A stretch of DNA of 56,004 bases, from the IMG/VR virus record IMGVR_UViG_3300020178_001420, positions 1 to 56,004 of that record; one strand, written 5' to 3'. The notes under the pieces were generated by a model. It was not told where the DNA came from, ran no database searches, and saw only the letters and a list, made by a program, of their open reading frames with translations. The stretch is from a virus. Position 1 is the first letter of the stretch; every line of letters begins with the position of its first letter. This document shows positions 1 to 56,004 of the stretch, in pieces. The position numbers and the translations under genes were made by a program.

Positions 1-463
1 TAGCGCTCAAATCACCTCTTTCCCCAACTGGATATCCAGCGTTGCCGTTTAAATCATTTACGTCCATACCATTAACCGTTGATGTGCTGTATAGCCTGGC
101 GCTGTATTCTCCGTCTAATGCGCTAATATCTGGCCAGCCGAAAACATGTTCTTGCTGTTCTCCCATTTCAAAATCAAAATTCTGTTGGTTTTGGCTCCAA
201 GCTTCTGTTTGTGGATAAAATCGATTATTCGCAAATGTGCTCCATGAACCATCAGCGTATGGCCAATTCTGCAACCTTAAAGCTATAGCTTTAAATGGAG
301 CCATGCAAAATCTTCTGTAGCCTGGCCAACTAAATGTAGAATGAGAATCTTCTGATTGTGTTTGTCCAAACCTTACATCAATAGCATTTGAAGATTCTCC
401 ATCTCCTCTATCAGCATAGTCGCTCCCCAGAAATCCATGCCAAACAATATCATCAAAAGGCAT
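1..463 (-). CDS. Partial virion-associated protein of unknown function, cut by the left edge
   Basis: An open frame starts with ATG at 463 on the minus strand and runs 154 codons to the left edge without a stop, so the C-terminus is missing. The visible part is rich in Trp, Phe, Asn and Gly, has no signal peptide or membrane segment, and reads like a beta-rich structural protein. I do not recognise a family. It follows the gpJ-like gene and a small coiled-coil gene, with a 12-nt gap to the latter, so it is probably the next member of the tail-tip or fibre operon. A receptor-binding or fibre-associated role is inference from position only. No clear SD site precedes the ATG. Confidence 0.7.
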   Translation of the reverse strand, partial: MPFDDIVWHGFLGSDYADRGDGESSNAIDVRFGQTQSEDSHSTFSWPGYRRFCMAPFKAIALRLQNWPYADGSWSTFANNRFYPQTEAWSQNQQNFDFEMGEQQEHVFGWPDISALDGEYSARLYSTSTVNGMDVNDLNGNAGYPVGERGDLSA

Positions 464-475
464 TTTTAAAACTTT

Positions 476-622
476 CTATCCTGTTTTATTGTTTTCAGAC
501 TTTTCTCTATCTTTTATTTCTTGTTCGAGAACTCTTATGTTATTATCTATTTTTTCTCTCTCCAAAATTAAATCGTAAAGTAAAGCTTTTATATTAATAA
601 TGTCTAAAGTTTTAATATTCAT
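476..622 (-). CDS. Small 48-residue helical (coiled-coil) protein
   Basis: ATG at 622 on the minus strand opens a 48-codon frame ending with TAG at 476-478. The protein begins MNIKTLDIINIKALLYDLIL and continues as a charged heptad-like helix ending in KSENNKTG. It fills the space between the gpJ-like gene (stop at 643) and the partial gene starting at 463, with gaps of 20 and 12 nt, which is what a real gene in a tight operon looks like. A plus-strand frame overlaps this region but reads as a low-quality Leu/Phe/Tyr shadow. Small coiled-coil proteins near tail fibre genes can be fibre chaperones or lysis accessory proteins. Neither is shown here. Confidence 0.6.
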   Translation of the reverse strand: MNIKTLDIINIKALLYDLILEREKIDNNIRVLEQEIKDREKSENNKTG

Positions 623-642
623 ATAACATTATTATAATATAT

Positions 643-3600
643 TTATTTTGAAAAAGTTCCATCTCTTTGTAAGTTTATTCTAAATCTTATGCTTGAGTTG
701 TTTCCTATTGCAGTTGGCCTAATAACAATATATGATTGAGCTGTATTTGCTTCTATAAATCTTGTAGCGCTTGAAAATGCAGTCCATCTTCCAGCCGTAG
801 TCCCCTGATATGTAGTAGCAGCTTCCACAGTTCCATTTATTGGAGTATAAGTGCTTCCAGCCTTAGTTTTACCTAATTGTATTGTACAATCGCCCGCATC
901 AGTCTCTAAATATATACCTTTAACTTCGTACCCTAATGTACTCTTAGCTATTATTGTATAATATTCATTTTCTATAGGATCTTTAATTTCTCCACAAATT
1001 TGTGTTTCAACTTTTTTTGCTATGCCTGTGGCGCTAGCACTATCTGTAGTAAAATTAGATATATAACTTCCTGCATTTAACCCCCTAAGGTAGAAACCTT
1101 TACCTTTACCTCTTGCATTTTCTATTGTTGTAAAATCTGAGCCATTAACATTGCTCGAACTAGCAATTCCTGTAATAGCTACATAATCATGTTGACCAGG
1201 AATCCATGACAAATATGTGCCCGCAGCATTTTGAAGAGTAAATGTCCCATCTGTTCCTATAAATACACCTGCTGTCGTACTGTCTTTTGTCTCTCTACTC
1301 GTATTTGTGTCTCTGTTGAATGTGCCAACCCATTGTTCTTCAAACCTTAAAGATCCTATGACTCCATCGCTACCTGTAATACTGCCTTTTATATAAGCAT
1401 CATTTGCATGTAAAGCTCCATGTCTACTGACATAAAATGGGTCAGTGTCTTTAGGTAGAGTGAACGCTGTTTCTGTTCCATTTATGTCACCATTGCTTTT
1501 ATATCGATAACTACCCACACTAATCTCACCTTGTTCAGATACTTTAAACCAAGGATCGTCTTGAGTTCCTTTACCCATCAATAAAGAAACTCCAGAAAAA
1601 TAACCTCCAGTTACAGAAAGACTATGAAAAAATCCTTTTCCATTGTTTTGTAATTTAAAACCAGCTTGACCCCCTCGATGTAAAAAACCTCTTGATTCGA
1701 TAGCTTCTGGATATATATATATAGCACCATTTGGGCTATTAGATACTCTAATCCCTTCGCCAACATCAACCGTACCTGTTACAGCAAGATCTCCAGATAT
1801 AACAGCATTCTTGGCTCTTAAATTACCATCGCTTGAAACATAGAAGTTATTGTGTTTGGGGATTAAGCTTGTGCCAATGCTCATTTCGCCTAAACTGTTA
1901 ACCCTAAAAAAGTCCCTAGTATTACAGCCGTCTCCAATGTGGAGACCCATTCTTCCAGATATTACTCCAGATCTTATATCTATACTTTTGAATATTGCAT
2001 GACCATCCCCTCTAATTCTCCAACCACCAGCATATGCACTTGGATTACATGGATCAATATCTTCATCAAACCCTTTTGTTTCAATTATACTTTTTTCGTC
2101 TTGCGGTCCATCTCCAAGTGTTATAGTTTTTCCAACCTCTAAAGAATCAGCTTTTGCAGTACCTAATATCCTAGCATCGGCAGCGAATAAAGTACCTTCA
2201 TTTGTAACTTTAAATTTAGCTTCATGCAATCTCCACCAATCTCTATATTTTGGGTATCCTCCAAGTTGTGTGTTTTCTGGGAAAATTTCTCTTGTACCAG
2301 TGGTTACAACTCCAGAAAGCCCGTATGTATTTCCTTGAATATCATAAAAATTAAAACCTACATATGCTTGAAAAGGTATCCCCAGTTTAACAGTAGCATA
2401 TCTACCATCAGTATGATTTATTGTTTCAATATTTTCTATAGCTCTAACTTCCCAACCTCTTAGAGAGCCCCTAATCCAATTTGTTTCCAGAAAAGCACCT
2501 CCATTTTGCAAAGCATTGAATTGGATTTTCTGTACATTAGAAAGATGATCTGTCTCTAATTGTACATATATAGATTCAGCCGCTTGGTCATCACTAGTAG
2601 TAGCTCGTAAATAATTTGGCACTTGACCTAATAGTCCAGAAACCCCTTGATCTCCCTTAAAGAATCCAGATATAGATTTATTTTGATTTCCTATGGTTAA
2701 GGTTCCTTCTGAATCCACACTTAAAGATGAAGATTTATTATCTCCTATCTCAATTGTTCCAGCGGTCATGTTTCCTCTTATTTCTAAGGTATTTGGATTA
2801 ACATTATTAAAATGAAATCCGTCTGGATCTTTCGAGAACGTGGGTTGCTTAAATTTTCCATTCGCCAATTTTTCACCCGTCCAAAATAAACCGAATCCTC
2901 GATCTCCATTTTGCCCTGGATCCCCAATCCTGAACATTTTATGATCCATAAATATCCCAGAACCTACAGTATATGCATATCGATCATCGTTTGAGGATCT
3001 AGCATAAACATTATCACTTAATATCCTTCCGCTCGGGTGGCCAAGTATTAGGGCATTAGTACTTATTTTGTCTGTTATTATTCTGCTAGCATAAATGTTG
3101 GTAATGTAATCTGCACTTATAGCCCCTCCAGTTATATAGCCTTGATTGTGGGGAACAGATCCATACTGCTCATTCACAAAAGAAGATTTTTGGGTTTCAG
3201 CTTTATTTGTAAAATAGTAATGGTGCTTGTCATTAGATACTCCAGAAACAAAATGCTCTCCAGTATTATTGGATCTATCTACTGTTTTTAATAAATAGTG
3301 ATAATATATAGATTGTTTTGGATCATTCTTATTGGGGAAACCTATTCCTGTTTCAATATCTGAATCAATATAAAAAGTAGACGCTGATAATTTATTTGCA
3401 TACTCGTTCGGATTGTCTTCAAAATATCCGCTAATATCTGATATCTTCCAGCAGTTTGTGTTTTTGTTTGAAGGTGACGCAACTCTACCCGTAGGTATTC
3501 CTGTTTTATATACTAAGACACTTTCTATATCAGAAGATATACCTGCACCCCAATCCCATTCTAGTATCGCCTGTTTTGGGCCAGATGTAATCTTAAAATT

Positions 3601-6600
3601 TTCTGGATTAATCGGTGGCGTAGTGTCTTTTGGCGTTAATATTGGATTATCTATTGAGCTTGTGTATATACTGTATTTTCCATCAAATTCATGTATCCTA
3701 GCTCTTAAATAATAATTTTTATTAGCTAATAAATTTGTAAATACCCCGCTCCCTGTATTGCCTACTCCATAAGTAACATCAGAAAATTGGGATCCTACAA
3801 TTTGTCTATATTGCGGGTCTGATGCTAAATCTACTTTGTAATATGCATGCTGATAATTTAATTCATCTTCGATTTTATATGATATAAAAGCATGTATAGA
3901 TCCATCTCCTTTATCATCATCCTGTAAACCTGATAAAGCTCTTATTTCGATTGGGGCTAATGCTTCTGTTAAACCTACAGATATCCTTTGGCCAAAATCT
4001 GCTATAGGATTATTTGTGGCCACACTAAAATCCCCTGTATTATTAGAAGTATCTACAGCTCTTAGCCAAAAATAATATTCCATATTTTCGTTTCTAGCAA
4101 AATCTTTCAACGGTATAATTTCCGAAGTGGATTTTGTTTGCTGATGAATCATTGTTCCTTCGCTTCTACCAGTATTATTTGCAAAACCAGAATATAACAC
4201 TATTCGATCTAAATCGAAGTCTCTTGGATTATCCCAAGATAGAAAAATGTTGTTTCCATTTTTCACTGAACTTACCCAGGTCGGCACACCTGGCTTAGTT
4301 TTGTCAGGTGGGGCATAAATATACGGAGAATTTATAATGCCTGGATTGTCAGAAAATTTTGCATTTGAAAGTGGTATGTCTTGCCCCCAGTTAGTTTCCA
4401 AAACATCCAAAAACACTCTTGTTTCTACTTCATATAATCTGTTGCCTTTAGCTTCAAATGAAAAATGACCTGAACCCATCCCTATTCTGCTTGGATCGTA
4501 AGAAGCCTTGTTTGTATCAATAAAAGATGAAATTGTCGTATCTTGGGTTTCTTGATATTTCGTTAAATAGTATTTAAATGATTCTTCATTTTGTATACTT
4601 CCTGAATAAAAAACATGAATCAAAGATCTTCCATCTGTAGTTAACTCTCCGCTTGTATGAACATTTGGCCCTGCTAGATTTGCATATCGGTATGTGTAAC
4701 CTGTATACATTCCAGTGTTATTAGATGTATCTACAGCTAAGGCATGAAAAGGGAAGCTAGTTTTTTCCCATGATTCCTTCCCCTTGTCTCTAAATGAGTC
4801 TATAGTAAAAGAAGGGAAATCGTCAGGCAAAACAGATGCAAATGGTGCTTGTATTGGTTCGTTCACTATTCTTGCATCTGCAGCGTTTTGCTCTTCTTCA
4901 CTCATTCCGAAATTTTCTTTTCCGTCACCTGTGAATAGTAATATTTTAGCTACATCATATTCTTTTGGCATATCCCAGGAAAATCTAAAATTAGAAAACT
5001 GTTTAGAGACTCTAAAATTTTCCAAAGGTGATGGAGGTATGTTATCTTGACCTAAAGTGGTTCTACTTTCTCCGTCTGGAGTGCTTCTTCCATCTACAGT
5101 AAAAGCTGATAATTTTCCTAAATAAGTGCTATTTGGCAAGACTTCTAAAATTTCTAAATGTCCCGATGTCCCAGCATTATATTTTGGATCAGCTACTGAT
5201 ATATCGGATTTTCTTATATTTATACTTTTCGAAGGGGTGCCATTTGTCTCATCATATATTTTTAATATATATCTGTCAAATGCTTTTGCCTCATGATAGC
5301 TTCCAGAATAAAATGCATGAAGTACTGGTCCAATATGGTATGAGTCTGTACCTCCTGCCACTTCTCTAATTTCTCCAGATAAATATAAAGAAGGTGGCAC
5401 TTTTAAATCAAATAAACTTAGCAAGTTACTATTCAACGGGTCACTTAAATTACTTGCATAATCAAAGGCTCTTAAATGAAAAGCTCCTGTTTCATTAAAG
5501 CTAATTCTGTTTCCATCATTATCCCTTATGGTTCCGTCTGAAGTGTCAGCTTCATATGTAAAATAAGTCGTATTAGGACCGTAAACCTCTGCAAATTCTG
5601 AACCCGCTTTTGGTTCAAAAAATTCATTCCCTTCTAGTTTCGTATCTTTTAGGTCTGTAAATTCAATATCTGGATTATTGCCTCCTAAATGTCCAGTATA
5701 TATTCTATATCCTGCCAAGTCTCTTGGTTTGTCTTCTTGACTCCATGCAAAGTTTAAAGAATTTGGGAATAGTGAGCTTATTTTAACCTTAAAGGTTTTT
5801 GGTTTTCCAGGTGGGACATTATCTACATTAGCTCTAAAAAACCCAATTTTATTTGCTGACCTTCCATATTTATTAGCCTCACACCATCTAAATTCATAAT
5901 AAGCATCTGGATTCGGAACTTCAAACTCTCCAGATAAAACATTGCCAGTTGTTAAACTTGAATAAGTTTCTCCAAAAACATCACAACCTTCTATTTTCAA
6001 TTCTCCCATTTCTTGGGGTTCTCTCGCTCGTCGAACTTCTATAGATTGATTAAAATTATCTTCTTCGAATCCTGGTATAGACACTTCTTTTCTAGTCTGT
6101 CCTCCAAATACCGCTTTCTTATTATCGGGCCCAAATTGCCCTCCGTCGCTTAAGTCTGCAGCCGAAGGATCATAAAGTATTTTGTATTGAGCACATCTTT
6201 CTCCACTCAATACATATTGTCCATTTTGCAATACATTTACTCCTCTATTTTTAGAAGATGATAGTCTTGAGAAATAGTCTTCTTTTATTTCTTGAACTCT
6301 AATCTCATACCTTCCATCCGCACTTCCTTGGTAATATGAAGCGTTTTGCATGGTATTATGAAAGTAATATCTAACTTTCGCTTTTGGCTCTCCTAAACTA
6401 TTTACATACCCAGAGGAAGTGAGTATTAAATCTACTGTATTTTCTCTAGGAAAACCAAAATGTATTATCTGTTCTTCTGTTTCTCCTTCATCTACTAATC
6501 CAGGGCCTCCTCCTCCTGCTCCTGGATTAGCATCTTCCGTATCAAAACTATCTCTAAACCCAGGTGATGTGAAAATTGGAGAATCATCATCTGCTATGTT

Positions 6601-9051
6601 AAATTTTCCAGAGTCATATTCCACCGCTGTTATGGAGTAAGTTCCATTATCGTTTTCTTGTTTAGCTACCAATTCATAGTTCTTACTATAGTTAAAAACT
6701 TCCCCAGCTTTGCTTTCTATATGTATTACATAAATGGTTCCAGGGATTATTTTATAAGGCCAATTTGATCGATCATCACCCTCAATCATGGTTCTTAAAA
6801 CACCAGTTGACAAAAAGTAATCATTTAATGTAGCAAACCCTGCGCCGCCTGCCATTAAATCCCTATTCTCTTTTGGTTGAGCTACAACCAAAGGCTCATC
6901 CGCATTTGTTTTAATAATTGTTCCAGATGTTGAGTGTCCAAAATAATTATTAATTGAATTGTTATCCGATGTATCTGAATTAATTGGTATTTTCGCAAAG
7001 CTCCTGCTTCCTGCATCTAAACCAGCTGTTATATTATAACCATTTCTGTGTATAAAATCTGAATATGAATTTTCTTTAAAATCTTCCTCATCTTCCCTTG
7101 GGATTAAAAAACTTATTTTGTTTATATTGTAATCTCCAGTTGGAATTTGCCTATCCAGTACAATAAAATTGTCTTCTATATTGGGTTTATTATCTTCTAT
7201 ATGTCTAACTCTTCCCCCAATTATAAATCCATTTTTTAGTTCATCTTTTACTGAGAAAATATCTCCAGGCATTAGTCTTTCCGCATCTCGAAAGGCAGCA
7301 AAAGAAATTTGCTCCTCCTCTCTATTTGAGCTTAATAATATCCATCTTGCTACTCTTTTAGCTTGATCTCTAGATGTACAACCGACAGCAGTAATTTCTT
7401 TTTCAAGCAAGCCGTATCGAATTATCCCTTCAGGGTCCTCCAAATATTCATATCTGGGTAGAAAAGAGTTCTCTTTATCCTTATATGCTACTTTTACTGC
7501 TGTAAATTTAGTATGTTTAGGGGTTCCCCCGTAACTAAACATACCTTCAGCCACACTATCATTCGTGAATGTTGCTATGCTTTCCTTGGGAGCGTTTAAA
7601 GCTACGAAAACAGCCAAATTATTAAAATAGACCATTCCTCTGAAAATGCTAGCAATTTCTTTTACCGCTTGATAAGCTTCCATAGAATTTGATAACATTA
7701 TATTGCAAGTATACCTTCTTTCTGTAACAAATGATGTTGATGATTTCTCTAAAGGTTTTGATGTGGTTACTATTTCATCGCAATATTTTGCTATTTTATA
7801 TAACTCCCATTTGTCAATATATATATCTTTTGTATATTCGCCAAGTCCATACCTATCATTTGTTATGATATCATAAAGAATCCATGCTGGGTTATCTGTC
7901 CACTCTAATTCGTCTTTAAATGTACCGTCCCAAATTCCTTCATGTCTTTCTTCGCTTGTATGTAAAGATCCTTTAGCATGCCCTTTATAAGCGTATGCTC
8001 TTTTTTTTGTAGGCCCTTCTGGGCCTTCAAGTTTTTCTACATAATTAGAAGGTACTTTTACTTTTTTTAGCTTTATATCGTATGACCTAGAAGGTATACC
8101 AGCAAAAGCTTCTGCAGACAAAACTGTTCCAACATAAGCAGAAGAAGGGTAAGATAAATTTACTTTTACAATTTCCGTAACACTATCTAATGCGACAGCA
8201 AACTTAGATTTAAAATTAAAAGACTCTTCTGTTGTATTTTGTATGTATACTTTTCTTGGCCTTGGCTTTCCTCCAGGCAGATCTTTTACATCTATTAGTT
8301 TTAAAAAAACATCTTCCTTGTATTCGCTTAGAGCTATACCTTTAATCTTTAAAAACACATTTCTTTCATTAAATCCATCGTCGCTAATTGGTAGAACTTC
8401 GTTTTCCGCCAAAGATCTATGAGCAACCCCAGAAATATCTCCCCATATATGAACTCCTCCATTATTGATAATATGTGACCCATCATCGTCTATTGCATAA
8501 CACATTGGTACTGAAATCGTCAACCCTAACCAATCTACATCGTTATCTATTACTGAGTGATTGGCTTGTGATTGTAGGGTGCTAGGTTGAACTGTTTGAT
8601 CTTCAAGTTTTATGCTATTGTTTAAAGGTATCCTTAAAGGTATCGTCTGTGAAGTGTAGGAAAAATCTTCCAGCCAATAGAAATTATCGTCTTGCTCTTG
8701 GTATAAAGGGGTTTGATTTTCTGTTCCTATTTTAAATCCTATATTTATATTTCTAAAATTATATTGCCCCCCTCCTGCGGTTCTTACATATTCTGTATTC
8801 TGTACGGGAACTTCATTTAGATATATAGCTTTTAATATATCTGTGCCTTCTACTTTTCCTCCAGTTGCATCACAAAAACCTTCTATCGGCCCTTCACATA
8901 TTAAATCTACAGTTTTAATAAATGACAAAGATTGTAGTTTTTCTTTATCTTCGTCCGAAGGAGTGTATACTTTTTCATTTCCGCGTCTTATTCTCCTAAA
9001 AAATATCCTAGGATCTGTGTCCGATGCATTCGCATGTATAGTGACAGCCAT
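643..9051 (-). CDS. Lambda gpJ-like tail tip / central fibre protein, 2802 aa
   Basis: This is a host-specificity protein of the lambda gpJ kind that would form the tail tip hub and central fibre and contact the receptor. The N-terminus (residues about 35-110) has the typical gpJ stretch with LICEGPIEGF followed by a KAIYLNEVPVQN-like segment. Residues to about 870 form the hub region. A central stretch has at least four fibronectin type III-like repeats, each starting near a PP- or KPG-type linker and ending in a motif such as AVDTSNNTG. After a segment with GYITGGAISADYITNIYAS, typical of the gpJ C-terminal half, the protein continues as repeated fibre-shaft beta segments of the VISGDLAVTGTVDVG kind. 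The start is supported by a good SD (TAGGAG) and by a 1-nt gap to gpI. It is more than twice the length of lambda gpJ (1132 aa), through extra FnIII and shaft repeats. Confidence 0.93.
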   Translation of the reverse strand: MAVTIHANASDTDPRIFFRRIRRGNEKVYTPSDEDKEKLQSLSFIKTVDLICEGPIEGFCDATGGKVEGTDILKAIYLNEVPVQNTEYVRTAGGGQYNFRNINIGFKIGTENQTPLYQEQDDNFYWLEDFSYTSQTIPLRIPLNNSIKLEDQTVQPSTLQSQANHSVIDNDVDWLGLTISVPMCYAIDDDGSHIINNGGVHIWGDISGVAHRSLAENEVLPISDDGFNERNVFLKIKGIALSEYKEDVFLKLIDVKDLPGGKPRPRKVYIQNTTEESFNFKSKFAVALDSVTEIVKVNLSYPSSAYVGTVLSAEAFAGIPSRSYDIKLKKVKVPSNYVEKLEGPEGPTKKRAYAYKGHAKGSLHTSEERHEGIWDGTFKDELEWTDNPAWILYDIITNDRYGLGEYTKDIYIDKWELYKIAKYCDEIVTTSKPLEKSSTSFVTERRYTCNIMLSNSMEAYQAVKEIASIFRGMVYFNNLAVFVALNAPKESIATFTNDSVAEGMFSYGGTPKHTKFTAVKVAYKDKENSFLPRYEYLEDPEGIIRYGLLEKEITAVGCTSRDQAKRVARWILLSSNREEEQISFAAFRDAERLMPGDIFSVKDELKNGFIIGGRVRHIEDNKPNIEDNFIVLDRQIPTGDYNINKISFLIPREDEEDFKENSYSDFIHRNGYNITAGLDAGSRSFAKIPINSDTSDNNSINNYFGHSTSGTIIKTNADEPLVVAQPKENRDLMAGGAGFATLNDYFLSTGVLRTMIEGDDRSNWPYKIIPGTIYVIHIESKAGEVFNYSKNYELVAKQENDNGTYSITAVEYDSGKFNIADDDSPIFTSPGFRDSFDTEDANPGAGGGGPGLVDEGETEEQIIHFGFPRENTVDLILTSSGYVNSLGEPKAKVRYYFHNTMQNASYYQGSADGRYEIRVQEIKEDYFSRLSSSKNRGVNVLQNGQYVLSGERCAQYKILYDPSAADLSDGGQFGPDNKKAVFGGQTRKEVSIPGFEEDNFNQSIEVRRAREPQEMGELKIEGCDVFGETYSSLTTGNVLSGEFEVPNPDAYYEFRWCEANKYGRSANKIGFFRANVDNVPPGKPKTFKVKISSLFPNSLNFAWSQEDKPRDLAGYRIYTGHLGGNNPDIEFTDLKDTKLEGNEFFEPKAGSEFAEVYGPNTTYFTYEADTSDGTIRDNDGNRISFNETGAFHLRAFDYASNLSDPLNSNLLSLFDLKVPPSLYLSGEIREVAGGTDSYHIGPVLHAFYSGSYHEAKAFDRYILKIYDETNGTPSKSINIRKSDISVADPKYNAGTSGHLEILEVLPNSTYLGKLSAFTVDGRSTPDGESRTTLGQDNIPPSPLENFRVSKQFSNFRFSWDMPKEYDVAKILLFTGDGKENFGMSEEEQNAADARIVNEPIQAPFASVLPDDFPSFTIDSFRDKGKESWEKTSFPFHALAVDTSNNTGMYTGYTYRYANLAGPNVHTSGELTTDGRSLIHVFYSGSIQNEESFKYYLTKYQETQDTTISSFIDTNKASYDPSRIGMGSGHFSFEAKGNRLYEVETRVFLDVLETNWGQDIPLSNAKFSDNPGIINSPYIYAPPDKTKPGVPTWVSSVKNGNNIFLSWDNPRDFDLDRIVLYSGFANNTGRSEGTMIHQQTKSTSEIIPLKDFARNENMEYYFWLRAVDTSNNTGDFSVATNNPIADFGQRISVGLTEALAPIEIRALSGLQDDDKGDGSIHAFISYKIEDELNYQHAYYKVDLASDPQYRQIVGSQFSDVTYGVGNTGSGVFTNLLANKNYYLRARIHEFDGKYSIYTSSIDNPILTPKDTTPPINPENFKITSGPKQAILEWDWGAGISSDIESVLVYKTGIPTGRVASPSNKNTNCWKISDISGYFEDNPNEYANKLSASTFYIDSDIETGIGFPNKNDPKQSIYYHYLLKTVDRSNNTGEHFVSGVSNDKHHYYFTNKAETQKSSFVNEQYGSVPHNQGYITGGAISADYITNIYASRIITDKISTNALILGHPSGRILSDNVYARSSNDDRYAYTVGSGIFMDHKMFRIGDPGQNGDRGFGLFWTGEKLANGKFKQPTFSKDPDGFHFNNVNPNTLEIRGNMTAGTIEIGDNKSSSLSVDSEGTLTIGNQNKSISGFFKGDQGVSGLLGQVPNYLRATTSDDQAAESIYVQLETDHLSNVQKIQFNALQNGGAFLETNWIRGSLRGWEVRAIENIETINHTDGRYATVKLGIPFQAYVGFNFYDIQGNTYGLSGVVTTGTREIFPENTQLGGYPKYRDWWRLHEAKFKVTNEGTLFAADARILGTAKADSLEVGKTITLGDGPQDEKSIIETKGFDEDIDPCNPSAYAGGWRIRGDGHAIFKSIDIRSGVISGRMGLHIGDGCNTRDFFRVNSLGEMSIGTSLIPKHNNFYVSSDGNLRAKNAVISGDLAVTGTVDVGEGIRVSNSPNGAIYIYPEAIESRGFLHRGGQAGFKLQNNGKGFFHSLSVTGGYFSGVSLLMGKGTQDDPWFKVSEQGEISVGSYRYKSNGDINGTETAFTLPKDTDPFYVSRHGALHANDAYIKGSITGSDGVIGSLRFEEQWVGTFNRDTNTSRETKDSTTAGVFIGTDGTFTLQNAAGTYLSWIPGQHDYVAITGIASSSNVNGSDFTTIENARGKGKGFYLRGLNAGSYISNFTTDSASATGIAKKVETQICGEIKDPIENEYYTIIAKSTLGYEVKGIYLETDAGDCTIQLGKTKAGSTYTPINGTVEAATTYQGTTAGRWTAFSSATRFIEANTAQSYIVIRPTAIGNNSSIRFRINLQRDGTFSK

Positions 9052-9052
9052 G

Positions 9053-9817
9053 TTAACTCCTAAATAAATCTACATGCATTGCCCCAACCGTGTTTCCTTC
9101 ACTATCTATTTCAGTGTCAGAAACTTTATCAAAAGCAGCTGTTCTAGCATTTAATAAAGAAGAAGATACTACATGACTACCCACTCTCAATCGACCATAA
9201 CCAAGTGGCACTGGGACACCTTGTTGTACATTATTCATGGGTCGCTGGAAAGTATAAGATGTAGTTGACTTTAATGTCGGGGCAGCATCTTCTCCCAAAG
9301 TTGGAGGCTCTGGATCGTCTATTAATTCTTGTTTGAACCCTTCCAATAATGCCCAATTTCCATATTCATATGATAGATCTGATGCAAGATGAGATAGATT
9401 ACCAAAAAACCCACCAAAACTATCAAACCAACCATCTCCACCAGGATTAGCCCAATCTCCTAATTTATCAAATCCCCAACCTAAAGTTGATCCCGCAGCC
9501 CAGTCTCCTACACCGCCTCCCCCTGTTAAGCCGCCTTCAAACAGGCCTAAAATCATTTCAAATTTACCTCTTACTCGCGGGAAAATGTGTAAGCTTTTTT
9601 TCCCTTTTAATGATACTTTTATTTCTTCTTTTGCGCTTAAAGGCTTTCTATCTGCATATATTTTATATGTAATTTGCTCGTTTTCATATAAAAACCTTCT
9701 GAAATCTGGAAAGTTAGCATCTAATGCTCTTACTACTTCTTGAGTATTTTCAACACTTAAATTATGTTTTTTTCCAAATTTTTTACCTAAAATTCCATGT
9801 AAATTTACCTCAACCAT
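9053..9817 (-). CDS. Lambda gpI-like tail assembly protein
   Basis: The N-terminal 85 residues (from MVEVNLHGILGKKFG) resemble the ubiquitin/beta-grasp-like domain of lambda tail assembly protein gpI. The C-terminal 55 residues contain the gpI signature in which a PMNN-QQGVPVPLGYGRLRVGS stretch precedes SSSLLNAR. The middle (about 90-165) is Gly/Trp-rich and probably flexible. It lies directly before the gpJ gene and after gpK, as in lambda. An AGGAAAAAGGT leader gives a plausible SD for the ATG at 9817. gpI is needed for tail tip assembly, and its presence or absence in the finished virion differs between phages. Confidence 0.88.
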   Translation of the reverse strand: MVEVNLHGILGKKFGKKHNLSVENTQEVVRALDANFPDFRRFLYENEQITYKIYADRKPLSAKEEIKVSLKGKKSLHIFPRVRGKFEMILGLFEGGLTGGGGVGDWAAGSTLGWGFDKLGDWANPGGDGWFDSFGGFFGNLSHLASDLSYEYGNWALLEGFKQELIDDPEPPTLGEDAAPTLKSTTSYTFQRPMNNVQQGVPVPLGYGRLRVGSHVVSSSLLNARTAAFDKVSDTEIDSEGNTVGAMHVDLFRS

Positions 9818-9832
9818 ACCTTTTTCCTATAC

Positions 9833-10210
9833 TCAAGTTACACATGATAAAGTTTTTTTCAGAGATTTTAAATGCTTGCAATCTTCAATTTCATTAATGT
9901 ATGTTTTTTTTGTTTCTTTTTCATACATCAAAAAAGGTATTTGCAGGTATTCTGAATTTAATAAATCATATTTTGATAATCCATTAGTTCCATATGGGTG
10001 CGAATGAAATATGCATACTATTTCTCCATTGTTGTGAATATCAATATAGTCTTTATCACATATAATAAATTCATGTTTTTTGTTATTTGCCATATTGATA
10101 CATTCTTTAAATAAAAATCTATTTTTTGATTTGTAAATAATTCCACACACTTCTTCGTCGCTATTCTCTGAAATTTTTATTATATATTTTATTATTTTTT
10201 CTAAAGACAT
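9833..10210 (-). CDS. Lambda gpK-like JAMM/MPN-domain tail protein, protease domain only
   Basis: This 125-residue protein carries a complete JAMM (Mov34/MPN/PAD-1) metalloprotease signature: E20 in an EEVCG context, H69-S-H71, seven residues, then S79 and D82. Lambda gpK pairs such a domain with an NlpC/P60 peptidoglycan hydrolase domain, which is absent here. The order L, K, I, J is conserved. I chose the ATG at 10210 (MSLEKIIKY) rather than an in-frame upstream ATG at 10243, because the shorter form leaves a 1-nt gap to the gpL stop, matches the family start and removes a 32-nt overlap. The likely role is tail tip maturation. Confidence 0.88.
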   Translation of the reverse strand: MSLEKIIKYIIKISENSDEEVCGIIYKSKNRFLFKECINMANNKKHEFIICDKDYIDIHNNGEIVCIFHSHPYGTNGLSKYDLLNSEYLQIPFLMYEKETKKTYINEIEDCKHLKSLKKTLSCVT

Positions 10211-10211
10211 C

Positions 10212-11117
10212 TTAAAATAACCTGCTAGAAGGAAAGCCTCCAAATGGTAGGCTTATTTCATCCCTAAACCTTAATTTACATCCATTGAGGGTTTTTGAGC
10301 ACTCATCTCGTACCCAATTAACATTACTGATACTCGGCTTGTTCGTATCTGAGGATGTATGGTCTTGTGAGCACACATAGACTGTATGTCTTGTGTCATT
10401 ACCTTCTCTGGTGATTAAAAACACAGCATCATTAATTCTATAAGCTTGATTCAACTCCCACAAACCTTTATCCACTATGACTTTTTTAAATTTTACATTA
10501 TTTGCATCTGCTACTGGGTTTCCTACATAGCCGCAATTTTTACCTCTATACTTCCAATAACAATAATTATTTATTACTTTTCTTCTTGGAATTGTCACAT
10601 TTTCCATATCAAGAGCATTCGAAAGCTCAAATTCTGCATAAAATTTATTTTCTTGTATTTTGTGATTTATAATCCATATGTCGTCCCTAAGTTTTGCTTG
10701 GGGATCTGGATTTACACCTATTTTATCCCAGTATCGTTTATCTTGTTGATAATTTAAAAAGTTTTTTTCATCTAGAAATTTCACAAAAGTTCTCGTTCTT
10801 TTGACTTTAGCTTTTAAAAAATCATTTTTATTTACAATGTATTTAGAAAGAAACCCGTTAAAATTGATTATTTTAAGAGTCGGTCTAGATAAATTTCCAT
10901 CGCCCCTTACCTCTATATTTTCTATAGAATATGGGACATAGAAATACTCTTTGTCGTCAAAAAAAAGTGAAGAATGAACGGCTCCGTGACCAGAATGCAT
11001 TCTTATTACGTCTTCCGTGTTTGGTATAGAGAATATTTCTATTAACTCCACAATCAAAGATCTGTTCGAGAGAAAAAGCTCCCTGTTTATTTTCGCACTG
11101 TTTTGTTGAGAAGGCAT
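10212..11117 (-). CDS. Lambda gpL-like minor tail protein, iron-sulfur type
   Basis: This 301-residue protein resembles lambda minor tail protein gpL. Four cysteines sit as two pairs, C186/C195 (in NYCYWKYRGKNCGY) and C273/C280 (in CSKTLNGCKLRF). The spacings of 9 and 7 are those of the four cysteines that bind an iron-sulfur cluster in lambda gpL. The C-terminus ends in the family-typical LPFGGFPSSRLF. The insertion between the two pairs is larger than in lambda. The protein would form part of the tail tip hub between gpM and gpI/J. The ATG at 11117 is preceded by a 34-nt gap rich in A and T, with no clear SD. Confidence 0.9.
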   Translation of the reverse strand: MPSQQNSAKINRELFLSNRSLIVELIEIFSIPNTEDVIRMHSGHGAVHSSLFFDDKEYFYVPYSIENIEVRGDGNLSRPTLKIINFNGFLSKYIVNKNDFLKAKVKRTRTFVKFLDEKNFLNYQQDKRYWDKIGVNPDPQAKLRDDIWIINHKIQENKFYAEFELSNALDMENVTIPRRKVINNYCYWKYRGKNCGYVGNPVADANNVKFKKVIVDKGLWELNQAYRINDAVFLITREGNDTRHTVYVCSQDHTSSDTNKPSISNVNWVRDECSKTLNGCKLRFRDEISLPFGGFPSSRLF

Positions 11118-11151
11118 TATTAAATAATAAATTTATAAACATTTTTTTCCA

Positions 11152-12120
11152 CTAAATACTGGACTTCATTTTCATTGAAAATCCATTCTCCATAAGAGTG
11201 ACAGTTATATCGTTAGAGTTTTTAAAAACAAAATTATGCTCTATAGTTTTACAATGCACATGGAGCTCTCTTGGTCTAGGGCCTTTTGTTTTGAATTTAA
11301 TTGTTTCAAACCCTTGTTTTTGCAAGAAGAAAGATATTATTTTTAAAGCCTCTGCATCAGACACTCCTTTATATATTAAATTGAATGAATTATTAAAATT
11401 CATCTCGCTGTCAGATTTGCTATAAGCCAAACCTTTTCCTTCAGAAAATGTTTGCGAAACTCCTTTTGCCGCAAAAGATTGCTCGTATGAAGGTTGAATG
11501 TCAAGTTCTTCTCTAAAGAAATAATCATTAATTATTTCTTTTTGCTTCTCAGGCAAAGCTTCTATATAAATTATGTTTCTTAAATTTAATTGAGATAGAT
11601 TATCTGCCATAAAAGTCGTGCTTATTGATGCTGTGTTCGGATCGGATTGTTGTACTCCGTATGATTCGAATTCAAACTCCTGAACAAAGTAAGGCTCTAA
11701 CGAATACAAAGACTTATATTTATTTGAAATATCTAATTCATCGTAAGGTTTTGGTTGAAATATGAACTTTTCTCCAGCTTTAGTTTTTTCAAAAAAATCA
11801 ATTAAATAATAACCATCCCTAAGGTTTAGATAGGAAAAGTCTAAATTCATCCTAAAGGATACTCGGTTTAAATTATACATATCATGCACTACATGGCCAT
11901 TATTAGATCTCATGAAATTTATTGAGAAATCTATCGTGACCTTAGAGCCATAAGAAGGCATTAAAGTCATTGGATTATTAAATTTAAATTTTTTTAAATT
12001 CTTGTCTCCCCTTGACCCTTTAAGAAAATCAGAATAAGTGTTATAATTATTCGAGCCTATGTTTTGAGACTCTATGAAATAGTCTCTATTTAATGCTCCT
12101 ATTTTTATAAAATCTTCCAT
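11152..12120 (-). CDS. Tandem gpM-like minor tail protein (two related domains)
   Basis: The protein has 322 residues, about three times the length of lambda gpM (109 aa). Residues about 195-322 match the gpM pattern: a PSY.QSF segment, an FxEGKG turn, a strand ending in NLIYKG, a helix DAEALKIISFFLQKQG and the final strands up to VTLMENGF. Residues about 45-175 show the same order (MPSYGSKV, then RVSFRMNLDFSYLNLRDGYYLIDFF, then the ISTTFMAD strands), so I read it as two copies of one domain. gpM-like proteins (distal tail ring, first layer after the tube) sit between the tape measure and gpL, which is the case here. Its start overlaps the stop of the upstream gene by 1 nt (TAATG). The hexamer/trimer consequence is discussed under findings. 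Confidence 0.78.
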   Translation of the reverse strand: MEDFIKIGALNRDYFIESQNIGSNNYNTYSDFLKGSRGDKNLKKFKFNNPMTLMPSYGSKVTIDFSINFMRSNNGHVVHDMYNLNRVSFRMNLDFSYLNLRDGYYLIDFFEKTKAGEKFIFQPKPYDELDISNKYKSLYSLEPYFVQEFEFESYGVQQSDPNTASISTTFMADNLSQLNLRNIIYIEALPEKQKEIINDYFFREELDIQPSYEQSFAAKGVSQTFSEGKGLAYSKSDSEMNFNNSFNLIYKGVSDAEALKIISFFLQKQGFETIKFKTKGPRPRELHVHCKTIEHNFVFKNSNDITVTLMENGFSMKMKSSI

Positions 12121-12881
12121 TATAAAACCATTTCCTGCACTTCTATAGAACCATTTAATATGGAGTCTTTTGACATTGTTAAATTTTGGTTTTTAATAAT
12201 ACCAATACATTCCAGGGTTTTTCCTCTAGCTTCGTAATCTATATTCCTTGGAGATATATTAATTGATGCTGTTTTTTCTCCTGAAAACCTAATTAGATTT
12301 CCTATATTTTCTCCTTCTACTTTAAGTCTTTTTGACATAGCTGTTAATGTCACATATCTAGGGAATTCGGATCCTATTTTGTAGCTGGCTGTTCTCTCGC
12401 ACATAACTGAATAATTAATACTTTTAGGAAATTCTAGTCCAATTGATTTTTTATTAAAATTTATTAATTCTGCATACGCTGCGTTTGCTAGTTTTCCAGG
12501 GTCTTCTTCAAATGCTCCTGTTTTAACCGATCCATCAAACCCACTGTACATCGTAAAACTCGCATTACATAGCACAGGCTTGTATGGACTCATGTCTATT
12601 TCGTAGTTTGTTAAATATGCTCCAGAAAAATTTATTCCACCGAAACTCCCGCTACACGGCTTATTTCCAGTCAATTCCGCTATTAAATCTGTTTCTCCTG
12701 TTGTATAATATTGGATATTCATTGTTGAGTCTATCTGGCTTGATGCAGAATATTCTCTAAATCCGCCCCCATAAATTTTTGAGCTTTGAGTGTTAGCGGC
12801 ATTTGCCATGCTAGCTTCTATAGCAAAAACTTTTTGGTTATTAATTTCTACTACGAACTCGTTGTATTTTATGTAACTCAT
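12120..12881 (-). CDS. Tail-tube-like structural protein, paralogue 1
   Basis: This 253-residue protein has no recognisable enzyme motif. Its C-terminal part (from about residue 165) has a YKIGSEFPRYVTLTA segment and following strands that parallel the gene immediately upstream (YYKIGDIYPCEVVTQLP) and the C-terminal third of the 560-residue tail tube protein (DRIGSRYAFARVVDLP). I therefore infer a tail-tube-like fold. It lies after the tape measure, where distal tail and tail-tip ring proteins are encoded. Spacing is tight on both sides (a 1-nt gap upstream, a 1-nt TAATG overlap downstream). It could be a distal tail protein or a minor tube subunit. The similarity is by eye and needs profile comparison. 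Confidence 0.65.
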   Translation of the reverse strand: MSYIKYNEFVVEINNQKVFAIEASMANAANTQSSKIYGGGFREYSASSQIDSTMNIQYYTTGETDLIAELTGNKPCSGSFGGINFSGAYLTNYEIDMSPYKPVLCNASFTMYSGFDGSVKTGAFEEDPGKLANAAYAELINFNKKSIGLEFPKSINYSVMCERTASYKIGSEFPRYVTLTAMSKRLKVEGENIGNLIRFSGEKTASINISPRNIDYEARGKTLECIGIIKNQNLTMSKDSILNGSIEVQEMVL

Positions 12882-12882
12882 A

Positions 12883-13719
12883 TTATGTATATTTTATATT
12901 AACCCCCCTCATTGATGAAGAGACATAGCTTAATGTAACGGATGTATTATTCTCTGCGTCTGTAGATAAAGATTCTGATTTTAGTTCAGCATTTTCAAAA
13001 ATATATTCAACTTTTTTTTCTTGGCCGCATTTCCCTGATAATACAATTTTTATATCTTTAATATGTATGCCTGTCTTTATATAATCATAAACATTTTTAG
13101 ATTCATAGTCGTCTATATCTATAGTTGTCGTGAAATTTTGGGTGACGGGTAATTGAGTAACTACTTCGCATGGATATATGTCTCCTATCTTATAATAAGG
13201 TTGGTTATTAAACTCTATGCTAAATGAAAAGCTGGTAACTCGGTTAGTTGAAACTCCATCGCAATATAAAAATATACCGCTATTAGGGGGTATAAATAAC
13301 TCTTTTTGAGGGTTTTCTTTGATTTCTAAATTAGACTCTGCCTCGTTTCCCATTTTCCCGAATATTGATGCAGATAAACTTGTTTCAGGAATTTGATCTA
13401 CAGTAAAAGAGCAATCATAATTATTTATATACCCGCTTTCAAAGTTTAAAGATTTATCTCCGTATTTTAAACCTCCGTTAAAACCACTTTTGCTTAAAAA
13501 TAGCCTTGTAATCGGCTCGTCATCAGATATCATCAACCTAGAAAAACTAAGATTTCCAACCCCCGCACCGTTTTGCATACTTTTTATAGCTCCATTATAT
13601 CCCAGGAAAACTTCCTTCTCTGAGGGTATTGTATAACCCATGTTAATAGAAGATATTCCAGATATTTGTGTTCCATCTATATAGAAAGCTTGCTCTTCGT
13701 TTGCTATAAAGTTTTTCAC
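12883..13719 (-). CDS. Tail-tube-like structural protein, paralogue 2 (GTG start)
   Basis: The protein has 278 residues. The start is GTG at 13719, sharing one base with the tape measure stop (TAGTG). The preceding GAGGT can serve as an SD and suggests translational coupling. An N-terminal stretch with a SEKEVFLGYNGAIKSMQNGAG element and the segment YYKIGDIYPCEVVTQLP near residue 180 resemble the tail tube protein encoded at 24927-26609, and the next gene downstream has the same pattern. I infer a minor tube or distal tail ring component. No signal peptide or membrane segment is seen. Exact function unknown. Confidence 0.65.
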   Translation of the reverse strand: MKNFIANEEQAFYIDGTQISGISSINMGYTIPSEKEVFLGYNGAIKSMQNGAGVGNLSFSRLMISDDEPITRLFLSKSGFNGGLKYGDKSLNFESGYINNYDCSFTVDQIPETSLSASIFGKMGNEAESNLEIKENPQKELFIPPNSGIFLYCDGVSTNRVTSFSFSIEFNNQPYYKIGDIYPCEVVTQLPVTQNFTTTIDIDDYESKNVYDYIKTGIHIKDIKIVLSGKCGQEKKVEYIFENAELKSESLSTDAENNTSVTLSYVSSSMRGVNIKYT

Positions 13720-16700
13720 TACCTCAATCTACCTCCAGTTCTTTGCTCTTTAGCTATAACGTCCATCACCGCAGCCTTCACTTTTTTAGCAAAACTAGCG
13801 GATTTAGTTGGATCAGACATTGAAGAACTAACACCTCCCCCAGAGTCAACATTAATATTTATGTTTACATCTCCATGGGAAATATTTGATACACTACCTG
13901 ATCCACTACCGCCCTGAACTGGCAGGGTTCCCGTATTTAATTGATTCATAACATTAGAACCATATTTTTTTACGGACTGCGGGTTCATTACATACTCACC
14001 AGATGTTAACACACTTGGAACTCCTCCGCCTTTATTCCTAAGTATTACTTGATTTTGTGTCACCTGCCCCCTTTGTCCAGTTCTAGCCATTTCAGAGGCG
14101 GCTATTTGAGGCCCTTCATAACGTCTTAACGCATCATAATAATCATGCGCTGCGACCCTATCATCTGGGTTCTTGTAAATTGAGGTTGCGCTATTTCCAG
14201 GCACGTCAATGTATCCATCTCTTTTGTATTGCTTCTCAGATCTTTCTTTAAATCTTTTTTGGCCAAAATCACTTTCTCTATACTTCTGTCTTGCAAAATC
14301 TGCCACCTTTCCAATCACAGCCCCCCCGACCATTCCGTAAAGCATTCCAAGCATTGCATTTTTTTCCAGTTTCTTTTGGTAATCTTTAACTTTTTCCCTG
14401 TATTTTTCTTGGGCGGCTGTTTGTTGATCCTGACGTAATATATTTTCTTTGTCTTTAAAGTATTCCTGAATCACTCTATCGTTCGCTATAGCATATGAAC
14501 TTAAATTTTTATTGATTCCTATTTCCCCTCTCGTTACTTTGTATCTCGTTACCGAACCATATTCATTAGTGTCTTCATACTCTTCTCTTTTAGCGGCGAA
14601 AGGAGCTCCAATACTGAGTCCAACTGCCCCTCCGTCTTTATATCCACCCAGTATTCCTTGATTCAAATTGTTCAAAAAGTGAACTCCGTATTTATCTACA
14701 GAACTTTTTTTAATAACATATTCCCCACCAGTAAGCATTGCTGGAACATCATCCCTAACACCACTTCCACCAGTTACCATGCCTCCATAATTATAACCAA
14801 GCCCAGTTATTTCTCCAAATGCACTTAAAACTCTTGATGAGGCACTTTTTAATACAGCTTGCTGTATATGATTTATCAATTGGATGCCTACTTTTTTCAT
14901 GGCATTGCCGAAGCTATCGGCGCCGCTTAATGCCACACCCATTGCATCAGCAAGACCGTCCCTTAATTGCATAGGCAAATCTTGACCAAGTCTTGTATAT
15001 ATTTGCTCTGCATCGCTTTTTACATTTGCAAATCCAGATTTTAATCCATCAGTCATGTTGGGAAAAAACTCTCCCATGAATCCTCCGTCACGACGAGTTG
15101 TTCTTGACATTTGTGATGCAAGGTTTTGCATGCTTTTATCCAATGTTTCTATTGAGCTTTTTAATGAATCCGCAGCTTGTATGCTTGCTGGGTCTTGAGA
15201 TTGGTAACCTTGACTTTGTCTCACTTCTGATAAAGCAGCTAGTTTTTCAGTCCTTTCATCTATCATTGAGGAAAATTTTTCAAGCTGATCAGGAGTACCA
15301 ATCGATTGTTGGTTTGCCATTATCCTAGCTTCAGCCACTTCAGCTGAACTCGCTGAAGGGTCTCTAGCTAAAACTTCATATTGTTTTTGTCTTCCTAATT
15401 GCTCTACAGCTCTATCAAATGCAGATGCTCCAGCTTGAGCTTCCACATCTAATTGATTTAAATTTCTAAATTTATCAATAGTTCCTGATGAATATTTTCC
15501 AAACTTTAAAGAGCCTTCGAAGTTCTCAATATCTCTTTGAGCTTGGCGCAGAAACTCTTGATTCGTTAGTTGATTAATTGTTTCTTGATATTTATCTCCA
15601 AATACCTTCAGAGTATCTACAAGATTTTTAAATTTATTATAATTTTTATCGCTCGAAGGTATTGTTGATAACATGTTATTTAATTCATCATTAATACCTT
15701 GAATGCTTGTTCCCTCTTTTATCTTCTCATCGTATTTTTCAGTTAAATTAATATTGATATTGTCAAATGTTTTGATTTGTTGAGTTACGGCCTCATTGGC
15801 TTGCCTTGATTTATCAATAACAGTTTTTGAAGATTGGTTTGGTGTTGAAGATTGTTTAGATGCAGCCTTTAATTCAGTATTTATATCTTTTAGTTCTGAA
15901 TTTAATTTTTCTAAACCTTTGTCTGCATCAGCCAATACAGCTTCCTGTGCTGCGACAAGTTCTTTTTGCTCTTTAATAGCTTCTGGTAGCCTGTCCCTGA
16001 CTTTCTCATAATCACTAGAATCTATATTCCTGACGCCCTCTGAAATCATTGACGATCCTGGCCCAGCTGCATAAACTTTATAACTTTCTTTAAGTAAGTC
16101 AGGCATATTAGCTCCGCCTTCGGACAAAGAACCTCCTACATATTTCTTTAGCAGCTTGTCGCCTGCCGAAGTTAATGGTTGAAAAATTCCTTTATTTTTA
16201 TCTTCCTTAAATAAATTAAATGCTTTTTCGAGAGCATCTAAAGATTTTCTTTTTGAATCTAAAATACTTGCTTGGAGCTTTCTTGCTTCCCCTGCCTGCT
16301 CTACAGCTCCTTTCTTTGCTCCTTGCTTGTCTCCAAGTTGAGCTATATAATCGCTAGGGGCTCTAGGTCTTGAAATTCCAGGTATTCCTCCACCTTTATT
16401 TACTGACACATTCGTTTTCGAGCCATCTGGGATAATTAAATTATTTCTAGATGTTTCTCCTCCATCTGGAGCCAATTCATCTTTAATAGTGTCTCCTAAT
16501 TTATTGAGAGAATTGATTAGATCTCTCTCGGACATTAATCTAAGAGCATCTCTTTTGAAATTCGAAAGCATCTCTGATTGTTTTAGAGCTTTTTCTTCTT
16601 CAAATATTTTTCTTTGTATTGAGTCTTGACGTTTTATTTCTTGCTCGTCAGTCCTCATCCCTCTAAATATAGGAGACTGCTGAAATTCCAATTTACTAAT

Positions 16701-19700
16701 ATTGCTGGATGCTCTTCCTTCAGCTCTCATCAATGATAAATCAGATCGAGCCTCAAACAAACCTATTGAAGATGATCTATCTTCAAGCATGCCTTGTATT
16801 TTAGATTGAATTTTATTTATTTGATTGGTTAATTCTAAGTTTCTTTTGTCTGCAGCTATAGATTCTGCCAAAACATCACTTTTATCATAAGTCTGATTAA
16901 GCATTTCTTGCAACATTTTAGCTTGTTCAGGACCTATAGATTTGCTGAATGAAACTAATAAGTCTCCCCCTTGGTTAACAATGCTTTCATAATTTTTAAC
17001 TAATGTTTCTATGGCGGCTCGCTGTTCCTCAAGAGTACCTACCCCCAAATAGGCTTTAAGTTCTCCAGGGTCATTTGGCATTTGTATACTGCCTTCTCCA
17101 CGAGCATTTAAACCAGCTATTTCAAAAATTTTAGATGCTCTATCTTGATTTATCTTAGTTTCTATTTGAGCATCTAGTTGCCTGCTTGTTACCATTGATT
17201 GTAGTGCTCCAGGGCCTTGACTATTTACAGCTCTTCTAACTGCATCTAATTGAGGAGCAGTTAAATCCAATTCTTTTTCTTTTGACATAACGCCCCTAAG
17301 TAAAGAAACTACATTTTCTCTATCTTGAGTTCTGGCTTTCAAAGAAGCTTGCATTTGAAATATTCTAGACTCTTCGTTTGATAAAAATTCTGTAGCATTT
17401 CTACCAGACATGAATTGAGCTGCAAAATTTGATCTAGCCTGTCTGTTTTGAATATTGCCAGAAGTTCTAATTCTATCAATCTCCATAGCCTTAATGCTTT
17501 CAGCTATGGTTGTTTTAAATTTTTGAGAAACATTAAATAACTGACTAGCTATGGCGTCTGAAGCATCTCTAGTTTTTTGAAAATTCTCCACATTTTTCTT
17601 GGCCTCTTCTATGATTTCAGCAAAAGAAACATTGCCTTCTTTGAAAAGAGCCATCATTTGATCTACAGCCTCCCTTGACATTACTCCTGCATCTACCAGC
17701 TTATCAAACTCAGCTAAATCATCTAAACCCAAATCGGTATATTCTTTTAATTCTTTTTGAGCTCCACCTATTCCGAAAAACCCTCCAGTTTCAACTTGTC
17801 TTCCCGCATAAGCGCCCACTCCAGCTCCTATTGAAGCCATTAATAGAGGACTAGCTAGACCTCCAGTTAAAGCAGTTAAAAGAGCTGACCCACCTATTAA
17901 TGCAGCAGCACCAATCCCAGCTCCTACACCGATAGCCCCACCAGCTAGAGTTCCTGTAGATGTGAAACCTTGTCTACCTTCAGCTGTTGCTCTAAGGTTT
18001 TTCATTGTTTCTGGGTCTAATTGTTTACCAGTTGCAGTTCTAGTTTCAAGACTGGTTTTTATAGCATCTAATGTACTAAAAACTTGGCTTTCTGTGGTTT
18101 TACCATTTCTGATATTCTGAGCCATTATAGAGCTGATAGCAACTCCAGCATTCCCAGCATTCCCAGTTCTTAATGCCATTCCGAAGTTTTGAATTGATGT
18201 TGCTACTGCCGTTTGGTCACTTAATTCCTTTTCTATCTTAGATAAAGTGAGTGGGTCTCCTCCAGACTGAGCCACTCGCTTTAAAATTTTTGGATCAGTA
18301 ATATTTGACATCATTTGATTGATTGAAGAATCAATTCTATCCAATGACATTGTATCTCCTCGCCCAAAAGCCTCGGCTCTTGCCGAAGACATTCTTTGTA
18401 TATTTGAAATTGCTTGGATGTTTTGAGATGTTACAGAAATTTCTTTTTCCCTCATTCTGATTTGCTCATCTATAGTTAGCGTGGCTTTTTGCATAGATGA
18501 TATAAATCCAGCCGCTCCTCCCACTATGGCTCCTGGAAGCCCAAAAATAGCACCCATTCCAGCTCCTACTAATGTGCTTGGCAAAGCTCCTGTGTCACTT
18601 ACTCTATAAGATCCATCTTTTAAAGTTGCCCTGTCTTCTCTGCTTACTTTATTTTCTAAAAATCCAGCTAGAGCAGGCAATATAAAAGAAGCTCCTAACC
18701 CCACTGACCCACCAAAACCTTTTAATCCATTGGCAAATTGTTTCGTTGGGTCTTTTAAAAATCCCCCTATTCTGCCCGCTCTATTTGCTATCCCTCCTCC
18801 AGCTCCACGGCTAATATTTTGCCCAAGGTATCCTGCTTGAAAAGACCCGAGAAGTCTCTGTCCAAAACCTTTAACCCCTGTTTCTCTGGAAGCTAAGTTG
18901 TTCCTCGCCTTGCTTGCTGAGCTTTCAGACCTCCGTCTTGATTGGTCCTGCTTTACGGTTTCTCTTATTGCTGATGTCGCACCTTGTAATGTTGAAATTG
19001 CCGTAAGATTCCTGGCGCTAGAAGAAGCATCATTTCTTAATTGTTTTTCTAGGTTATTTGCTAATTTTGTATTTCCTGATTGTAAGGCTTTTGTAAAAGC
19101 ATCTAATTTTCCTAAAAAGGGCTTCGCATTTCCCCTCACTAAACCACCAAATTCACCACTTCTAAATCCAGCCATAGCCAATGATTTATTTGAAGAAAGA
19201 ACCCCTTGCTCTTTCATGAAGGAACTAAATTCTCTCCTTGCTGATGTTCCCATACTAGCAATTATTTTATTTGCTTCTTTTTTGTCTTGTGTTTGAATTC
19301 CCTTTGATTCTAAAAAGCTTTGTGCATAAAATTTCCTAGCTTCATTTTTGTTAAATCCCTTACCTCTTTCTTCAAACACTCTAGATTGAGACCTAACCTT
19401 ACTCTCTGCTTTTAAAGCTTTGTCCATTGCCCTTGCTGTAGTTAAAGGCATATTCATCATTTGTTTTGCTTGCGTGTCTAAGTTTCTATTTAATGCATTT
19501 AGGGTTCTTAGTGTTTCTTTATTTTGTTCTACATTAGTTCCCTTAGATATGTTTTTCAGTGCTAGTGCTTGTGCGGTCGCCAAAGACTTCTCAAGCTCTC
19601 TTGGTCCTTGATTTGCAAATTGAGCTGCTAAAGCTCCTACAGCGCCTCCTTTTTGAGCTACTGATTGTAAAGCTTCAGCTCTAAACATTTGTTTTGCGAA

Positions 19701-22700
19701 TTGTCGCCTGTCTAGAGATTCCTTCCCCATCAATCCAACTCTAGCTGATTCTTTTAAGTTGTATTCTTTTATGAGATTGGTGGTTTTTCCAAATGAATTT
19801 GCTATTCTATTTAAATATTGAGCTCCTCTTTTAGTGCTAGCGCTAAATAAGTTTATACTGTTTCTGGCTTCCATGAAAGATCTCTCCATCATATTTAAAC
19901 CTTCTGCTCGAACGGCTCCTGCCGCTTGACGTCTTACATTAATTACATCTCCTAGATCCAATGCATAATTAGGCATTGAGGTTTTTTGATTAGGATTTAA
20001 TCCTCCGTGTAAAGCTCTAGCTTTAGCCAAAGAACCTCCTTCTTGTTCTTTGTTAACAACAGCTAGTCCAGGGTTTCTTGAACTTTTAAGAGAGGGGGCG
20101 GAGACGACTTTAGGAGTCACTCCGAAAGAAGCTTCTCTGGATACAGCGTCCGCTACAGCCCCAGCATATCCAGGATTTGAATTCAGTATATCTTTTGCTT
20201 TACTAGAAAATAATGCATAGTTTGGCACATGGCCTTGATTCGACATTTTATAAGTCCAAGAGTCGCTGCCCCAATTACCTTCTGGCTCAAGCTCATCCTT
20301 ACTGAATTTTAAATCTTTATTTTTCTCGACTTTAAATTTTCCTTTTTTGGCTATACTGTCAATTACTCGCATAGCTGATTTTGATGTAGTCATATCTCCA
20401 TACAAACCAGTATAACCACTCTTTTTAGCATAACGAGCCATGAATTCATAAAGTTGACGACCGTAACCTTTGCCTCTTAATGCTTGATCAGATTCACCAG
20501 TAAAGATAACTTGCAATCCCGTCTTTCCAGGTCTTTTTGGATCATCAATTTCTGTAGCTTGAGACTTTACGAATTTTTTATCCCCTACAAACGAAGAAAA
20601 CTGAACCTGTTTTGGCGGCCCAAATGGCCCATCTTCCCCGCCAAACTGTTGAGTTTTTACTCTAAATTTTGCAAAGTTTGGAATTAATCCAGCTGCAGCC
20701 ATATTAGGATCTACTAATAATTTTTTACCTCTATGAACAACGCTTTCAATTCTATCTAAATGTACCCTTCTGTAACCTTTATCTCCAGGTCCAGCTGAAG
20801 GTATGTGAAGAACTCTAGTTCTACCCACATTTGCTGTCCTATCGAAATCATCCCAACTATCAAATCCTTTTGGTGGAGGAGCTCCTTTTTTATATTTATG
20901 AACACCATGTCTGCCGACATATGTTATCGGATCTCCACCTTTTAATGGGTGATACTTTACAGATTTATATAAATGATTTTTTATAATATTGTCTAGCTCA
21001 GACATACCAATGACTCCATCATGGCCAGATTTACTAACCGCAGCGCTTCTTTTCTGGCTCGCATTAATTCTCAACGGAATGAAATTAGGAACAAAACCAT
21101 CTGCAAAACCGAATCTTTTAAACGCCTTTGCTCTTCTTTTATCAAAAAAGTCATCGACTATATCTCTTTGTCCAAAAAATCTAGAACTTCTTTTGAATAA
21201 TTTTCTTTCAGCTTCTTCTGGCCCTACCCCATCAAGCATTTTTTCAAATTGGCCAGGAATCAAGCTTGGTAAAAATTTATCTAAATATTTAGAAGATTGT
21301 GAAGCATTCACATTTTGCATTACAGTCTCCTGTACAGCTTTTAATGTTTTTAATTGGTCTCCTCTAAATCTGCCAGAAAGTTCTCCAAAATAACCAGACT
21401 TCCCAGTCATGGAGCTAGCGGATTTACTTGGTGTAAAGCTTTTGTAAAGTTGAGCTAATTGCATTCCTACGGGCCTAGCTTTAGTAATCCATTGCTCTGG
21501 ATCATAACCTAATATCATTCTATTAGATTTAGGTCTATCATCTAAAGAGCTTGATTTCCCGTAGAATTCCATGAACTTATTTTCACTTAATAGATTGCTT
21601 CTTCTGCTTGGGTCACCTAACATACCCTTCACATTTTTTCTTACTTTAGATCGAACACCTTTTGTTCCAAAAAAGTCTTCCCTTAGTAAGCTTAAATTAT
21701 CCGCCCTTGTTTTACTGAATCCATCTTCAGAATGTTTCATTGCGGGGACTGCTCCGTATTTATCTCGGAAAAATTTTTTCTCGCTAGAGTTTAACCCCGA
21801 ATTAATATTTATAGAAGAAGATTTTCCAGTCAAATAACTATAAAAACTATTTAAAACTCCTGGGCTAGAAAGTATTTCTCTTTTTCTTGCGGAAGAAATA
21901 TTACGCATTCCATATGTTGAGTCGCCTTCAAATAAAGACTTATACTGATTAATTGGTATACCAGTATATGACCCCTTAAATTCTAAAATATTAGCATCAG
22001 CATTTTTGATGAATGTTTTTAATATTGATTGTAAACTGGATTTATCTAAATATTTAAGAGCATCAGTATTATTAAGTAATCTTTTTTCTTCTGAATAAGG
22101 ATCAAAAACACCCGTCTTTTTAGGAAAATCAAATGTGGATGAAAGTAGTGATCTTACTAAAGATTGTTCGTTAAGATTTTTATCAAAACTAAATGCTGAG
22201 AAATTTGGAATTTGTAATTTTCGATCTCCTAAATCTTTAATTCTTTTGTTTCTTACGGCGGCTCGTTTCGTGTTTAAATCATAGACCATGCCATTAAGAT
22301 AACCATCTTTGGGGCCCATTGACCATGTTTGCGGGACATTGTTGCCGTAAAGTTTTAAGCTATCTTCTACTTGTTTCAAGAATCCAGGAGAAGCATTTTT
22401 AAGAAATTTTCTATGAATTAATGTTCTGACGGAGTCAAGCTCTGACTTGGTTCTCATCGAAGCACTAAATGAATGCCATACATCGCTTAATGTCCTGTCT
22501 GTACCGTCATTCAAAGATAGTCCAGTAGCTCTTCTTTTGCCGTAGATTAAGCCTGCCGCTACATTAGCTGGTGTTGCTTTATATGCAAAATTTGGTATCA
22601 CTCCAGGTCTTTGAGTATTCAAAGACTGCAGCATAGTATTCGGTATAATTGTATTAGCGAAAAGTTGCCCAGGGATTACTTTACCAGGTCTTTGATAGTA

Positions 22701-24842
22701 AGATGTTGGATTGTAATACATGGTCAATGCCTTTTCATACATTGAATCTGGCAAGTCACCAAATACCATTGCTTTATTTTTTAGATTTGCTTTTTGTGAT
22801 TTTGATTTTAAATAAGACGGTAAAGAGCTCCTAGCTATATCTCTTTCCCTAGCAGCTTGCTGCTCCAAATTATCCATTATAGATCTCTGCTCGTTAGACA
22901 TTTGGGAATAATTACTATCCCATCTTGATTTTTTTCTTGAAGCAAAATTAGGAATTAAACCCCCGTTAGCATAAGGATTAAATCCATGTTTATTTTTAAA
23001 ATTGTTTTTATATTCTTTCCCTGCTCTACTTCTTTCTGGAGGGATAATTGCAGGTTGTTTCATCCCAGGGAATTTCTTGATCTTTTCAGCGCTGTTATAA
23101 ATAATTTGACCTAATCCAGAAACATTCATTGACTTAACGGACCCAGCTGTATATCCTCCTTTTTTAGCTCCATTTTTTTCAGCTATCCTTTCTGATGGGC
23201 TTACATAGTTAGGAACATGTCCTCCACTTCTAATCTTACTTAAGCTTGGTCCGTAACCAGCCCTAGAGATAGCTGGAGCTATAGATCTTGCAGCGGCAGC
23301 TATTTTCATCTGTTCTCGGCTCTGAGCTTGAAGAATAGAAAGTATTGTTTTTTCTTGAGCCGCTCTATTTCCTTCTTGGGATAGTATTCTTTTTTGAAGG
23401 TTTGAATTTTCTCCTAATACTCCAACTATTGATTGCTGTATCTGTCTTTGCTGCTCTGTTGTAGAAACTATTCCCAGTAATTCTTTAGCACTTCCTGCTA
23501 AAAATTTAAAAGTTGTCCTGAATAACTTAGCAAATAAACCTATTCCAATAACCAAGCCTGGGCCAGAAATCACATTACCTATTCCCTTTAATGCTCCCTT
23601 CATGAAATCTGCCCCAGCACTTTCACCATCTTCTTTTGAAAGTAAATCACTTAAACTGCTAAGGTTATCTCTTATTAGGGTTAAATAAGTTGTTATATTA
23701 TCGCTAAATGCTATATTTCCAGCCAGTGCTGTCAGTTCCTTAATCACGGTTCCTGTTTGGTCTGCTAGTGCAGACATAGATCGATTTAAAATTTCATTTT
23801 TCTTATAAGCTTCATCTGTTGCCTGAGATGCTATTTGAGTTGCTCTTGCTAAAATGCTATTTTCATCAGATAAATCTTTAATTGCTGCCTTCAAAATGTT
23901 GATTTGAAATACCCCACCAACTTGTTCCGCTACAGCAGCTTTTGTTGTGTCAGTTAAACCCTCATATGTTTTTGAAAGATTTTCTAAAACAGTTATTGCG
24001 GGTAATGTGTTACCAGCTATGTCTCTTACAGCTATGCCAAGCTCTTCTAACCTCTTAATAGTGCTAGATCTTTGCACCCTTGTGAAAATAGTTTTAAAAC
24101 TATTACCAATAACTTTACCTCCTCTTGCAGTTGCTTGCTGAGCTGCCGTAACCGCACCTAATAGTTGATCAAAACTCACTCCCGCATCATTTGCTACGGC
24201 TCCAGCTCTAGAAACTCCATCGATTAAGTCTTCAGTACTAACTGCAAACTGAACATCAACAGCAGCCATTTTGCTTAAAATTCTTGTAGAATCCAATCCT
24301 GCCTTGTTGAATGTGTTTAATGCGGCTGTAAGTCCACTTACAGCACTAGCCGCATCCAACCCAGTCAGTCTTGTTAAAATAAGAGCATCATTAGTCCTCT
24401 TCAAGGTTTCTTCCATGGTTAAACCTTGACGAGCCAATTCAGTTGCCGCAGTTGCTACAGTCCCAAAGCTTTGAGCTGTATTTTTTGCAACCTTGAATAG
24501 TCCACTTGAGAATTCCTCTAGTTGCCTATTGGTTAAACCCATAACAACATTTATTTCCGTCATGCTCTTTTCGACCTGCATAGCGGATTTAACTAAATTA
24601 GCAAATGCACTTTGTACACCATTAATGATTCCAACCGACGCCCCGAAAGCTAAAACCCGAGCATTAGACGCTTCTAAAGATTTATTAAATTCACTAACAG
24701 ATCCTGTGATTTTACCTAAAGCTCCTGTGAATTTTCTATCATTAATATTAAGATGTATACCTCCTTTGGAGTTAAATCTTCTTACGGCCTGATTGATAGA
24801 TTGCTCTAGGCCAATTTGTACTGTTTCAATTTTTATCGGCAT
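13719..24842 (-). CDS. Giant tail tape measure protein (3707 aa) with PNF repeats and an embedded GNAT domain
   Basis: This sets tail length and occupies the tube lumen. Residues about 90-290 are a classic tape measure core (tail length TMP family: AATELARQGLTMEETL, then RAGAVANDAGVSFDQLLGAV). A hydrophobic stretch lies at about 425-455. Residues about 540-1625 form a mosaic of globular segments punctuated by PNF or PNY motifs with the proline at 544, 631, 750, 879, 1252, 1388, 1540 and 1624. One segment (about 1391-1530) looks like a GNAT N-acetyltransferase with an RGKGYGRQLYEFM acetyl-CoA loop (R1456-R1462). Residues 1650-3200 are largely helical, with Gly/Ala-rich hydrophobic stretches near 2045, 2090-2116 and 2295-2347. 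Two C-terminal repeats of the GEYV...SVKKYG type lie near 3360 and 3605. The ATG has an AAGGA SD inside a hairpin. At about 0.15 nm per residue, the full length would imply a tail of roughly 550 nm if all of it were extended. Confidence 0.95.
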   Translation of the reverse strand: MPIKIETVQIGLEQSINQAVRRFNSKGGIHLNINDRKFTGALGKITGSVSEFNKSLEASNARVLAFGASVGIINGVQSAFANLVKSAMQVEKSMTEINVVMGLTNRQLEEFSSGLFKVAKNTAQSFGTVATAATELARQGLTMEETLKRTNDALILTRLTGLDAASAVSGLTAALNTFNKAGLDSTRILSKMAAVDVQFAVSTEDLIDGVSRAGAVANDAGVSFDQLLGAVTAAQQATARGGKVIGNSFKTIFTRVQRSSTIKRLEELGIAVRDIAGNTLPAITVLENLSKTYEGLTDTTKAAVAEQVGGVFQINILKAAIKDLSDENSILARATQIASQATDEAYKKNEILNRSMSALADQTGTVIKELTALAGNIAFSDNITTYLTLIRDNLSSLSDLLSKEDGESAGADFMKGALKGIGNVISGPGLVIGIGLFAKLFRTTFKFLAGSAKELLGIVSTTEQQRQIQQSIVGVLGENSNLQKRILSQEGNRAAQEKTILSILQAQSREQMKIAAAARSIAPAISRAGYGPSLSKIRSGGHVPNYVSPSERIAEKNGAKKGGYTAGSVKSMNVSGLGQIIYNSAEKIKKFPGMKQPAIIPPERSRAGKEYKNNFKNKHGFNPYANGGLIPNFASRKKSRWDSNYSQMSNEQRSIMDNLEQQAARERDIARSSLPSYLKSKSQKANLKNKAMVFGDLPDSMYEKALTMYYNPTSYYQRPGKVIPGQLFANTIIPNTMLQSLNTQRPGVIPNFAYKATPANVAAGLIYGKRRATGLSLNDGTDRTLSDVWHSFSASMRTKSELDSVRTLIHRKFLKNASPGFLKQVEDSLKLYGNNVPQTWSMGPKDGYLNGMVYDLNTKRAAVRNKRIKDLGDRKLQIPNFSAFSFDKNLNEQSLVRSLLSSTFDFPKKTGVFDPYSEEKRLLNNTDALKYLDKSSLQSILKTFIKNADANILEFKGSYTGIPINQYKSLFEGDSTYGMRNISSARKREILSSPGVLNSFYSYLTGKSSSININSGLNSSEKKFFRDKYGAVPAMKHSEDGFSKTRADNLSLLREDFFGTKGVRSKVRKNVKGMLGDPSRRSNLLSENKFMEFYGKSSSLDDRPKSNRMILGYDPEQWITKARPVGMQLAQLYKSFTPSKSASSMTGKSGYFGELSGRFRGDQLKTLKAVQETVMQNVNASQSSKYLDKFLPSLIPGQFEKMLDGVGPEEAERKLFKRSSRFFGQRDIVDDFFDKRRAKAFKRFGFADGFVPNFIPLRINASQKRSAAVSKSGHDGVIGMSELDNIIKNHLYKSVKYHPLKGGDPITYVGRHGVHKYKKGAPPPKGFDSWDDFDRTANVGRTRVLHIPSAGPGDKGYRRVHLDRIESVVHRGKKLLVDPNMAAAGLIPNFAKFRVKTQQFGGEDGPFGPPKQVQFSSFVGDKKFVKSQATEIDDPKRPGKTGLQVIFTGESDQALRGKGYGRQLYEFMARYAKKSGYTGLYGDMTTSKSAMRVIDSIAKKGKFKVEKNKDLKFSKDELEPEGNWGSDSWTYKMSNQGHVPNYALFSSKAKDILNSNPGYAGAVADAVSREASFGVTPKVVSAPSLKSSRNPGLAVVNKEQEGGSLAKARALHGGLNPNQKTSMPNYALDLGDVINVRRQAAGAVRAEGLNMMERSFMEARNSINLFSASTKRGAQYLNRIANSFGKTTNLIKEYNLKESARVGLMGKESLDRRQFAKQMFRAEALQSVAQKGGAVGALAAQFANQGPRELEKSLATAQALALKNISKGTNVEQNKETLRTLNALNRNLDTQAKQMMNMPLTTARAMDKALKAESKVRSQSRVFEERGKGFNKNEARKFYAQSFLESKGIQTQDKKEANKIIASMGTSARREFSSFMKEQGVLSSNKSLAMAGFRSGEFGGLVRGNAKPFLGKLDAFTKALQSGNTKLANNLEKQLRNDASSSARNLTAISTLQGATSAIRETVKQDQSRRRSESSASKARNNLASRETGVKGFGQRLLGSFQAGYLGQNISRGAGGGIANRAGRIGGFLKDPTKQFANGLKGFGGSVGLGASFILPALAGFLENKVSREDRATLKDGSYRVSDTGALPSTLVGAGMGAIFGLPGAIVGGAAGFISSMQKATLTIDEQIRMREKEISVTSQNIQAISNIQRMSSARAEAFGRGDTMSLDRIDSSINQMMSNITDPKILKRVAQSGGDPLTLSKIEKELSDQTAVATSIQNFGMALRTGNAGNAGVAISSIMAQNIRNGKTTESQVFSTLDAIKTSLETRTATGKQLDPETMKNLRATAEGRQGFTSTGTLAGGAIGVGAGIGAAALIGGSALLTALTGGLASPLLMASIGAGVGAYAGRQVETGGFFGIGGAQKELKEYTDLGLDDLAEFDKLVDAGVMSREAVDQMMALFKEGNVSFAEIIEEAKKNVENFQKTRDASDAIASQLFNVSQKFKTTIAESIKAMEIDRIRTSGNIQNRQARSNFAAQFMSGRNATEFLSNEESRIFQMQASLKARTQDRENVVSLLRGVMSKEKELDLTAPQLDAVRRAVNSQGPGALQSMVTSRQLDAQIETKINQDRASKIFEIAGLNARGEGSIQMPNDPGELKAYLGVGTLEEQRAAIETLVKNYESIVNQGGDLLVSFSKSIGPEQAKMLQEMLNQTYDKSDVLAESIAADKRNLELTNQINKIQSKIQGMLEDRSSSIGLFEARSDLSLMRAEGRASSNISKLEFQQSPIFRGMRTDEQEIKRQDSIQRKIFEEEKALKQSEMLSNFKRDALRLMSERDLINSLNKLGDTIKDELAPDGGETSRNNLIIPDGSKTNVSVNKGGGIPGISRPRAPSDYIAQLGDKQGAKKGAVEQAGEARKLQASILDSKRKSLDALEKAFNLFKEDKNKGIFQPLTSAGDKLLKKYVGGSLSEGGANMPDLLKESYKVYAAGPGSSMISEGVRNIDSSDYEKVRDRLPEAIKEQKELVAAQEAVLADADKGLEKLNSELKDINTELKAASKQSSTPNQSSKTVIDKSRQANEAVTQQIKTFDNININLTEKYDEKIKEGTSIQGINDELNNMLSTIPSSDKNYNKFKNLVDTLKVFGDKYQETINQLTNQEFLRQAQRDIENFEGSLKFGKYSSGTIDKFRNLNQLDVEAQAGASAFDRAVEQLGRQKQYEVLARDPSASSAEVAEARIMANQQSIGTPDQLEKFSSMIDERTEKLAALSEVRQSQGYQSQDPASIQAADSLKSSIETLDKSMQNLASQMSRTTRRDGGFMGEFFPNMTDGLKSGFANVKSDAEQIYTRLGQDLPMQLRDGLADAMGVALSGADSFGNAMKKVGIQLINHIQQAVLKSASSRVLSAFGEITGLGYNYGGMVTGGSGVRDDVPAMLTGGEYVIKKSSVDKYGVHFLNNLNQGILGGYKDGGAVGLSIGAPFAAKREEYEDTNEYGSVTRYKVTRGEIGINKNLSSYAIANDRVIQEYFKDKENILRQDQQTAAQEKYREKVKDYQKKLEKNAMLGMLYGMVGGAVIGKVADFARQKYRESDFGQKRFKERSEKQYKRDGYIDVPGNSATSIYKNPDDRVAAHDYYDALRRYEGPQIAASEMARTGQRGQVTQNQVILRNKGGGVPSVLTSGEYVMNPQSVKKYGSNVMNQLNTGTLPVQGGSGSGSVSNISHGDVNININVDSGGGVSSSMSDPTKSASFAKKVKAAVMDVIAKEQRTGGRLR

Positions 24843-24847
24843 GCCTT

Positions 24848-24864
24848 ATTCCTTACAAAGGAAT
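24848..24864 (-). promoter_or_regulatory. Hairpin that contains the SD of the tape measure gene
   Basis: The minus-strand leader contains a perfect 7-bp inverted repeat (ATTCCTT, loop TGT, AAGGAAT) whose 3' arm is the AAGGA SD site. A second AAGG lies just before the ATG at 24842. If folded in RNA, the hairpin would mask the SD and lower tape measure translation, which fits a protein needed in only a few copies per virion. The hairpin follows the terminator at 24883-24905 by 18 nt. Confidence 0.5.
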
Positions 24865-24869
24865 TACAC
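24863..24869 (-). promoter_or_regulatory. GTGTAAT element upstream of the tape measure gene
   Basis: On the minus strand GTGTAAT lies 20 nt before the tape measure ATG, between the terminator and the SD hairpin. It shares the GTGTA core of the elements found upstream of several other late genes, but its distal half (TCC) is not AT-rich. It is a weak candidate promoter that would restart transcription after the terminator. Confidence 0.25.
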
Positions 24870-24882
24870 ATAAATAAACAAA

Positions 24883-24905
24883 AAAGCCCTCTTAAAGAGG
24901 GCTTT
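24883..24905. terminator. Perfect 11-bp hairpin terminator between tail tube and tape measure genes
   Basis: AAAGCCCTCTT and its exact reverse complement AAGAGGGCTTT are separated by one base, giving a strong stem-loop. On the minus strand the stem is followed by TTTTGTTTATT, so it works as an intrinsic terminator for the tail tube gene, whose stop is at 24927. It can limit read-through into the tape measure gene and thus help the high tail-tube to tape-measure ratio. Confidence 0.85.
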
Positions 24906-24926
24906 AATGATTGGCTTGAAACCAAA

Positions 24927-26609
24927 TTACATGCCTGGAATTTGAGCTTTTGCAGGTATCGAGTTTTGATTCGCACCTGATATAAATACTCCGTGAATCA
25001 AATCTTCTGCCCCACCGAGTTGTGTAGTCCAAGTTAAATCTATACTTTTATTGCTTCCAATATCTGAGCTGATTGATTCGCTATCAAGCTTAGCTCCTTT
25101 GAAGTCTATAACCATAGCATCAATTTTCTTTGTTTGACAAGGAGATTGGCCTTTTAACTTAATTCTAACATCGTATTCTCCACAATCATCTAACAGCTTT
25201 GCTAAGTTGCCTGTGCCAATTTCTGAAATTATCGCATTAACACTCATTGTTGCTACGATTGGTAAATCTACGACACGAGCAAACGCATATCTAGAACCTA
25301 TTCTATCGATAGGGGTTCTTGATAAAGGCAGCGACAAATTAAAACTCTGAATATGGGCCGAGCCTTCACCTTCAATATCTGTGAATAAACCTAGTTCTTG
25401 TGGGAACTCTAATTGTATATCTCCAGGCCTTAATACTGTTAAGGCACTTGCTCCGAATTCTCCTGTAGATGGGTTAGCTCCCTTAGAGTCTCCACGATTA
25501 ATTTCTGCATGACCTAATGTGAAATTAATTCCTTCAATAGGGGTTCCTTCGACCAAATCGATGGATGGAACTTGTATGCCAGTTGTTCCTGCATCAGATT
25601 TTGCATTAAACAATTCTACCGTACTTGAAACCGTTGGTATTGAGCCAACAGATGCTTCAAAAGAGTAATCACTAACATATCCATTACCAAGACCAATTAC
25701 AGATTTTCCATCGTTTCCTACGGTTGTGTTAAATGCGTCTGTGTTTTCTGGAGTGGTTAATATGAAAAAGTTTTGACCAGCATTTTCTTCACTAACATGA
25801 TTCATTGCTGCATTCTTTTGAGCACTTCTGCTTGGGTCATTTGCATTATTAACATAAAAATTTAAATTTCTTTCGTTGAACCCGTCTGTAGGATAATAAG
25901 AAAAGTCTAAATTTACTGTTGGTGGCTCCAGTGATATCGCATCAATTCTAGCTAATTGCCCGAAAACATTAACATCAGTCCTATTTATAGTGAAACTATA
26001 ATTAGCGCTTTGAACTCTGTGTATTTGCTGGACTAAATTTTCATAACTTCCATTCCATGGCTGAACAGAAACACCAACCCCAACATTATTCGCATCAGCA
26101 ATGTCATTATAGTAACCGCTCAATGCTGTATTCCAAGCATCTACATCATCATACAAATTCAAGCCGCTAATTTCAGCAAAGTCGACTGGATTGGTTTTAT
26201 TGGATGTTGCCCCGTTTCCGTCAGAACTAAATTGTAAACCATTGGGCCATCCAGCAGAACGGAAAAAAGGATCTGTATTTACAACTGTGCCAGTTAATCC
26301 AGTAACATATGCATAAATTGCACTAGCCGCTGATCCACTTAAATATGTCAGGTCTTCATCACCAGCGGCCACACTAGTGGACTTTAATATCGCTGGGTCT
26401 TGACGTAGCCCGATTGGATTAATAAAACTTAAATAGCCTACCGCGTTTCCAGAACCTCCAAATTGAGGATGGGATGGAGGTGTATTACCAGGATTTGTTC
26501 CTGTCGGACCCATTCCCGTTTGAAGTGCCAAGCAGGAGAAATGCGCTCCTGTAGCATCTGGACTTACAAATAAAGCTTCGCTTTGATAAATTACTCTGTT
26601 TCTAGCCAT
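24927..26609 (-). CDS. Major tail tube protein (two-domain, 560 aa)
   Basis: A structural protein lying just before the tape measure gene and followed by a strong terminator, as expected for the abundant tail tube subunit. Residues about 205-260 contain NRTDVNVFGQLARID and a LDFSYYPTDGFNER segment. The C-terminal third (from about 430) has DRIGSRYAFARVVDLP and a KGAKLDSESISSDIGSNKSI segment, which recur in altered form in the two genes after the tape measure. It is larger than most siphovirus tube proteins, so it may carry extra exposed domains or be a two-domain trimeric tube subunit. The start is ATG at 26609, with no SD in the 79-nt leader. Assignment rests on position, size, internal resemblance to tube-like paralogues and the terminator. 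Confidence 0.8.
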   Translation of the reverse strand: MARNRVIYQSEALFVSPDATGAHFSCLALQTGMGPTGTNPGNTPPSHPQFGGSGNAVGYLSFINPIGLRQDPAILKSTSVAAGDEDLTYLSGSAASAIYAYVTGLTGTVVNTDPFFRSAGWPNGLQFSSDGNGATSNKTNPVDFAEISGLNLYDDVDAWNTALSGYYNDIADANNVGVGVSVQPWNGSYENLVQQIHRVQSANYSFTINRTDVNVFGQLARIDAISLEPPTVNLDFSYYPTDGFNERNLNFYVNNANDPSRSAQKNAAMNHVSEENAGQNFFILTTPENTDAFNTTVGNDGKSVIGLGNGYVSDYSFEASVGSIPTVSSTVELFNAKSDAGTTGIQVPSIDLVEGTPIEGINFTLGHAEINRGDSKGANPSTGEFGASALTVLRPGDIQLEFPQELGLFTDIEGEGSAHIQSFNLSLPLSRTPIDRIGSRYAFARVVDLPIVATMSVNAIISEIGTGNLAKLLDDCGEYDVRIKLKGQSPCQTKKIDAMVIDFKGAKLDSESISSDIGSNKSIDLTWTTQLGGAEDLIHGVFISGANQNSIPAKAQIPGM

Positions 26610-26688
26610 GATAATTTTAGATTAAATGTATATTGTGTTGTACTTCTAATTACAGACAAGTCCTTTCAATGTGAAATTTTTTATTAAT

Positions 26689-27546
26689 TTAATATAATCT
26701 AGGATACCTTAATTTAGATACTTCAAAATCTAAAAAACCTATATACAATGTTGGTGATATAACTTGAGACATGTTTTCGCTTATTTTTGAAGTGGTAACT
26801 CTTTCTATGAAAAATAAACTATCTTTCCTTTGTTCTTGTAAATCTTCATAACTATATGAACTCGATTTTAAATCTCCGTATTCATTAATAGGGTGATCCG
26901 AAAAACTCAACTCTGCAAAACAGCAATCCCTTGTGTCCGCAAATAATGAAATCATTCCATCTAGTTGATATAAATTTTCCGCAAAAACAACTACTTTAAA
27001 AGTTAAGTTTGTTTTGTTTTCGCCTCCAAATGCAAAAGGTTCGTTTTCTATGAATTCATTGTTTATAAATACAGCAGGCACAACAAAATCATAAGGAGCT
27101 ATCCCGCTCTCAGGAACATAGAACCTGCTATTGGTATCAAATTTAGTCTCTATAATTAATGATTCCTCACTCTGGTTTGTATTGTATATGTTGAAATCTT
27201 TTGTAGCAAAACTTCCGTTTATTTGCATATGTTCGTTAGTAGCATTACCAGTAAACACGACTCCTCCATTAAAAAAATCTATAAAATAACCATTGTTGGG
27301 GTCTGATTTATCTATAGGACCACTTGCATTAGATATATATTCAGGCACATTTACTCCATCTATTGATTCATGAACCCATTGTTTGTATGGGCTACTATAT
27401 CTATAAAATCCATCAGGTAATCTTTCGTCTTCTATATAATACAGCTTAGTATCAAAATTTTTATATGCTTCTCCGTGTTTCAACATCCAATGTTCAAACC
27501 ATAAAGTAAAACTAGTTGTAGCGTTATGTCCAAAATTATTTTTCAT
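26689..27546 (-). CDS. Neck or tail-completion protein candidate
   Basis: This 285-residue acidic protein has many aromatic residues, and I do not recognise a family. It starts at 27546, overlapping the stop of the upstream gene by 1 nt (TAATG). It sits between head-proximal connector genes and the tail tube gene, where tail terminator and neck proteins are usually encoded. It has no signal peptide and no membrane helix. Part of it (residues about 150-215) alternates strands like a small beta-sandwich. A tail terminator or neck decoration role is inference from position. Confidence 0.6.
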   Translation of the reverse strand: MKNNFGHNATTSFTLWFEHWMLKHGEAYKNFDTKLYYIEDERLPDGFYRYSSPYKQWVHESIDGVNVPEYISNASGPIDKSDPNNGYFIDFFNGGVVFTGNATNEHMQINGSFATKDFNIYNTNQSEESLIIETKFDTNSRFYVPESGIAPYDFVVPAVFINNEFIENEPFAFGGENKTNLTFKVVVFAENLYQLDGMISLFADTRDCCFAELSFSDHPINEYGDLKSSSYSYEDLQEQRKDSLFFIERVTTSKISENMSQVISPTLYIGFLDFEVSKLRYPRLY

Positions 27547-28208
27547 TAAATTTTGATTTTCCTTAAATCATTAATAGATGTTCTAAAATTTTTTAATATA
27601 GCAGATATGTATGGGGCCCTTTTGTATCTTGACCTTTGTAATGAAATCGCTCCACCTGTGCTTTCACCCCCAAAAGCGGATTGAGATTTCTTCCCTCCTT
27701 TTAATTGAATCGCTGGGCCAGATCTTGATTTAGATATACTTTTACCTTTTTCATAAAAATAATAACCTAGCCCAGATAAACCTGTCTCAATACCGTCTAC
27801 CCAACTTCTTCCCCCTGATATTTCATTTCTAAAATCAGAAATTTTTGTTATCGAGAATATTTCTTCCCTAGAAGGCTCTGTAGTAATAAATTGAAAAACC
27901 CCTTTAGAATACCCTATAAATTGCAATTTTGTCTCACTCAATCTTTCTTCAATTGGCTTAATAGGATCATGACCATCTGGAAAACCTATAAAGGTGTATA
28001 AGTTACCATATCCGCCTAAAGTATTGCTTGAGTTAGATGCGTTTACGCCTCCTTGAATTTCAACAGTAACAGGGTGACTTAAAAATTCATCAATCATGTT
28101 CATCTTTAATGCTTCAAATTGTTGATGGATTCTTTTTTTTACTTGAGCTCCGATTTCTTTCGGTAATTGTTTATTTATAGAATCTTGAACGTCTCTAGGT
28201 AGTCTCAT
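27546..28208 (-). CDS. Head-tail connector / tail-completion protein candidate
   Basis: The protein has 220 residues. The N-terminal 50 are helical (MRLPRDVQDSINKQLPKEIG, then a basic amphipathic helix), followed by a Gly-rich middle and a basic C-terminus with RSRYKRAPYISAILKNF. This layout is similar in general to HK97 gp10-like or lambda gpZ-like tail-completion proteins, but I cannot assign a family. It is the first gene after the divergent junction with the plus-strand gene at 28271. The ATG at 28208 has no SD, but a GTGTAATATATA element ends 9 nt upstream. Confidence 0.6.
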   Translation of the reverse strand: MRLPRDVQDSINKQLPKEIGAQVKKRIHQQFEALKMNMIDEFLSHPVTVEIQGGVNASNSSNTLGGYGNLYTFIGFPDGHDPIKPIEERLSETKLQFIGYSKGVFQFITTEPSREEIFSITKISDFRNEISGGRSWVDGIETGLSGLGYYFYEKGKSISKSRSGPAIQLKGGKKSQSAFGGESTGGAISLQRSRYKRAPYISAILKNFRTSINDLRKIKI

Positions 28209-28217
28209 GATACAACT

Positions 28218-28229
28218 TATATATTACAC
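28218..28229 (-). promoter_or_regulatory. Candidate late promoter element (GTGTAATATATA)
   Basis: On the minus strand GTGTAATATATA ends 9 nt before the ATG at 28208. The same core occurs before several other late genes that lack an SD. If it is a minus-10-type element, the transcript would start within a few bases of the ATG. It lies in the 62-nt divergent gap shared with the plus-strand gene at 28271. Confidence 0.45.
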
Positions 28230-28270
28230 TTTTTTTTGATTTTTATAAAAATTAATCAATAATATTATTA

Positions 28271-28573
28271 ATGAAAGACTATAGTAAAGAAATATTAGAA
28301 CAAAGATACGAAAAGAATATCAAAGACCTTTTTAAATCTTTCTTAGTTCTAATTGAGGACCTTCATCAAGACCACATAAATCATTTTTCTAAACTAGAAA
28401 AAGCAATACCCAAAGAATATTCCCATATAATTAATTTAGCAAATTATTTTGACGATGAAAAAAAACAATACTTAAGAAAAAAAGTTTTAGACATGGGGAA
28501 TTCTTCAGTAAGAAATCAAAGTGAAGATTTAGAAAAATTTACAGTAGTTTTTAACTTTAAAAATAGCAAATAA
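28271..28573 (+). CDS. Small helical protein of unknown function (100 aa)
   Basis: A charged, largely helical 100-residue protein beginning MKDYSKEILEQRYEKNIKDL. It is the first of three plus-strand genes that interrupt the minus-strand structural block. No family is recognised, and no signal peptide or membrane helix is present. There is no SD; the leader is AT-rich. A DNA-binding, regulatory or chaperone role is possible, but nothing in the sequence decides between them. Confidence 0.65.
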   Translation: MKDYSKEILEQRYEKNIKDLFKSFLVLIEDLHQDHINHFSKLEKAIPKEYSHIINLANYFDDEKKQYLRKKVLDMGNSSVRNQSEDLEKFTVVFNFKNSK

Positions 28574-28590
28574 TATATATTATATAAAAC

Positions 28591-29352
28591 ATGAAAGAAA
28601 TTTACAGTTTTAACATTGAGGTCAATAGAGAAGTCACCGAAGAGGTGGCTAAAAAACGCAAGAATAAAGAAACAGGCAAAATGGAAGAGTATTTCGAAGA
28701 TAAGGTTGTGACGAAACCTGTTCCCGTAAAGATAATTATAAAAGAACCAAACCGAAAAGAACTCGAAGAAGCTGACATTGAATACAGCATCGAAATGAGT
28801 AAGTGCATTAAAAAGGGAATACTCACCAAAGCCATGCTCGCAAAAAAATATAGCGATTCGGGAGGTTTATTAAGCGAAGAAGATGCTCGACTATTAACTC
28901 GTCAATATGCTACACTAGGAGACCTTCAAAATAAATATTCTAGATTATCAGCTAAAACAAAAAAAGACCAGAAGGATGAAGACAAGTTAAGAGACCTGTT
29001 GGGGGAAATGGCTGAAGTCAGAAAAAGCATTGTTGAGATGGAGAGCAGTTATTCTTCCCTTTTTAATCACACGGCTGATAGTAAAGCTCAAAACAAAGTT
29101 ATTCTTTGGTATTTGGTAAACTTATCTTTTTACCAAGATAATGAATCGGATAATATTATTCCATTTTTCAATGCGGAAGAGTCTGAAGATAAAATAGATC
29201 AGTTTTATGAACTAGATGAAGAAGGTCATGAAATATTTGACATAGCTAAAGATAAAATTTCAGCTATATTAAGTTTTTGGTATTTTAGCACTAACGCCAC
29301 CAAAGAAGACTTTGACGCGGTAAATGATGATATAGACTCTGGCAATGTATGA
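28591..29352 (+). CDS. Tail assembly chaperone candidate, upstream member of an overlapping pair
   Basis: This 253-residue acidic protein has a beta-like N-terminus (KEIYSFNIEVNREV), a helical coiled-coil-like middle (about 95-160) and an acidic C-terminus. Its stop overlaps the start of the next gene by 8 nt (ATGTATGA), so the two are probably translationally coupled. Paired, overlapping genes between connector and tail tube genes are often tail assembly chaperones that hold the tape measure. No slippery frameshift heptamer was found at the junction, so I do not propose a gpG/gpGT-type fusion. Function remains inferred from position. Confidence 0.6.
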   Translation: MKEIYSFNIEVNREVTEEVAKKRKNKETGKMEEYFEDKVVTKPVPVKIIIKEPNRKELEEADIEYSIEMSKCIKKGILTKAMLAKKYSDSGGLLSEEDARLLTRQYATLGDLQNKYSRLSAKTKKDQKDEDKLRDLLGEMAEVRKSIVEMESSYSSLFNHTADSKAQNKVILWYLVNLSFYQDNESDNIIPFFNAEESEDKIDQFYELDEEGHEIFDIAKDKISAILSFWYFSTNATKEDFDAVNDDIDSGNV

Positions 29353-30355
29353 AAAATCAGATAAGACGTTATTTCAAAAAATATTCAGAGATATAACTCA
29401 AGGTTTTTCAAAAACATGTTACGAAGGTAAACCAATATTCATCAAACATTTAAAGCCTGAAGACTATATTCTCATCAATGAGAAAGAAAACGAGATACTG
29501 AATAAGGCTATTAAAAGAGGCCTTAAGACTGAAAAAGAAGCTCTTGATGACGCTATTAAAGACGATTTATGGACTAAAGAAGATGAAGATTTTATTTTTC
29601 AACAAGAACATTTTCTAGATAATTTAAGAAAAACCGCTTCACAACTACTACTTAAGTCTGAAAGAGAGAAACATGCAATACTGATCAAGGAGGAGCAAGA
29701 AAAATTAAATAAAAAATTATTGCAAAAACAGTCATTAACACAACATACAGCAGAACAATATGCCAAAAACAAAATAAATGATTTTTTTCTCACCTTTGTT
29801 TTTTTTAAAAACCAAACCTTAAAAGATGTTTTTTTTAGCGAAAGCGATTTTTACGATTTAAATTACTCTGAGGTTTTAAAACTTATTAAAATTAACAATA
29901 ACTTTTCTTCGGTTTTTTCTGAATTGAATATTCAAAAGCTAATTCTTGAAGAATTCTTTTTTCCATATATGATGTTATGTGAAAAACCCTTGGATATATT
30001 TGGTAAAGCGGCTGTAGAATTAACAACCTTACAAATGTCAATTTGTACATACTGCAAAATATTTAAAAATATTTTCGATAATAACCCTAAGATTCCAGAA
30101 TCTATAAAAAAAGACCCAGAAGCTTTGCTTGAATATGTTAATAGTGAATCTACAAAAAGCAAAGAGAATTTAGACAAACATTTATCTAAAGAAGGAGCAA
30201 CAACAGTATTTGGTGCAGATAGAGAAGACTACCGACACTTAGGAGTTGAAGATCAAGACATTAAAAGCAACATATCATTGACAGAAGCTGCTAAAAAGAA
30301 AGGCGGAACTTTAACAATGCAGGACCTTATGGAATTGCAAGGTAAAGGTTCTTAA
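29345..30355 (+). CDS. Tail assembly chaperone candidate, downstream member of the pair
   Basis: The protein has 336 residues. An N-terminal domain (CYEGKPIFIKHLKPEDYILI, about residues 25-60) is followed by a long Lys/Glu-rich helix (about 80-145), an aromatic region and a low-complexity C-terminal tail ending in MQDLMELQGKGS. I do not recognise a family. The layout of a small ordered domain, a long helix and a tail fits a scaffold or chaperone. It overlaps the upstream gene by 8 nt, and its TAA (30353-30355) abuts the stop of the convergent minus-strand gene at 30356 with no spacer. Confidence 0.6.
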   Translation: MYEKSDKTLFQKIFRDITQGFSKTCYEGKPIFIKHLKPEDYILINEKENEILNKAIKRGLKTEKEALDDAIKDDLWTKEDEDFIFQQEHFLDNLRKTASQLLLKSEREKHAILIKEEQEKLNKKLLQKQSLTQHTAEQYAKNKINDFFLTFVFFKNQTLKDVFFSESDFYDLNYSEVLKLIKINNNFSSVFSELNIQKLILEEFFFPYMMLCEKPLDIFGKAAVELTTLQMSICTYCKIFKNIFDNNPKIPESIKKDPEALLEYVNSESTKSKENLDKHLSKEGATTVFGADREDYRHLGVEDQDIKSNISLTEAAKKKGGTLTMQDLMELQGKGS

Positions 30356-30877
30356 CTAGACAGGGGCGTCTTTTCCAGCTACTTGAGAGGGGTTAGAATT
30401 ACTTATATTATACTTGTATACAAGGTCTTTTAAATTTAAATCAGCGTCTAATGAATAGTTTGAATATTGCCTTGATGCTGTAACTTTTGTTGCTGGGCTA
30501 GCTGTAGTCACCTGTCTTTTAATATAGCTGTCTCCTTCTCTTAATTCTATCCAGTCAGACATGGTTGTTTCTCCGTCGCTACCCCCTGTTTCTGTTGTTG
30601 AACTCGAGACTCCCATTAATGTTTTTCTCGCAAGTTTTCCGTAATATGATTTTAAAAATATTTGACGAAAAATTGCTTGCTCTTCGCTTTGTAAGCCTGG
30701 ATTTTCTCCTTGAAAATTTGTATGAATTAATACATTTAATTCTCCAAGATTATTAGCTAGCCATCCTGATATATAATCAGAACTTATTGAACTGGAATCT
30801 TCGTCGAAATCATATTTAAATATGCCCGATGCTAAATTGCCTATTTCATTGACGGAAGAATCAAAAAAATAGCTCAT
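30356..30877 (-). CDS. Head-tail connector / head completion candidate
   Basis: A 173-residue protein beginning MSYFFDSSVNEIGNLASGIF, with a helical N-terminal half (ISGWLANNLGELNVLIHTN, then an EEQAIFRQIFLKSYYGKLARK helix) and a Thr/Ser-rich C-terminal half. The many helices and the position two genes downstream of the major capsid fit a head-tail adaptor (HK97 gp6-like). No diagnostic motif is visible. It overlaps the upstream gene by 4 nt (ATGA), suggesting coupling. Confidence 0.6.
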   Translation of the reverse strand: MSYFFDSSVNEIGNLASGIFKYDFDEDSSSISSDYISGWLANNLGELNVLIHTNFQGENPGLQSEEQAIFRQIFLKSYYGKLARKTLMGVSSSTTETGGSDGETTMSDWIELREGDSYIKRQVTTASPATKVTASRQYSNYSLDADLNLKDLVYKYNISNSNPSQVAGKDAPV

Positions 30878-31251
30878 CTTTCATTTAATATACGCATGAC
30901 TTCTTCTGCGATCTTAGCGTCTTGAATTAAAGGGGATTCCGAAGAAGAAGTATATCTTTTTTCTCCACTGGATGTTCCGTACTTAGTCTTAAATTCTTTC
31001 TTGATTTTATTTCTAAGTGTGGTTTTATTTCCTGAAGGGAAAACACTGGCTTTTACAGCAAGTTCTTGCATTTGAATTAAATTCATTCCTTCTAAGCGTT
31101 CTTCTAGTTCGGTTATAGAATTCGTTCCAAATGGATTCTTTGTGGTTTGTAGAATTTCTTCGATGGTTTTTGATTTCTTATGTTTTTCTGTGGCTTCATC
31201 AACTTTTCCATCTATAAATTCTAACTTTTGAGATTGTTTTTTCTTAGGCAT
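30874..31251 (-). CDS. Small protein with a SAP/Rho-N-like helical domain
   Basis: This 125-residue basic protein has an N-terminal Lys-rich segment, and residues about 45-95 read as two short helices with ITELEERLEGMNLIQMQELA and a PSGNKTTLRNKIKKEF segment. The pattern is like SAP or Rho N-terminal helix-extended-helix domains that bind nucleic acid. Such proteins appear near capsid genes in other phages. The role here (head completion, DNA end binding) is unknown. It follows the terminator after the capsid gene. A GTGTATATAAA element ends 8 nt before its ATG and no SD is present. Confidence 0.6.
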   Translation of the reverse strand: MPKKKQSQKLEFIDGKVDEATEKHKKSKTIEEILQTTKNPFGTNSITELEERLEGMNLIQMQELAVKASVFPSGNKTTLRNKIKKEFKTKYGTSSGEKRYTSSSESPLIQDAKIAEEVMRILNER

Positions 31252-31259
31252 AATTATAT

Positions 31260-31270
31260 TTTATATACAC
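31260..31270 (-). promoter_or_regulatory. Candidate late promoter element (GTGTATATAAA)
   Basis: On the minus strand GTGTATATAAA ends 8 nt before the ATG at 31251. It lies just after the terminator at 31293-31320, where a new transcript would be needed to read the connector genes. It shares the GTGTA core of the other elements. Confidence 0.45.
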
Positions 31271-31292
31271 TTTTATTATAATATATAGAAAC

Positions 31293-31320
31293 AAAAAATC
31301 CACCCTAAGGTGGATTTTTT
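31293..31320. terminator. Perfect 12-bp hairpin terminator after the major capsid gene
   Basis: AAAAAATCCACC and GGTGGATTTTTT are exact reverse complements around a CTAA loop. The A-rich and T-rich flanks let it act on both strands, but on the minus strand it directly follows the capsid stop at 31345. It would confine high-level transcription to the capsid and decoration genes. Confidence 0.9.
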
Positions 31321-31344
31321 GAAAAGAAGGTTTAAGTTTAAAAC

Positions 31345-32418
31345 TTAAACACCCATAGCAATGATGCCTCGATCACTAATAATGGTACGCCCTTCTTCAA
31401 GTTCGGCATAGTATCCGATCTTTTTAGAACGACCAACATATTGATCATCCGCACTAACGGTAAGGGTGGCGCCAGACTCAGCATCAACAGCTACTGCACG
31501 AAGCATGCTTTCCCTGCTGCGGTCAAGACCAAGAACCACATCATTACGGCCATGTCCACTAATTAGAGTTTTTGCAACTTTTTGATACTTTTGATTTGGT
31601 CCAAGCTCATAGATTTCCATAAGGGAGATTCCGTAGAACTCGGGCAATCCAGCTTGAGAGAAGAGAGCTTCACGCATAGAATCGGTAGCAGCGATAGGTC
31701 CAGTAACTTCACCAGCTGCAGTTGATTTAAGAGTGGTGTTGACTGGATTGTAAGCGATCTCACGAAGACTCTGAATCACTTCAGGAGAAACGATCAAGTC
31801 GGTAAGGCCGCGTGAACGCTCAGGAGTTCCACCGCTCCAGGAAGGATTATTACGTTTAGCAATAGTCAAAAGCTTGTTAAAGTCAGCCAATGTAAGACTT
31901 CCACTTGCGGCAGAAGAAGTATAAAGCTTAGATTGATTATCGGCTATTGTTCCAAATAATAAGCTAGCGGAAGCATTTTCTTGCTGAAGTAGTATCTCTT
32001 GAGCCAAGCGAGTCATGGTTTTGCTCACTACATCAAGGCGAGAACGAGAAGCATAACGCTTGTCGAAGTCTACTGCGCTTTCCAAACGATAGGTGGCAAG
32101 CTTCAACTCACTATGAGTGGGTGTTACATGACTAGATGGAAGACCACCAGGAGCATTCGTGCTGTAGGTCTTGATGTACTCGTCATCGGTTACATCATGA
32201 TACAGATCTAAAGGAATGCTTGGATTGTCATCAGCAGCAAATTGAAATGCTGTGAAAAGGTTGCTAAGTGTCGGAGCATTATCAACTACTTCAGCAAGTA
32301 CGGGGCCAATAAAGGCGGCAAGTGCTTGTTGAGCTTCATATGCAACATCTCTGTCGCGAGAGGCCATAGCCTTTACGAGTTCGATTTGCTCTTCGGTTCT
32401 TTTGAGTGTAATATTCAT
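31345..32418 (-). CDS. Major capsid protein, HK97-fold type
   Basis: The protein has 357 residues. Position (after portal, protease-scaffold and decoration candidate), size and composition fit an HK97-fold capsid subunit. Features include a helical N-terminus (TLKRTEEQIELVKAMASRDR) and a middle with a spine-like helix (FDKRYASRSRLDVVSKTM, EILLQQENASASLLFG). The C-terminal half has the segment GLPEFYGISLMEIYELG and a terminal strand series (GYYAELEEGRTIISDRG). The ATG at 32418 is preceded by ACAAGGT, a reasonable SD. The gene is visibly richer in G/C and C-ending codons than its neighbours, as expected for very high expression. A strong terminator follows. Confidence 0.88.
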   Translation of the reverse strand: MNITLKRTEEQIELVKAMASRDRDVAYEAQQALAAFIGPVLAEVVDNAPTLSNLFTAFQFAADDNPSIPLDLYHDVTDDEYIKTYSTNAPGGLPSSHVTPTHSELKLATYRLESAVDFDKRYASRSRLDVVSKTMTRLAQEILLQQENASASLLFGTIADNQSKLYTSSAASGSLTLADFNKLLTIAKRNNPSWSGGTPERSRGLTDLIVSPEVIQSLREIAYNPVNTTLKSTAAGEVTGPIAATDSMREALFSQAGLPEFYGISLMEIYELGPNQKYQKVAKTLISGHGRNDVVLGLDRSRESMLRAVAVDAESGATLTVSADDQYVGRSKKIGYYAELEEGRTIISDRGIIAMGV

Positions 32419-32445
32419 TTTTTACCTTGTTTTTTTAAATTAAAA

Positions 32446-33090
32446 TTAGCAATCGAGCTTGATTACATAATAAGCTCCCTCCTGGACGTCAGGATAAAGT
32501 TTTGAGTCTGCATTGTTGGCTCCTCTATAACCTGTTGCTAGAACTGTTCCGATTGCAGCGTCCGCAGTATTTTCAAATTTAGCAAACTTTCCGTTACCGT
32601 CACTGATCAAAGCATCGCCTACCGAAGGAGCGCCTGCCCCAATTGCATTTGAAGAAATCGTAACAATTCCTCGAGTTAATACGGGTACAGTTTGTCCAGA
32701 AAGAACTGCTTGAAGCTCATCTTTTTTGACTGGGTTAAAAAGCAAGCTTTCACCGTTTTCGTCGTTAGTCAAAGTTTGATTAAGAGTAACTCCTAAAGGA
32801 AGCACTCCAGATGCAGCAGGCACAACCTTTAAAGGGTTAGTGGGATAAGGGTTGCGTCCAACGGGTGAACCGTAGTTGTTCATAAAGCGAGAGTCTTCAG
32901 AAACATCAATAATGTCGTTCTCTGTGAGGTTTCCAGCTTGCACTGAAACAAGAACTCCGTCTGCATTAATGTCATCGTCTCCAGGCTTTGTCAGTTGCAA
33001 GCTTTTTGAGCAACTGTCCGCGTTAAGAGCAAACATATTTACGACATCATTTTCGTCGTATTGTCTGAATGGTAATAGTCTGTGTGCCAT
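32446..33090 (-). CDS. Head decoration / capsid-stabilising protein candidate
   Basis: A 214-residue protein encoded immediately before the capsid gene. It is Gly/Ala/Val/Asn-rich with many short strands and no charged coiled coil, and begins MAHRLLPFRQYDENDVVNMF. The place between protease-scaffold and major capsid is that of lambda gpD-like decoration proteins, and the size is plausible. Like the capsid gene it is richer in G and C than its surroundings, which suggests high expression and hence a high-copy structural role. No family motif is certain. Confidence 0.75.
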   Translation of the reverse strand: MAHRLLPFRQYDENDVVNMFALNADSCSKSLQLTKPGDDDINADGVLVSVQAGNLTENDIIDVSEDSRFMNNYGSPVGRNPYPTNPLKVVPAASGVLPLGVTLNQTLTNDENGESLLFNPVKKDELQAVLSGQTVPVLTRGIVTISSNAIGAGAPSVGDALISDGNGKFAKFENTADAAIGTVLATGYRGANNADSKLYPDVQEGAYYVIKLDC

Positions 33091-33096
33091 GATATT

Positions 33097-34728
33097 TTAG
33101 TATTTAATTGTTATAGATTCTTTTGAGAAAGCTTGTTCGAACTTGTCTTTCAAGCTAATTGCTTTGTCTGTAGATTCTCCATTGTTTGATGGTATTTCTT
33201 CAGACGCCTCGATTTCATCAAGAACTTCCTCAACATTTTCTTGCTTTTCTTCAACCACTTCTTCGGTTGTTTTTGTGGAAGCTTCGATCTTGGCTTTAAC
33301 AGCCGCTTCGAGTTTTTCATTAAATTGCTTCTCTTGATCCTCGATGAATTTTTTGCTTTTGTGACTATAAACTACAGCCATGCGCTCTTGATAAGCTGCA
33401 AAACTCTCTTCAGCAGAATCTAAATCTTTAATGTCGGATGCGATAATCTTGCGATCTGCATCAGATAGTACATATTCTGAATCTAGAGAATCCATTCGAT
33501 CATTAAACAACTGAAGGTCTTTAGCCGCTTTCACTTCAGATTCTAAACTTTCAAGTTTGGCTAAGGTTTCTGCTAGATTAGCTTCTAGTTCAGCCGCTTT
33601 AGTTTCTGATTCTTGCTTTGCCGCTTCAGCAGCTGCTTGTTGTTTTTCCATTTCAGCTTTTTCTTTTACATAAGATTCGCTGCGATCTTTAATAGCTTCA
33701 GTTACAACTTTCACTACATTCGCAACAGCTTCTTCAGAAAACTTATCTGATGTAGAAGCCTGAATGGTTTCTTTGAGTTCTTGTATTAGTTCTTTCATTT
33801 CCATTTTTTTAATGTATGAATTAAATTTATCGTTGTCTGAAATTACAACATCTTTTTCTTTATGTGAAGATTTTTTTTTGCTTTTTATTAATTTTTTTAA
33901 AAATAGATCTGAATTTATCTCTATTTTATCTTTTTCATAAGCTATTGAATCTTCTTCATCTTGGGTTTTTGTTTGATCTTTTTTTTTAGAATCTAACTTT
34001 ACGAGACCCTCTACATTTGCAGCTGGATTAGTGGTAAAACCTACTCCAAGAGGATAAACATCTCCAGATATTAATCTGTACACCTCTGTGCCGTCTTCCA
34101 TTATTCCTTCACCATCAAATGCTTTTAAGTATTTATTAAACTCTTCGATTTGGTTTTCTTTATGTATAATTTCTGCTTCTTGTAAGTTTTTACTTCCCAC
34201 AGCTATCACATAATCATTAAAACCAACCTCCCAGCTTGCTGATATTTTTTGATAGTATGGACTATTAACATCTAAGCTTTTTTCCAGTAATTCAGCAAAG
34301 TCCTTTTGCACTGTTTTATAAACAACTGAAGACAATGCTATATTGAAAGGACTTAAATCGTTTTCATCTATATCCTCTTCATTAATAATTTCATTGGACC
34401 CATATTTTGAGAATCCTGCAGATATAATGTGGCCAACAACTTTTTCTTTTTTATGTTCTATATTTGTAGGTTTATGTACAAATTGCGAATATACCTTCTT
34501 AGCCATTGAAGTGCTCATCCCATCATGGTTTTTATTAAAAACATTGACGACTGCCGCATTAAATGCAATAGCTAGTAAATCTATATTACTCTCAAGATCA
34601 ATGGTATTAGGGTTTAAACTTCTTAAACTTTCTAATGATGCTTGTATGATTTTTTGATGTTTTTCGTTATTATTACTGGCTGTAATAATTCCATCAAAAC
34701 TCGTGTGGTATTTAAATGGTTTTCGCAT
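33097..34728 (-). CDS. Prohead protease fused to a scaffold domain
   Basis: The protein has 543 residues. The N-terminal 230 resemble prohead proteases of the T4 gp21/herpesvirus-assemblin type: H92 lies in an NIEHKKEKVVGHI segment and S165 in a KISASWEVGF segment, a plausible His/Ser catalytic pair. The rest is a long acidic, Ala/Glu/Lys-rich coiled coil (about 355-430, EKAEMEKQQAAAEAAKQESE and following) like a scaffold, ending in a short basic helix before the TAA. Fusion of protease and scaffold is known from lambda gpC/gpNu3 and others. I chose ATG at 34728 over an in-frame GTG at 34743, because the GTG lies inside the GTGTATTTAT element. Confidence 0.82.
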   Translation of the reverse strand: MRKPFKYHTSFDGIITASNNNEKHQKIIQASLESLRSLNPNTIDLESNIDLLAIAFNAAVVNVFNKNHDGMSTSMAKKVYSQFVHKPTNIEHKKEKVVGHIISAGFSKYGSNEIINEEDIDENDLSPFNIALSSVVYKTVQKDFAELLEKSLDVNSPYYQKISASWEVGFNDYVIAVGSKNLQEAEIIHKENQIEEFNKYLKAFDGEGIMEDGTEVYRLISGDVYPLGVGFTTNPAANVEGLVKLDSKKKDQTKTQDEEDSIAYEKDKIEINSDLFLKKLIKSKKKSSHKEKDVVISDNDKFNSYIKKMEMKELIQELKETIQASTSDKFSEEAVANVVKVVTEAIKDRSESYVKEKAEMEKQQAAAEAAKQESETKAAELEANLAETLAKLESLESEVKAAKDLQLFNDRMDSLDSEYVLSDADRKIIASDIKDLDSAEESFAAYQERMAVVYSHKSKKFIEDQEKQFNEKLEAAVKAKIEASTKTTEEVVEEKQENVEEVLDEIEASEEIPSNNGESTDKAISLKDKFEQAFSKESITIKY

Positions 34729-34733
34729 TGTAA

Positions 34734-34743
34734 ATAAATACAC
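34734..34743 (-). promoter_or_regulatory. Candidate late promoter element (GTGTATTTAT)
   Basis: On the minus strand GTGTATTTAT ends 5 nt before the ATG of the protease-scaffold gene, which has no SD. It shares the GTGTA core. The AT-rich half is TTTAT rather than TATAT. Confidence 0.4.
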
Positions 34744-34767
34744 TATTTTTCACTATTTTTTCTTAAA

Positions 34768-36789
34768 TTATTTTTTGCTGTGATACAATAATGCGGCTGC
34801 ATATGTCTCTAGCTCATGTTCTTCCGCAACTTTTACTATATTTTCAATGATTCCCAGTTCTCCTATTTTATTAAAATCTTTAATGCAAGATGTCGCGGTC
34901 TTTTTCCATAGTTTTGATTCTTTTGATAAAACTATAGACGAACACAAACTCATTGCTGATTCTTGTTGTTGTTGGTTTAATTCTTTTACTTTGTATTTTT
35001 TTATTAAATTAGCTTGTATATGGTTTTTTAAATCTTCTACTTTGTATACTATATCTTGAATCTCTTTTCTGGAGTACAATTCGCTAGCATTAACACTTCT
35101 CGGTATTCCAGTAGTTCCTTTTGGTCTACCAACTGGTCTTCCTTTACCTTTCGGGGTGGGGGTTTTATTGCTTGCGGGGGTTTGATCAGTCTGACCTGCA
35201 GTATCTATATCGCCATCTCCATCGACATCAATCATAGGCAACCCACCAACTAACGGATTATATTTTCCTTCTTTCCTCATTTGTATATATCTATCTTGAG
35301 CTGGTTCAATATCTTCGGGGTTTGGATATATCCCCGTTTTTATAGCATTGATTCCTTGCTCGGGTGTTAGTATTCCCATTTCTATTAACCTGGTTACGAC
35401 CCTTTGCAATTGAACTTCATCTTTAATGTCTATTTCCTCAAATTTGGCGGTTGGATAGTTTTTAAAACCCATATCTTTGCAAACCATTTTTATTTGGGGT
35501 TGCAGGAAGTTATTCACAAAAGAATTTCTAGCTTCCTTTAATCTCTCCAAGAATATTTCGGCCTTCACTTGGGTATTTTTATATTTTTCATCTCCGACAA
35601 TTACATTTTGTAGGCCCTGTCTAATATCTTCATTAACAATTTGATATTTTTCAGGACCTATAATTTTGCTGATATCTGGCATTATAAATTGAGCTTTAGT
35701 TGTATAATCTGCCACAAGAACCCTTCCGATACTTTCGTTTTGAAATAAAGATTGCATAGCCTGCATATTCTTGGGGTTTATTCCTCCTTTGTCTGGTTCA
35801 GCCCCCATTGTTATTAACAAAATAACATTCTCAATAGTTCTGCTAATAGCTTGGTCAACTTTTTTTAATTCCATTTTCCAATTTATATCGTCCAAAACTG
35901 GAAATCCAAAAGGGATGGCAAAAGGCTCGTAATCTTGTTTTTTATAAAATGAATGTATTAATTTTGTTGCATCAAGATCCATTGTTATGCCCTGTTGGCT
36001 CCACCCCCCTTCTTTTATTCTTTTCTTAACGTCAGCAGGCATACTGTTAAATATCTCCTTATCTTCATCTGTTTTTGGGTTTTGCAATTTTTCCAATTCA
36101 TATTCTGATAAAATCTTTTTGTACGCATTCAGTTTGAATGATGTACTTCTTGTGGCGATTATATCATAAGGATTGAGCAAAACATATTTAATAGGAATTT
36201 TACCTGAAGGAGTGATCCTATCAGATGCATAAATTTTATTGATTCTCGAGAAGTCTTCTGCTGTGAATTTCCCATCTAACCTGTATATAAAAACATTCCC
36301 ACTACGATAATATTCTCTAAAGTATTGATCTTTTAACCCCCATAAATTAATTTTAGCAAACCATTTTTCTACGAATGTTTTTGAGGCTTCATTGCCTCCG
36401 TCTAAATATATAGGTGAATTCGCTAGCTCGGCCATAATATCAATTGCATTTCTGAAAATAGGAACATTTGCATAAGCTTTTTGGCATAATTCTATAGCAT
36501 CTCTTACATCCACTCCGTCCGATGTCACTGTGTATGGCAACATCCCCTGCCTAATGTTTGTAAATCGATAGTTTTTAGTTGAAGATCCTGCTGAATTTCT
36601 TCTTCTTAAAGTAGAGTTAGAACGACTAGTCTGGACAGAAGCTTCTGAGCTATAATAACTATCTCCGTTTAAAGATGGTTCTACTCCATCTTGCAATATT
36701 TCATTGATATTGTTTGTTTTATTTTCTGCTCCAGAAACTTCGAACTTTTTCCAGTATTTAGATTTTTTTGTATATTTTCTTTTAGGCAT
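34768..36789 (-). CDS. Portal protein
   Basis: This would form the dodecameric ring at the capsid vertex through which DNA is packaged. It has 673 residues. The N-terminal half shows the phage portal pattern: RDAIELCQKAYANVPIFRNA, then a LANSPIYLDGG segment, then a strand with YYRSGNVFIYRLDGKF and a stem-like helical region. The C-terminal 190 residues carry a low-complexity linker with KGRPVGRPKGT (about 545-555), an AT-hook-like sequence, and a helical end. I chose the ATG at 36789 (MPKRKYTKKSK) rather than an in-frame TTG at 36807. It lies upstream of the protease gene as usual. Confidence 0.9.
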   Translation of the reverse strand: MPKRKYTKKSKYWKKFEVSGAENKTNNINEILQDGVEPSLNGDSYYSSEASVQTSRSNSTLRRRNSAGSSTKNYRFTNIRQGMLPYTVTSDGVDVRDAIELCQKAYANVPIFRNAIDIMAELANSPIYLDGGNEASKTFVEKWFAKINLWGLKDQYFREYYRSGNVFIYRLDGKFTAEDFSRINKIYASDRITPSGKIPIKYVLLNPYDIIATRSTSFKLNAYKKILSEYELEKLQNPKTDEDKEIFNSMPADVKKRIKEGGWSQQGITMDLDATKLIHSFYKKQDYEPFAIPFGFPVLDDINWKMELKKVDQAISRTIENVILLITMGAEPDKGGINPKNMQAMQSLFQNESIGRVLVADYTTKAQFIMPDISKIIGPEKYQIVNEDIRQGLQNVIVGDEKYKNTQVKAEIFLERLKEARNSFVNNFLQPQIKMVCKDMGFKNYPTAKFEEIDIKDEVQLQRVVTRLIEMGILTPEQGINAIKTGIYPNPEDIEPAQDRYIQMRKEGKYNPLVGGLPMIDVDGDGDIDTAGQTDQTPASNKTPTPKGKGRPVGRPKGTTGIPRSVNASELYSRKEIQDIVYKVEDLKNHIQANLIKKYKVKELNQQQQESAMSLCSSIVLSKESKLWKKTATSCIKDFNKIGELGIIENIVKVAEEHELETYAAALLYHSKK

Positions 36790-36793
36790 ACTA

Positions 36794-36804
36794 ATATAGT
36801 ACAC
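36794..36804 (-). promoter_or_regulatory. Candidate late promoter element (GTGTACTATAT)
   Basis: On the minus strand GTGTACTATAT ends 4 nt before the portal ATG, which has no SD. It shares the GTGTA plus AT-rich pattern of the other sites. Confidence 0.4.
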
Positions 36805-36827
36805 CAATAGATCGTAAAGTCTAAAGT

Positions 36828-36856
36828 AACTTTTAAAGTTAACTTTTAACTTTTAC
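36828..36856. repeat. Three short direct repeats of AACTTTTA
   Basis: In the 79-nt gap before the portal gene, AACTTTTA occurs at 36828 and 36841, and AACTTTTAC, differing only by the terminal C, at 36848. The first pair is embedded in an inverted arrangement around AAAGTT. It may be an operator or simply low complexity. It lies about 24 nt upstream of the GTGTACTATAT element on the minus strand. Confidence 0.35.
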
Positions 36857-36868
36857 AATTTTATATGA

Positions 36869-37372
36869 TTAAAAGTTTACATATCCAGCAAAGAAAATCG
36901 AAAAGTTATTCTGTCCGTATTGTCTTGCAAAGCTTGCCATTGCTACCGCTCGCGCACTATAATTGCTTGTATTTATACTCCATTTTGCACAAACGTTAAC
37001 ACCGAAATTAGTTCCGCTTGCCCCTGGTGACTGTCCGTATGTTCTCGTTGCATTAATTCCTGTTCCGTTGGTTCCTCCATTGGTCCCACCAGGACCTGTT
37101 GTTGTTGTACAAGTGGTATTATTCTGTTGCCATCTTTGATAATGTAAACTGGCTATTGCCGTAAGACGCCCTCCCGCAAAGTTTACTCCACTCATCCCTG
37201 TAAGAGGGATGATTGGGATGTTTACTGGTTTGTTATAGCTGAATGAAGAACCTACTATAGTTGTAATCTGTGAGTATACTGGGACTCCACCAAGTGTGCC
37301 AGGCCCCATTACTGGACCCGTTGTATTAGGATTCGTCCCATTTCCATTTCCATTGCCTCTAGGTGTCGTCAT
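36869..37372 (-). CDS. Small Gly/Asn/Thr-rich protein of unknown function
   Basis: A 167-residue protein with low-complexity Gly/Asn/Thr/Pro stretches at residues 1-30 and about 90-120. Both flank an ordered-looking region with VPVYSQITTIVGSSFSY and a C-terminal part rich in aromatic residues (SFARQYGQNNFSIFF). No signal peptide or membrane helix is clear. The codon-level pattern (varied Gly and Thr codons in long runs) supports a real protein. It lies between a large virion adhesin and the portal, so a virion component such as a head fibre or small decoration is possible. I do not recognise a family. Confidence 0.6.
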   Translation of the reverse strand: MTTPRGNGNGNGTNPNTTGPVMGPGTLGGVPVYSQITTIVGSSFSYNKPVNIPIIPLTGMSGVNFAGGRLTAIASLHYQRWQQNNTTCTTTTGPGGTNGGTNGTGINATRTYGQSPGASGTNFGVNVCAKWSINTSNYSARAVAMASFARQYGQNNFSIFFAGYVNF

Positions 37373-37400
37373 TGATTTTTACGTTTATTGTTTTCTATTC

Positions 37401-37418
37401 TATTTTATATATACACAC
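37401..37418 (-). promoter_or_regulatory. Candidate late promoter element (GTGTGTATATATAAAATA)
   Basis: The minus strand reads GTGTGTATATATAAAATA and ends 28 nt before the ATG at 37372, leaving a longer leader than at the other sites. It shares the GTGTA core and the following AT-rich half. The flanking run of T and A near 37419-37434 is not a GC hairpin. Confidence 0.4.
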
Positions 37419-37437
37419 CTTTTTTTAAAAAAACAGA

Positions 37438-40400
37438 TTAATTAAAAGAATAAAATTCTAAGTCTTTCTGATCAGAAAATACAGCAACCCTTGTTCCTAT
37501 AAAATCATTTATATCATAAGTTGGTTCTCCAGGACATCTCTCCCCCCAACTAGGTAGTGTGGTAAACTTTGCGTTATTTGAAAAATCTTGAGGAGCTTGA
37601 CTTATGTGAGAAACGCACCAATTTGCAAAATCTACATAAGTATTGTCTAGAGAGGTACAATTAATAAACATCCTATCAAACGATGTGGTTACTTTATAAT
37701 CCGCAACAAGTTCAGGTATAAGTAATTTTACCAGTGCAGTGCAGCCTTCAAACATTCCAGACATACTAGTAGCGGATGATCCAGCAACATTAGAGAGATC
37801 AATCGTGTTTAATGAAGATGCATTTCTAAACATATTTTCAAAACTATTGATAAGATTATTGTTCCATTGAGATAAATCAATTGATTTTAATGCTACACAA
37901 CCATCAAACATTCCTGATATAGCCACTATTGATTCCGCATTCCAATGATTAATATCCAAGCTTGATAAAGAAGAACAATCCTTGAACATATTACTTGTAT
38001 TCGCTAAAGATGATGTATTCCAATCAGGAGACAGAAATTCGCTTAAATCAGTACAGCCAGAAAACATTGACTCCATAGTAACGACCTTAGAAACATTTAA
38101 TCCCGATAAATCTAATGAAGATATTTGAGTGCAATTCTTAAACATTTCTTTAAATGATGTGATTTTTGAATAATCAACCTCAAAGCCGCTTATTGCAGCA
38201 TTGCTCATGTTTGCAAATGCGCCCTCCATTGATGTGAAAGAATCCCCCTTCAATGTTATTGATTCTACTAGACTTGCACTAGTTTTTAATTCATTGTTTT
38301 CTGTATCAACAGCTCCGAAGTGAGTAATGTCCCCAAGAATTTTAACTGTTTGATTTGTATTTTCTGAAAAATTGATCGTAATATTACCCTGGTCTGCGGT
38401 TGTATATTCTTCAAATGTTTGCTCAAATTCTACCCTCACTCCATCTACACCTATACCAGCAAGAGGTAAAACTACTGAATTCGTTGATCCATAAGATATC
38501 TCTATTATTGATTTTGGCTCTGAAATTGTATTCGAACAGTCAATAAAACTTTCCAATGGTTTTTCTGCAATAATCACATTTCCATTTTCTTTCCAGTCGG
38601 CTTCAGTTTCATATTGTTTTACATCAACATCCCTCCACCTTCCAGTAAAACCAGTCCCTTTTGTTAGATTTATTTGTGACTTGATAGCTTCCGTATCTTG
38701 AAGTAAAATTGTTAAATCACACTCGTTTGTTAGCCACGGGCAGTCTCTAAAAATTTCATTAAATTCAACGAGGTTTCTAAAAAATCTTAATCTTTGTATT
38801 ATGCCAGAGCAGCTTTCTTGTTGGGTGTTAGCAAATGCTCTATTAGCTTTTTTCACAGAATCATTAATCCAATTCCATGACCCTATCCCTCTATGATGGT
38901 TTGAGCCCTCAAACATTCCAGAAATATCTTCTAATACTGAGGTTTGGCCTGGATATTTATCCGCGATAAACCAGAAGTGGCTCACCAACTTACTTTGATC
39001 GAAAACCGTGTTCTTAAACATGTTTTTCGCAGATATCAACTTCGGGAATAGCCAGTTCCTCGTTCTACCTGAATAATTAGCTCCTTGAAACATGCCTTCA
39101 GCATTCTCTAAATTAGGAAACGGGCTGAATCCCATTACATCTTGAGTTAAGTTAGTGTTTTCAAACATGTAACTAGTGTTTTTAGCTGAACTTAAATCTA
39201 AAAGAGTACCAGTATCAAATTTTGAATTGGCGAACATGTAAGAAAAGTCTTCCCCAATATGATTGCCTTTTTTTAACCAATCTATTACAAATACTCCTGT
39301 TGTGTTTTCAAAAAATCTACTAAAGTTTTTACATTTTGGAAATCTCCAATTTCTTATTCCTGGAGTACTAGCAACTAAGTTATCTTTATAAAACCCTTCG
39401 CATGTTAAAACATTTTCGAAAGCTTGGGAAACATAAGGCATGGAGCCTTTTGAATTTTCAAATAGATATGAAACATCCTCAAAGGGGCTTAAATCCCAAA
39501 CGCTAACACCTGGTAAATAAGTATTTTTCAATTCTGCAAACATCCCAGAGATATTAGTAACTGAGTGCCCTGATGGAAACCATTGACTTATTACACCAGC
39601 AAAATTACTTCCTCTAAAAAAATCTTTTAAAGAAGTCGCTTCGTGTAGTTTGCACATAACCCACATCCAGTTAGCATTTTGAATAAACCCTGTAGAATCC
39701 TTAAAAAATCCTTCAAAATTAACGTTCGAAGCTTCAGATGTTACTGAAAATATTTGATTAAAATTATTTGTCTCAGCGAAAAAGTAAGAAAAATCTGTTG
39801 CAGCTGGAGCTTTCAAAAAAATAGATTCAGTTCTAGAGCTTCCTTGATAAAAACCTTGCAAAGAAGTCACATTAGGTATTACCCAGGCATTTATAGGGCC
39901 TTCGTATATTTGTTTATCTTGAAAAACTCTTTTTGCAGATATGCACTTTAGAAGATTGAGTCCGTTTAGTTTTCCGCTCCATGCACAATTAGGGCCAGAA
40001 AACATTCCGTCTATGATTTCAGCCGCACTTGTATTTAAATAATCGCCTACAAATGCACTGTTTTTAAAACAGTTTGTCCAATCTTTAACCTTAGAAGTAC
40101 TCCAGAAAAAAGTCCCATTCCATAGTGAATTTTCGAAAGTGGATTCTAGTTTAGTGCAATTATCTGATGCTTCTACCAAACTGCTAAAATTAGCAGGATT
40201 TGTTGTAAATTTTGTATCTGCAAAAGTTCTAACAAAATGCATTTCACCCCCATTAGTAACATTTTGTATCTTAGACGCTGGATTCAAAGATTTAATCATT
40301 GTAACTGGGCCTTGTTTTTTAGGCAAAGTCAAAGATGTTAAATTTACCATCCCAGCAAATTCTCCATATCCATGCAAAGCTGCGGGTCTCCAATCCCATA

Positions 40401-41229
40401 TTTTTATCAACTGGATATTTTCTGGAGTATCGCAAAAACTTCTGTCATATTCAGCGGCAAGAGTCATAATTCTTTCACCTACAAAGTTTCCGTCGCCTAA
40501 ACCTCCACTGATTCTTATATCTCTTTCAGCAGGCGAGTCAAAAAACATTTTTACTCTAGCACAGCCTTCTTCAACTTCAATATTGCCGCCCATAGATCCG
40601 TGGTTCCCGCATTTATACCACAACTCCGAAGGCGTTTCCTTAACAGCTTGTAGTCTTGTATATGCTCCGAAAGACCCTGGGGATGAAGACCCGTATGTAA
40701 CTCCGTTTGAGTAATCTGGACCGTCATTTGTGGTGGAAAACTTTAAATAGTGGCTTTGATTACTCTTATCTTCTTGTTTAAATGTGTAGTAGTTTCCTAT
40801 TTGTATTTCAATTCTGTTTTTTATAACTACGCCGCCTATGAATTCGTCTTTGTTATAATCAACCTCTATATCTTCAGTATCTTCCATGGAAAGTTGAAGT
40901 GTGATTTTCTTCACACCTCTGTCGGTTATTCCTTCCGCAACTGAAACTACAGTTGATCCTGATATTTGATCTCCAGCCCTAATTTTTGAAACTGGATATT
41001 GATTCCATTCAAATGTATACTCTTTAGACGGGTTTACTTTGACATCAATTTCATAAGCTATATATGCTATTTCTGAAATCTTCCCTTTAGAGAAAAAATC
41101 TTCATGGTAATCTGTATCTGCCCCATGCTGTACAACAAAACCGAAGCTTTGCTTATTTAAATAGCTTGGTTTCCCAAATGATATTTGAGTCTCTTTTGTA
41201 TTTACTGTTTTTAAGTCTATAAGTCCCAT
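37438..41229 (-). CDS. Large virion adhesin with cupredoxin domain and BspA-type repeats
   Basis: The protein has 1263 residues. Residues about 145-220 form a cupredoxin-like domain: H160 in SHYLKFST, and C207, H210 and M213 in a YKCGNHGSMGG segment. This gives the type-1 copper order His...Cys-X2-His-X2-Met with the amicyanin spacing. Residues about 270-870 contain many loosely repeated units ending in MFxNxxF-like segments. A second repeat block near residues 1035-1195 is clear BspA/DUF285 repeat (26-residue surface-protein leucine-rich-like): FKEMFKNCTQISSLDLSGL, then SMFSGCTDL and so on. The C-terminus is a short strand. No signal peptide is seen, so it is a virion rather than exported protein. 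Placed between the sulfotransferase and portal genes, it is probably a fibre or decoration adhesin. The ATG at 41229 has no SD; a GTGTAATATAT element ends 5 nt upstream. Confidence 0.82.
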   Translation of the reverse strand: MGLIDLKTVNTKETQISFGKPSYLNKQSFGFVVQHGADTDYHEDFFSKGKISEIAYIAYEIDVKVNPSKEYTFEWNQYPVSKIRAGDQISGSTVVSVAEGITDRGVKKITLQLSMEDTEDIEVDYNKDEFIGGVVIKNRIEIQIGNYYTFKQEDKSNQSHYLKFSTTNDGPDYSNGVTYGSSSPGSFGAYTRLQAVKETPSELWYKCGNHGSMGGNIEVEEGCARVKMFFDSPAERDIRISGGLGDGNFVGERIMTLAAEYDRSFCDTPENIQLIKIWDWRPAALHGYGEFAGMVNLTSLTLPKKQGPVTMIKSLNPASKIQNVTNGGEMHFVRTFADTKFTTNPANFSSLVEASDNCTKLESTFENSLWNGTFFWSTSKVKDWTNCFKNSAFVGDYLNTSAAEIIDGMFSGPNCAWSGKLNGLNLLKCISAKRVFQDKQIYEGPINAWVIPNVTSLQGFYQGSSRTESIFLKAPAATDFSYFFAETNNFNQIFSVTSEASNVNFEGFFKDSTGFIQNANWMWVMCKLHEATSLKDFFRGSNFAGVISQWFPSGHSVTNISGMFAELKNTYLPGVSVWDLSPFEDVSYLFENSKGSMPYVSQAFENVLTCEGFYKDNLVASTPGIRNWRFPKCKNFSRFFENTTGVFVIDWLKKGNHIGEDFSYMFANSKFDTGTLLDLSSAKNTSYMFENTNLTQDVMGFSPFPNLENAEGMFQGANYSGRTRNWLFPKLISAKNMFKNTVFDQSKLVSHFWFIADKYPGQTSVLEDISGMFEGSNHHRGIGSWNWINDSVKKANRAFANTQQESCSGIIQRLRFFRNLVEFNEIFRDCPWLTNECDLTILLQDTEAIKSQINLTKGTGFTGRWRDVDVKQYETEADWKENGNVIIAEKPLESFIDCSNTISEPKSIIEISYGSTNSVVLPLAGIGVDGVRVEFEQTFEEYTTADQGNITINFSENTNQTVKILGDITHFGAVDTENNELKTSASLVESITLKGDSFTSMEGAFANMSNAAISGFEVDYSKITSFKEMFKNCTQISSLDLSGLNVSKVVTMESMFSGCTDLSEFLSPDWNTSSLANTSNMFKDCSSLSSLDINHWNAESIVAISGMFDGCVALKSIDLSQWNNNLINSFENMFRNASSLNTIDLSNVAGSSATSMSGMFEGCTALVKLLIPELVADYKVTTSFDRMFINCTSLDNTYVDFANWCVSHISQAPQDFSNNAKFTTLPSWGERCPGEPTYDINDFIGTRVAVFSDQKDLEFYSFN

Positions 41230-41234
41230 TTAAG

Positions 41235-41245
41235 ATATATTACAC
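41235..41245 (-). promoter_or_regulatory. Candidate late promoter element (GTGTAATATAT)
   Basis: On the minus strand GTGTAATATAT ends 5 nt before the ATG of the adhesin gene. This gene has no SD and starts 24 nt after the stop of the upstream sulfotransferase gene. It is one of the two best matches to the shared pattern. Confidence 0.45.
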
Positions 41246-41253
41246 GCAAAAAA

Positions 41254-41862
41254 CTAAAATACATAAGAAAACATAGCTATGGATTCTGACCCGATTTCTT
41301 CTACCATACTTCTTGTTTCATCATTATACATTTTTTTATAATCTTTATCATTTCTGCCCGTTTTATGATCGTGATTGACTATTTCATAATTCTCTAAACC
41401 TATTTTTGAGCATACATATTTCAAACCTTCGTTATATTTCTCTTGCCTTATAACAAAGTCAACACAATAATCTCCGTTATAAAATAAATATGGTTTTATT
41501 TCCAAAGGTTTTCTGCATCCATTTTTAATAAAAGAACGGTGGTGAAATTTCACATACTCTTCAAATGTTGAAATGTTTTTTTTCTTGTAGAAATCTACAT
41601 ATTTTATATCGAAGAAAAACCTTGAAACCATTCGGTCCCATGGGTTTCTGACTACAGAGAATTTAAACGCTTTTTCTATATCCATCCCTGATTGTTTTGC
41701 TTGATCAGCTATGTCATTTAAAGGTTTATGTAGAAGACTTCTATGTATTTTAAAAAGCTCGGTCTCTTTATTTAATTTCCATAATCCTAATGCTATTGCC
41801 ACACTCGATCCAGCGCATTTTTGAGGATGTGTAAATATGTAATTTTGTTCTATATTATACAT
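41254..41862 (-). CDS. Sulfotransferase
   Basis: A 202-residue protein with both PAPS-binding motifs of the sulfotransferase superfamily: a 5'-phosphosulfate loop at residues 12-20 (HPQKCAGSS) and a 3'-phosphate motif at 72-77 (RNPWDR) followed by a helix with MVSRFFFDI. These are the features of small, soluble carbohydrate-type sulfotransferases (Sulfotransfer_2 group). It would transfer sulfate from PAPS to a sugar or other hydroxyl. No membrane segment is seen. Its start is 5 nt after the stop of the upstream glycosyltransferase/sulfotransferase gene, so the two form one unit. The acceptor is unknown. Confidence 0.88.
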   Translation of the reverse strand: MYNIEQNYIFTHPQKCAGSSVAIALGLWKLNKETELFKIHRSLLHKPLNDIADQAKQSGMDIEKAFKFSVVRNPWDRMVSRFFFDIKYVDFYKKKNISTFEEYVKFHHRSFIKNGCRKPLEIKPYLFYNGDYCVDFVIRQEKYNEGLKYVCSKIGLENYEIVNHDHKTGRNDKDYKKMYNDETRSMVEEIGSESIAMFSYVF

Positions 41863-41867
41863 TTTGA

Positions 41868-44402
41868 TTATTGAGTTACTATATTATTAAATAAAGTTTC
41901 GTATTTTACTCTTTCTTGGAATATTTTTTGAATTTCTGGGTCTATGCTTTCTAATTCTATTTTTTCGTATTTATTTATGTTATCTACTTCTACAATCAAA
42001 TCAGATTCTGCAACCTTTATATTATAACATTCTTCTAGGACATGTGCAATTACCTCATTACTGTATTTAACATATTTACACAAGAATTTATTCTTCTTCA
42101 TCCAATCTATAGCTTTAAAATAATGATCATCCGCTATAGGTTGTGAATTTGGAATTTTCGCAAGCTGTCTTATCGTCCAGCTATCTTCAAGCATTTCTGA
42201 ACTTAAATAAGCTTCAATATTTTTAAACTTATTTTCGAAGTTAGTGGATTCATGATTAGACTTTTGTGAATTCAAATAATGAAACATCGATTGCGTGCGC
42301 GACCAAGCATCCCTAACTAACATAAAATTTAATGGATAAGAATTGCTCTGTTTTAAAATTTCCCAAACTTCTTCAAATTGATCTACTGCATTTGATTTAA
42401 AACTAGACTCTACTGTTACTGCTAAAATAATCATCTTTTTCTCATTAAGATACTTAACAATAGTGTCTAATGTGGTTTTTCTTGACCGAGGGGCAGGTTC
42501 CCTTTTGTTCTGTTTTATTTTTTTGTCTTTTTTCCAAGATTCATCATAGAAAAATCCAAATATTATAAGGCCTTGCCTTTTTTCTTCATCAATACTTAAC
42601 CTTTGAACATTGCAACCTTTGTCTCCACCAAATATCCTAACAAAATACCTAGTCATTGTTCCTATTAAGAATGTTCCAGCATTTTTAGGTATATGAAATA
42701 GTATTGGAACTTTTCTGTTAACAGAAGTTTTATTCGAAGAGAAATCTTTTGAGAAGTTCATATAAATACAGTCGTAAAATTTTGCTTGATGCTTGAATTC
42801 ATTATATTTCCTTGTAGATCTATTTATCGTATTTATTAAATAAGTTTTGTCTTGAAAATTTATTTCAGGTCTATTTGTTTTTTCGATATTCAGGTAACTG
42901 GAAAAAACATTATCCATTACTTGATCTACACATTCTATTCTAAAAAAATTAAATTTACTCAAAATACAGCATAAGTGGTCGAACTGGTCCCTAGAAGGAT
43001 AAGATATTCCGATCAATTTCTTTATTAAAAAATTGAAATCATCTGTTGATCTTATATATTCACTAAACTTTTGAGTTCTTAAATTCTTGTCCTGTATTTC
43101 TCCTCCAAAATTAGTTTTTTCATAATTTAAAAACATGGAAGATATGAAATTCTCTGAATTAGACATGAAAGAATATAAAAAGATATCACTTTTAATTTCA
43201 GACCTTAATATATGAAAGTTTAGAAATGTCTGAGTCTCAAAGTCGGACGAGTATCTAGCATCAATAATTACAGATAAAACATTAATAGATCCATCTGCTA
43301 TTAGCTTTTTTAAATTAAAAATTTTACATATAAATACATTGCCCTCTTTGTCTTCAAAAAATTCTTTTGGGTAGTTGTCAAATGAAGAGTATTTAAAACC
43401 TTGGACTATTATTTTCCCGCCCATGGGGGACAACACCTTTATTTTCACAAAACTATCTTTATAATCTTCCCGTAAGTTAATATCCAATTTTTTTATAACA
43501 TAATCGGATGCTCCTTTTGCATTGCAAAAAAATACAGGAGTTTTTTCTAAAGATCCATGGTTGTCAAAAAGAGCTGGGTTTATAATTTTGTTTATTTTTT
43601 GTCTTTTTTGATGTACTACTATAGCATTTTTGTGCTCTGTTTTAATCTCCTCCTTAGATATTTTATAGTCTCGCGGGTCACTTAAATTTATAATCAATTC
43701 TGTGTCTATTAAATCGTATTTTTTTCCAACTTTTTTGTTGAATAAAAAATTAGATATATCAAAATTCATATAACCAGATTCTTCTAAATTCTCTTCGATG
43801 TATTTCTGCCCTCCCAGCAAAAGATCTTTTAGTCTTTTACTATTTTTATACAAGGCTACTCCGTTTATATGTTCTCTGAATTTTGATTCTAAATGACATT
43901 TTTGCCTGCCTTTATATATGCTTCCAGCTATCTCAAATTTTTTTGTCTTTATATATTTTAAAAACAAGTCGAACCACAAGTCTTCAAGGCAGAAAGTATC
44001 AGCTTCTAACATTAAGAAATTTTCGTATTTCGCTGGCATTTCCATCATTTTGAACATGCTTTGATAGAATAATTCGTTAGCTCCTGCGGTATACCCTAAT
44101 TTTGGGATTGTTTTTGGTTTGGGGGATTTGGACCAAGGATACCAGAAAACATCATCTTTTTCGCTAAGGTTTAAATTAATATATTCAGCGGCGTTTATGC
44201 TCGGGTTACCATTCAATTGTGAAATTAAATTTTCCAAACGAGTAATGTTTGAAACTTTATTAAAAAATAGAAATAAATCAAAAGAGTAACGTTTTGAAGG
44301 CTTCCTTCCCATGAATTGATGTAGGCAATCCTCTAGCTCGCCACTTTCTAACTCTCTTTCAGTACAAACATAAAAAACAGATATTTTTTTTGTGTAAATC
44401 AT
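41868..44402 (-). CDS. Glycosyltransferase-like and sulfotransferase fusion protein (844 aa)
   Basis: The first half of residues 1-270 resembles a GT-A-type glycosyltransferase: an N-terminal Rossmann-like strand (KISVFYVCTERELES), an E133-A-D135 motif in a MLEADTF segment (DXD-like, residues 131-137) and a later HINGVALY segment. The middle (about 280-560) is beta-rich, then helical and unassigned. The C-terminal region has a sulfotransferase PAPS 5' loop at 570-577 (HIPKNAGT) and a 3'-phosphate motif RDAWSR at 697-702, followed by a helix. The 844 residues thus may couple sugar transfer and sulfation in one chain. It is transcribed leftwards with the separate sulfotransferase. The sulfotransferase half is well supported, the glycosyltransferase half only moderately. 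Confidence 0.75.
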   Translation of the reverse strand: MIYTKKISVFYVCTERELESGELEDCLHQFMGRKPSKRYSFDLFLFFNKVSNITRLENLISQLNGNPSINAAEYINLNLSEKDDVFWYPWSKSPKPKTIPKLGYTAGANELFYQSMFKMMEMPAKYENFLMLEADTFCLEDLWFDLFLKYIKTKKFEIAGSIYKGRQKCHLESKFREHINGVALYKNSKRLKDLLLGGQKYIEENLEESGYMNFDISNFLFNKKVGKKYDLIDTELIINLSDPRDYKISKEEIKTEHKNAIVVHQKRQKINKIINPALFDNHGSLEKTPVFFCNAKGASDYVIKKLDINLREDYKDSFVKIKVLSPMGGKIIVQGFKYSSFDNYPKEFFEDKEGNVFICKIFNLKKLIADGSINVLSVIIDARYSSDFETQTFLNFHILRSEIKSDIFLYSFMSNSENFISSMFLNYEKTNFGGEIQDKNLRTQKFSEYIRSTDDFNFLIKKLIGISYPSRDQFDHLCCILSKFNFFRIECVDQVMDNVFSSYLNIEKTNRPEINFQDKTYLINTINRSTRKYNEFKHQAKFYDCIYMNFSKDFSSNKTSVNRKVPILFHIPKNAGTFLIGTMTRYFVRIFGGDKGCNVQRLSIDEEKRQGLIIFGFFYDESWKKDKKIKQNKREPAPRSRKTTLDTIVKYLNEKKMIILAVTVESSFKSNAVDQFEEVWEILKQSNSYPLNFMLVRDAWSRTQSMFHYLNSQKSNHESTNFENKFKNIEAYLSSEMLEDSWTIRQLAKIPNSQPIADDHYFKAIDWMKKNKFLCKYVKYSNEVIAHVLEECYNIKVAESDLIVEVDNINKYEKIELESIDPEIQKIFQERVKYETLFNNIVTQ

Positions 44403-44418
44403 TATGTTCTATAATTCG

Positions 44419-44430
44419 GTGTAATATATA
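44419..44430 (+). promoter_or_regulatory. Candidate promoter element (GTGTAATATATA) for the plus-strand operon
   Basis: GTGTAATATATA on the plus strand ends 22 nt before the ATG at 44453, in the 50-nt gap between divergent genes. It is identical to the element at 28218-28229. The minus-strand gene starting at 44402 reads this sequence in the other orientation, so which strand it serves is not certain. Confidence 0.35.
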
Positions 44431-44452
44431 CTGTGTATTCTACTTATTTTTA

Positions 44453-44716
44453 ATGAAATTTAAAGTGTTTATTTTGCTTTGTTTTGTTTTTTTTAATTCT
44501 TGCTCGTCTTTTAAAGAAAAAAACCTAAAAACAATTGATTTTATTGGAGTAAACATAGCTCCCGATAAACAGGCAAATTCAAGCCAGCCAATTAAACCTG
44601 AAAACTATAGTCGTCCGTTTATTGTTTTTTGTTCATTAGTAGCTTTTGTTGGTTTAATCAATCTTTTGACATCCGCCTCCCCTAAAGTGCTTAAAAGATT
44701 TCAAAATCAACTATAA
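44453..44716 (+). CDS. Small lipoprotein with a C-terminal membrane segment
   Basis: An 87-residue protein. Starting at ATG 44453 (MKFKVFILLCFVFF) gives a short basic N-terminus, a hydrophobic core and a Cys17 in NSC, a plausible but non-ideal lipobox. A second hydrophobic stretch at residues 55-73 follows a Pro-rich linker. An upstream in-frame ATG at 44390 would bury the signal behind a Cys-rich tail, so 44453 is preferred. A lysis-related spanin or a superinfection-exclusion lipoprotein are options, but no specific match is seen. Confidence 0.55.
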   Translation: MKFKVFILLCFVFFNSCSSFKEKNLKTIDFIGVNIAPDKQANSSQPIKPENYSRPFIVFCSLVAFVGLINLLTSASPKVLKRFQNQL

Positions 44717-44879
44717 TTAAAAAATTATTTTCTTTTTTTCTTACCATCTTAAACCCATTTAAATTCATGCGTAAACATAAGTCTGTAATGTATTTTTTAT
44801 TCAAAATAATTTTTATTTTTTTCCCTTCTACTTGAATTTCATCAGCATATTCTTTACATATATCTAAGGCTTTTTGCAT
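44691..44879 (-). CDS. Small protein of unknown function (62 aa), minus strand
   Basis: A 62-residue frame (MQKALDICKEYADEIQVEGK...) that fills the otherwise empty 44717-44873 stretch between two plus-strand genes. It overlaps the end of the lipoprotein gene by 26 nt. The translation looks protein-like, with a helix followed by a strand-helix-strand pattern (KIKIILNKKYITDLCLRM, then FLIIVDFEIF). No SD precedes the ATG. The alternative is that this stretch is non-coding. Start-to-start spacing with the divergent J-domain gene (ATG at 44892) is 12 nt. Confidence 0.4.
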   Translation of the reverse strand: MQKALDICKEYADEIQVEGKKIKIILNKKYITDLCLRMNLNGFKMVRKKENNFLIIVDFEIF

Positions 44880-44891
44880 ACAATCATTATT

Positions 44892-45527
44892 ATGATTAAC
44901 TTTTCAAATTTACACACTAAAAAATTTTACAAAAAAATTAGAAGGAATTGGAGGGAGTGTTTTTTAGAATACCAAGAAGTGGTGAAGATAGAATCAATAG
45001 CTCTCGTTGAATTTAACAAACATTTAATAAAGTATATGTCTGAAGCGGGAATGGATATCCCCCAACCTAAAACGGAAAACAAAAATGAGAGCCATAAAGA
45101 TCATAAAGACAAATTCGAAAAAGATGAAATAAAAAAAATTTTTAGAGAGGCTGCAAAACTTTCCCACCCCGACTTAGATCCGACTTCTAGCAACATGGAA
45201 TTATTTAAAGAATTAATTCAAGCAAAAAAAGAGAATCAGTTAAATAAATTTTTAGATATAGCCAAGCAAATTGATAATAATATAAAAAATACAAATAATA
45301 AAACACCGTTGGCTAAGACAAAAAAAAATAATACCGAAACGAATGAATCTATTTCATTAGGTAGCGTGGATCATCTAGAAAAAGAAGTTTCCGACTTAGA
45401 AACTAAAATTCAAAAAATCAAAAATAGCATTCATTGGACTTGGTATTATGCCTCAGATTCCTCAAGAATTAAAATCATTAAGAAATCGGCAAATTTTATA
45501 AATAATGAGCAAAATAAAAAAAAATAA
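44892..45527 (+). CDS. J-domain (DnaJ-like) protein
   Basis: The protein has 211 residues. A J domain is suggested by the HPD tripeptide at residues 92-94 (EAAKLSHPDLDP), preceded by a DEIKKIFREAAKLS helix. The following helices (ELFKELIQAKKENQLNKFLD) complete the pattern. The N-terminal 75 residues are helical and Lys-rich, and a coiled-coil region follows the J domain. A J protein stimulates DnaK ATPase, so this one may recruit host DnaK to virion assembly or replication. The ATG at 44892 is preferred to a TTG at 44874, because the latter overlaps the divergent gene. It overlaps the next gene by 23 nt. Confidence 0.72.
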   Translation: MINFSNLHTKKFYKKIRRNWRECFLEYQEVVKIESIALVEFNKHLIKYMSEAGMDIPQPKTENKNESHKDHKDKFEKDEIKKIFREAAKLSHPDLDPTSSNMELFKELIQAKKENQLNKFLDIAKQIDNNIKNTNNKTPLAKTKKNNTETNESISLGSVDHLEKEVSDLETKIQKIKNSIHWTWYYASDSSRIKIIKKSANFINNEQNKKK

Positions 45528-46236
45528 CACTACAAAAAGCCCCTTAATAGGAAATAAATTAGACGAGTTTCGGCTGCGTTCTTTTAAACTAACTGAGAAG
45601 CAAAAAACACTCCTTAGTTTATGCATGGACCCTGAAACTAAAATAATTTTTATTTCAGGACCTGCTGGTAGCTCTAAAACATACATGGCGATATACTCGG
45701 CCCTAAGAATAATGCAAGAATCTAGAGATATGGACTTGCTGTACATTAGAACTATTATAGAAAGTGCAGAAAGGGGTTTAGGGGCATTACCAGGAGATTT
45801 GCAAGAAAAATTTAATCCCTATATCATGCCTTTATTGGAAAAACTTGATGAAATAATACCCGCTGAAACCACATCAAAAAAAGAGCTGCTGCAAGATAAA
45901 AGAATCGATGCGATGCCCATAAATTTCTTAAGAGGAGCTAGCTGGAAAAACAAAATTGTAATTATGGATGAAGCTCAAAACGCAACAATAAAAGAGCTAA
46001 CAACTCTAGTTACAAGAATAGGGGAAAACACTAAGTTATTTATTTGCGGAGATTTGATGCAAAGTGATATAAATGGGAAAAGCGGATTTAATGAAATCAT
46101 TAAAATTTTTAATGATGAAGAGAGTTCAGATAAAGGCATCCATACTTTTAAGTTTAACACTTCAGACATTAAGAGAAGTGCAATATTAAAATTCATAATT
46201 AAAAAAATATCAGATCATGGAAGTAGTGAAAAATAA
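45505..46236 (+). CDS. PhoH-like P-loop ATPase
   Basis: The protein has 243 residues. The Walker A motif GPAGSSKT is at 52-59, the Walker B-like DEAQNA is at about 155-160 following KIVIM, and a TRIGENTKLFICGDLMQSDI segment is the PhoH family hallmark. PhoH-like ATPases are widespread in marine phages. The family function is linked to RNA or stress metabolism, and in phages it is not established. It starts inside the end of the J-domain gene (a 23-nt overlap), so both belong to one operon. The overall length is typical for phage PhoH, without an extra PIN domain. Confidence 0.9.
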   Translation: MSKIKKNNTTKSPLIGNKLDEFRLRSFKLTEKQKTLLSLCMDPETKIIFISGPAGSSKTYMAIYSALRIMQESRDMDLLYIRTIIESAERGLGALPGDLQEKFNPYIMPLLEKLDEIIPAETTSKKELLQDKRIDAMPINFLRGASWKNKIVIMDEAQNATIKELTTLVTRIGENTKLFICGDLMQSDINGKSGFNEIIKIFNDEESSDKGIHTFKFNTSDIKRSAILKFIIKKISDHGSSEK

Positions 46237-46288
46237 TTTATTAAAATAGATTTTTTTTAAATATTAAATAATATTATATTTAATACCA

Positions 46289-46609
46289 ATGATTGAAATT
46301 ATAATAGCTTTAATCTCTTCTGCTACAACAGTTTTCGTTGTGCTTTTCAAACAAAAACATCAATCTCAAAAATTTAGAGATAGTTTCTCGGATATTGCGA
46401 ACAATCCACAAGTTGAAGAATTTAGCATTCATATTAAAAATAAAAAGGGGTTTCGATTTGAGACTAATGCATGTGAGTTAGTCACTAAAAACGACAGACT
46501 TAAAATTTCAATTGGGTATTCTGATGGAGTCTCGGATGATTTAGTAAAATCTAATAGCATCCAAGCGAATTTAATACATGGTAAATTAGAAAGGTTATTT
46601 TATGGCTAA
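46289..46609 (+). CDS. Small single-pass membrane protein
   Basis: A 106-residue protein with an N-terminal hydrophobic helix (about residues 2-22, IEIIIALISSATTVFVVLF) followed by a basic stretch, so probably an N-terminal anchor with a cytoplasmic domain of strands and helices (residues 45-105). No known motif. It overlaps the next gene by 8 nt, so it belongs to the operon. The 52 nt before it are AT-rich with no SD. An accessory membrane role is possible, but not more can be said. Confidence 0.6.
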   Translation: MIEIIIALISSATTVFVVLFKQKHQSQKFRDSFSDIANNPQVEEFSIHIKNKKGFRFETNACELVTKNDRLKISIGYSDGVSDDLVKSNSIQANLIHGKLERLFYG

Positions 46610-46958
46610 TATTTATTGTCCTAATTGCGGGAAAAAACATTTTTTTAATTTAAAAAGACCTGAAAAATGCGATAGTTGTGGGTCTAGTTTTTCTCCAAAT
46701 AATAACAAAAACATACCTCAGAAGAAAAACGAATATTCAGTTTCTGAAAAGACACAAAATTTAAATACATCATATGACGAGGATTACTCAGAATCTTTAT
46801 CCGTCCCTAAAATAAAATCTTTAGCATATGATCTAAATTTCGAAGGTATTTCCAAAACTATAAAAGGTAAAGATATCATAGGAGAGGCTCCGACTAAAAC
46901 AAAACAAAACGATCACAAGTGGAAAAGAAAAGTTACGAAGCATTCGAAGAGCAAATAG
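46602..46958 (+). CDS. Zinc-ribbon protein
   Basis: A 118-residue protein with two CXXC pairs, C6/C9 and C23/C26, in an N-terminal zinc ribbon (IYCPNCGKKHFF and a matching KCDSCGSSF). The rest is polar, Lys/Ser-rich and basic at the C-terminus (KRKVTKHSKSK), which may bind nucleic acid. It overlaps the membrane protein gene by 8 nt and the sigma-like gene by 40 nt. Small ribbons next to sigma-like factors can be co-factors for transcription, but this is speculation. Confidence 0.65.
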   Translation: MANIYCPNCGKKHFFNLKRPEKCDSCGSSFSPNNNKNIPQKKNEYSVSEKTQNLNTSYDEDYSESLSVPKIKSLAYDLNFEGISKTIKGKDIIGEAPTKTKQNDHKWKRKVTKHSKSK

Positions 46959-47611
46959 ATCACGAACTTAAAAAACGTAAGGGTAAATGGAGGCTCAGCT
47001 CTATAGCTTGGATGGATTACGATGATGTTTGTCAAATTATTAGAGCTCATATATTTAAAAAATGGGACCAATGGGACCAAATTAGACCCCTAGCCCCTTG
47101 GGTTAATAAAATCATAACTAATCAAATTAAAAACTTGTTAAGAAATCACTACCAGAATTATGCTAAGCCTTGCATCAATTGCCCTTTTAGCTCATCTAGT
47201 GGTATTGACGACTCTTGCTCTTTCACTGTAACTCAATTACAAGACAGCAATTGTCCATTATTCAAAAAATGGAATAAGAGTAAGAAATATGCATATAGTG
47301 TTAAACTTCCATTATCCATTGAAGATAATCTCCATAAATTAACTAACCATGACCCGAATTACTTACACTCAATAGAAGATTCTATTGGCAAGGTTAATCA
47401 AATTCTCAAAGAGAAGCTTTCTGAAAAACAATTTTTCATTTACAAAATCCTCTTTATAGACAGAGCTAGCGAAGAAGAAGTTGCTGAAATTCTAGGATAT
47501 AAGACTTCTGAAAAAGGAAGAAAAGCTGGATACAAACAAATAAAAAACCTAAAGATGAAATATAAAAAAATGGTCATCGATATAATTGATAAAAACGATA
47601 TTCTATTTTAA
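46919..47611 (+). CDS. Sigma-70-like factor with an inserted four-cysteine element
   Basis: The protein has 230 residues. Residues about 30-80 read like sigma region 2 (DYDDVCQIIRAHIFKKW, then KIITNQIKNLLRNHY). Residues about 165-225 read like region 4, a helix-turn-helix with LSEKQFFIYKILFIDRASEE and EVAEILGYK followed by a basic recognition helix. Between them lie four cysteines, C85, C88, C100 and C112 (CINC, then SC and NC), a probable zinc site not usual in sigma factors. It would redirect host RNA polymerase, perhaps to the phage late promoters. The start is GTG at 46919 with no strong SD, so it may be misplaced. It shares one base with the next start (TAATG). Confidence 0.65.
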   Translation: MEKKSYEAFEEQIDHELKKRKGKWRLSSIAWMDYDDVCQIIRAHIFKKWDQWDQIRPLAPWVNKIITNQIKNLLRNHYQNYAKPCINCPFSSSSGIDDSCSFTVTQLQDSNCPLFKKWNKSKKYAYSVKLPLSIEDNLHKLTNHDPNYLHSIEDSIGKVNQILKEKLSEKQFFIYKILFIDRASEEEVAEILGYKTSEKGRKAGYKQIKNLKMKYKKMVIDIIDKNDILF

Positions 47612-48663
47612 TGAAATTGAATTCTGATCAAAAAAAATTTATCGATGCAAACTATATACAAATACCAGATATCGATCAATTAACAAGGACTTTATTTCAA
47701 AACGAAAAACTTGATGGAAGAAATAAAGAAGGCAAGGCTGTGGCTGCATATATGCTTGAAAGGGGTTATGGATACAAGACTAGGGTCCATGCTAAAGTCA
47801 AATCAATAGAACTCTCTGAATCTCAAAAAAGCCTAATATTAGAATATAGTGAAGATGATTTAAGTAGCCTGCAAATTGCTCAATTAATTTTTCAAGATAG
47901 AGAAGTTAAAAATTTAAGTATGGAGCAAAGAGCTGTCGCAGACTTTTTAAAAACAAATAAAAAAGGCTTCATAAAGCCTTCTGATTTGGATTTTGACAAT
48001 AAATACGAACCTCCAAAAAGCTTAGATTCTATTGTGGCAAAAATTAAAAAGCTATCCCATGCGAATATTGCTGATAAATACATAGATTTAAAAAAGCAAG
48101 ATAAAGATAAAGTAGATAATTTGAAAAAATATTTATCTTCACCTCGTTTTAGTCAATTAATGAACACATATCGATGCGATAATGCAGAACTCTTTGAGTC
48201 TGAATTTATAATGGCTACATGGGATAAGCCAGATTTAACCGCAGACGAAGTCAATCTTTACATAAATGTATGTGTTGATTATGTTAACTTAAAAACCATA
48301 CAAAGAAACATGGACAAGCTAAATGCTATGTTTGATGACTGCGAAGATCAAACCGAAATGTCTGTCAAGTTGGCTGAAATTTTAAAAGCTAAATCCTCAG
48401 AATATCATCAATGCGAACAGAGGCAAGAGTCATTAATTAAAAAACTTAATGGCGACAGATCTGTCCGAATGAAAGACAAGAAAAATCAGTATGCCTCTGT
48501 TTTGAATTTAGTTCAATCTTTTCAGGAGTATGAAGAAAGAAAAAGAATGATTGAGATAGCTGAAAAACAAAAAATGCTAGTAAATGAAGAAGCAGATAGA
48601 GTGGAAAGTATGGATAGTTGGAAGGCTAGAATTTTAGGGTTAAGGAGGGACGATGTTTTATGA
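47611..48663 (+). CDS. Small terminase subunit candidate / DNA-binding protein
   Basis: The protein has 350 residues. Residues about 15-60 and 75-120 are two helical units of similar pattern (IPDIDQLTRTLFQNEKL... and DDLSSLQIAQLIFQDREV...), each shaped like a helix-turn-helix. Residues 140-350 are a long helical segment with a coiled-coil stretch (about 250-300). It lies upstream of the nucleases and the large terminase, so a DNA-recognition subunit is a reasonable guess, but small terminases vary widely. It overlaps the next gene by 4 nt (ATGA) and the sigma-like gene by one base. Confidence 0.5.
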   Translation: MKLNSDQKKFIDANYIQIPDIDQLTRTLFQNEKLDGRNKEGKAVAAYMLERGYGYKTRVHAKVKSIELSESQKSLILEYSEDDLSSLQIAQLIFQDREVKNLSMEQRAVADFLKTNKKGFIKPSDLDFDNKYEPPKSLDSIVAKIKKLSHANIADKYIDLKKQDKDKVDNLKKYLSSPRFSQLMNTYRCDNAELFESEFIMATWDKPDLTADEVNLYINVCVDYVNLKTIQRNMDKLNAMFDDCEDQTEMSVKLAEILKAKSSEYHQCEQRQESLIKKLNGDRSVRMKDKKNQYASVLNLVQSFQEYEERKRMIEIAEKQKMLVNEEADRVESMDSWKARILGLRRDDVL

Positions 48664-49016
48664 AAAATAACCAAGAATTGTACTACTATAAAGTTTCTAA
48701 AGTGATTAAAGTTGTAGATGGCGATACGGTTGATGTTATGCTTGATCTCGGTTTTGATATACATATTAAATGTAGAGTTCGGTTAATGGGCATCGATGCT
48801 CCAGAGACAAGAACCAAAGACAAAGCCGAAAAGAAGAGAGGAATGGCATCAAAAGCCAGATTAAAAGATTTGCTTAAAGATGGTTTAATGTTACATTCTC
48901 ATGGAAAGGGTAAATTTGGTAGAATACTTGGGGAGTTTTATTCATGTGGAGTGAATCTAAACGCCATAATGGTTGCGGAAGGGCATGCTAAAGAATATTT
49001 CGGAGGAGAAAGGTAA
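48660..49016 (+). CDS. Staphylococcal nuclease-like (SNase) protein
   Basis: A 118-residue SNase domain: KVVDGDTVDVMLDLGF, then RVRLMGIDAPETR with the conserved Arg and Glu of the active site, and a later GRILGEFY with the second Arg. It is shorter than the staphylococcal enzyme (149 aa) and has no signal peptide, so it works inside the cell. Substrate is probably phosphodiester DNA or RNA. It is in the same operon as the ERCC4-type nuclease and the large terminase, which suggests DNA processing or host DNA breakdown. ATGA overlap with the upstream gene. Confidence 0.85.
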   Translation: MKNNQELYYYKVSKVIKVVDGDTVDVMLDLGFDIHIKCRVRLMGIDAPETRTKDKAEKKRGMASKARLKDLLKDGLMLHSHGKGKFGRILGEFYSCGVNLNAIMVAEGHAKEYFGGER

Positions 49017-49022
49017 AACTAA

Positions 49023-49967
49023 ATGAACCTCGATTCGCTTACATGTAAAGTGTGCGGTAAAACTTTCACATCTTTAAAAGGTAAGCATTTACATATAAGC
49101 AAGTTTCATAATACTTCGCTTAAAGAATACTACAAAACATTTTATCCAAAACTCAGTTTATTATATCAAAAACCTATACCGTTTAAGGATGTAAATCAAT
49201 ACAAAAACACTGATTTTATTAGTAGATCTGAGTTGATTGAGTGGAGCTTAAAATCAAATAAAAAAGAAGTCCAAGATTACTTGATAAAAATTTTGCAAAA
49301 CAGAAAGAAAGCCAAAAATATTAAATTTTCTTTAAGTGAAATTGAGCTGGAGCTTTGTGATTTTCCCACTATAGCTGTCTATCAAAAAATTTTTGGAAGT
49401 TACTCTGAAGTCTGTGTAAAAATAGGTTTTAATAATTTCCTAAACAGAAACATTCCCTTAAACTTTTTCGAAGATGAAAGTTATGATGATTTAAAAATTT
49501 TTATAGATACTCGAGAGCAAAAACCTATAAAATATAATAATTCCGATTTTATGAAATTGGATTTTGGAGATTATACAGCTGCTGGCAATTTCTATGATTA
49601 CACTTTTATTGATAGAAAAAGCGAGCAAGATTTCAAATCAACTCTTAGCGGTAAAAATTTTGAAAGATTCAAGAGAGAACTGGATAGAGCTAGAGAATTT
49701 GATTCTTATGTTTTTGTTGTGGTTGAGAGCGATATAGATAAAATTAAAAAAAATAACTTATTTTCTCCTCATAAATCTAAATTACCCTACATATGGCATA
49801 ACTTGAAAGAGCTGTGTCAGGATTATAAAGACTGTTGTCAGTTTGTTTTTGCAGGAAATAGAAATGGATTGAAAAAAATCATACCAAAAATATTATTATA
49901 TGGTAAGCAGCTCTGGAAAGTTGATTTGCAATATTTCATTAACAAACAAATACAATTAAAAAAATGA
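49023..49967 (+). CDS. ERCC4-type endonuclease with N-terminal zinc finger
   Basis: The protein has 314 residues. The N-terminal 30 form a C2H2-type zinc finger (CKVCGKTF, then LHISKFH). A helical part follows (about 40-155), and then an ERCC4/XPF-type nuclease domain from residue 160 with DTREQ (162-166), GDY (182-184) and DRKSEQD (197-203), the motif set of ERKXXXD nucleases. Such enzymes cut branched or flap DNA. It sits directly after the SNase gene (6-nt gap) and overlaps the next gene by 4 nt. A role in recombination, replication-fork resolution or packaging is possible. Confidence 0.85.
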   Translation: MNLDSLTCKVCGKTFTSLKGKHLHISKFHNTSLKEYYKTFYPKLSLLYQKPIPFKDVNQYKNTDFISRSELIEWSLKSNKKEVQDYLIKILQNRKKAKNIKFSLSEIELELCDFPTIAVYQKIFGSYSEVCVKIGFNNFLNRNIPLNFFEDESYDDLKIFIDTREQKPIKYNNSDFMKLDFGDYTAAGNFYDYTFIDRKSEQDFKSTLSGKNFERFKRELDRAREFDSYVFVVVESDIDKIKKNNLFSPHKSKLPYIWHNLKELCQDYKDCCQFVFAGNRNGLKKIIPKILLYGKQLWKVDLQYFINKQIQLKK

Positions 49968-50329
49968 ACAATAAACCTGAAACCTTATGGTCTTTAGATT
50001 TTATCTTTAACTTAAAAGATTGTGATATTAAATTTGAAGAAAAAACCATAAAAAATATCGGACAATCCCTGGGTGAGTTAATTGATCCTGGCGGAGAAAT
50101 CATAGGAATCGTTAATGATTTTGGAGAGCATTGCGAAGACATGCATGGATTAAGGTTTTTCCATGAAACTCAGAATTGTTTAATCACAGGCCATTTTATT
50201 TTTAAGTCAAAAAATATATATTTAAATATACATTCTTGTGCTGGATATAAACCAAGTGTGGTGCTCGCTAAAGTTATTGAATTAATGAAACCTAAAACTT
50301 ACAGCGCTCAAAAAGTTTACAGAGAATGA
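49964..50329 (+). CDS. SpeD-like (AdoMet decarboxylase fold) protein, probably inactive
   Basis: A 121-residue protein with general resemblance to S-adenosylmethionine decarboxylase (SpeD): HGLRFFHETQNCLITGHF, then KSKNIYLNIHSCAGYKPSV and a following helix. In active SpeD the chain is cut before a Ser that becomes the pyruvoyl group, in an E-S-H context. Here the corresponding segment reads HETQN with Thr, so self-processing is doubtful. It overlaps both neighbours by 4 nt. If the assignment holds, it may alter polyamine metabolism or act as a non-enzymatic fold relative. Confidence 0.5.
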   Translation: MNNKPETLWSLDFIFNLKDCDIKFEEKTIKNIGQSLGELIDPGGEIIGIVNDFGEHCEDMHGLRFFHETQNCLITGHFIFKSKNIYLNIHSCAGYKPSVVLAKVIELMKPKTYSAQKVYRE

Positions 50330-52197
50330 GTTGGGATGCTGGAGAGCAGCAAAGAGCTATTAAGGAAGATTTTAATAAGCTTTTGCTACAGAAAAAAGGT
50401 TTTATCGAAGAAGATGAAGCTCAAATTTTGTTGTATAAATTTTTAAGGGAAAATATTACTTTTGCAACTCATTTAATAGCTGGCGTTGATTTGTTTCCCT
50501 TTCAACATATGGCCATCAAAGCAATGTTTGAAACTGATTACACTTTAGGAGTGTGGTCTCGTGGTATGTCTAAATCTTTTACAACAGGGATATATGCTTT
50601 TTTAGATGCGATATTCAATCAAGGAGTTGAGATCGGAATTCTATCAAAATCATTCAGGCAATCCAAAATGATTTTTAAAAAAATTGAAGATATTGCAGCC
50701 AAACCAGAGGCAGCTCTTTTAGCCCAATGTATTACTCATAAATCTAAAAGTAATGACGAATGGTTGATGGAAATAGGAAGCTCAAGAATTAGAGCCTTGC
50801 CTTTAGGGGATGGATCTAAATTGCGGGGATTCCGTTTTCATAGAATTATCATTGATGAATTCTTACTGATGCCAGAAAGAATTTATAACGAAGTTATTGT
50901 GCCCTTTCTTTCTGTAGTTGAAAATCCCGTAGAGAGAGAAAGAATGTATAATGTTGAAACCGAGTTAATTAAACAAGGAAAAATGAAAGAGGAGGATAGA
51001 CGTCAATGGCCAAATAATAAATTAATAGCTCTCTCTTCCGCGTCTTATAAATTTGAGTATTTATATAAACTTTATGAACAATTTGAGGGTCTTATATCTG
51101 GTAAAATCGTAGAAGACGGGGGAAATGCTACTAGGTGTATTATGCAGTTTAGTTATGATTGTGCTCCCAAAAAATTGTATGATGAAAATTTAATTTTACA
51201 GTCTAAAGCCACTATGAGCCAATCTCAATTTGATCGAGAGTTTGGCGCGATTTTCACAGATGATAGTTCTGGATATTTCAAAACTTCCAGAATGGCTTCT
51301 TGCACGATTCCAGCTGGAGAATCTCCTTCTGTTGAAGTAAAAGGAGATCCCACATCTGATTATTTAATTTCTTTTGACCCTAGCTGGGCTGAATCTGAAA
51401 GTTCTGACTTTTTCGCCATACAGGTGTTTAAACTTAATAACGAAACTAAACAAGGCACCTTGGTGCATGCATATGCACTAGCAGGAACGAACCTAAAGCA
51501 CCATATTTTTTATTTTCACTATCTTTTAAAAAATTTTAATATTAAATTCATAGTCGGAGATTATAACGGCGGACTACAATTTCTTAATGCATGTAATGAA
51601 AGCAAAATATTTAAAGATTCAAAAATAAAAATACAAAACTTAACCCCAGCTTTTGATAATCCAGAAAATTATAAAGAAGATCTCAACTTAGGGAAAAGAG
51701 AATATAATCCATCAACATACAAATATTGTATACTAAGAAAACCATCATCAGCATGGATAAGATCAGCCAACGAGCTTCTCCAAGCAAGCTTCGACCATAA
51801 AAGAATATGGTTTGCAGCAAGAGCCATCAACGACAGCTATTCCGAACAGATAAAACATAACATACCCATTGATAATATTAAATTCTTAAACACAGCCTCT
51901 AATGAAGAAAAACAATCAATAGGAGCAAAGATGATTGATTTCGTCGAACACCAATCTGATATGATTGATTTAACGAAAACGCAGTGCTCTCTTATTCAAA
52001 TCAAAACAACCCCGCAAGGAACACAAACATTTGATCTACCAGATACTTTAAAGAGGACTACAGGCCCAAATAAAGCCCGTAAAGATGCCTATTCGGCCTT
52101 AGTGTTAGGTAATTGGGGGATTAAGATATATAACGATATAAAATCTCATAAAGAGCATTATGTAGACAATTCTTTCACCCCCATGTTTATAAAATGA
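50326..52197 (+). CDS. Large terminase subunit (packaging ATPase and nuclease)
   Basis: The protein has 623 residues. The Walker A-like motif SRGMSKS is at 78-84 and the Walker B is in HRIIIDEF with D177/E178, forming the N-terminal packaging ATPase. The C-terminal RNase H-like nuclease has D351 in FDPSWAE, D412 in VGDYNGG and D587 in RKDAYSALVL, the likely metal-binding triad, as in T4 gp17-type enzymes. It cuts concatemers and drives DNA into the prohead through the portal. It overlaps the preceding and following genes by 4 nt each (ATGA), so translation is coupled. Confidence 0.94.
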   Translation: MSWDAGEQQRAIKEDFNKLLLQKKGFIEEDEAQILLYKFLRENITFATHLIAGVDLFPFQHMAIKAMFETDYTLGVWSRGMSKSFTTGIYAFLDAIFNQGVEIGILSKSFRQSKMIFKKIEDIAAKPEAALLAQCITHKSKSNDEWLMEIGSSRIRALPLGDGSKLRGFRFHRIIIDEFLLMPERIYNEVIVPFLSVVENPVERERMYNVETELIKQGKMKEEDRRQWPNNKLIALSSASYKFEYLYKLYEQFEGLISGKIVEDGGNATRCIMQFSYDCAPKKLYDENLILQSKATMSQSQFDREFGAIFTDDSSGYFKTSRMASCTIPAGESPSVEVKGDPTSDYLISFDPSWAESESSDFFAIQVFKLNNETKQGTLVHAYALAGTNLKHHIFYFHYLLKNFNIKFIVGDYNGGLQFLNACNESKIFKDSKIKIQNLTPAFDNPENYKEDLNLGKREYNPSTYKYCILRKPSSAWIRSANELLQASFDHKRIWFAARAINDSYSEQIKHNIPIDNIKFLNTASNEEKQSIGAKMIDFVEHQSDMIDLTKTQCSLIQIKTTPQGTQTFDLPDTLKRTTGPNKARKDAYSALVLGNWGIKIYNDIKSHKEHYVDNSFTPMFIK

Positions 52198-53210
52198 AAA
52201 CCCATGCCTTAAATATAGATTCCACTCTTGACGATTTTATTAACTTAATAAGAAATATTATTTCGCTAGACCCAGAACAATCCCAAAATACTATTATCAA
52301 AATAATAGACCCCTCGGCTTCTAATACATTTAATGAACTTTATAGCCATCGACATTTAGACAATAAGAAATTAGCATATAAAAATTTTTTAAAACCCAAT
52401 TTGGACTTGTATAAAACTCCAAACATTTTTATAGGAAATATATTTTTAGATTATAATTTTGTTGAATATATTTCTATTTGTTGCCCAGTAAAATTGCTTA
52501 AAGAAGAGTATCTTAATGCTTTTGAAGATTTAAGGCTTTTAGTAAGCATTCTTTACAGGAGATTCATTTTAAACACTAAAAAAATACTTATATGTATTTA
52601 TTCTTCGATTGATCATCAAGATAAAATCAAAAAATTAAAAAACACGATTTGGTATAAAGATTTTTCCAGAAATAGTAATTTGAATTTCTTTGAAATTTAT
52701 GGCGGAGCTGAAAACACTTACACTAAAGGCGGAAAAGTTTTTCTAAATGTTGAAGAGGGGTATGACAAGTTGAGCTTGAAAACTTTTAAAATGATTGAGC
52801 ACTTCAATAAGTATTATGATTTCGACTATTTACTTAAAATAGATTCTTCAATTATAGATAGAGATTCTTCGATAAGACAATACACGTTTCACAATTTCGA
52901 GAACAACTTTAGATATAAACTCTTTGAACGAGATTATGACGGAGTTTTAAATGTAGAAAACCACAATTTTAGGTATATTCATCAATGGGCTCAATCTAAA
53001 AACATGAAAGCATATCCAGAAAAAATTTTTAAAAATGAAAAAATACCAGATTTTTGGGGTGGTAACGCATATGCTTTATCAAAAAAATCTTGTAAAATTT
53101 TATCTCAAAATAGGGAGGTTTTTCATGATTTCAAACAATATATGTGCGGTTGCGAAGATTTGTGCGTAGGGTACATATTGAAAAAAAACGGTATTAAAAA
53201 CTGGAATTAA
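52194..53210 (+). CDS. GT31-like glycosyltransferase
   Basis: The protein has 338 residues. The C-terminal half has the order of GT31 (galactosyltransferase/fringe-type) motifs: a DXD-like site at residues 216-220 (KIDSS with D217 as the key acidic residue), FWGGNAYALS near 283-292 and CEDLCVGYIL near 321-330 (the ED motif). The N-terminal 170 residues are less typical. No membrane anchor is seen, so it is cytoplasmic. It starts inside the terminase stop (ATGA) and may be a structural-protein or lipopolysaccharide glycosyltransferase. Sugar donor unknown. Confidence 0.72.
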   Translation: MKTHALNIDSTLDDFINLIRNIISLDPEQSQNTIIKIIDPSASNTFNELYSHRHLDNKKLAYKNFLKPNLDLYKTPNIFIGNIFLDYNFVEYISICCPVKLLKEEYLNAFEDLRLLVSILYRRFILNTKKILICIYSSIDHQDKIKKLKNTIWYKDFSRNSNLNFFEIYGGAENTYTKGGKVFLNVEEGYDKLSLKTFKMIEHFNKYYDFDYLLKIDSSIIDRDSSIRQYTFHNFENNFRYKLFERDYDGVLNVENHNFRYIHQWAQSKNMKAYPEKIFKNEKIPDFWGGNAYALSKKSCKILSQNREVFHDFKQYMCGCEDLCVGYILKKNGIKNWN

Positions 53211-53235
53211 TTCAACCATCTTTTATATATAATAT

Positions 53236-54006
53236 ATGCATGTTTTTACATATTACGACGCCTCTGTTGGTCACCCAGGACAATCAGAACTTATAGAATT
53301 GTGGAAGAAAAGCTGGGAGAATAAAGGCTTCACACCCGTGGTCTTAACTAAGAGTCACGCTGAAGACCATAGTTATTTCAAAGAATACACAGAACAAATA
53401 GATGAAATACATAAAAAAATTATGTATGGCATTCCTGTTCGAAGTTATGGATTATCATGTTACCATAGGTGGTTGGCATATGCCACACATGGTTCAAAGC
53501 ACTACTGTTCCCTAACATGCGACTATGATGTCATAAACTTGAGTCTTGATGTAAATGAGGCTCGTAAATATCTAGAAAAATATGGAACAAAAATTGTTTT
53601 TCATCATGGGACTACCCCTTGTTTAGTTTCTGGCCAAAGAGATTTGTTTGAATTTTTATGTAAAGAAATCGTTAGAATATCCAATAAAAATGTGCATTTA
53701 CTTAAAAACACTATACATCCCCATTATAATGATCAAGAATTTGTTCAATTCAATCGGTCAGATTTATTTTTAGGACCAAATAGAAACAAATTTGAAATTA
53801 ATAACTCACTCGCTCATGAAAGAATAATAGGGGACTATGAACACTCTATCCACGATCTCTCCAAGAAACTAATTCACTTTTCACATTATTTCTGTGACTT
53901 GGCTAGAATAAAATTAAAGAAACCAGGTATGCCTATTGACGACGTTAGAATTAAAATAGTTTCTAAAATGCTCGATTTTGATAAAACCTTTTTTGATTGT
54001 TTATAA
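53236..54006 (+). CDS. Glycosyltransferase candidate
   Basis: The protein has 256 residues. The N-terminus (MHVFTYYDASVGHPGQSELI) begins with a strand and a DXD-like CDYDVIN is near residue 95-100 after SKHYCSLT, both expected of a GT-A fold enzyme. A SYGLSCYHRWLAYAT segment lies before it. The C-terminus is helical. I cannot assign a family. The ATG lies 26 nt after the upstream stop, and its TAA shares one base with the next start (TAATG). Cluster membership with a GT31-like gene and a sulfotransferase supports a sugar-modifying role. Confidence 0.6.
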   Translation: MHVFTYYDASVGHPGQSELIELWKKSWENKGFTPVVLTKSHAEDHSYFKEYTEQIDEIHKKIMYGIPVRSYGLSCYHRWLAYATHGSKHYCSLTCDYDVINLSLDVNEARKYLEKYGTKIVFHHGTTPCLVSGQRDLFEFLCKEIVRISNKNVHLLKNTIHPHYNDQEFVQFNRSDLFLGPNRNKFEINNSLAHERIIGDYEHSIHDLSKKLIHFSHYFCDLARIKLKKPGMPIDDVRIKIVSKMLDFDKTFFDCL

Positions 54007-54623
54007 TGTTAAAAAATTCAATATCTAATTTTCATAATTTAATATATATCCACATACCTAAAACTGGAGGCAATTCAATAAAACATTCCTTGGGTCATTT
54101 CGATGGGGACTCTCATTTCAAACTGAATGATTTTGATTCAAGTTATTCGGATTTCAGGTTTGCCGCTTTTGTTAGGAATCCTTGGGATAGAGTCTTTAGC
54201 GCTTATTATTATTTATTGCACAATGGGTCTGGCAATAATTTAGACCTTAACAATAAAAAACAATATATTGATCCTTATAATTCGTTTGAATCCTTTATTC
54301 TTCATGGGTTAAAGGAAGCTTCCCTTCAATGTATTCACTTTGTCCCTCAAATAGAATTTTTGAAAAGTAAAAATCATAAAATGTCTTTCATTGGAAAGCT
54401 AGAACATATGATATCTGACTTTTATTTAATGTGTCACTGTCTTCAATTAAAACCGTCTGATCATATTTGTAAAATCAATCAATCATTTAAACCTGATTAT
54501 CGCAATTATTTCACTCATGAAATGAAGGTTCGTTTATATAATACTTATATGGATGATTGCAATATCCTTGGCTATCGATTCGATGAAGCCACCGTTATAA
54601 ATTCGGGCCTAGCTTATGTTTAA
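54006..54623 (+). CDS. Sulfotransferase
   Basis: A 205-residue protein with both PAPS motifs: HIPKTGGNS at 16-24 and RNPWDR at 57-62, followed by a VFSAYYYLLHN helix. This is a small Sulfotransfer_2-type enzyme similar in outline to the one at 41254-41862. I chose ATG at 54006 over an in-frame TTG at 53997, because ATG gives a one-base TAATG overlap with the preceding gene. It is the last plus-strand gene and faces the FG-GAP/LamG adhesin on the other strand. The acceptor is unknown, but a glycan built by the two upstream glycosyltransferases is likely. Confidence 0.88.
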   Translation: MLKNSISNFHNLIYIHIPKTGGNSIKHSLGHFDGDSHFKLNDFDSSYSDFRFAAFVRNPWDRVFSAYYYLLHNGSGNNLDLNNKKQYIDPYNSFESFILHGLKEASLQCIHFVPQIEFLKSKNHKMSFIGKLEHMISDFYLMCHCLQLKPSDHICKINQSFKPDYRNYFTHEMKVRLYNTYMDDCNILGYRFDEATVINSGLAYV

Positions 54624-54650
54624 GATTAATCGATTCCTTATTTTAGAATT

Positions 54651-56004
54651 TTAATTAAATAAACCTGTCGGCGTGGTAAAATTTTCTATATAAATCAATT
54701 CGTGTGAAATCCTGAAACTTTGCAAGCTAAAGTTTTGGTTTACAGTGGATTCTCTCCCTGCCTGATTGTTGACACTAATGTTTCCAATTTTTAAGACATC
54801 GATGGGCGAAATAGAATTTATTTTTTCGTTAAATTGATCCACCGCTACACCATTAATATATAAAATATATACACCTTCATTATTGCATATAGCTATATGA
54901 TGCCAATTTGTTCCAAATGCATTATTTGATGATAAAATTTGTTTGCCTCTAAAGTTTATTGTGATTTGGCCGTCTGCGTTTTCTGTATCTTCAGGGAGCC
55001 CGTCTATATTAATTTGTAATTCTATTCTAGAATCGGTAGATATATTACTGTCTGCCCAATGAACCAATGTATGCTTTGCTTCGTTTTGTAAATTTTGATT
55101 ATATTTTATCCAAAACTCTATTGTGAAGGCACTGTCGCTTAAACCTTCAATATATGTTGATATTTCTTGATTTTCATTAAAATTTATGGTTCTAGCTCCG
55201 AAAAGAGCACTAACATTATTAGCTTTAACTTCGCTCGTATTAGTTATAGCTCTTCCAAATGGACTTAAGTCTTTCACCTCTTCATCAACTAAGATTTTAG
55301 TCATTAATGCAGTCCCCATTCTGGTAAACCCTCTTTGAGTTGACGTGCTTTCGCCAAAAATAATATTTTCATCTAACATGGAGAATGTCATATACCCATA
55401 ATCTGATATTGCTTTTACTAAGTACCATGTCCCTGTTGAATGATTTTTTGCGAAAAGGTTTAATTGTCCACTCCCTCCTACGATTAACATTTTTTCACTT
55501 GAGCTTTCTTTACTAAACCTTTGCATTTTTATATTTCTTCCAAGGTATCTTCTGTTTTGGTCTCCTCTTATATTTTGTAAATAAGAATAAGTCCCGCTGG
55601 CATTTTTTTGAAATATAAAAACATCCCCTCTCAAGTCAAATCTTCCATTCTGACTTGCTCCAACCGCCAATGTGTCTTTGTCGATAGCCAAGGATCTGCC
55701 ATATAAAGCACTGCTCCAGTTCAGATTTGGCGCTGGTGCCGTTTGTAAGAGTCCCCAATTGCCATCAGTTTGTTTTTTATAAACATGCACTCCATGCTTT
55801 GTATAATTGAAGGCCATAAATCCATCTTTCACATCCATTGCATATCCGCCAGGATCTGCATTACTTTGTAATGGATTTTTTATAACAACAGAGTCAAAAA
55901 CCCAAGTGCCAGAAGAAGAGTTTTCTAATTTATATTGCAAGACCATGCCTTTATAGCGGGTATTACTAAAACTATCCCCCTCGATTATGTCCCTGCAAAC
56001 ATAA
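54651..56004 (-). CDS. Partial adhesin with FG-GAP-like and LamG-like domains, cut by the right edge
   Basis: The minus-strand frame stays open to the right edge, beyond the first in-frame ATG at 55946, so the N-terminus is missing. The visible 451 residues contain FG-GAP-like beta-propeller repeats in the first half (for example GRSLAIDKDTLAVGASQNG and GYAMDVKDGFMAFN) and a LamG/concanavalin A-like domain in the second half (SAFTIEFWIKYNQ, then WHHIAICNNEGVYILYINGV). Such domains bind sugars or proteins, so a tail or capsid fibre with a receptor-binding role is likely. No terminator is evident in the 27-nt convergent gap to the sulfotransferase gene. Confidence 0.8.
   Translation of the reverse strand, partial: YVCRDIIEGDSFSNTRYKGMVLQYKLENSSSGTWVFDSVVIKNPLQSNADPGGYAMDVKDGFMAFNYTKHGVHVYKKQTDGNWGLLQTAPAPNLNWSSALYGRSLAIDKDTLAVGASQNGRFDLRGDVFIFQKNASGTYSYLQNIRGDQNRRYLGRNIKMQRFSKESSSEKMLIVGGSGQLNLFAKNHSTGTWYLVKAISDYGYMTFSMLDENIIFGESTSTQRGFTRMGTALMTKILVDEEVKDLSPFGRAITNTSEVKANNVSALFGARTINFNENQEISTYIEGLSDSAFTIEFWIKYNQNLQNEAKHTLVHWADSNISTDSRIELQINIDGLPEDTENADGQITINFRGKQILSSNNAFGTNWHHIAICNNEGVYILYINGVAVDQFNEKINSISPIDVLKIGNISVNNQAGRESTVNQNFSLQSFRISHELIYIENFTTPTGLFN

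Follow-up and report, generated by a model that had tools for sequence, protein, structure and literature searches.

Giant viruses decorate their virions by means of virus-coded sugar-nucleotide and glycosyltransferase (GT) genes, and the GTs of serotype-converting gtrABC phages alter surface sugars. For mycobacteriophages, modification of virion proteins by phage-coded GTs has been proposed (Freeman et al. 2023, as cited in PMC12619734). What phage sulfotransferases (STs) do has been described as unclear (PMC10580990); direct literature searches on named phage STs found nothing, and broader searches gave mentions as auxiliary metabolic genes (AMGs) only.

The locus described here combines both types of enzyme in two gene clusters (41254-44402, minus strand; 52194-54623, plus strand). 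As in giant viruses, sugar-nucleotide and GT genes are virus-coded, whereas the carriers are tailed phages in which STs are prominent and the genes form small, apparently late cassettes. Phage GTs are also shared with the gtrABC phages, whereas GtrA was absent from 34 ST-bearing records, mostly fragments. In common with the mycobacteriophages, as presented in PMC12619734, GTs are phage-coded, whereas the predicted sulfation and the GT-ST fusions are particular to the present loci.

General features of the record

The window, i.e. the whole stretch of DNA analysed, is a linear IMG/VR record of 56,004 bases from a marine/estuarine tailed phage, recognized as such by a terminase large subunit (50326-52197, plus strand) that was called by both Pfam and PHROG and that anchors the second cluster. 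A portal (34768-36807) and a capsid protein (31345-32418), both without a family match of their own, are predicted on the basis of the gene order and of their conservation among relatives. Every reading frame named in an earlier sequence-only reading of this DNA was present as described. Near-identical records from independent assemblies share the same ST and GT genes on both sides, so that the arrangement is not an assembly artefact and the 56-kb record is not a chimaera. At least 596 relatives of the terminase are present in the viral collection, and the best 80, which were kept, are 68-80% identical; all records compared are uncultured and most are fragments. Host assignment through terminase relatives in genome bins was discarded, as the bins (Halobacteriovorax, Flavobacteriaceae and Verrucomicrobiales) were mutually discordant. 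A DUF1501 protein (E 1e-108) is encoded in the phage record G036 (L170:10489-11757); this domain, which we take to be typical of planctomycetes and their relatives, may be a hint to the host of that phage.

Sulfotransferases and the GT-ST fusion protein

Two stand-alone STs are encoded in the window, namely (i) a protein of 202 aa (41254-41862, minus strand) and (ii) a protein of 205 aa (54006-54623, plus strand), the start of which is most likely the ATG at 54006, TAATG-coupled to the preceding gene. Both match PHROG_3347 ('Galactose-3-O-sulfotransferase') and Sulfotransfer_2 (Pfam PF03567, cut-off 22), with 22.7 bits for 41254-41862 and 41.6 bits for 53997/54006-54623. The two PAPS motifs, defined as 5'-PSB (PKxxGxS/T-like) and 3'-PB (RxPxxRxxS), are intact in both proteins (HPQKCAGS with VRNPWDR; HIPKTGGN with VRNPWDR), in agreement with the sequence-only reading, which had recognized ST motifs in these two frames. 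In an alignment of 12 sequences (A1), no residue of the core R57-N-P, R62 and S65 varies, and the P-loop lysine is almost invariant. PAPS-dependent transfer of sulfate is predicted for these proteins. With their intact PAPS motifs, they resemble the phage and cellular carbohydrate STs of PHROG_3347 and PF03567; the window differs in that several divergent STs accompany GTs, one of them being fused to a GT.

This fusion is an 844-aa protein (41868-44402, minus strand). It had been read as a two-part GT and ST gene, and both parts stand, but a degenerate ST domain between them had been overlooked. The protein is composed of a GT-A module (residues 1-268; 43599-44402), a degenerate ST domain (approximately residues 275-555; 42738-43580) and an intact C-terminal ST domain (residues 555-844; 41871-42740) with the motifs HIPKNAGT and VRDAWSR..S. 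As the AlphaFold (AF2) model of the whole protein, based on 6 sequences, reached a pLDDT of only 36, the GT module was modelled separately, with 15 sequences and a mean pLDDT of 92.4. A Foldseek search of the PDB with this model gave 276 chains at E <= 0.001, those listed (50) being all glycosyltransferases or proteins with a glycosyltransferase domain; LARGE1 ranked first (E 7e-9), and the further best solved folds were XXYLT1 (xyloside xylosyltransferase), LgtC, Skp1 galactosyltransferase and glycogenin. As modelled, residues 1-268 have a GT-A enzyme fold of GT8-like type. In alignment A9 of the module, ExD, HxNG and D are invariant and a His is nearly invariant; a sequence profile search with the module found no credible solved relative.

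The degenerate domain has lost its PAPS motifs and is colinear with the ST family A2 (hhalign probability 92.7, E 4e-7, 266 columns), which is the family of the C-terminal domain. In A2, HxPKNAGT and R...R..S are invariant, and one member, the 297-aa protein of L006, matches Sulfotransfer_2 with E = 7e-4 and 20.2 bits, slightly below the cut-off of 22. The C-terminal domain has no Pfam match of its own; its closest stand-alone homologues are the 291-aa protein of L005 (24% identity, E 7e-18) and the L006 protein, and its iterated profile recovers more than 200 proteins, those listed being nearly all STs. The earlier proposal of an ST at this end of the gene is supported by both motifs and by homology with A2. 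The GT module of the 844-aa protein also occurs in a 753-aa protein of L006, where its fusion partner is an ST of another subfamily.

Glycosyltransferases of the second cluster

The terminase gene is followed by a Galactosyl_T (GT31) glycosyltransferase gene (52194-53210, plus strand; 28.4 bits, cut-off 23), whose first 4 nt (ATGA) are shared with the end of the terminase gene, and by a gene (53236-54006, plus strand) that matches no named family. The product of the latter belongs to an unnamed phage family with the pattern R..DYD..DQE..H, and in an alignment of eight phage sequences (A7) the R, DxD, D and H are invariant, the H lying late in the chain. A profile search with this family found no credible solved relative, and its profile gave no match when compared with that of the GT module in the 844-aa protein. 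In L123, a GT module, an ST and a module homologous to the 53236-54006 protein are fused, in this order, into one chain of 1107 aa. Together with the conserved residues, this fusion makes a GT role likely for the 53236-54006 protein, which is annotated here as a putative glycosyltransferase. The three GT-like units of the sequence-only reading differ in their basis: 52194-53210 is assigned by family, the N-terminus of the 844-aa protein by fold, and 53236-54006 by motif and fusion.

Sulfotransferase islands in related phages

Relatives of the STs are encoded by 362 stretches of the viral collection. Such a gene set had been called unusual, which holds for isolated phages but not for marine metagenomic phages, some of which have about 10 STs. 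Of 37 terminase relatives, 12 matched the ST profile, and most of 39 other records, selected for an ST, matched it several times; match counts exceed gene counts where one ORF yields two matches, and the distinct STs in hand reach about 10 in G036. The STs of one phage are mutually diverse, and most of them have their nearest relatives in other phages; the sets thus appear to have arisen through exchange and not through tandem duplication. The islands are not confined to one phage lineage, since the terminase of the window was present in only 8 of the 38 ST-selected records in which it was sought.

Each of the five ST and GT units of the window has counterparts in the ST islands of other marine phages, about 10 STs being present in some of them, and these islands encode many glycosyltransferases, methyltransferases and nucleotide-sugar enzymes. 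The surroundings of STs were compared using 150 non-redundant genes at most 2 ORFs from an ST and 150 genes at least 7 ORFs away (each set sampled once and deduplicated at 60% identity, with its 25 commonest families considered). Among the neighbours, from 99 loci, the named families are led by glycosyltransferases, methyltransferases and epimerases, whereas the distant genes are a mixture of replication, AAA and other genes with some glycosyltransferases; since the loci were selected for STs, this result describes the surroundings of STs rather than phages in general. Same-strand neighbours lie within 30 nt of each other in 83% of cases (median 1 nt). The STs and their neighbours are soluble, and proteins with two or more membrane segments almost never occur among the neighbours. 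The flippase Wzx (PF01943), GtrA (PF04138) and the thymidylate-synthase-type hydroxymethylase (PF00303) were each found in 0 of 34 ST-bearing records, mostly fragments. The last of these results bears on a role in DNA modification, in which glycosylated and sulfated hypermodified bases would counter restriction. DNA glycosylation by phage glycosyltransferases is known (as cited in PMC12619734), but the missing hydroxymethylase and the carbohydrate type of the ST families make such a role very improbable.

Both cluster sites of the window hold larger islands in close relatives. In G038 (80 kb), the first site encodes a dTDP-glucose dehydratase, several STs, a methyltransferase, a Fringe/Galactosyl_T enzyme, two Pfam-supported 2OG-Fe(II) oxygenases and an 819-aa GT+ST fusion, and the second site has the order terminase-ST-ST-316 aa-ST-ST-portal. 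By the GT+ST fusion of G038 lie three consecutive genes (L188:1422-3703), two of which have 2OG-Fe(II) oxygenase matches, and a Pro-rich (SPPPP-like) protein is also encoded in this record (L189:14446-16173); hydroxyproline glycosylation could possibly link the oxygenases, the fusion and the Pro-rich protein. In G004, six of the nine genes after the terminase are STs or ST fusions.

The terminase and portal genes are at most 300 nt apart in 35 of 42 relatives, and the larger insertions between them (L005, L013/L014 and L079/L074) contain genes of glycan type by annotation or appearance. The exact 4-nt overlap of the terminase stop by the next gene is shared by six distinct genomes within this lineage (the window, L005/L092, L006/L007, L093, L095 and L097), and the overlapping gene differs: the window has a GT at this place, and the other five have STs, which belong to different subfamilies. 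This constant junction with a varying gene suggests a late-gene slot and, with it, late expression. The island genes are under purifying selection, with dN/dS of 0.07-0.19 between L006 and L007 (terminase, 0.02).

Genes of the PAPS cycle

CysQ (TIGR01331, near or above cut-off) was found in 4 of 74 records, all four being among the 17 with at least six ST matches, against 0 of 57 others (Fisher p = 0.002, uncorrected; p = 0.09 among records of at least 100 kb). APS_kinase (PF01583, above cut-off) was found in 15 of 34 ST-richer and 1 of 39 ST-poorer records (p = 2e-5, uncorrected, the groups having been set by hand from ST counts and overlapping at two STs); among records of at least 70 kb, p = 0.045. 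Proximity of APS-kinase-like genes to STs was not significant (p = 0.22). In the records read, most of these genes encode an APS-kinase-like domain fused to a nucleotidyltransferase; the first 115 residues of the fusion align to solved APS kinases, the substrate of the domain being a prediction. In G036, CysQ lies 2 nt from such a fusion (both genes within L187:1171-2888), whose second domain is NMN-adenylyltransferase-like and which could be a phage PAPS synthase or a NadR-like enzyme. In the window, itself a fragment, neither CysQ nor an APS-kinase-like gene was found in the parts searched.

Phage STs have been classed as sulfur-cycling or fitness AMGs (PMC13079714, PMC12285232), and the CysQ and APS-kinase-like genes that accompany them would suit a role in host sulfur metabolism or small-molecule chemistry that benefits host fitness. 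Such a role appears unlikely, as the STs lie among glycosyltransferase genes, with fusions between the two, and as the mutual diversity of the STs of one phage is better explained by many positions on a glycan than by a single step of metabolism.

Adhesin genes beside the clusters

The first cluster adjoins a gene for a 1263-aa adhesin with DUF285 (BspA-like LRR) repeats (37438-41229, minus strand), likely of the same operon; the ST gene 41254-41862 lies 5 nt after the gene of the 844-aa protein and 24 nt before the adhesin gene, on the same strand. The second cluster is convergent with the 3' part of a gene for a large laminin-G/FG-GAP protein (54651-56004, minus strand), which continues past the contig end and encodes about 1404 aa in the near-identical record L088, where a further DUF285 protein comes next. 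The claim that each cluster adjoins a large adhesin gene is therefore correct by position, but co-directionality is limited to the cluster at 41254-44402. STs are not linked to large adhesin ORFs in general, since ORFs of at least 700 aa show no enrichment among ST neighbours (1.1%, against 3.1%). The same association, sought in related genomes as had been suggested, was found once, in G070, which lacks the terminase of the window: one operon (L181:8960-19727) encodes three STs, a 53236-like protein, a Fringe/GT31-like GT, two further GT-like proteins, a DUF285 adhesin and CysQ. The island on the terminase side of G038, a close relative, leads directly into the portal gene without an adhesin.

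Between the adhesin and portal genes of the window, a 167-aa Thr/Asn/Gly-rich protein is encoded (36869-37372), which is a conceivable glycan acceptor. Pro/Thr/Ser-rich ORFs were also considered as candidate acceptors and were dismissed as not discriminating, since they occur in loci with and without STs.

Proposed role of the clusters

That these phages encode a set of enzymes for making sulfated glycans, as the sequence-only reading had proposed, is well supported by the domains present, by the fusions, by the conserved co-occurrence of the genes and by purifying selection (dN/dS as above). From the families, folds, fusions, co-occurrence, purifying selection and terminase coupling observed computationally, we infer catalytic activity, an order of steps, an acceptor and an effect on adsorption or protection. 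In brief, both clusters would be variable late-gene cassettes that place sulfated glycans on the virion proteins of the phage itself, a reading to which we assign a probability of about 0.5. The glycan would be built and sulfated in the host cytosol: the GTs (the GT-A module, the GT31 enzyme and probably the 53236-54006 protein) would add sugars from nucleotide-sugar donors, the STs would then move sulfate from PAPS onto sugar hydroxyls, and the fused GT+ST protein would couple the two steps on one acceptor. The acceptors would most likely be phage surface proteins made simultaneously, namely tail fibres or adhesins and perhaps the capsid, and the resulting virions would carry sulfated glycans. 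This choice of acceptor is favoured by the position of the second cluster in the terminase operon, by the co-direction of 41254-44402 with the DUF285 adhesin gene, by the similar operon of G070 and by the missing envelope-export parts (Wzx, GtrA); the missing enrichment of large ORFs beside STs and the adhesin-free island of G038 speak against it. The APS-kinase-like and CysQ genes of ST-rich records add to the case for the cassettes as a whole, although both associations are weaker among long records.

The main rival is a modification of host lipopolysaccharide, capsule or cytosolic precursors, by which receptors would be changed (superinfection exclusion) or the cell masked. LPS- and capsule-type families (GT25, Caps_synth) do occur among the island neighbours, relatives encode UDP-galactopyranose mutase, UDP-glucose dehydrogenase and dTDP-glucose dehydratase, and soluble enzymes are compatible with such a modification because host glycan precursors are also cytosolic. 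However, the flippase and GtrA are missing from the ST-bearing records searched, membrane proteins are almost absent beside the STs, and a coupling to the terminase, a late gene, would be late for exclusion, so that we regard this rival as possible but somewhat doubtful. As the clusters are coupled to the terminase and genes for membrane export were missing from the records searched, we tend to favour virion parts, modified in the cytosol, as the target.

A wider and rather speculative extension of virion modification is that many marine tailed phages have a near-complete sulfated-glycan pathway, used late to coat virions; it might comprise, equally tentatively, PAPS supply (the APS-kinase/nucleotidyltransferase fusion), PAP removal (CysQ), nucleotide-sugar synthesis, GTs and up to about 10 STs. 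Similar and often larger gene sets are present in many other marine phages, where they most likely decorate the virion or the host surface.

In summary, the glycan islands, the GT fusions, the coupling to the terminase and the genes of the PAPS cycle lead to a testable hypothesis of sulfated virion glycans in marine phages. If it is true, negatively charged sulfated surfaces would affect how common marine phages adsorb, aggregate and persist.
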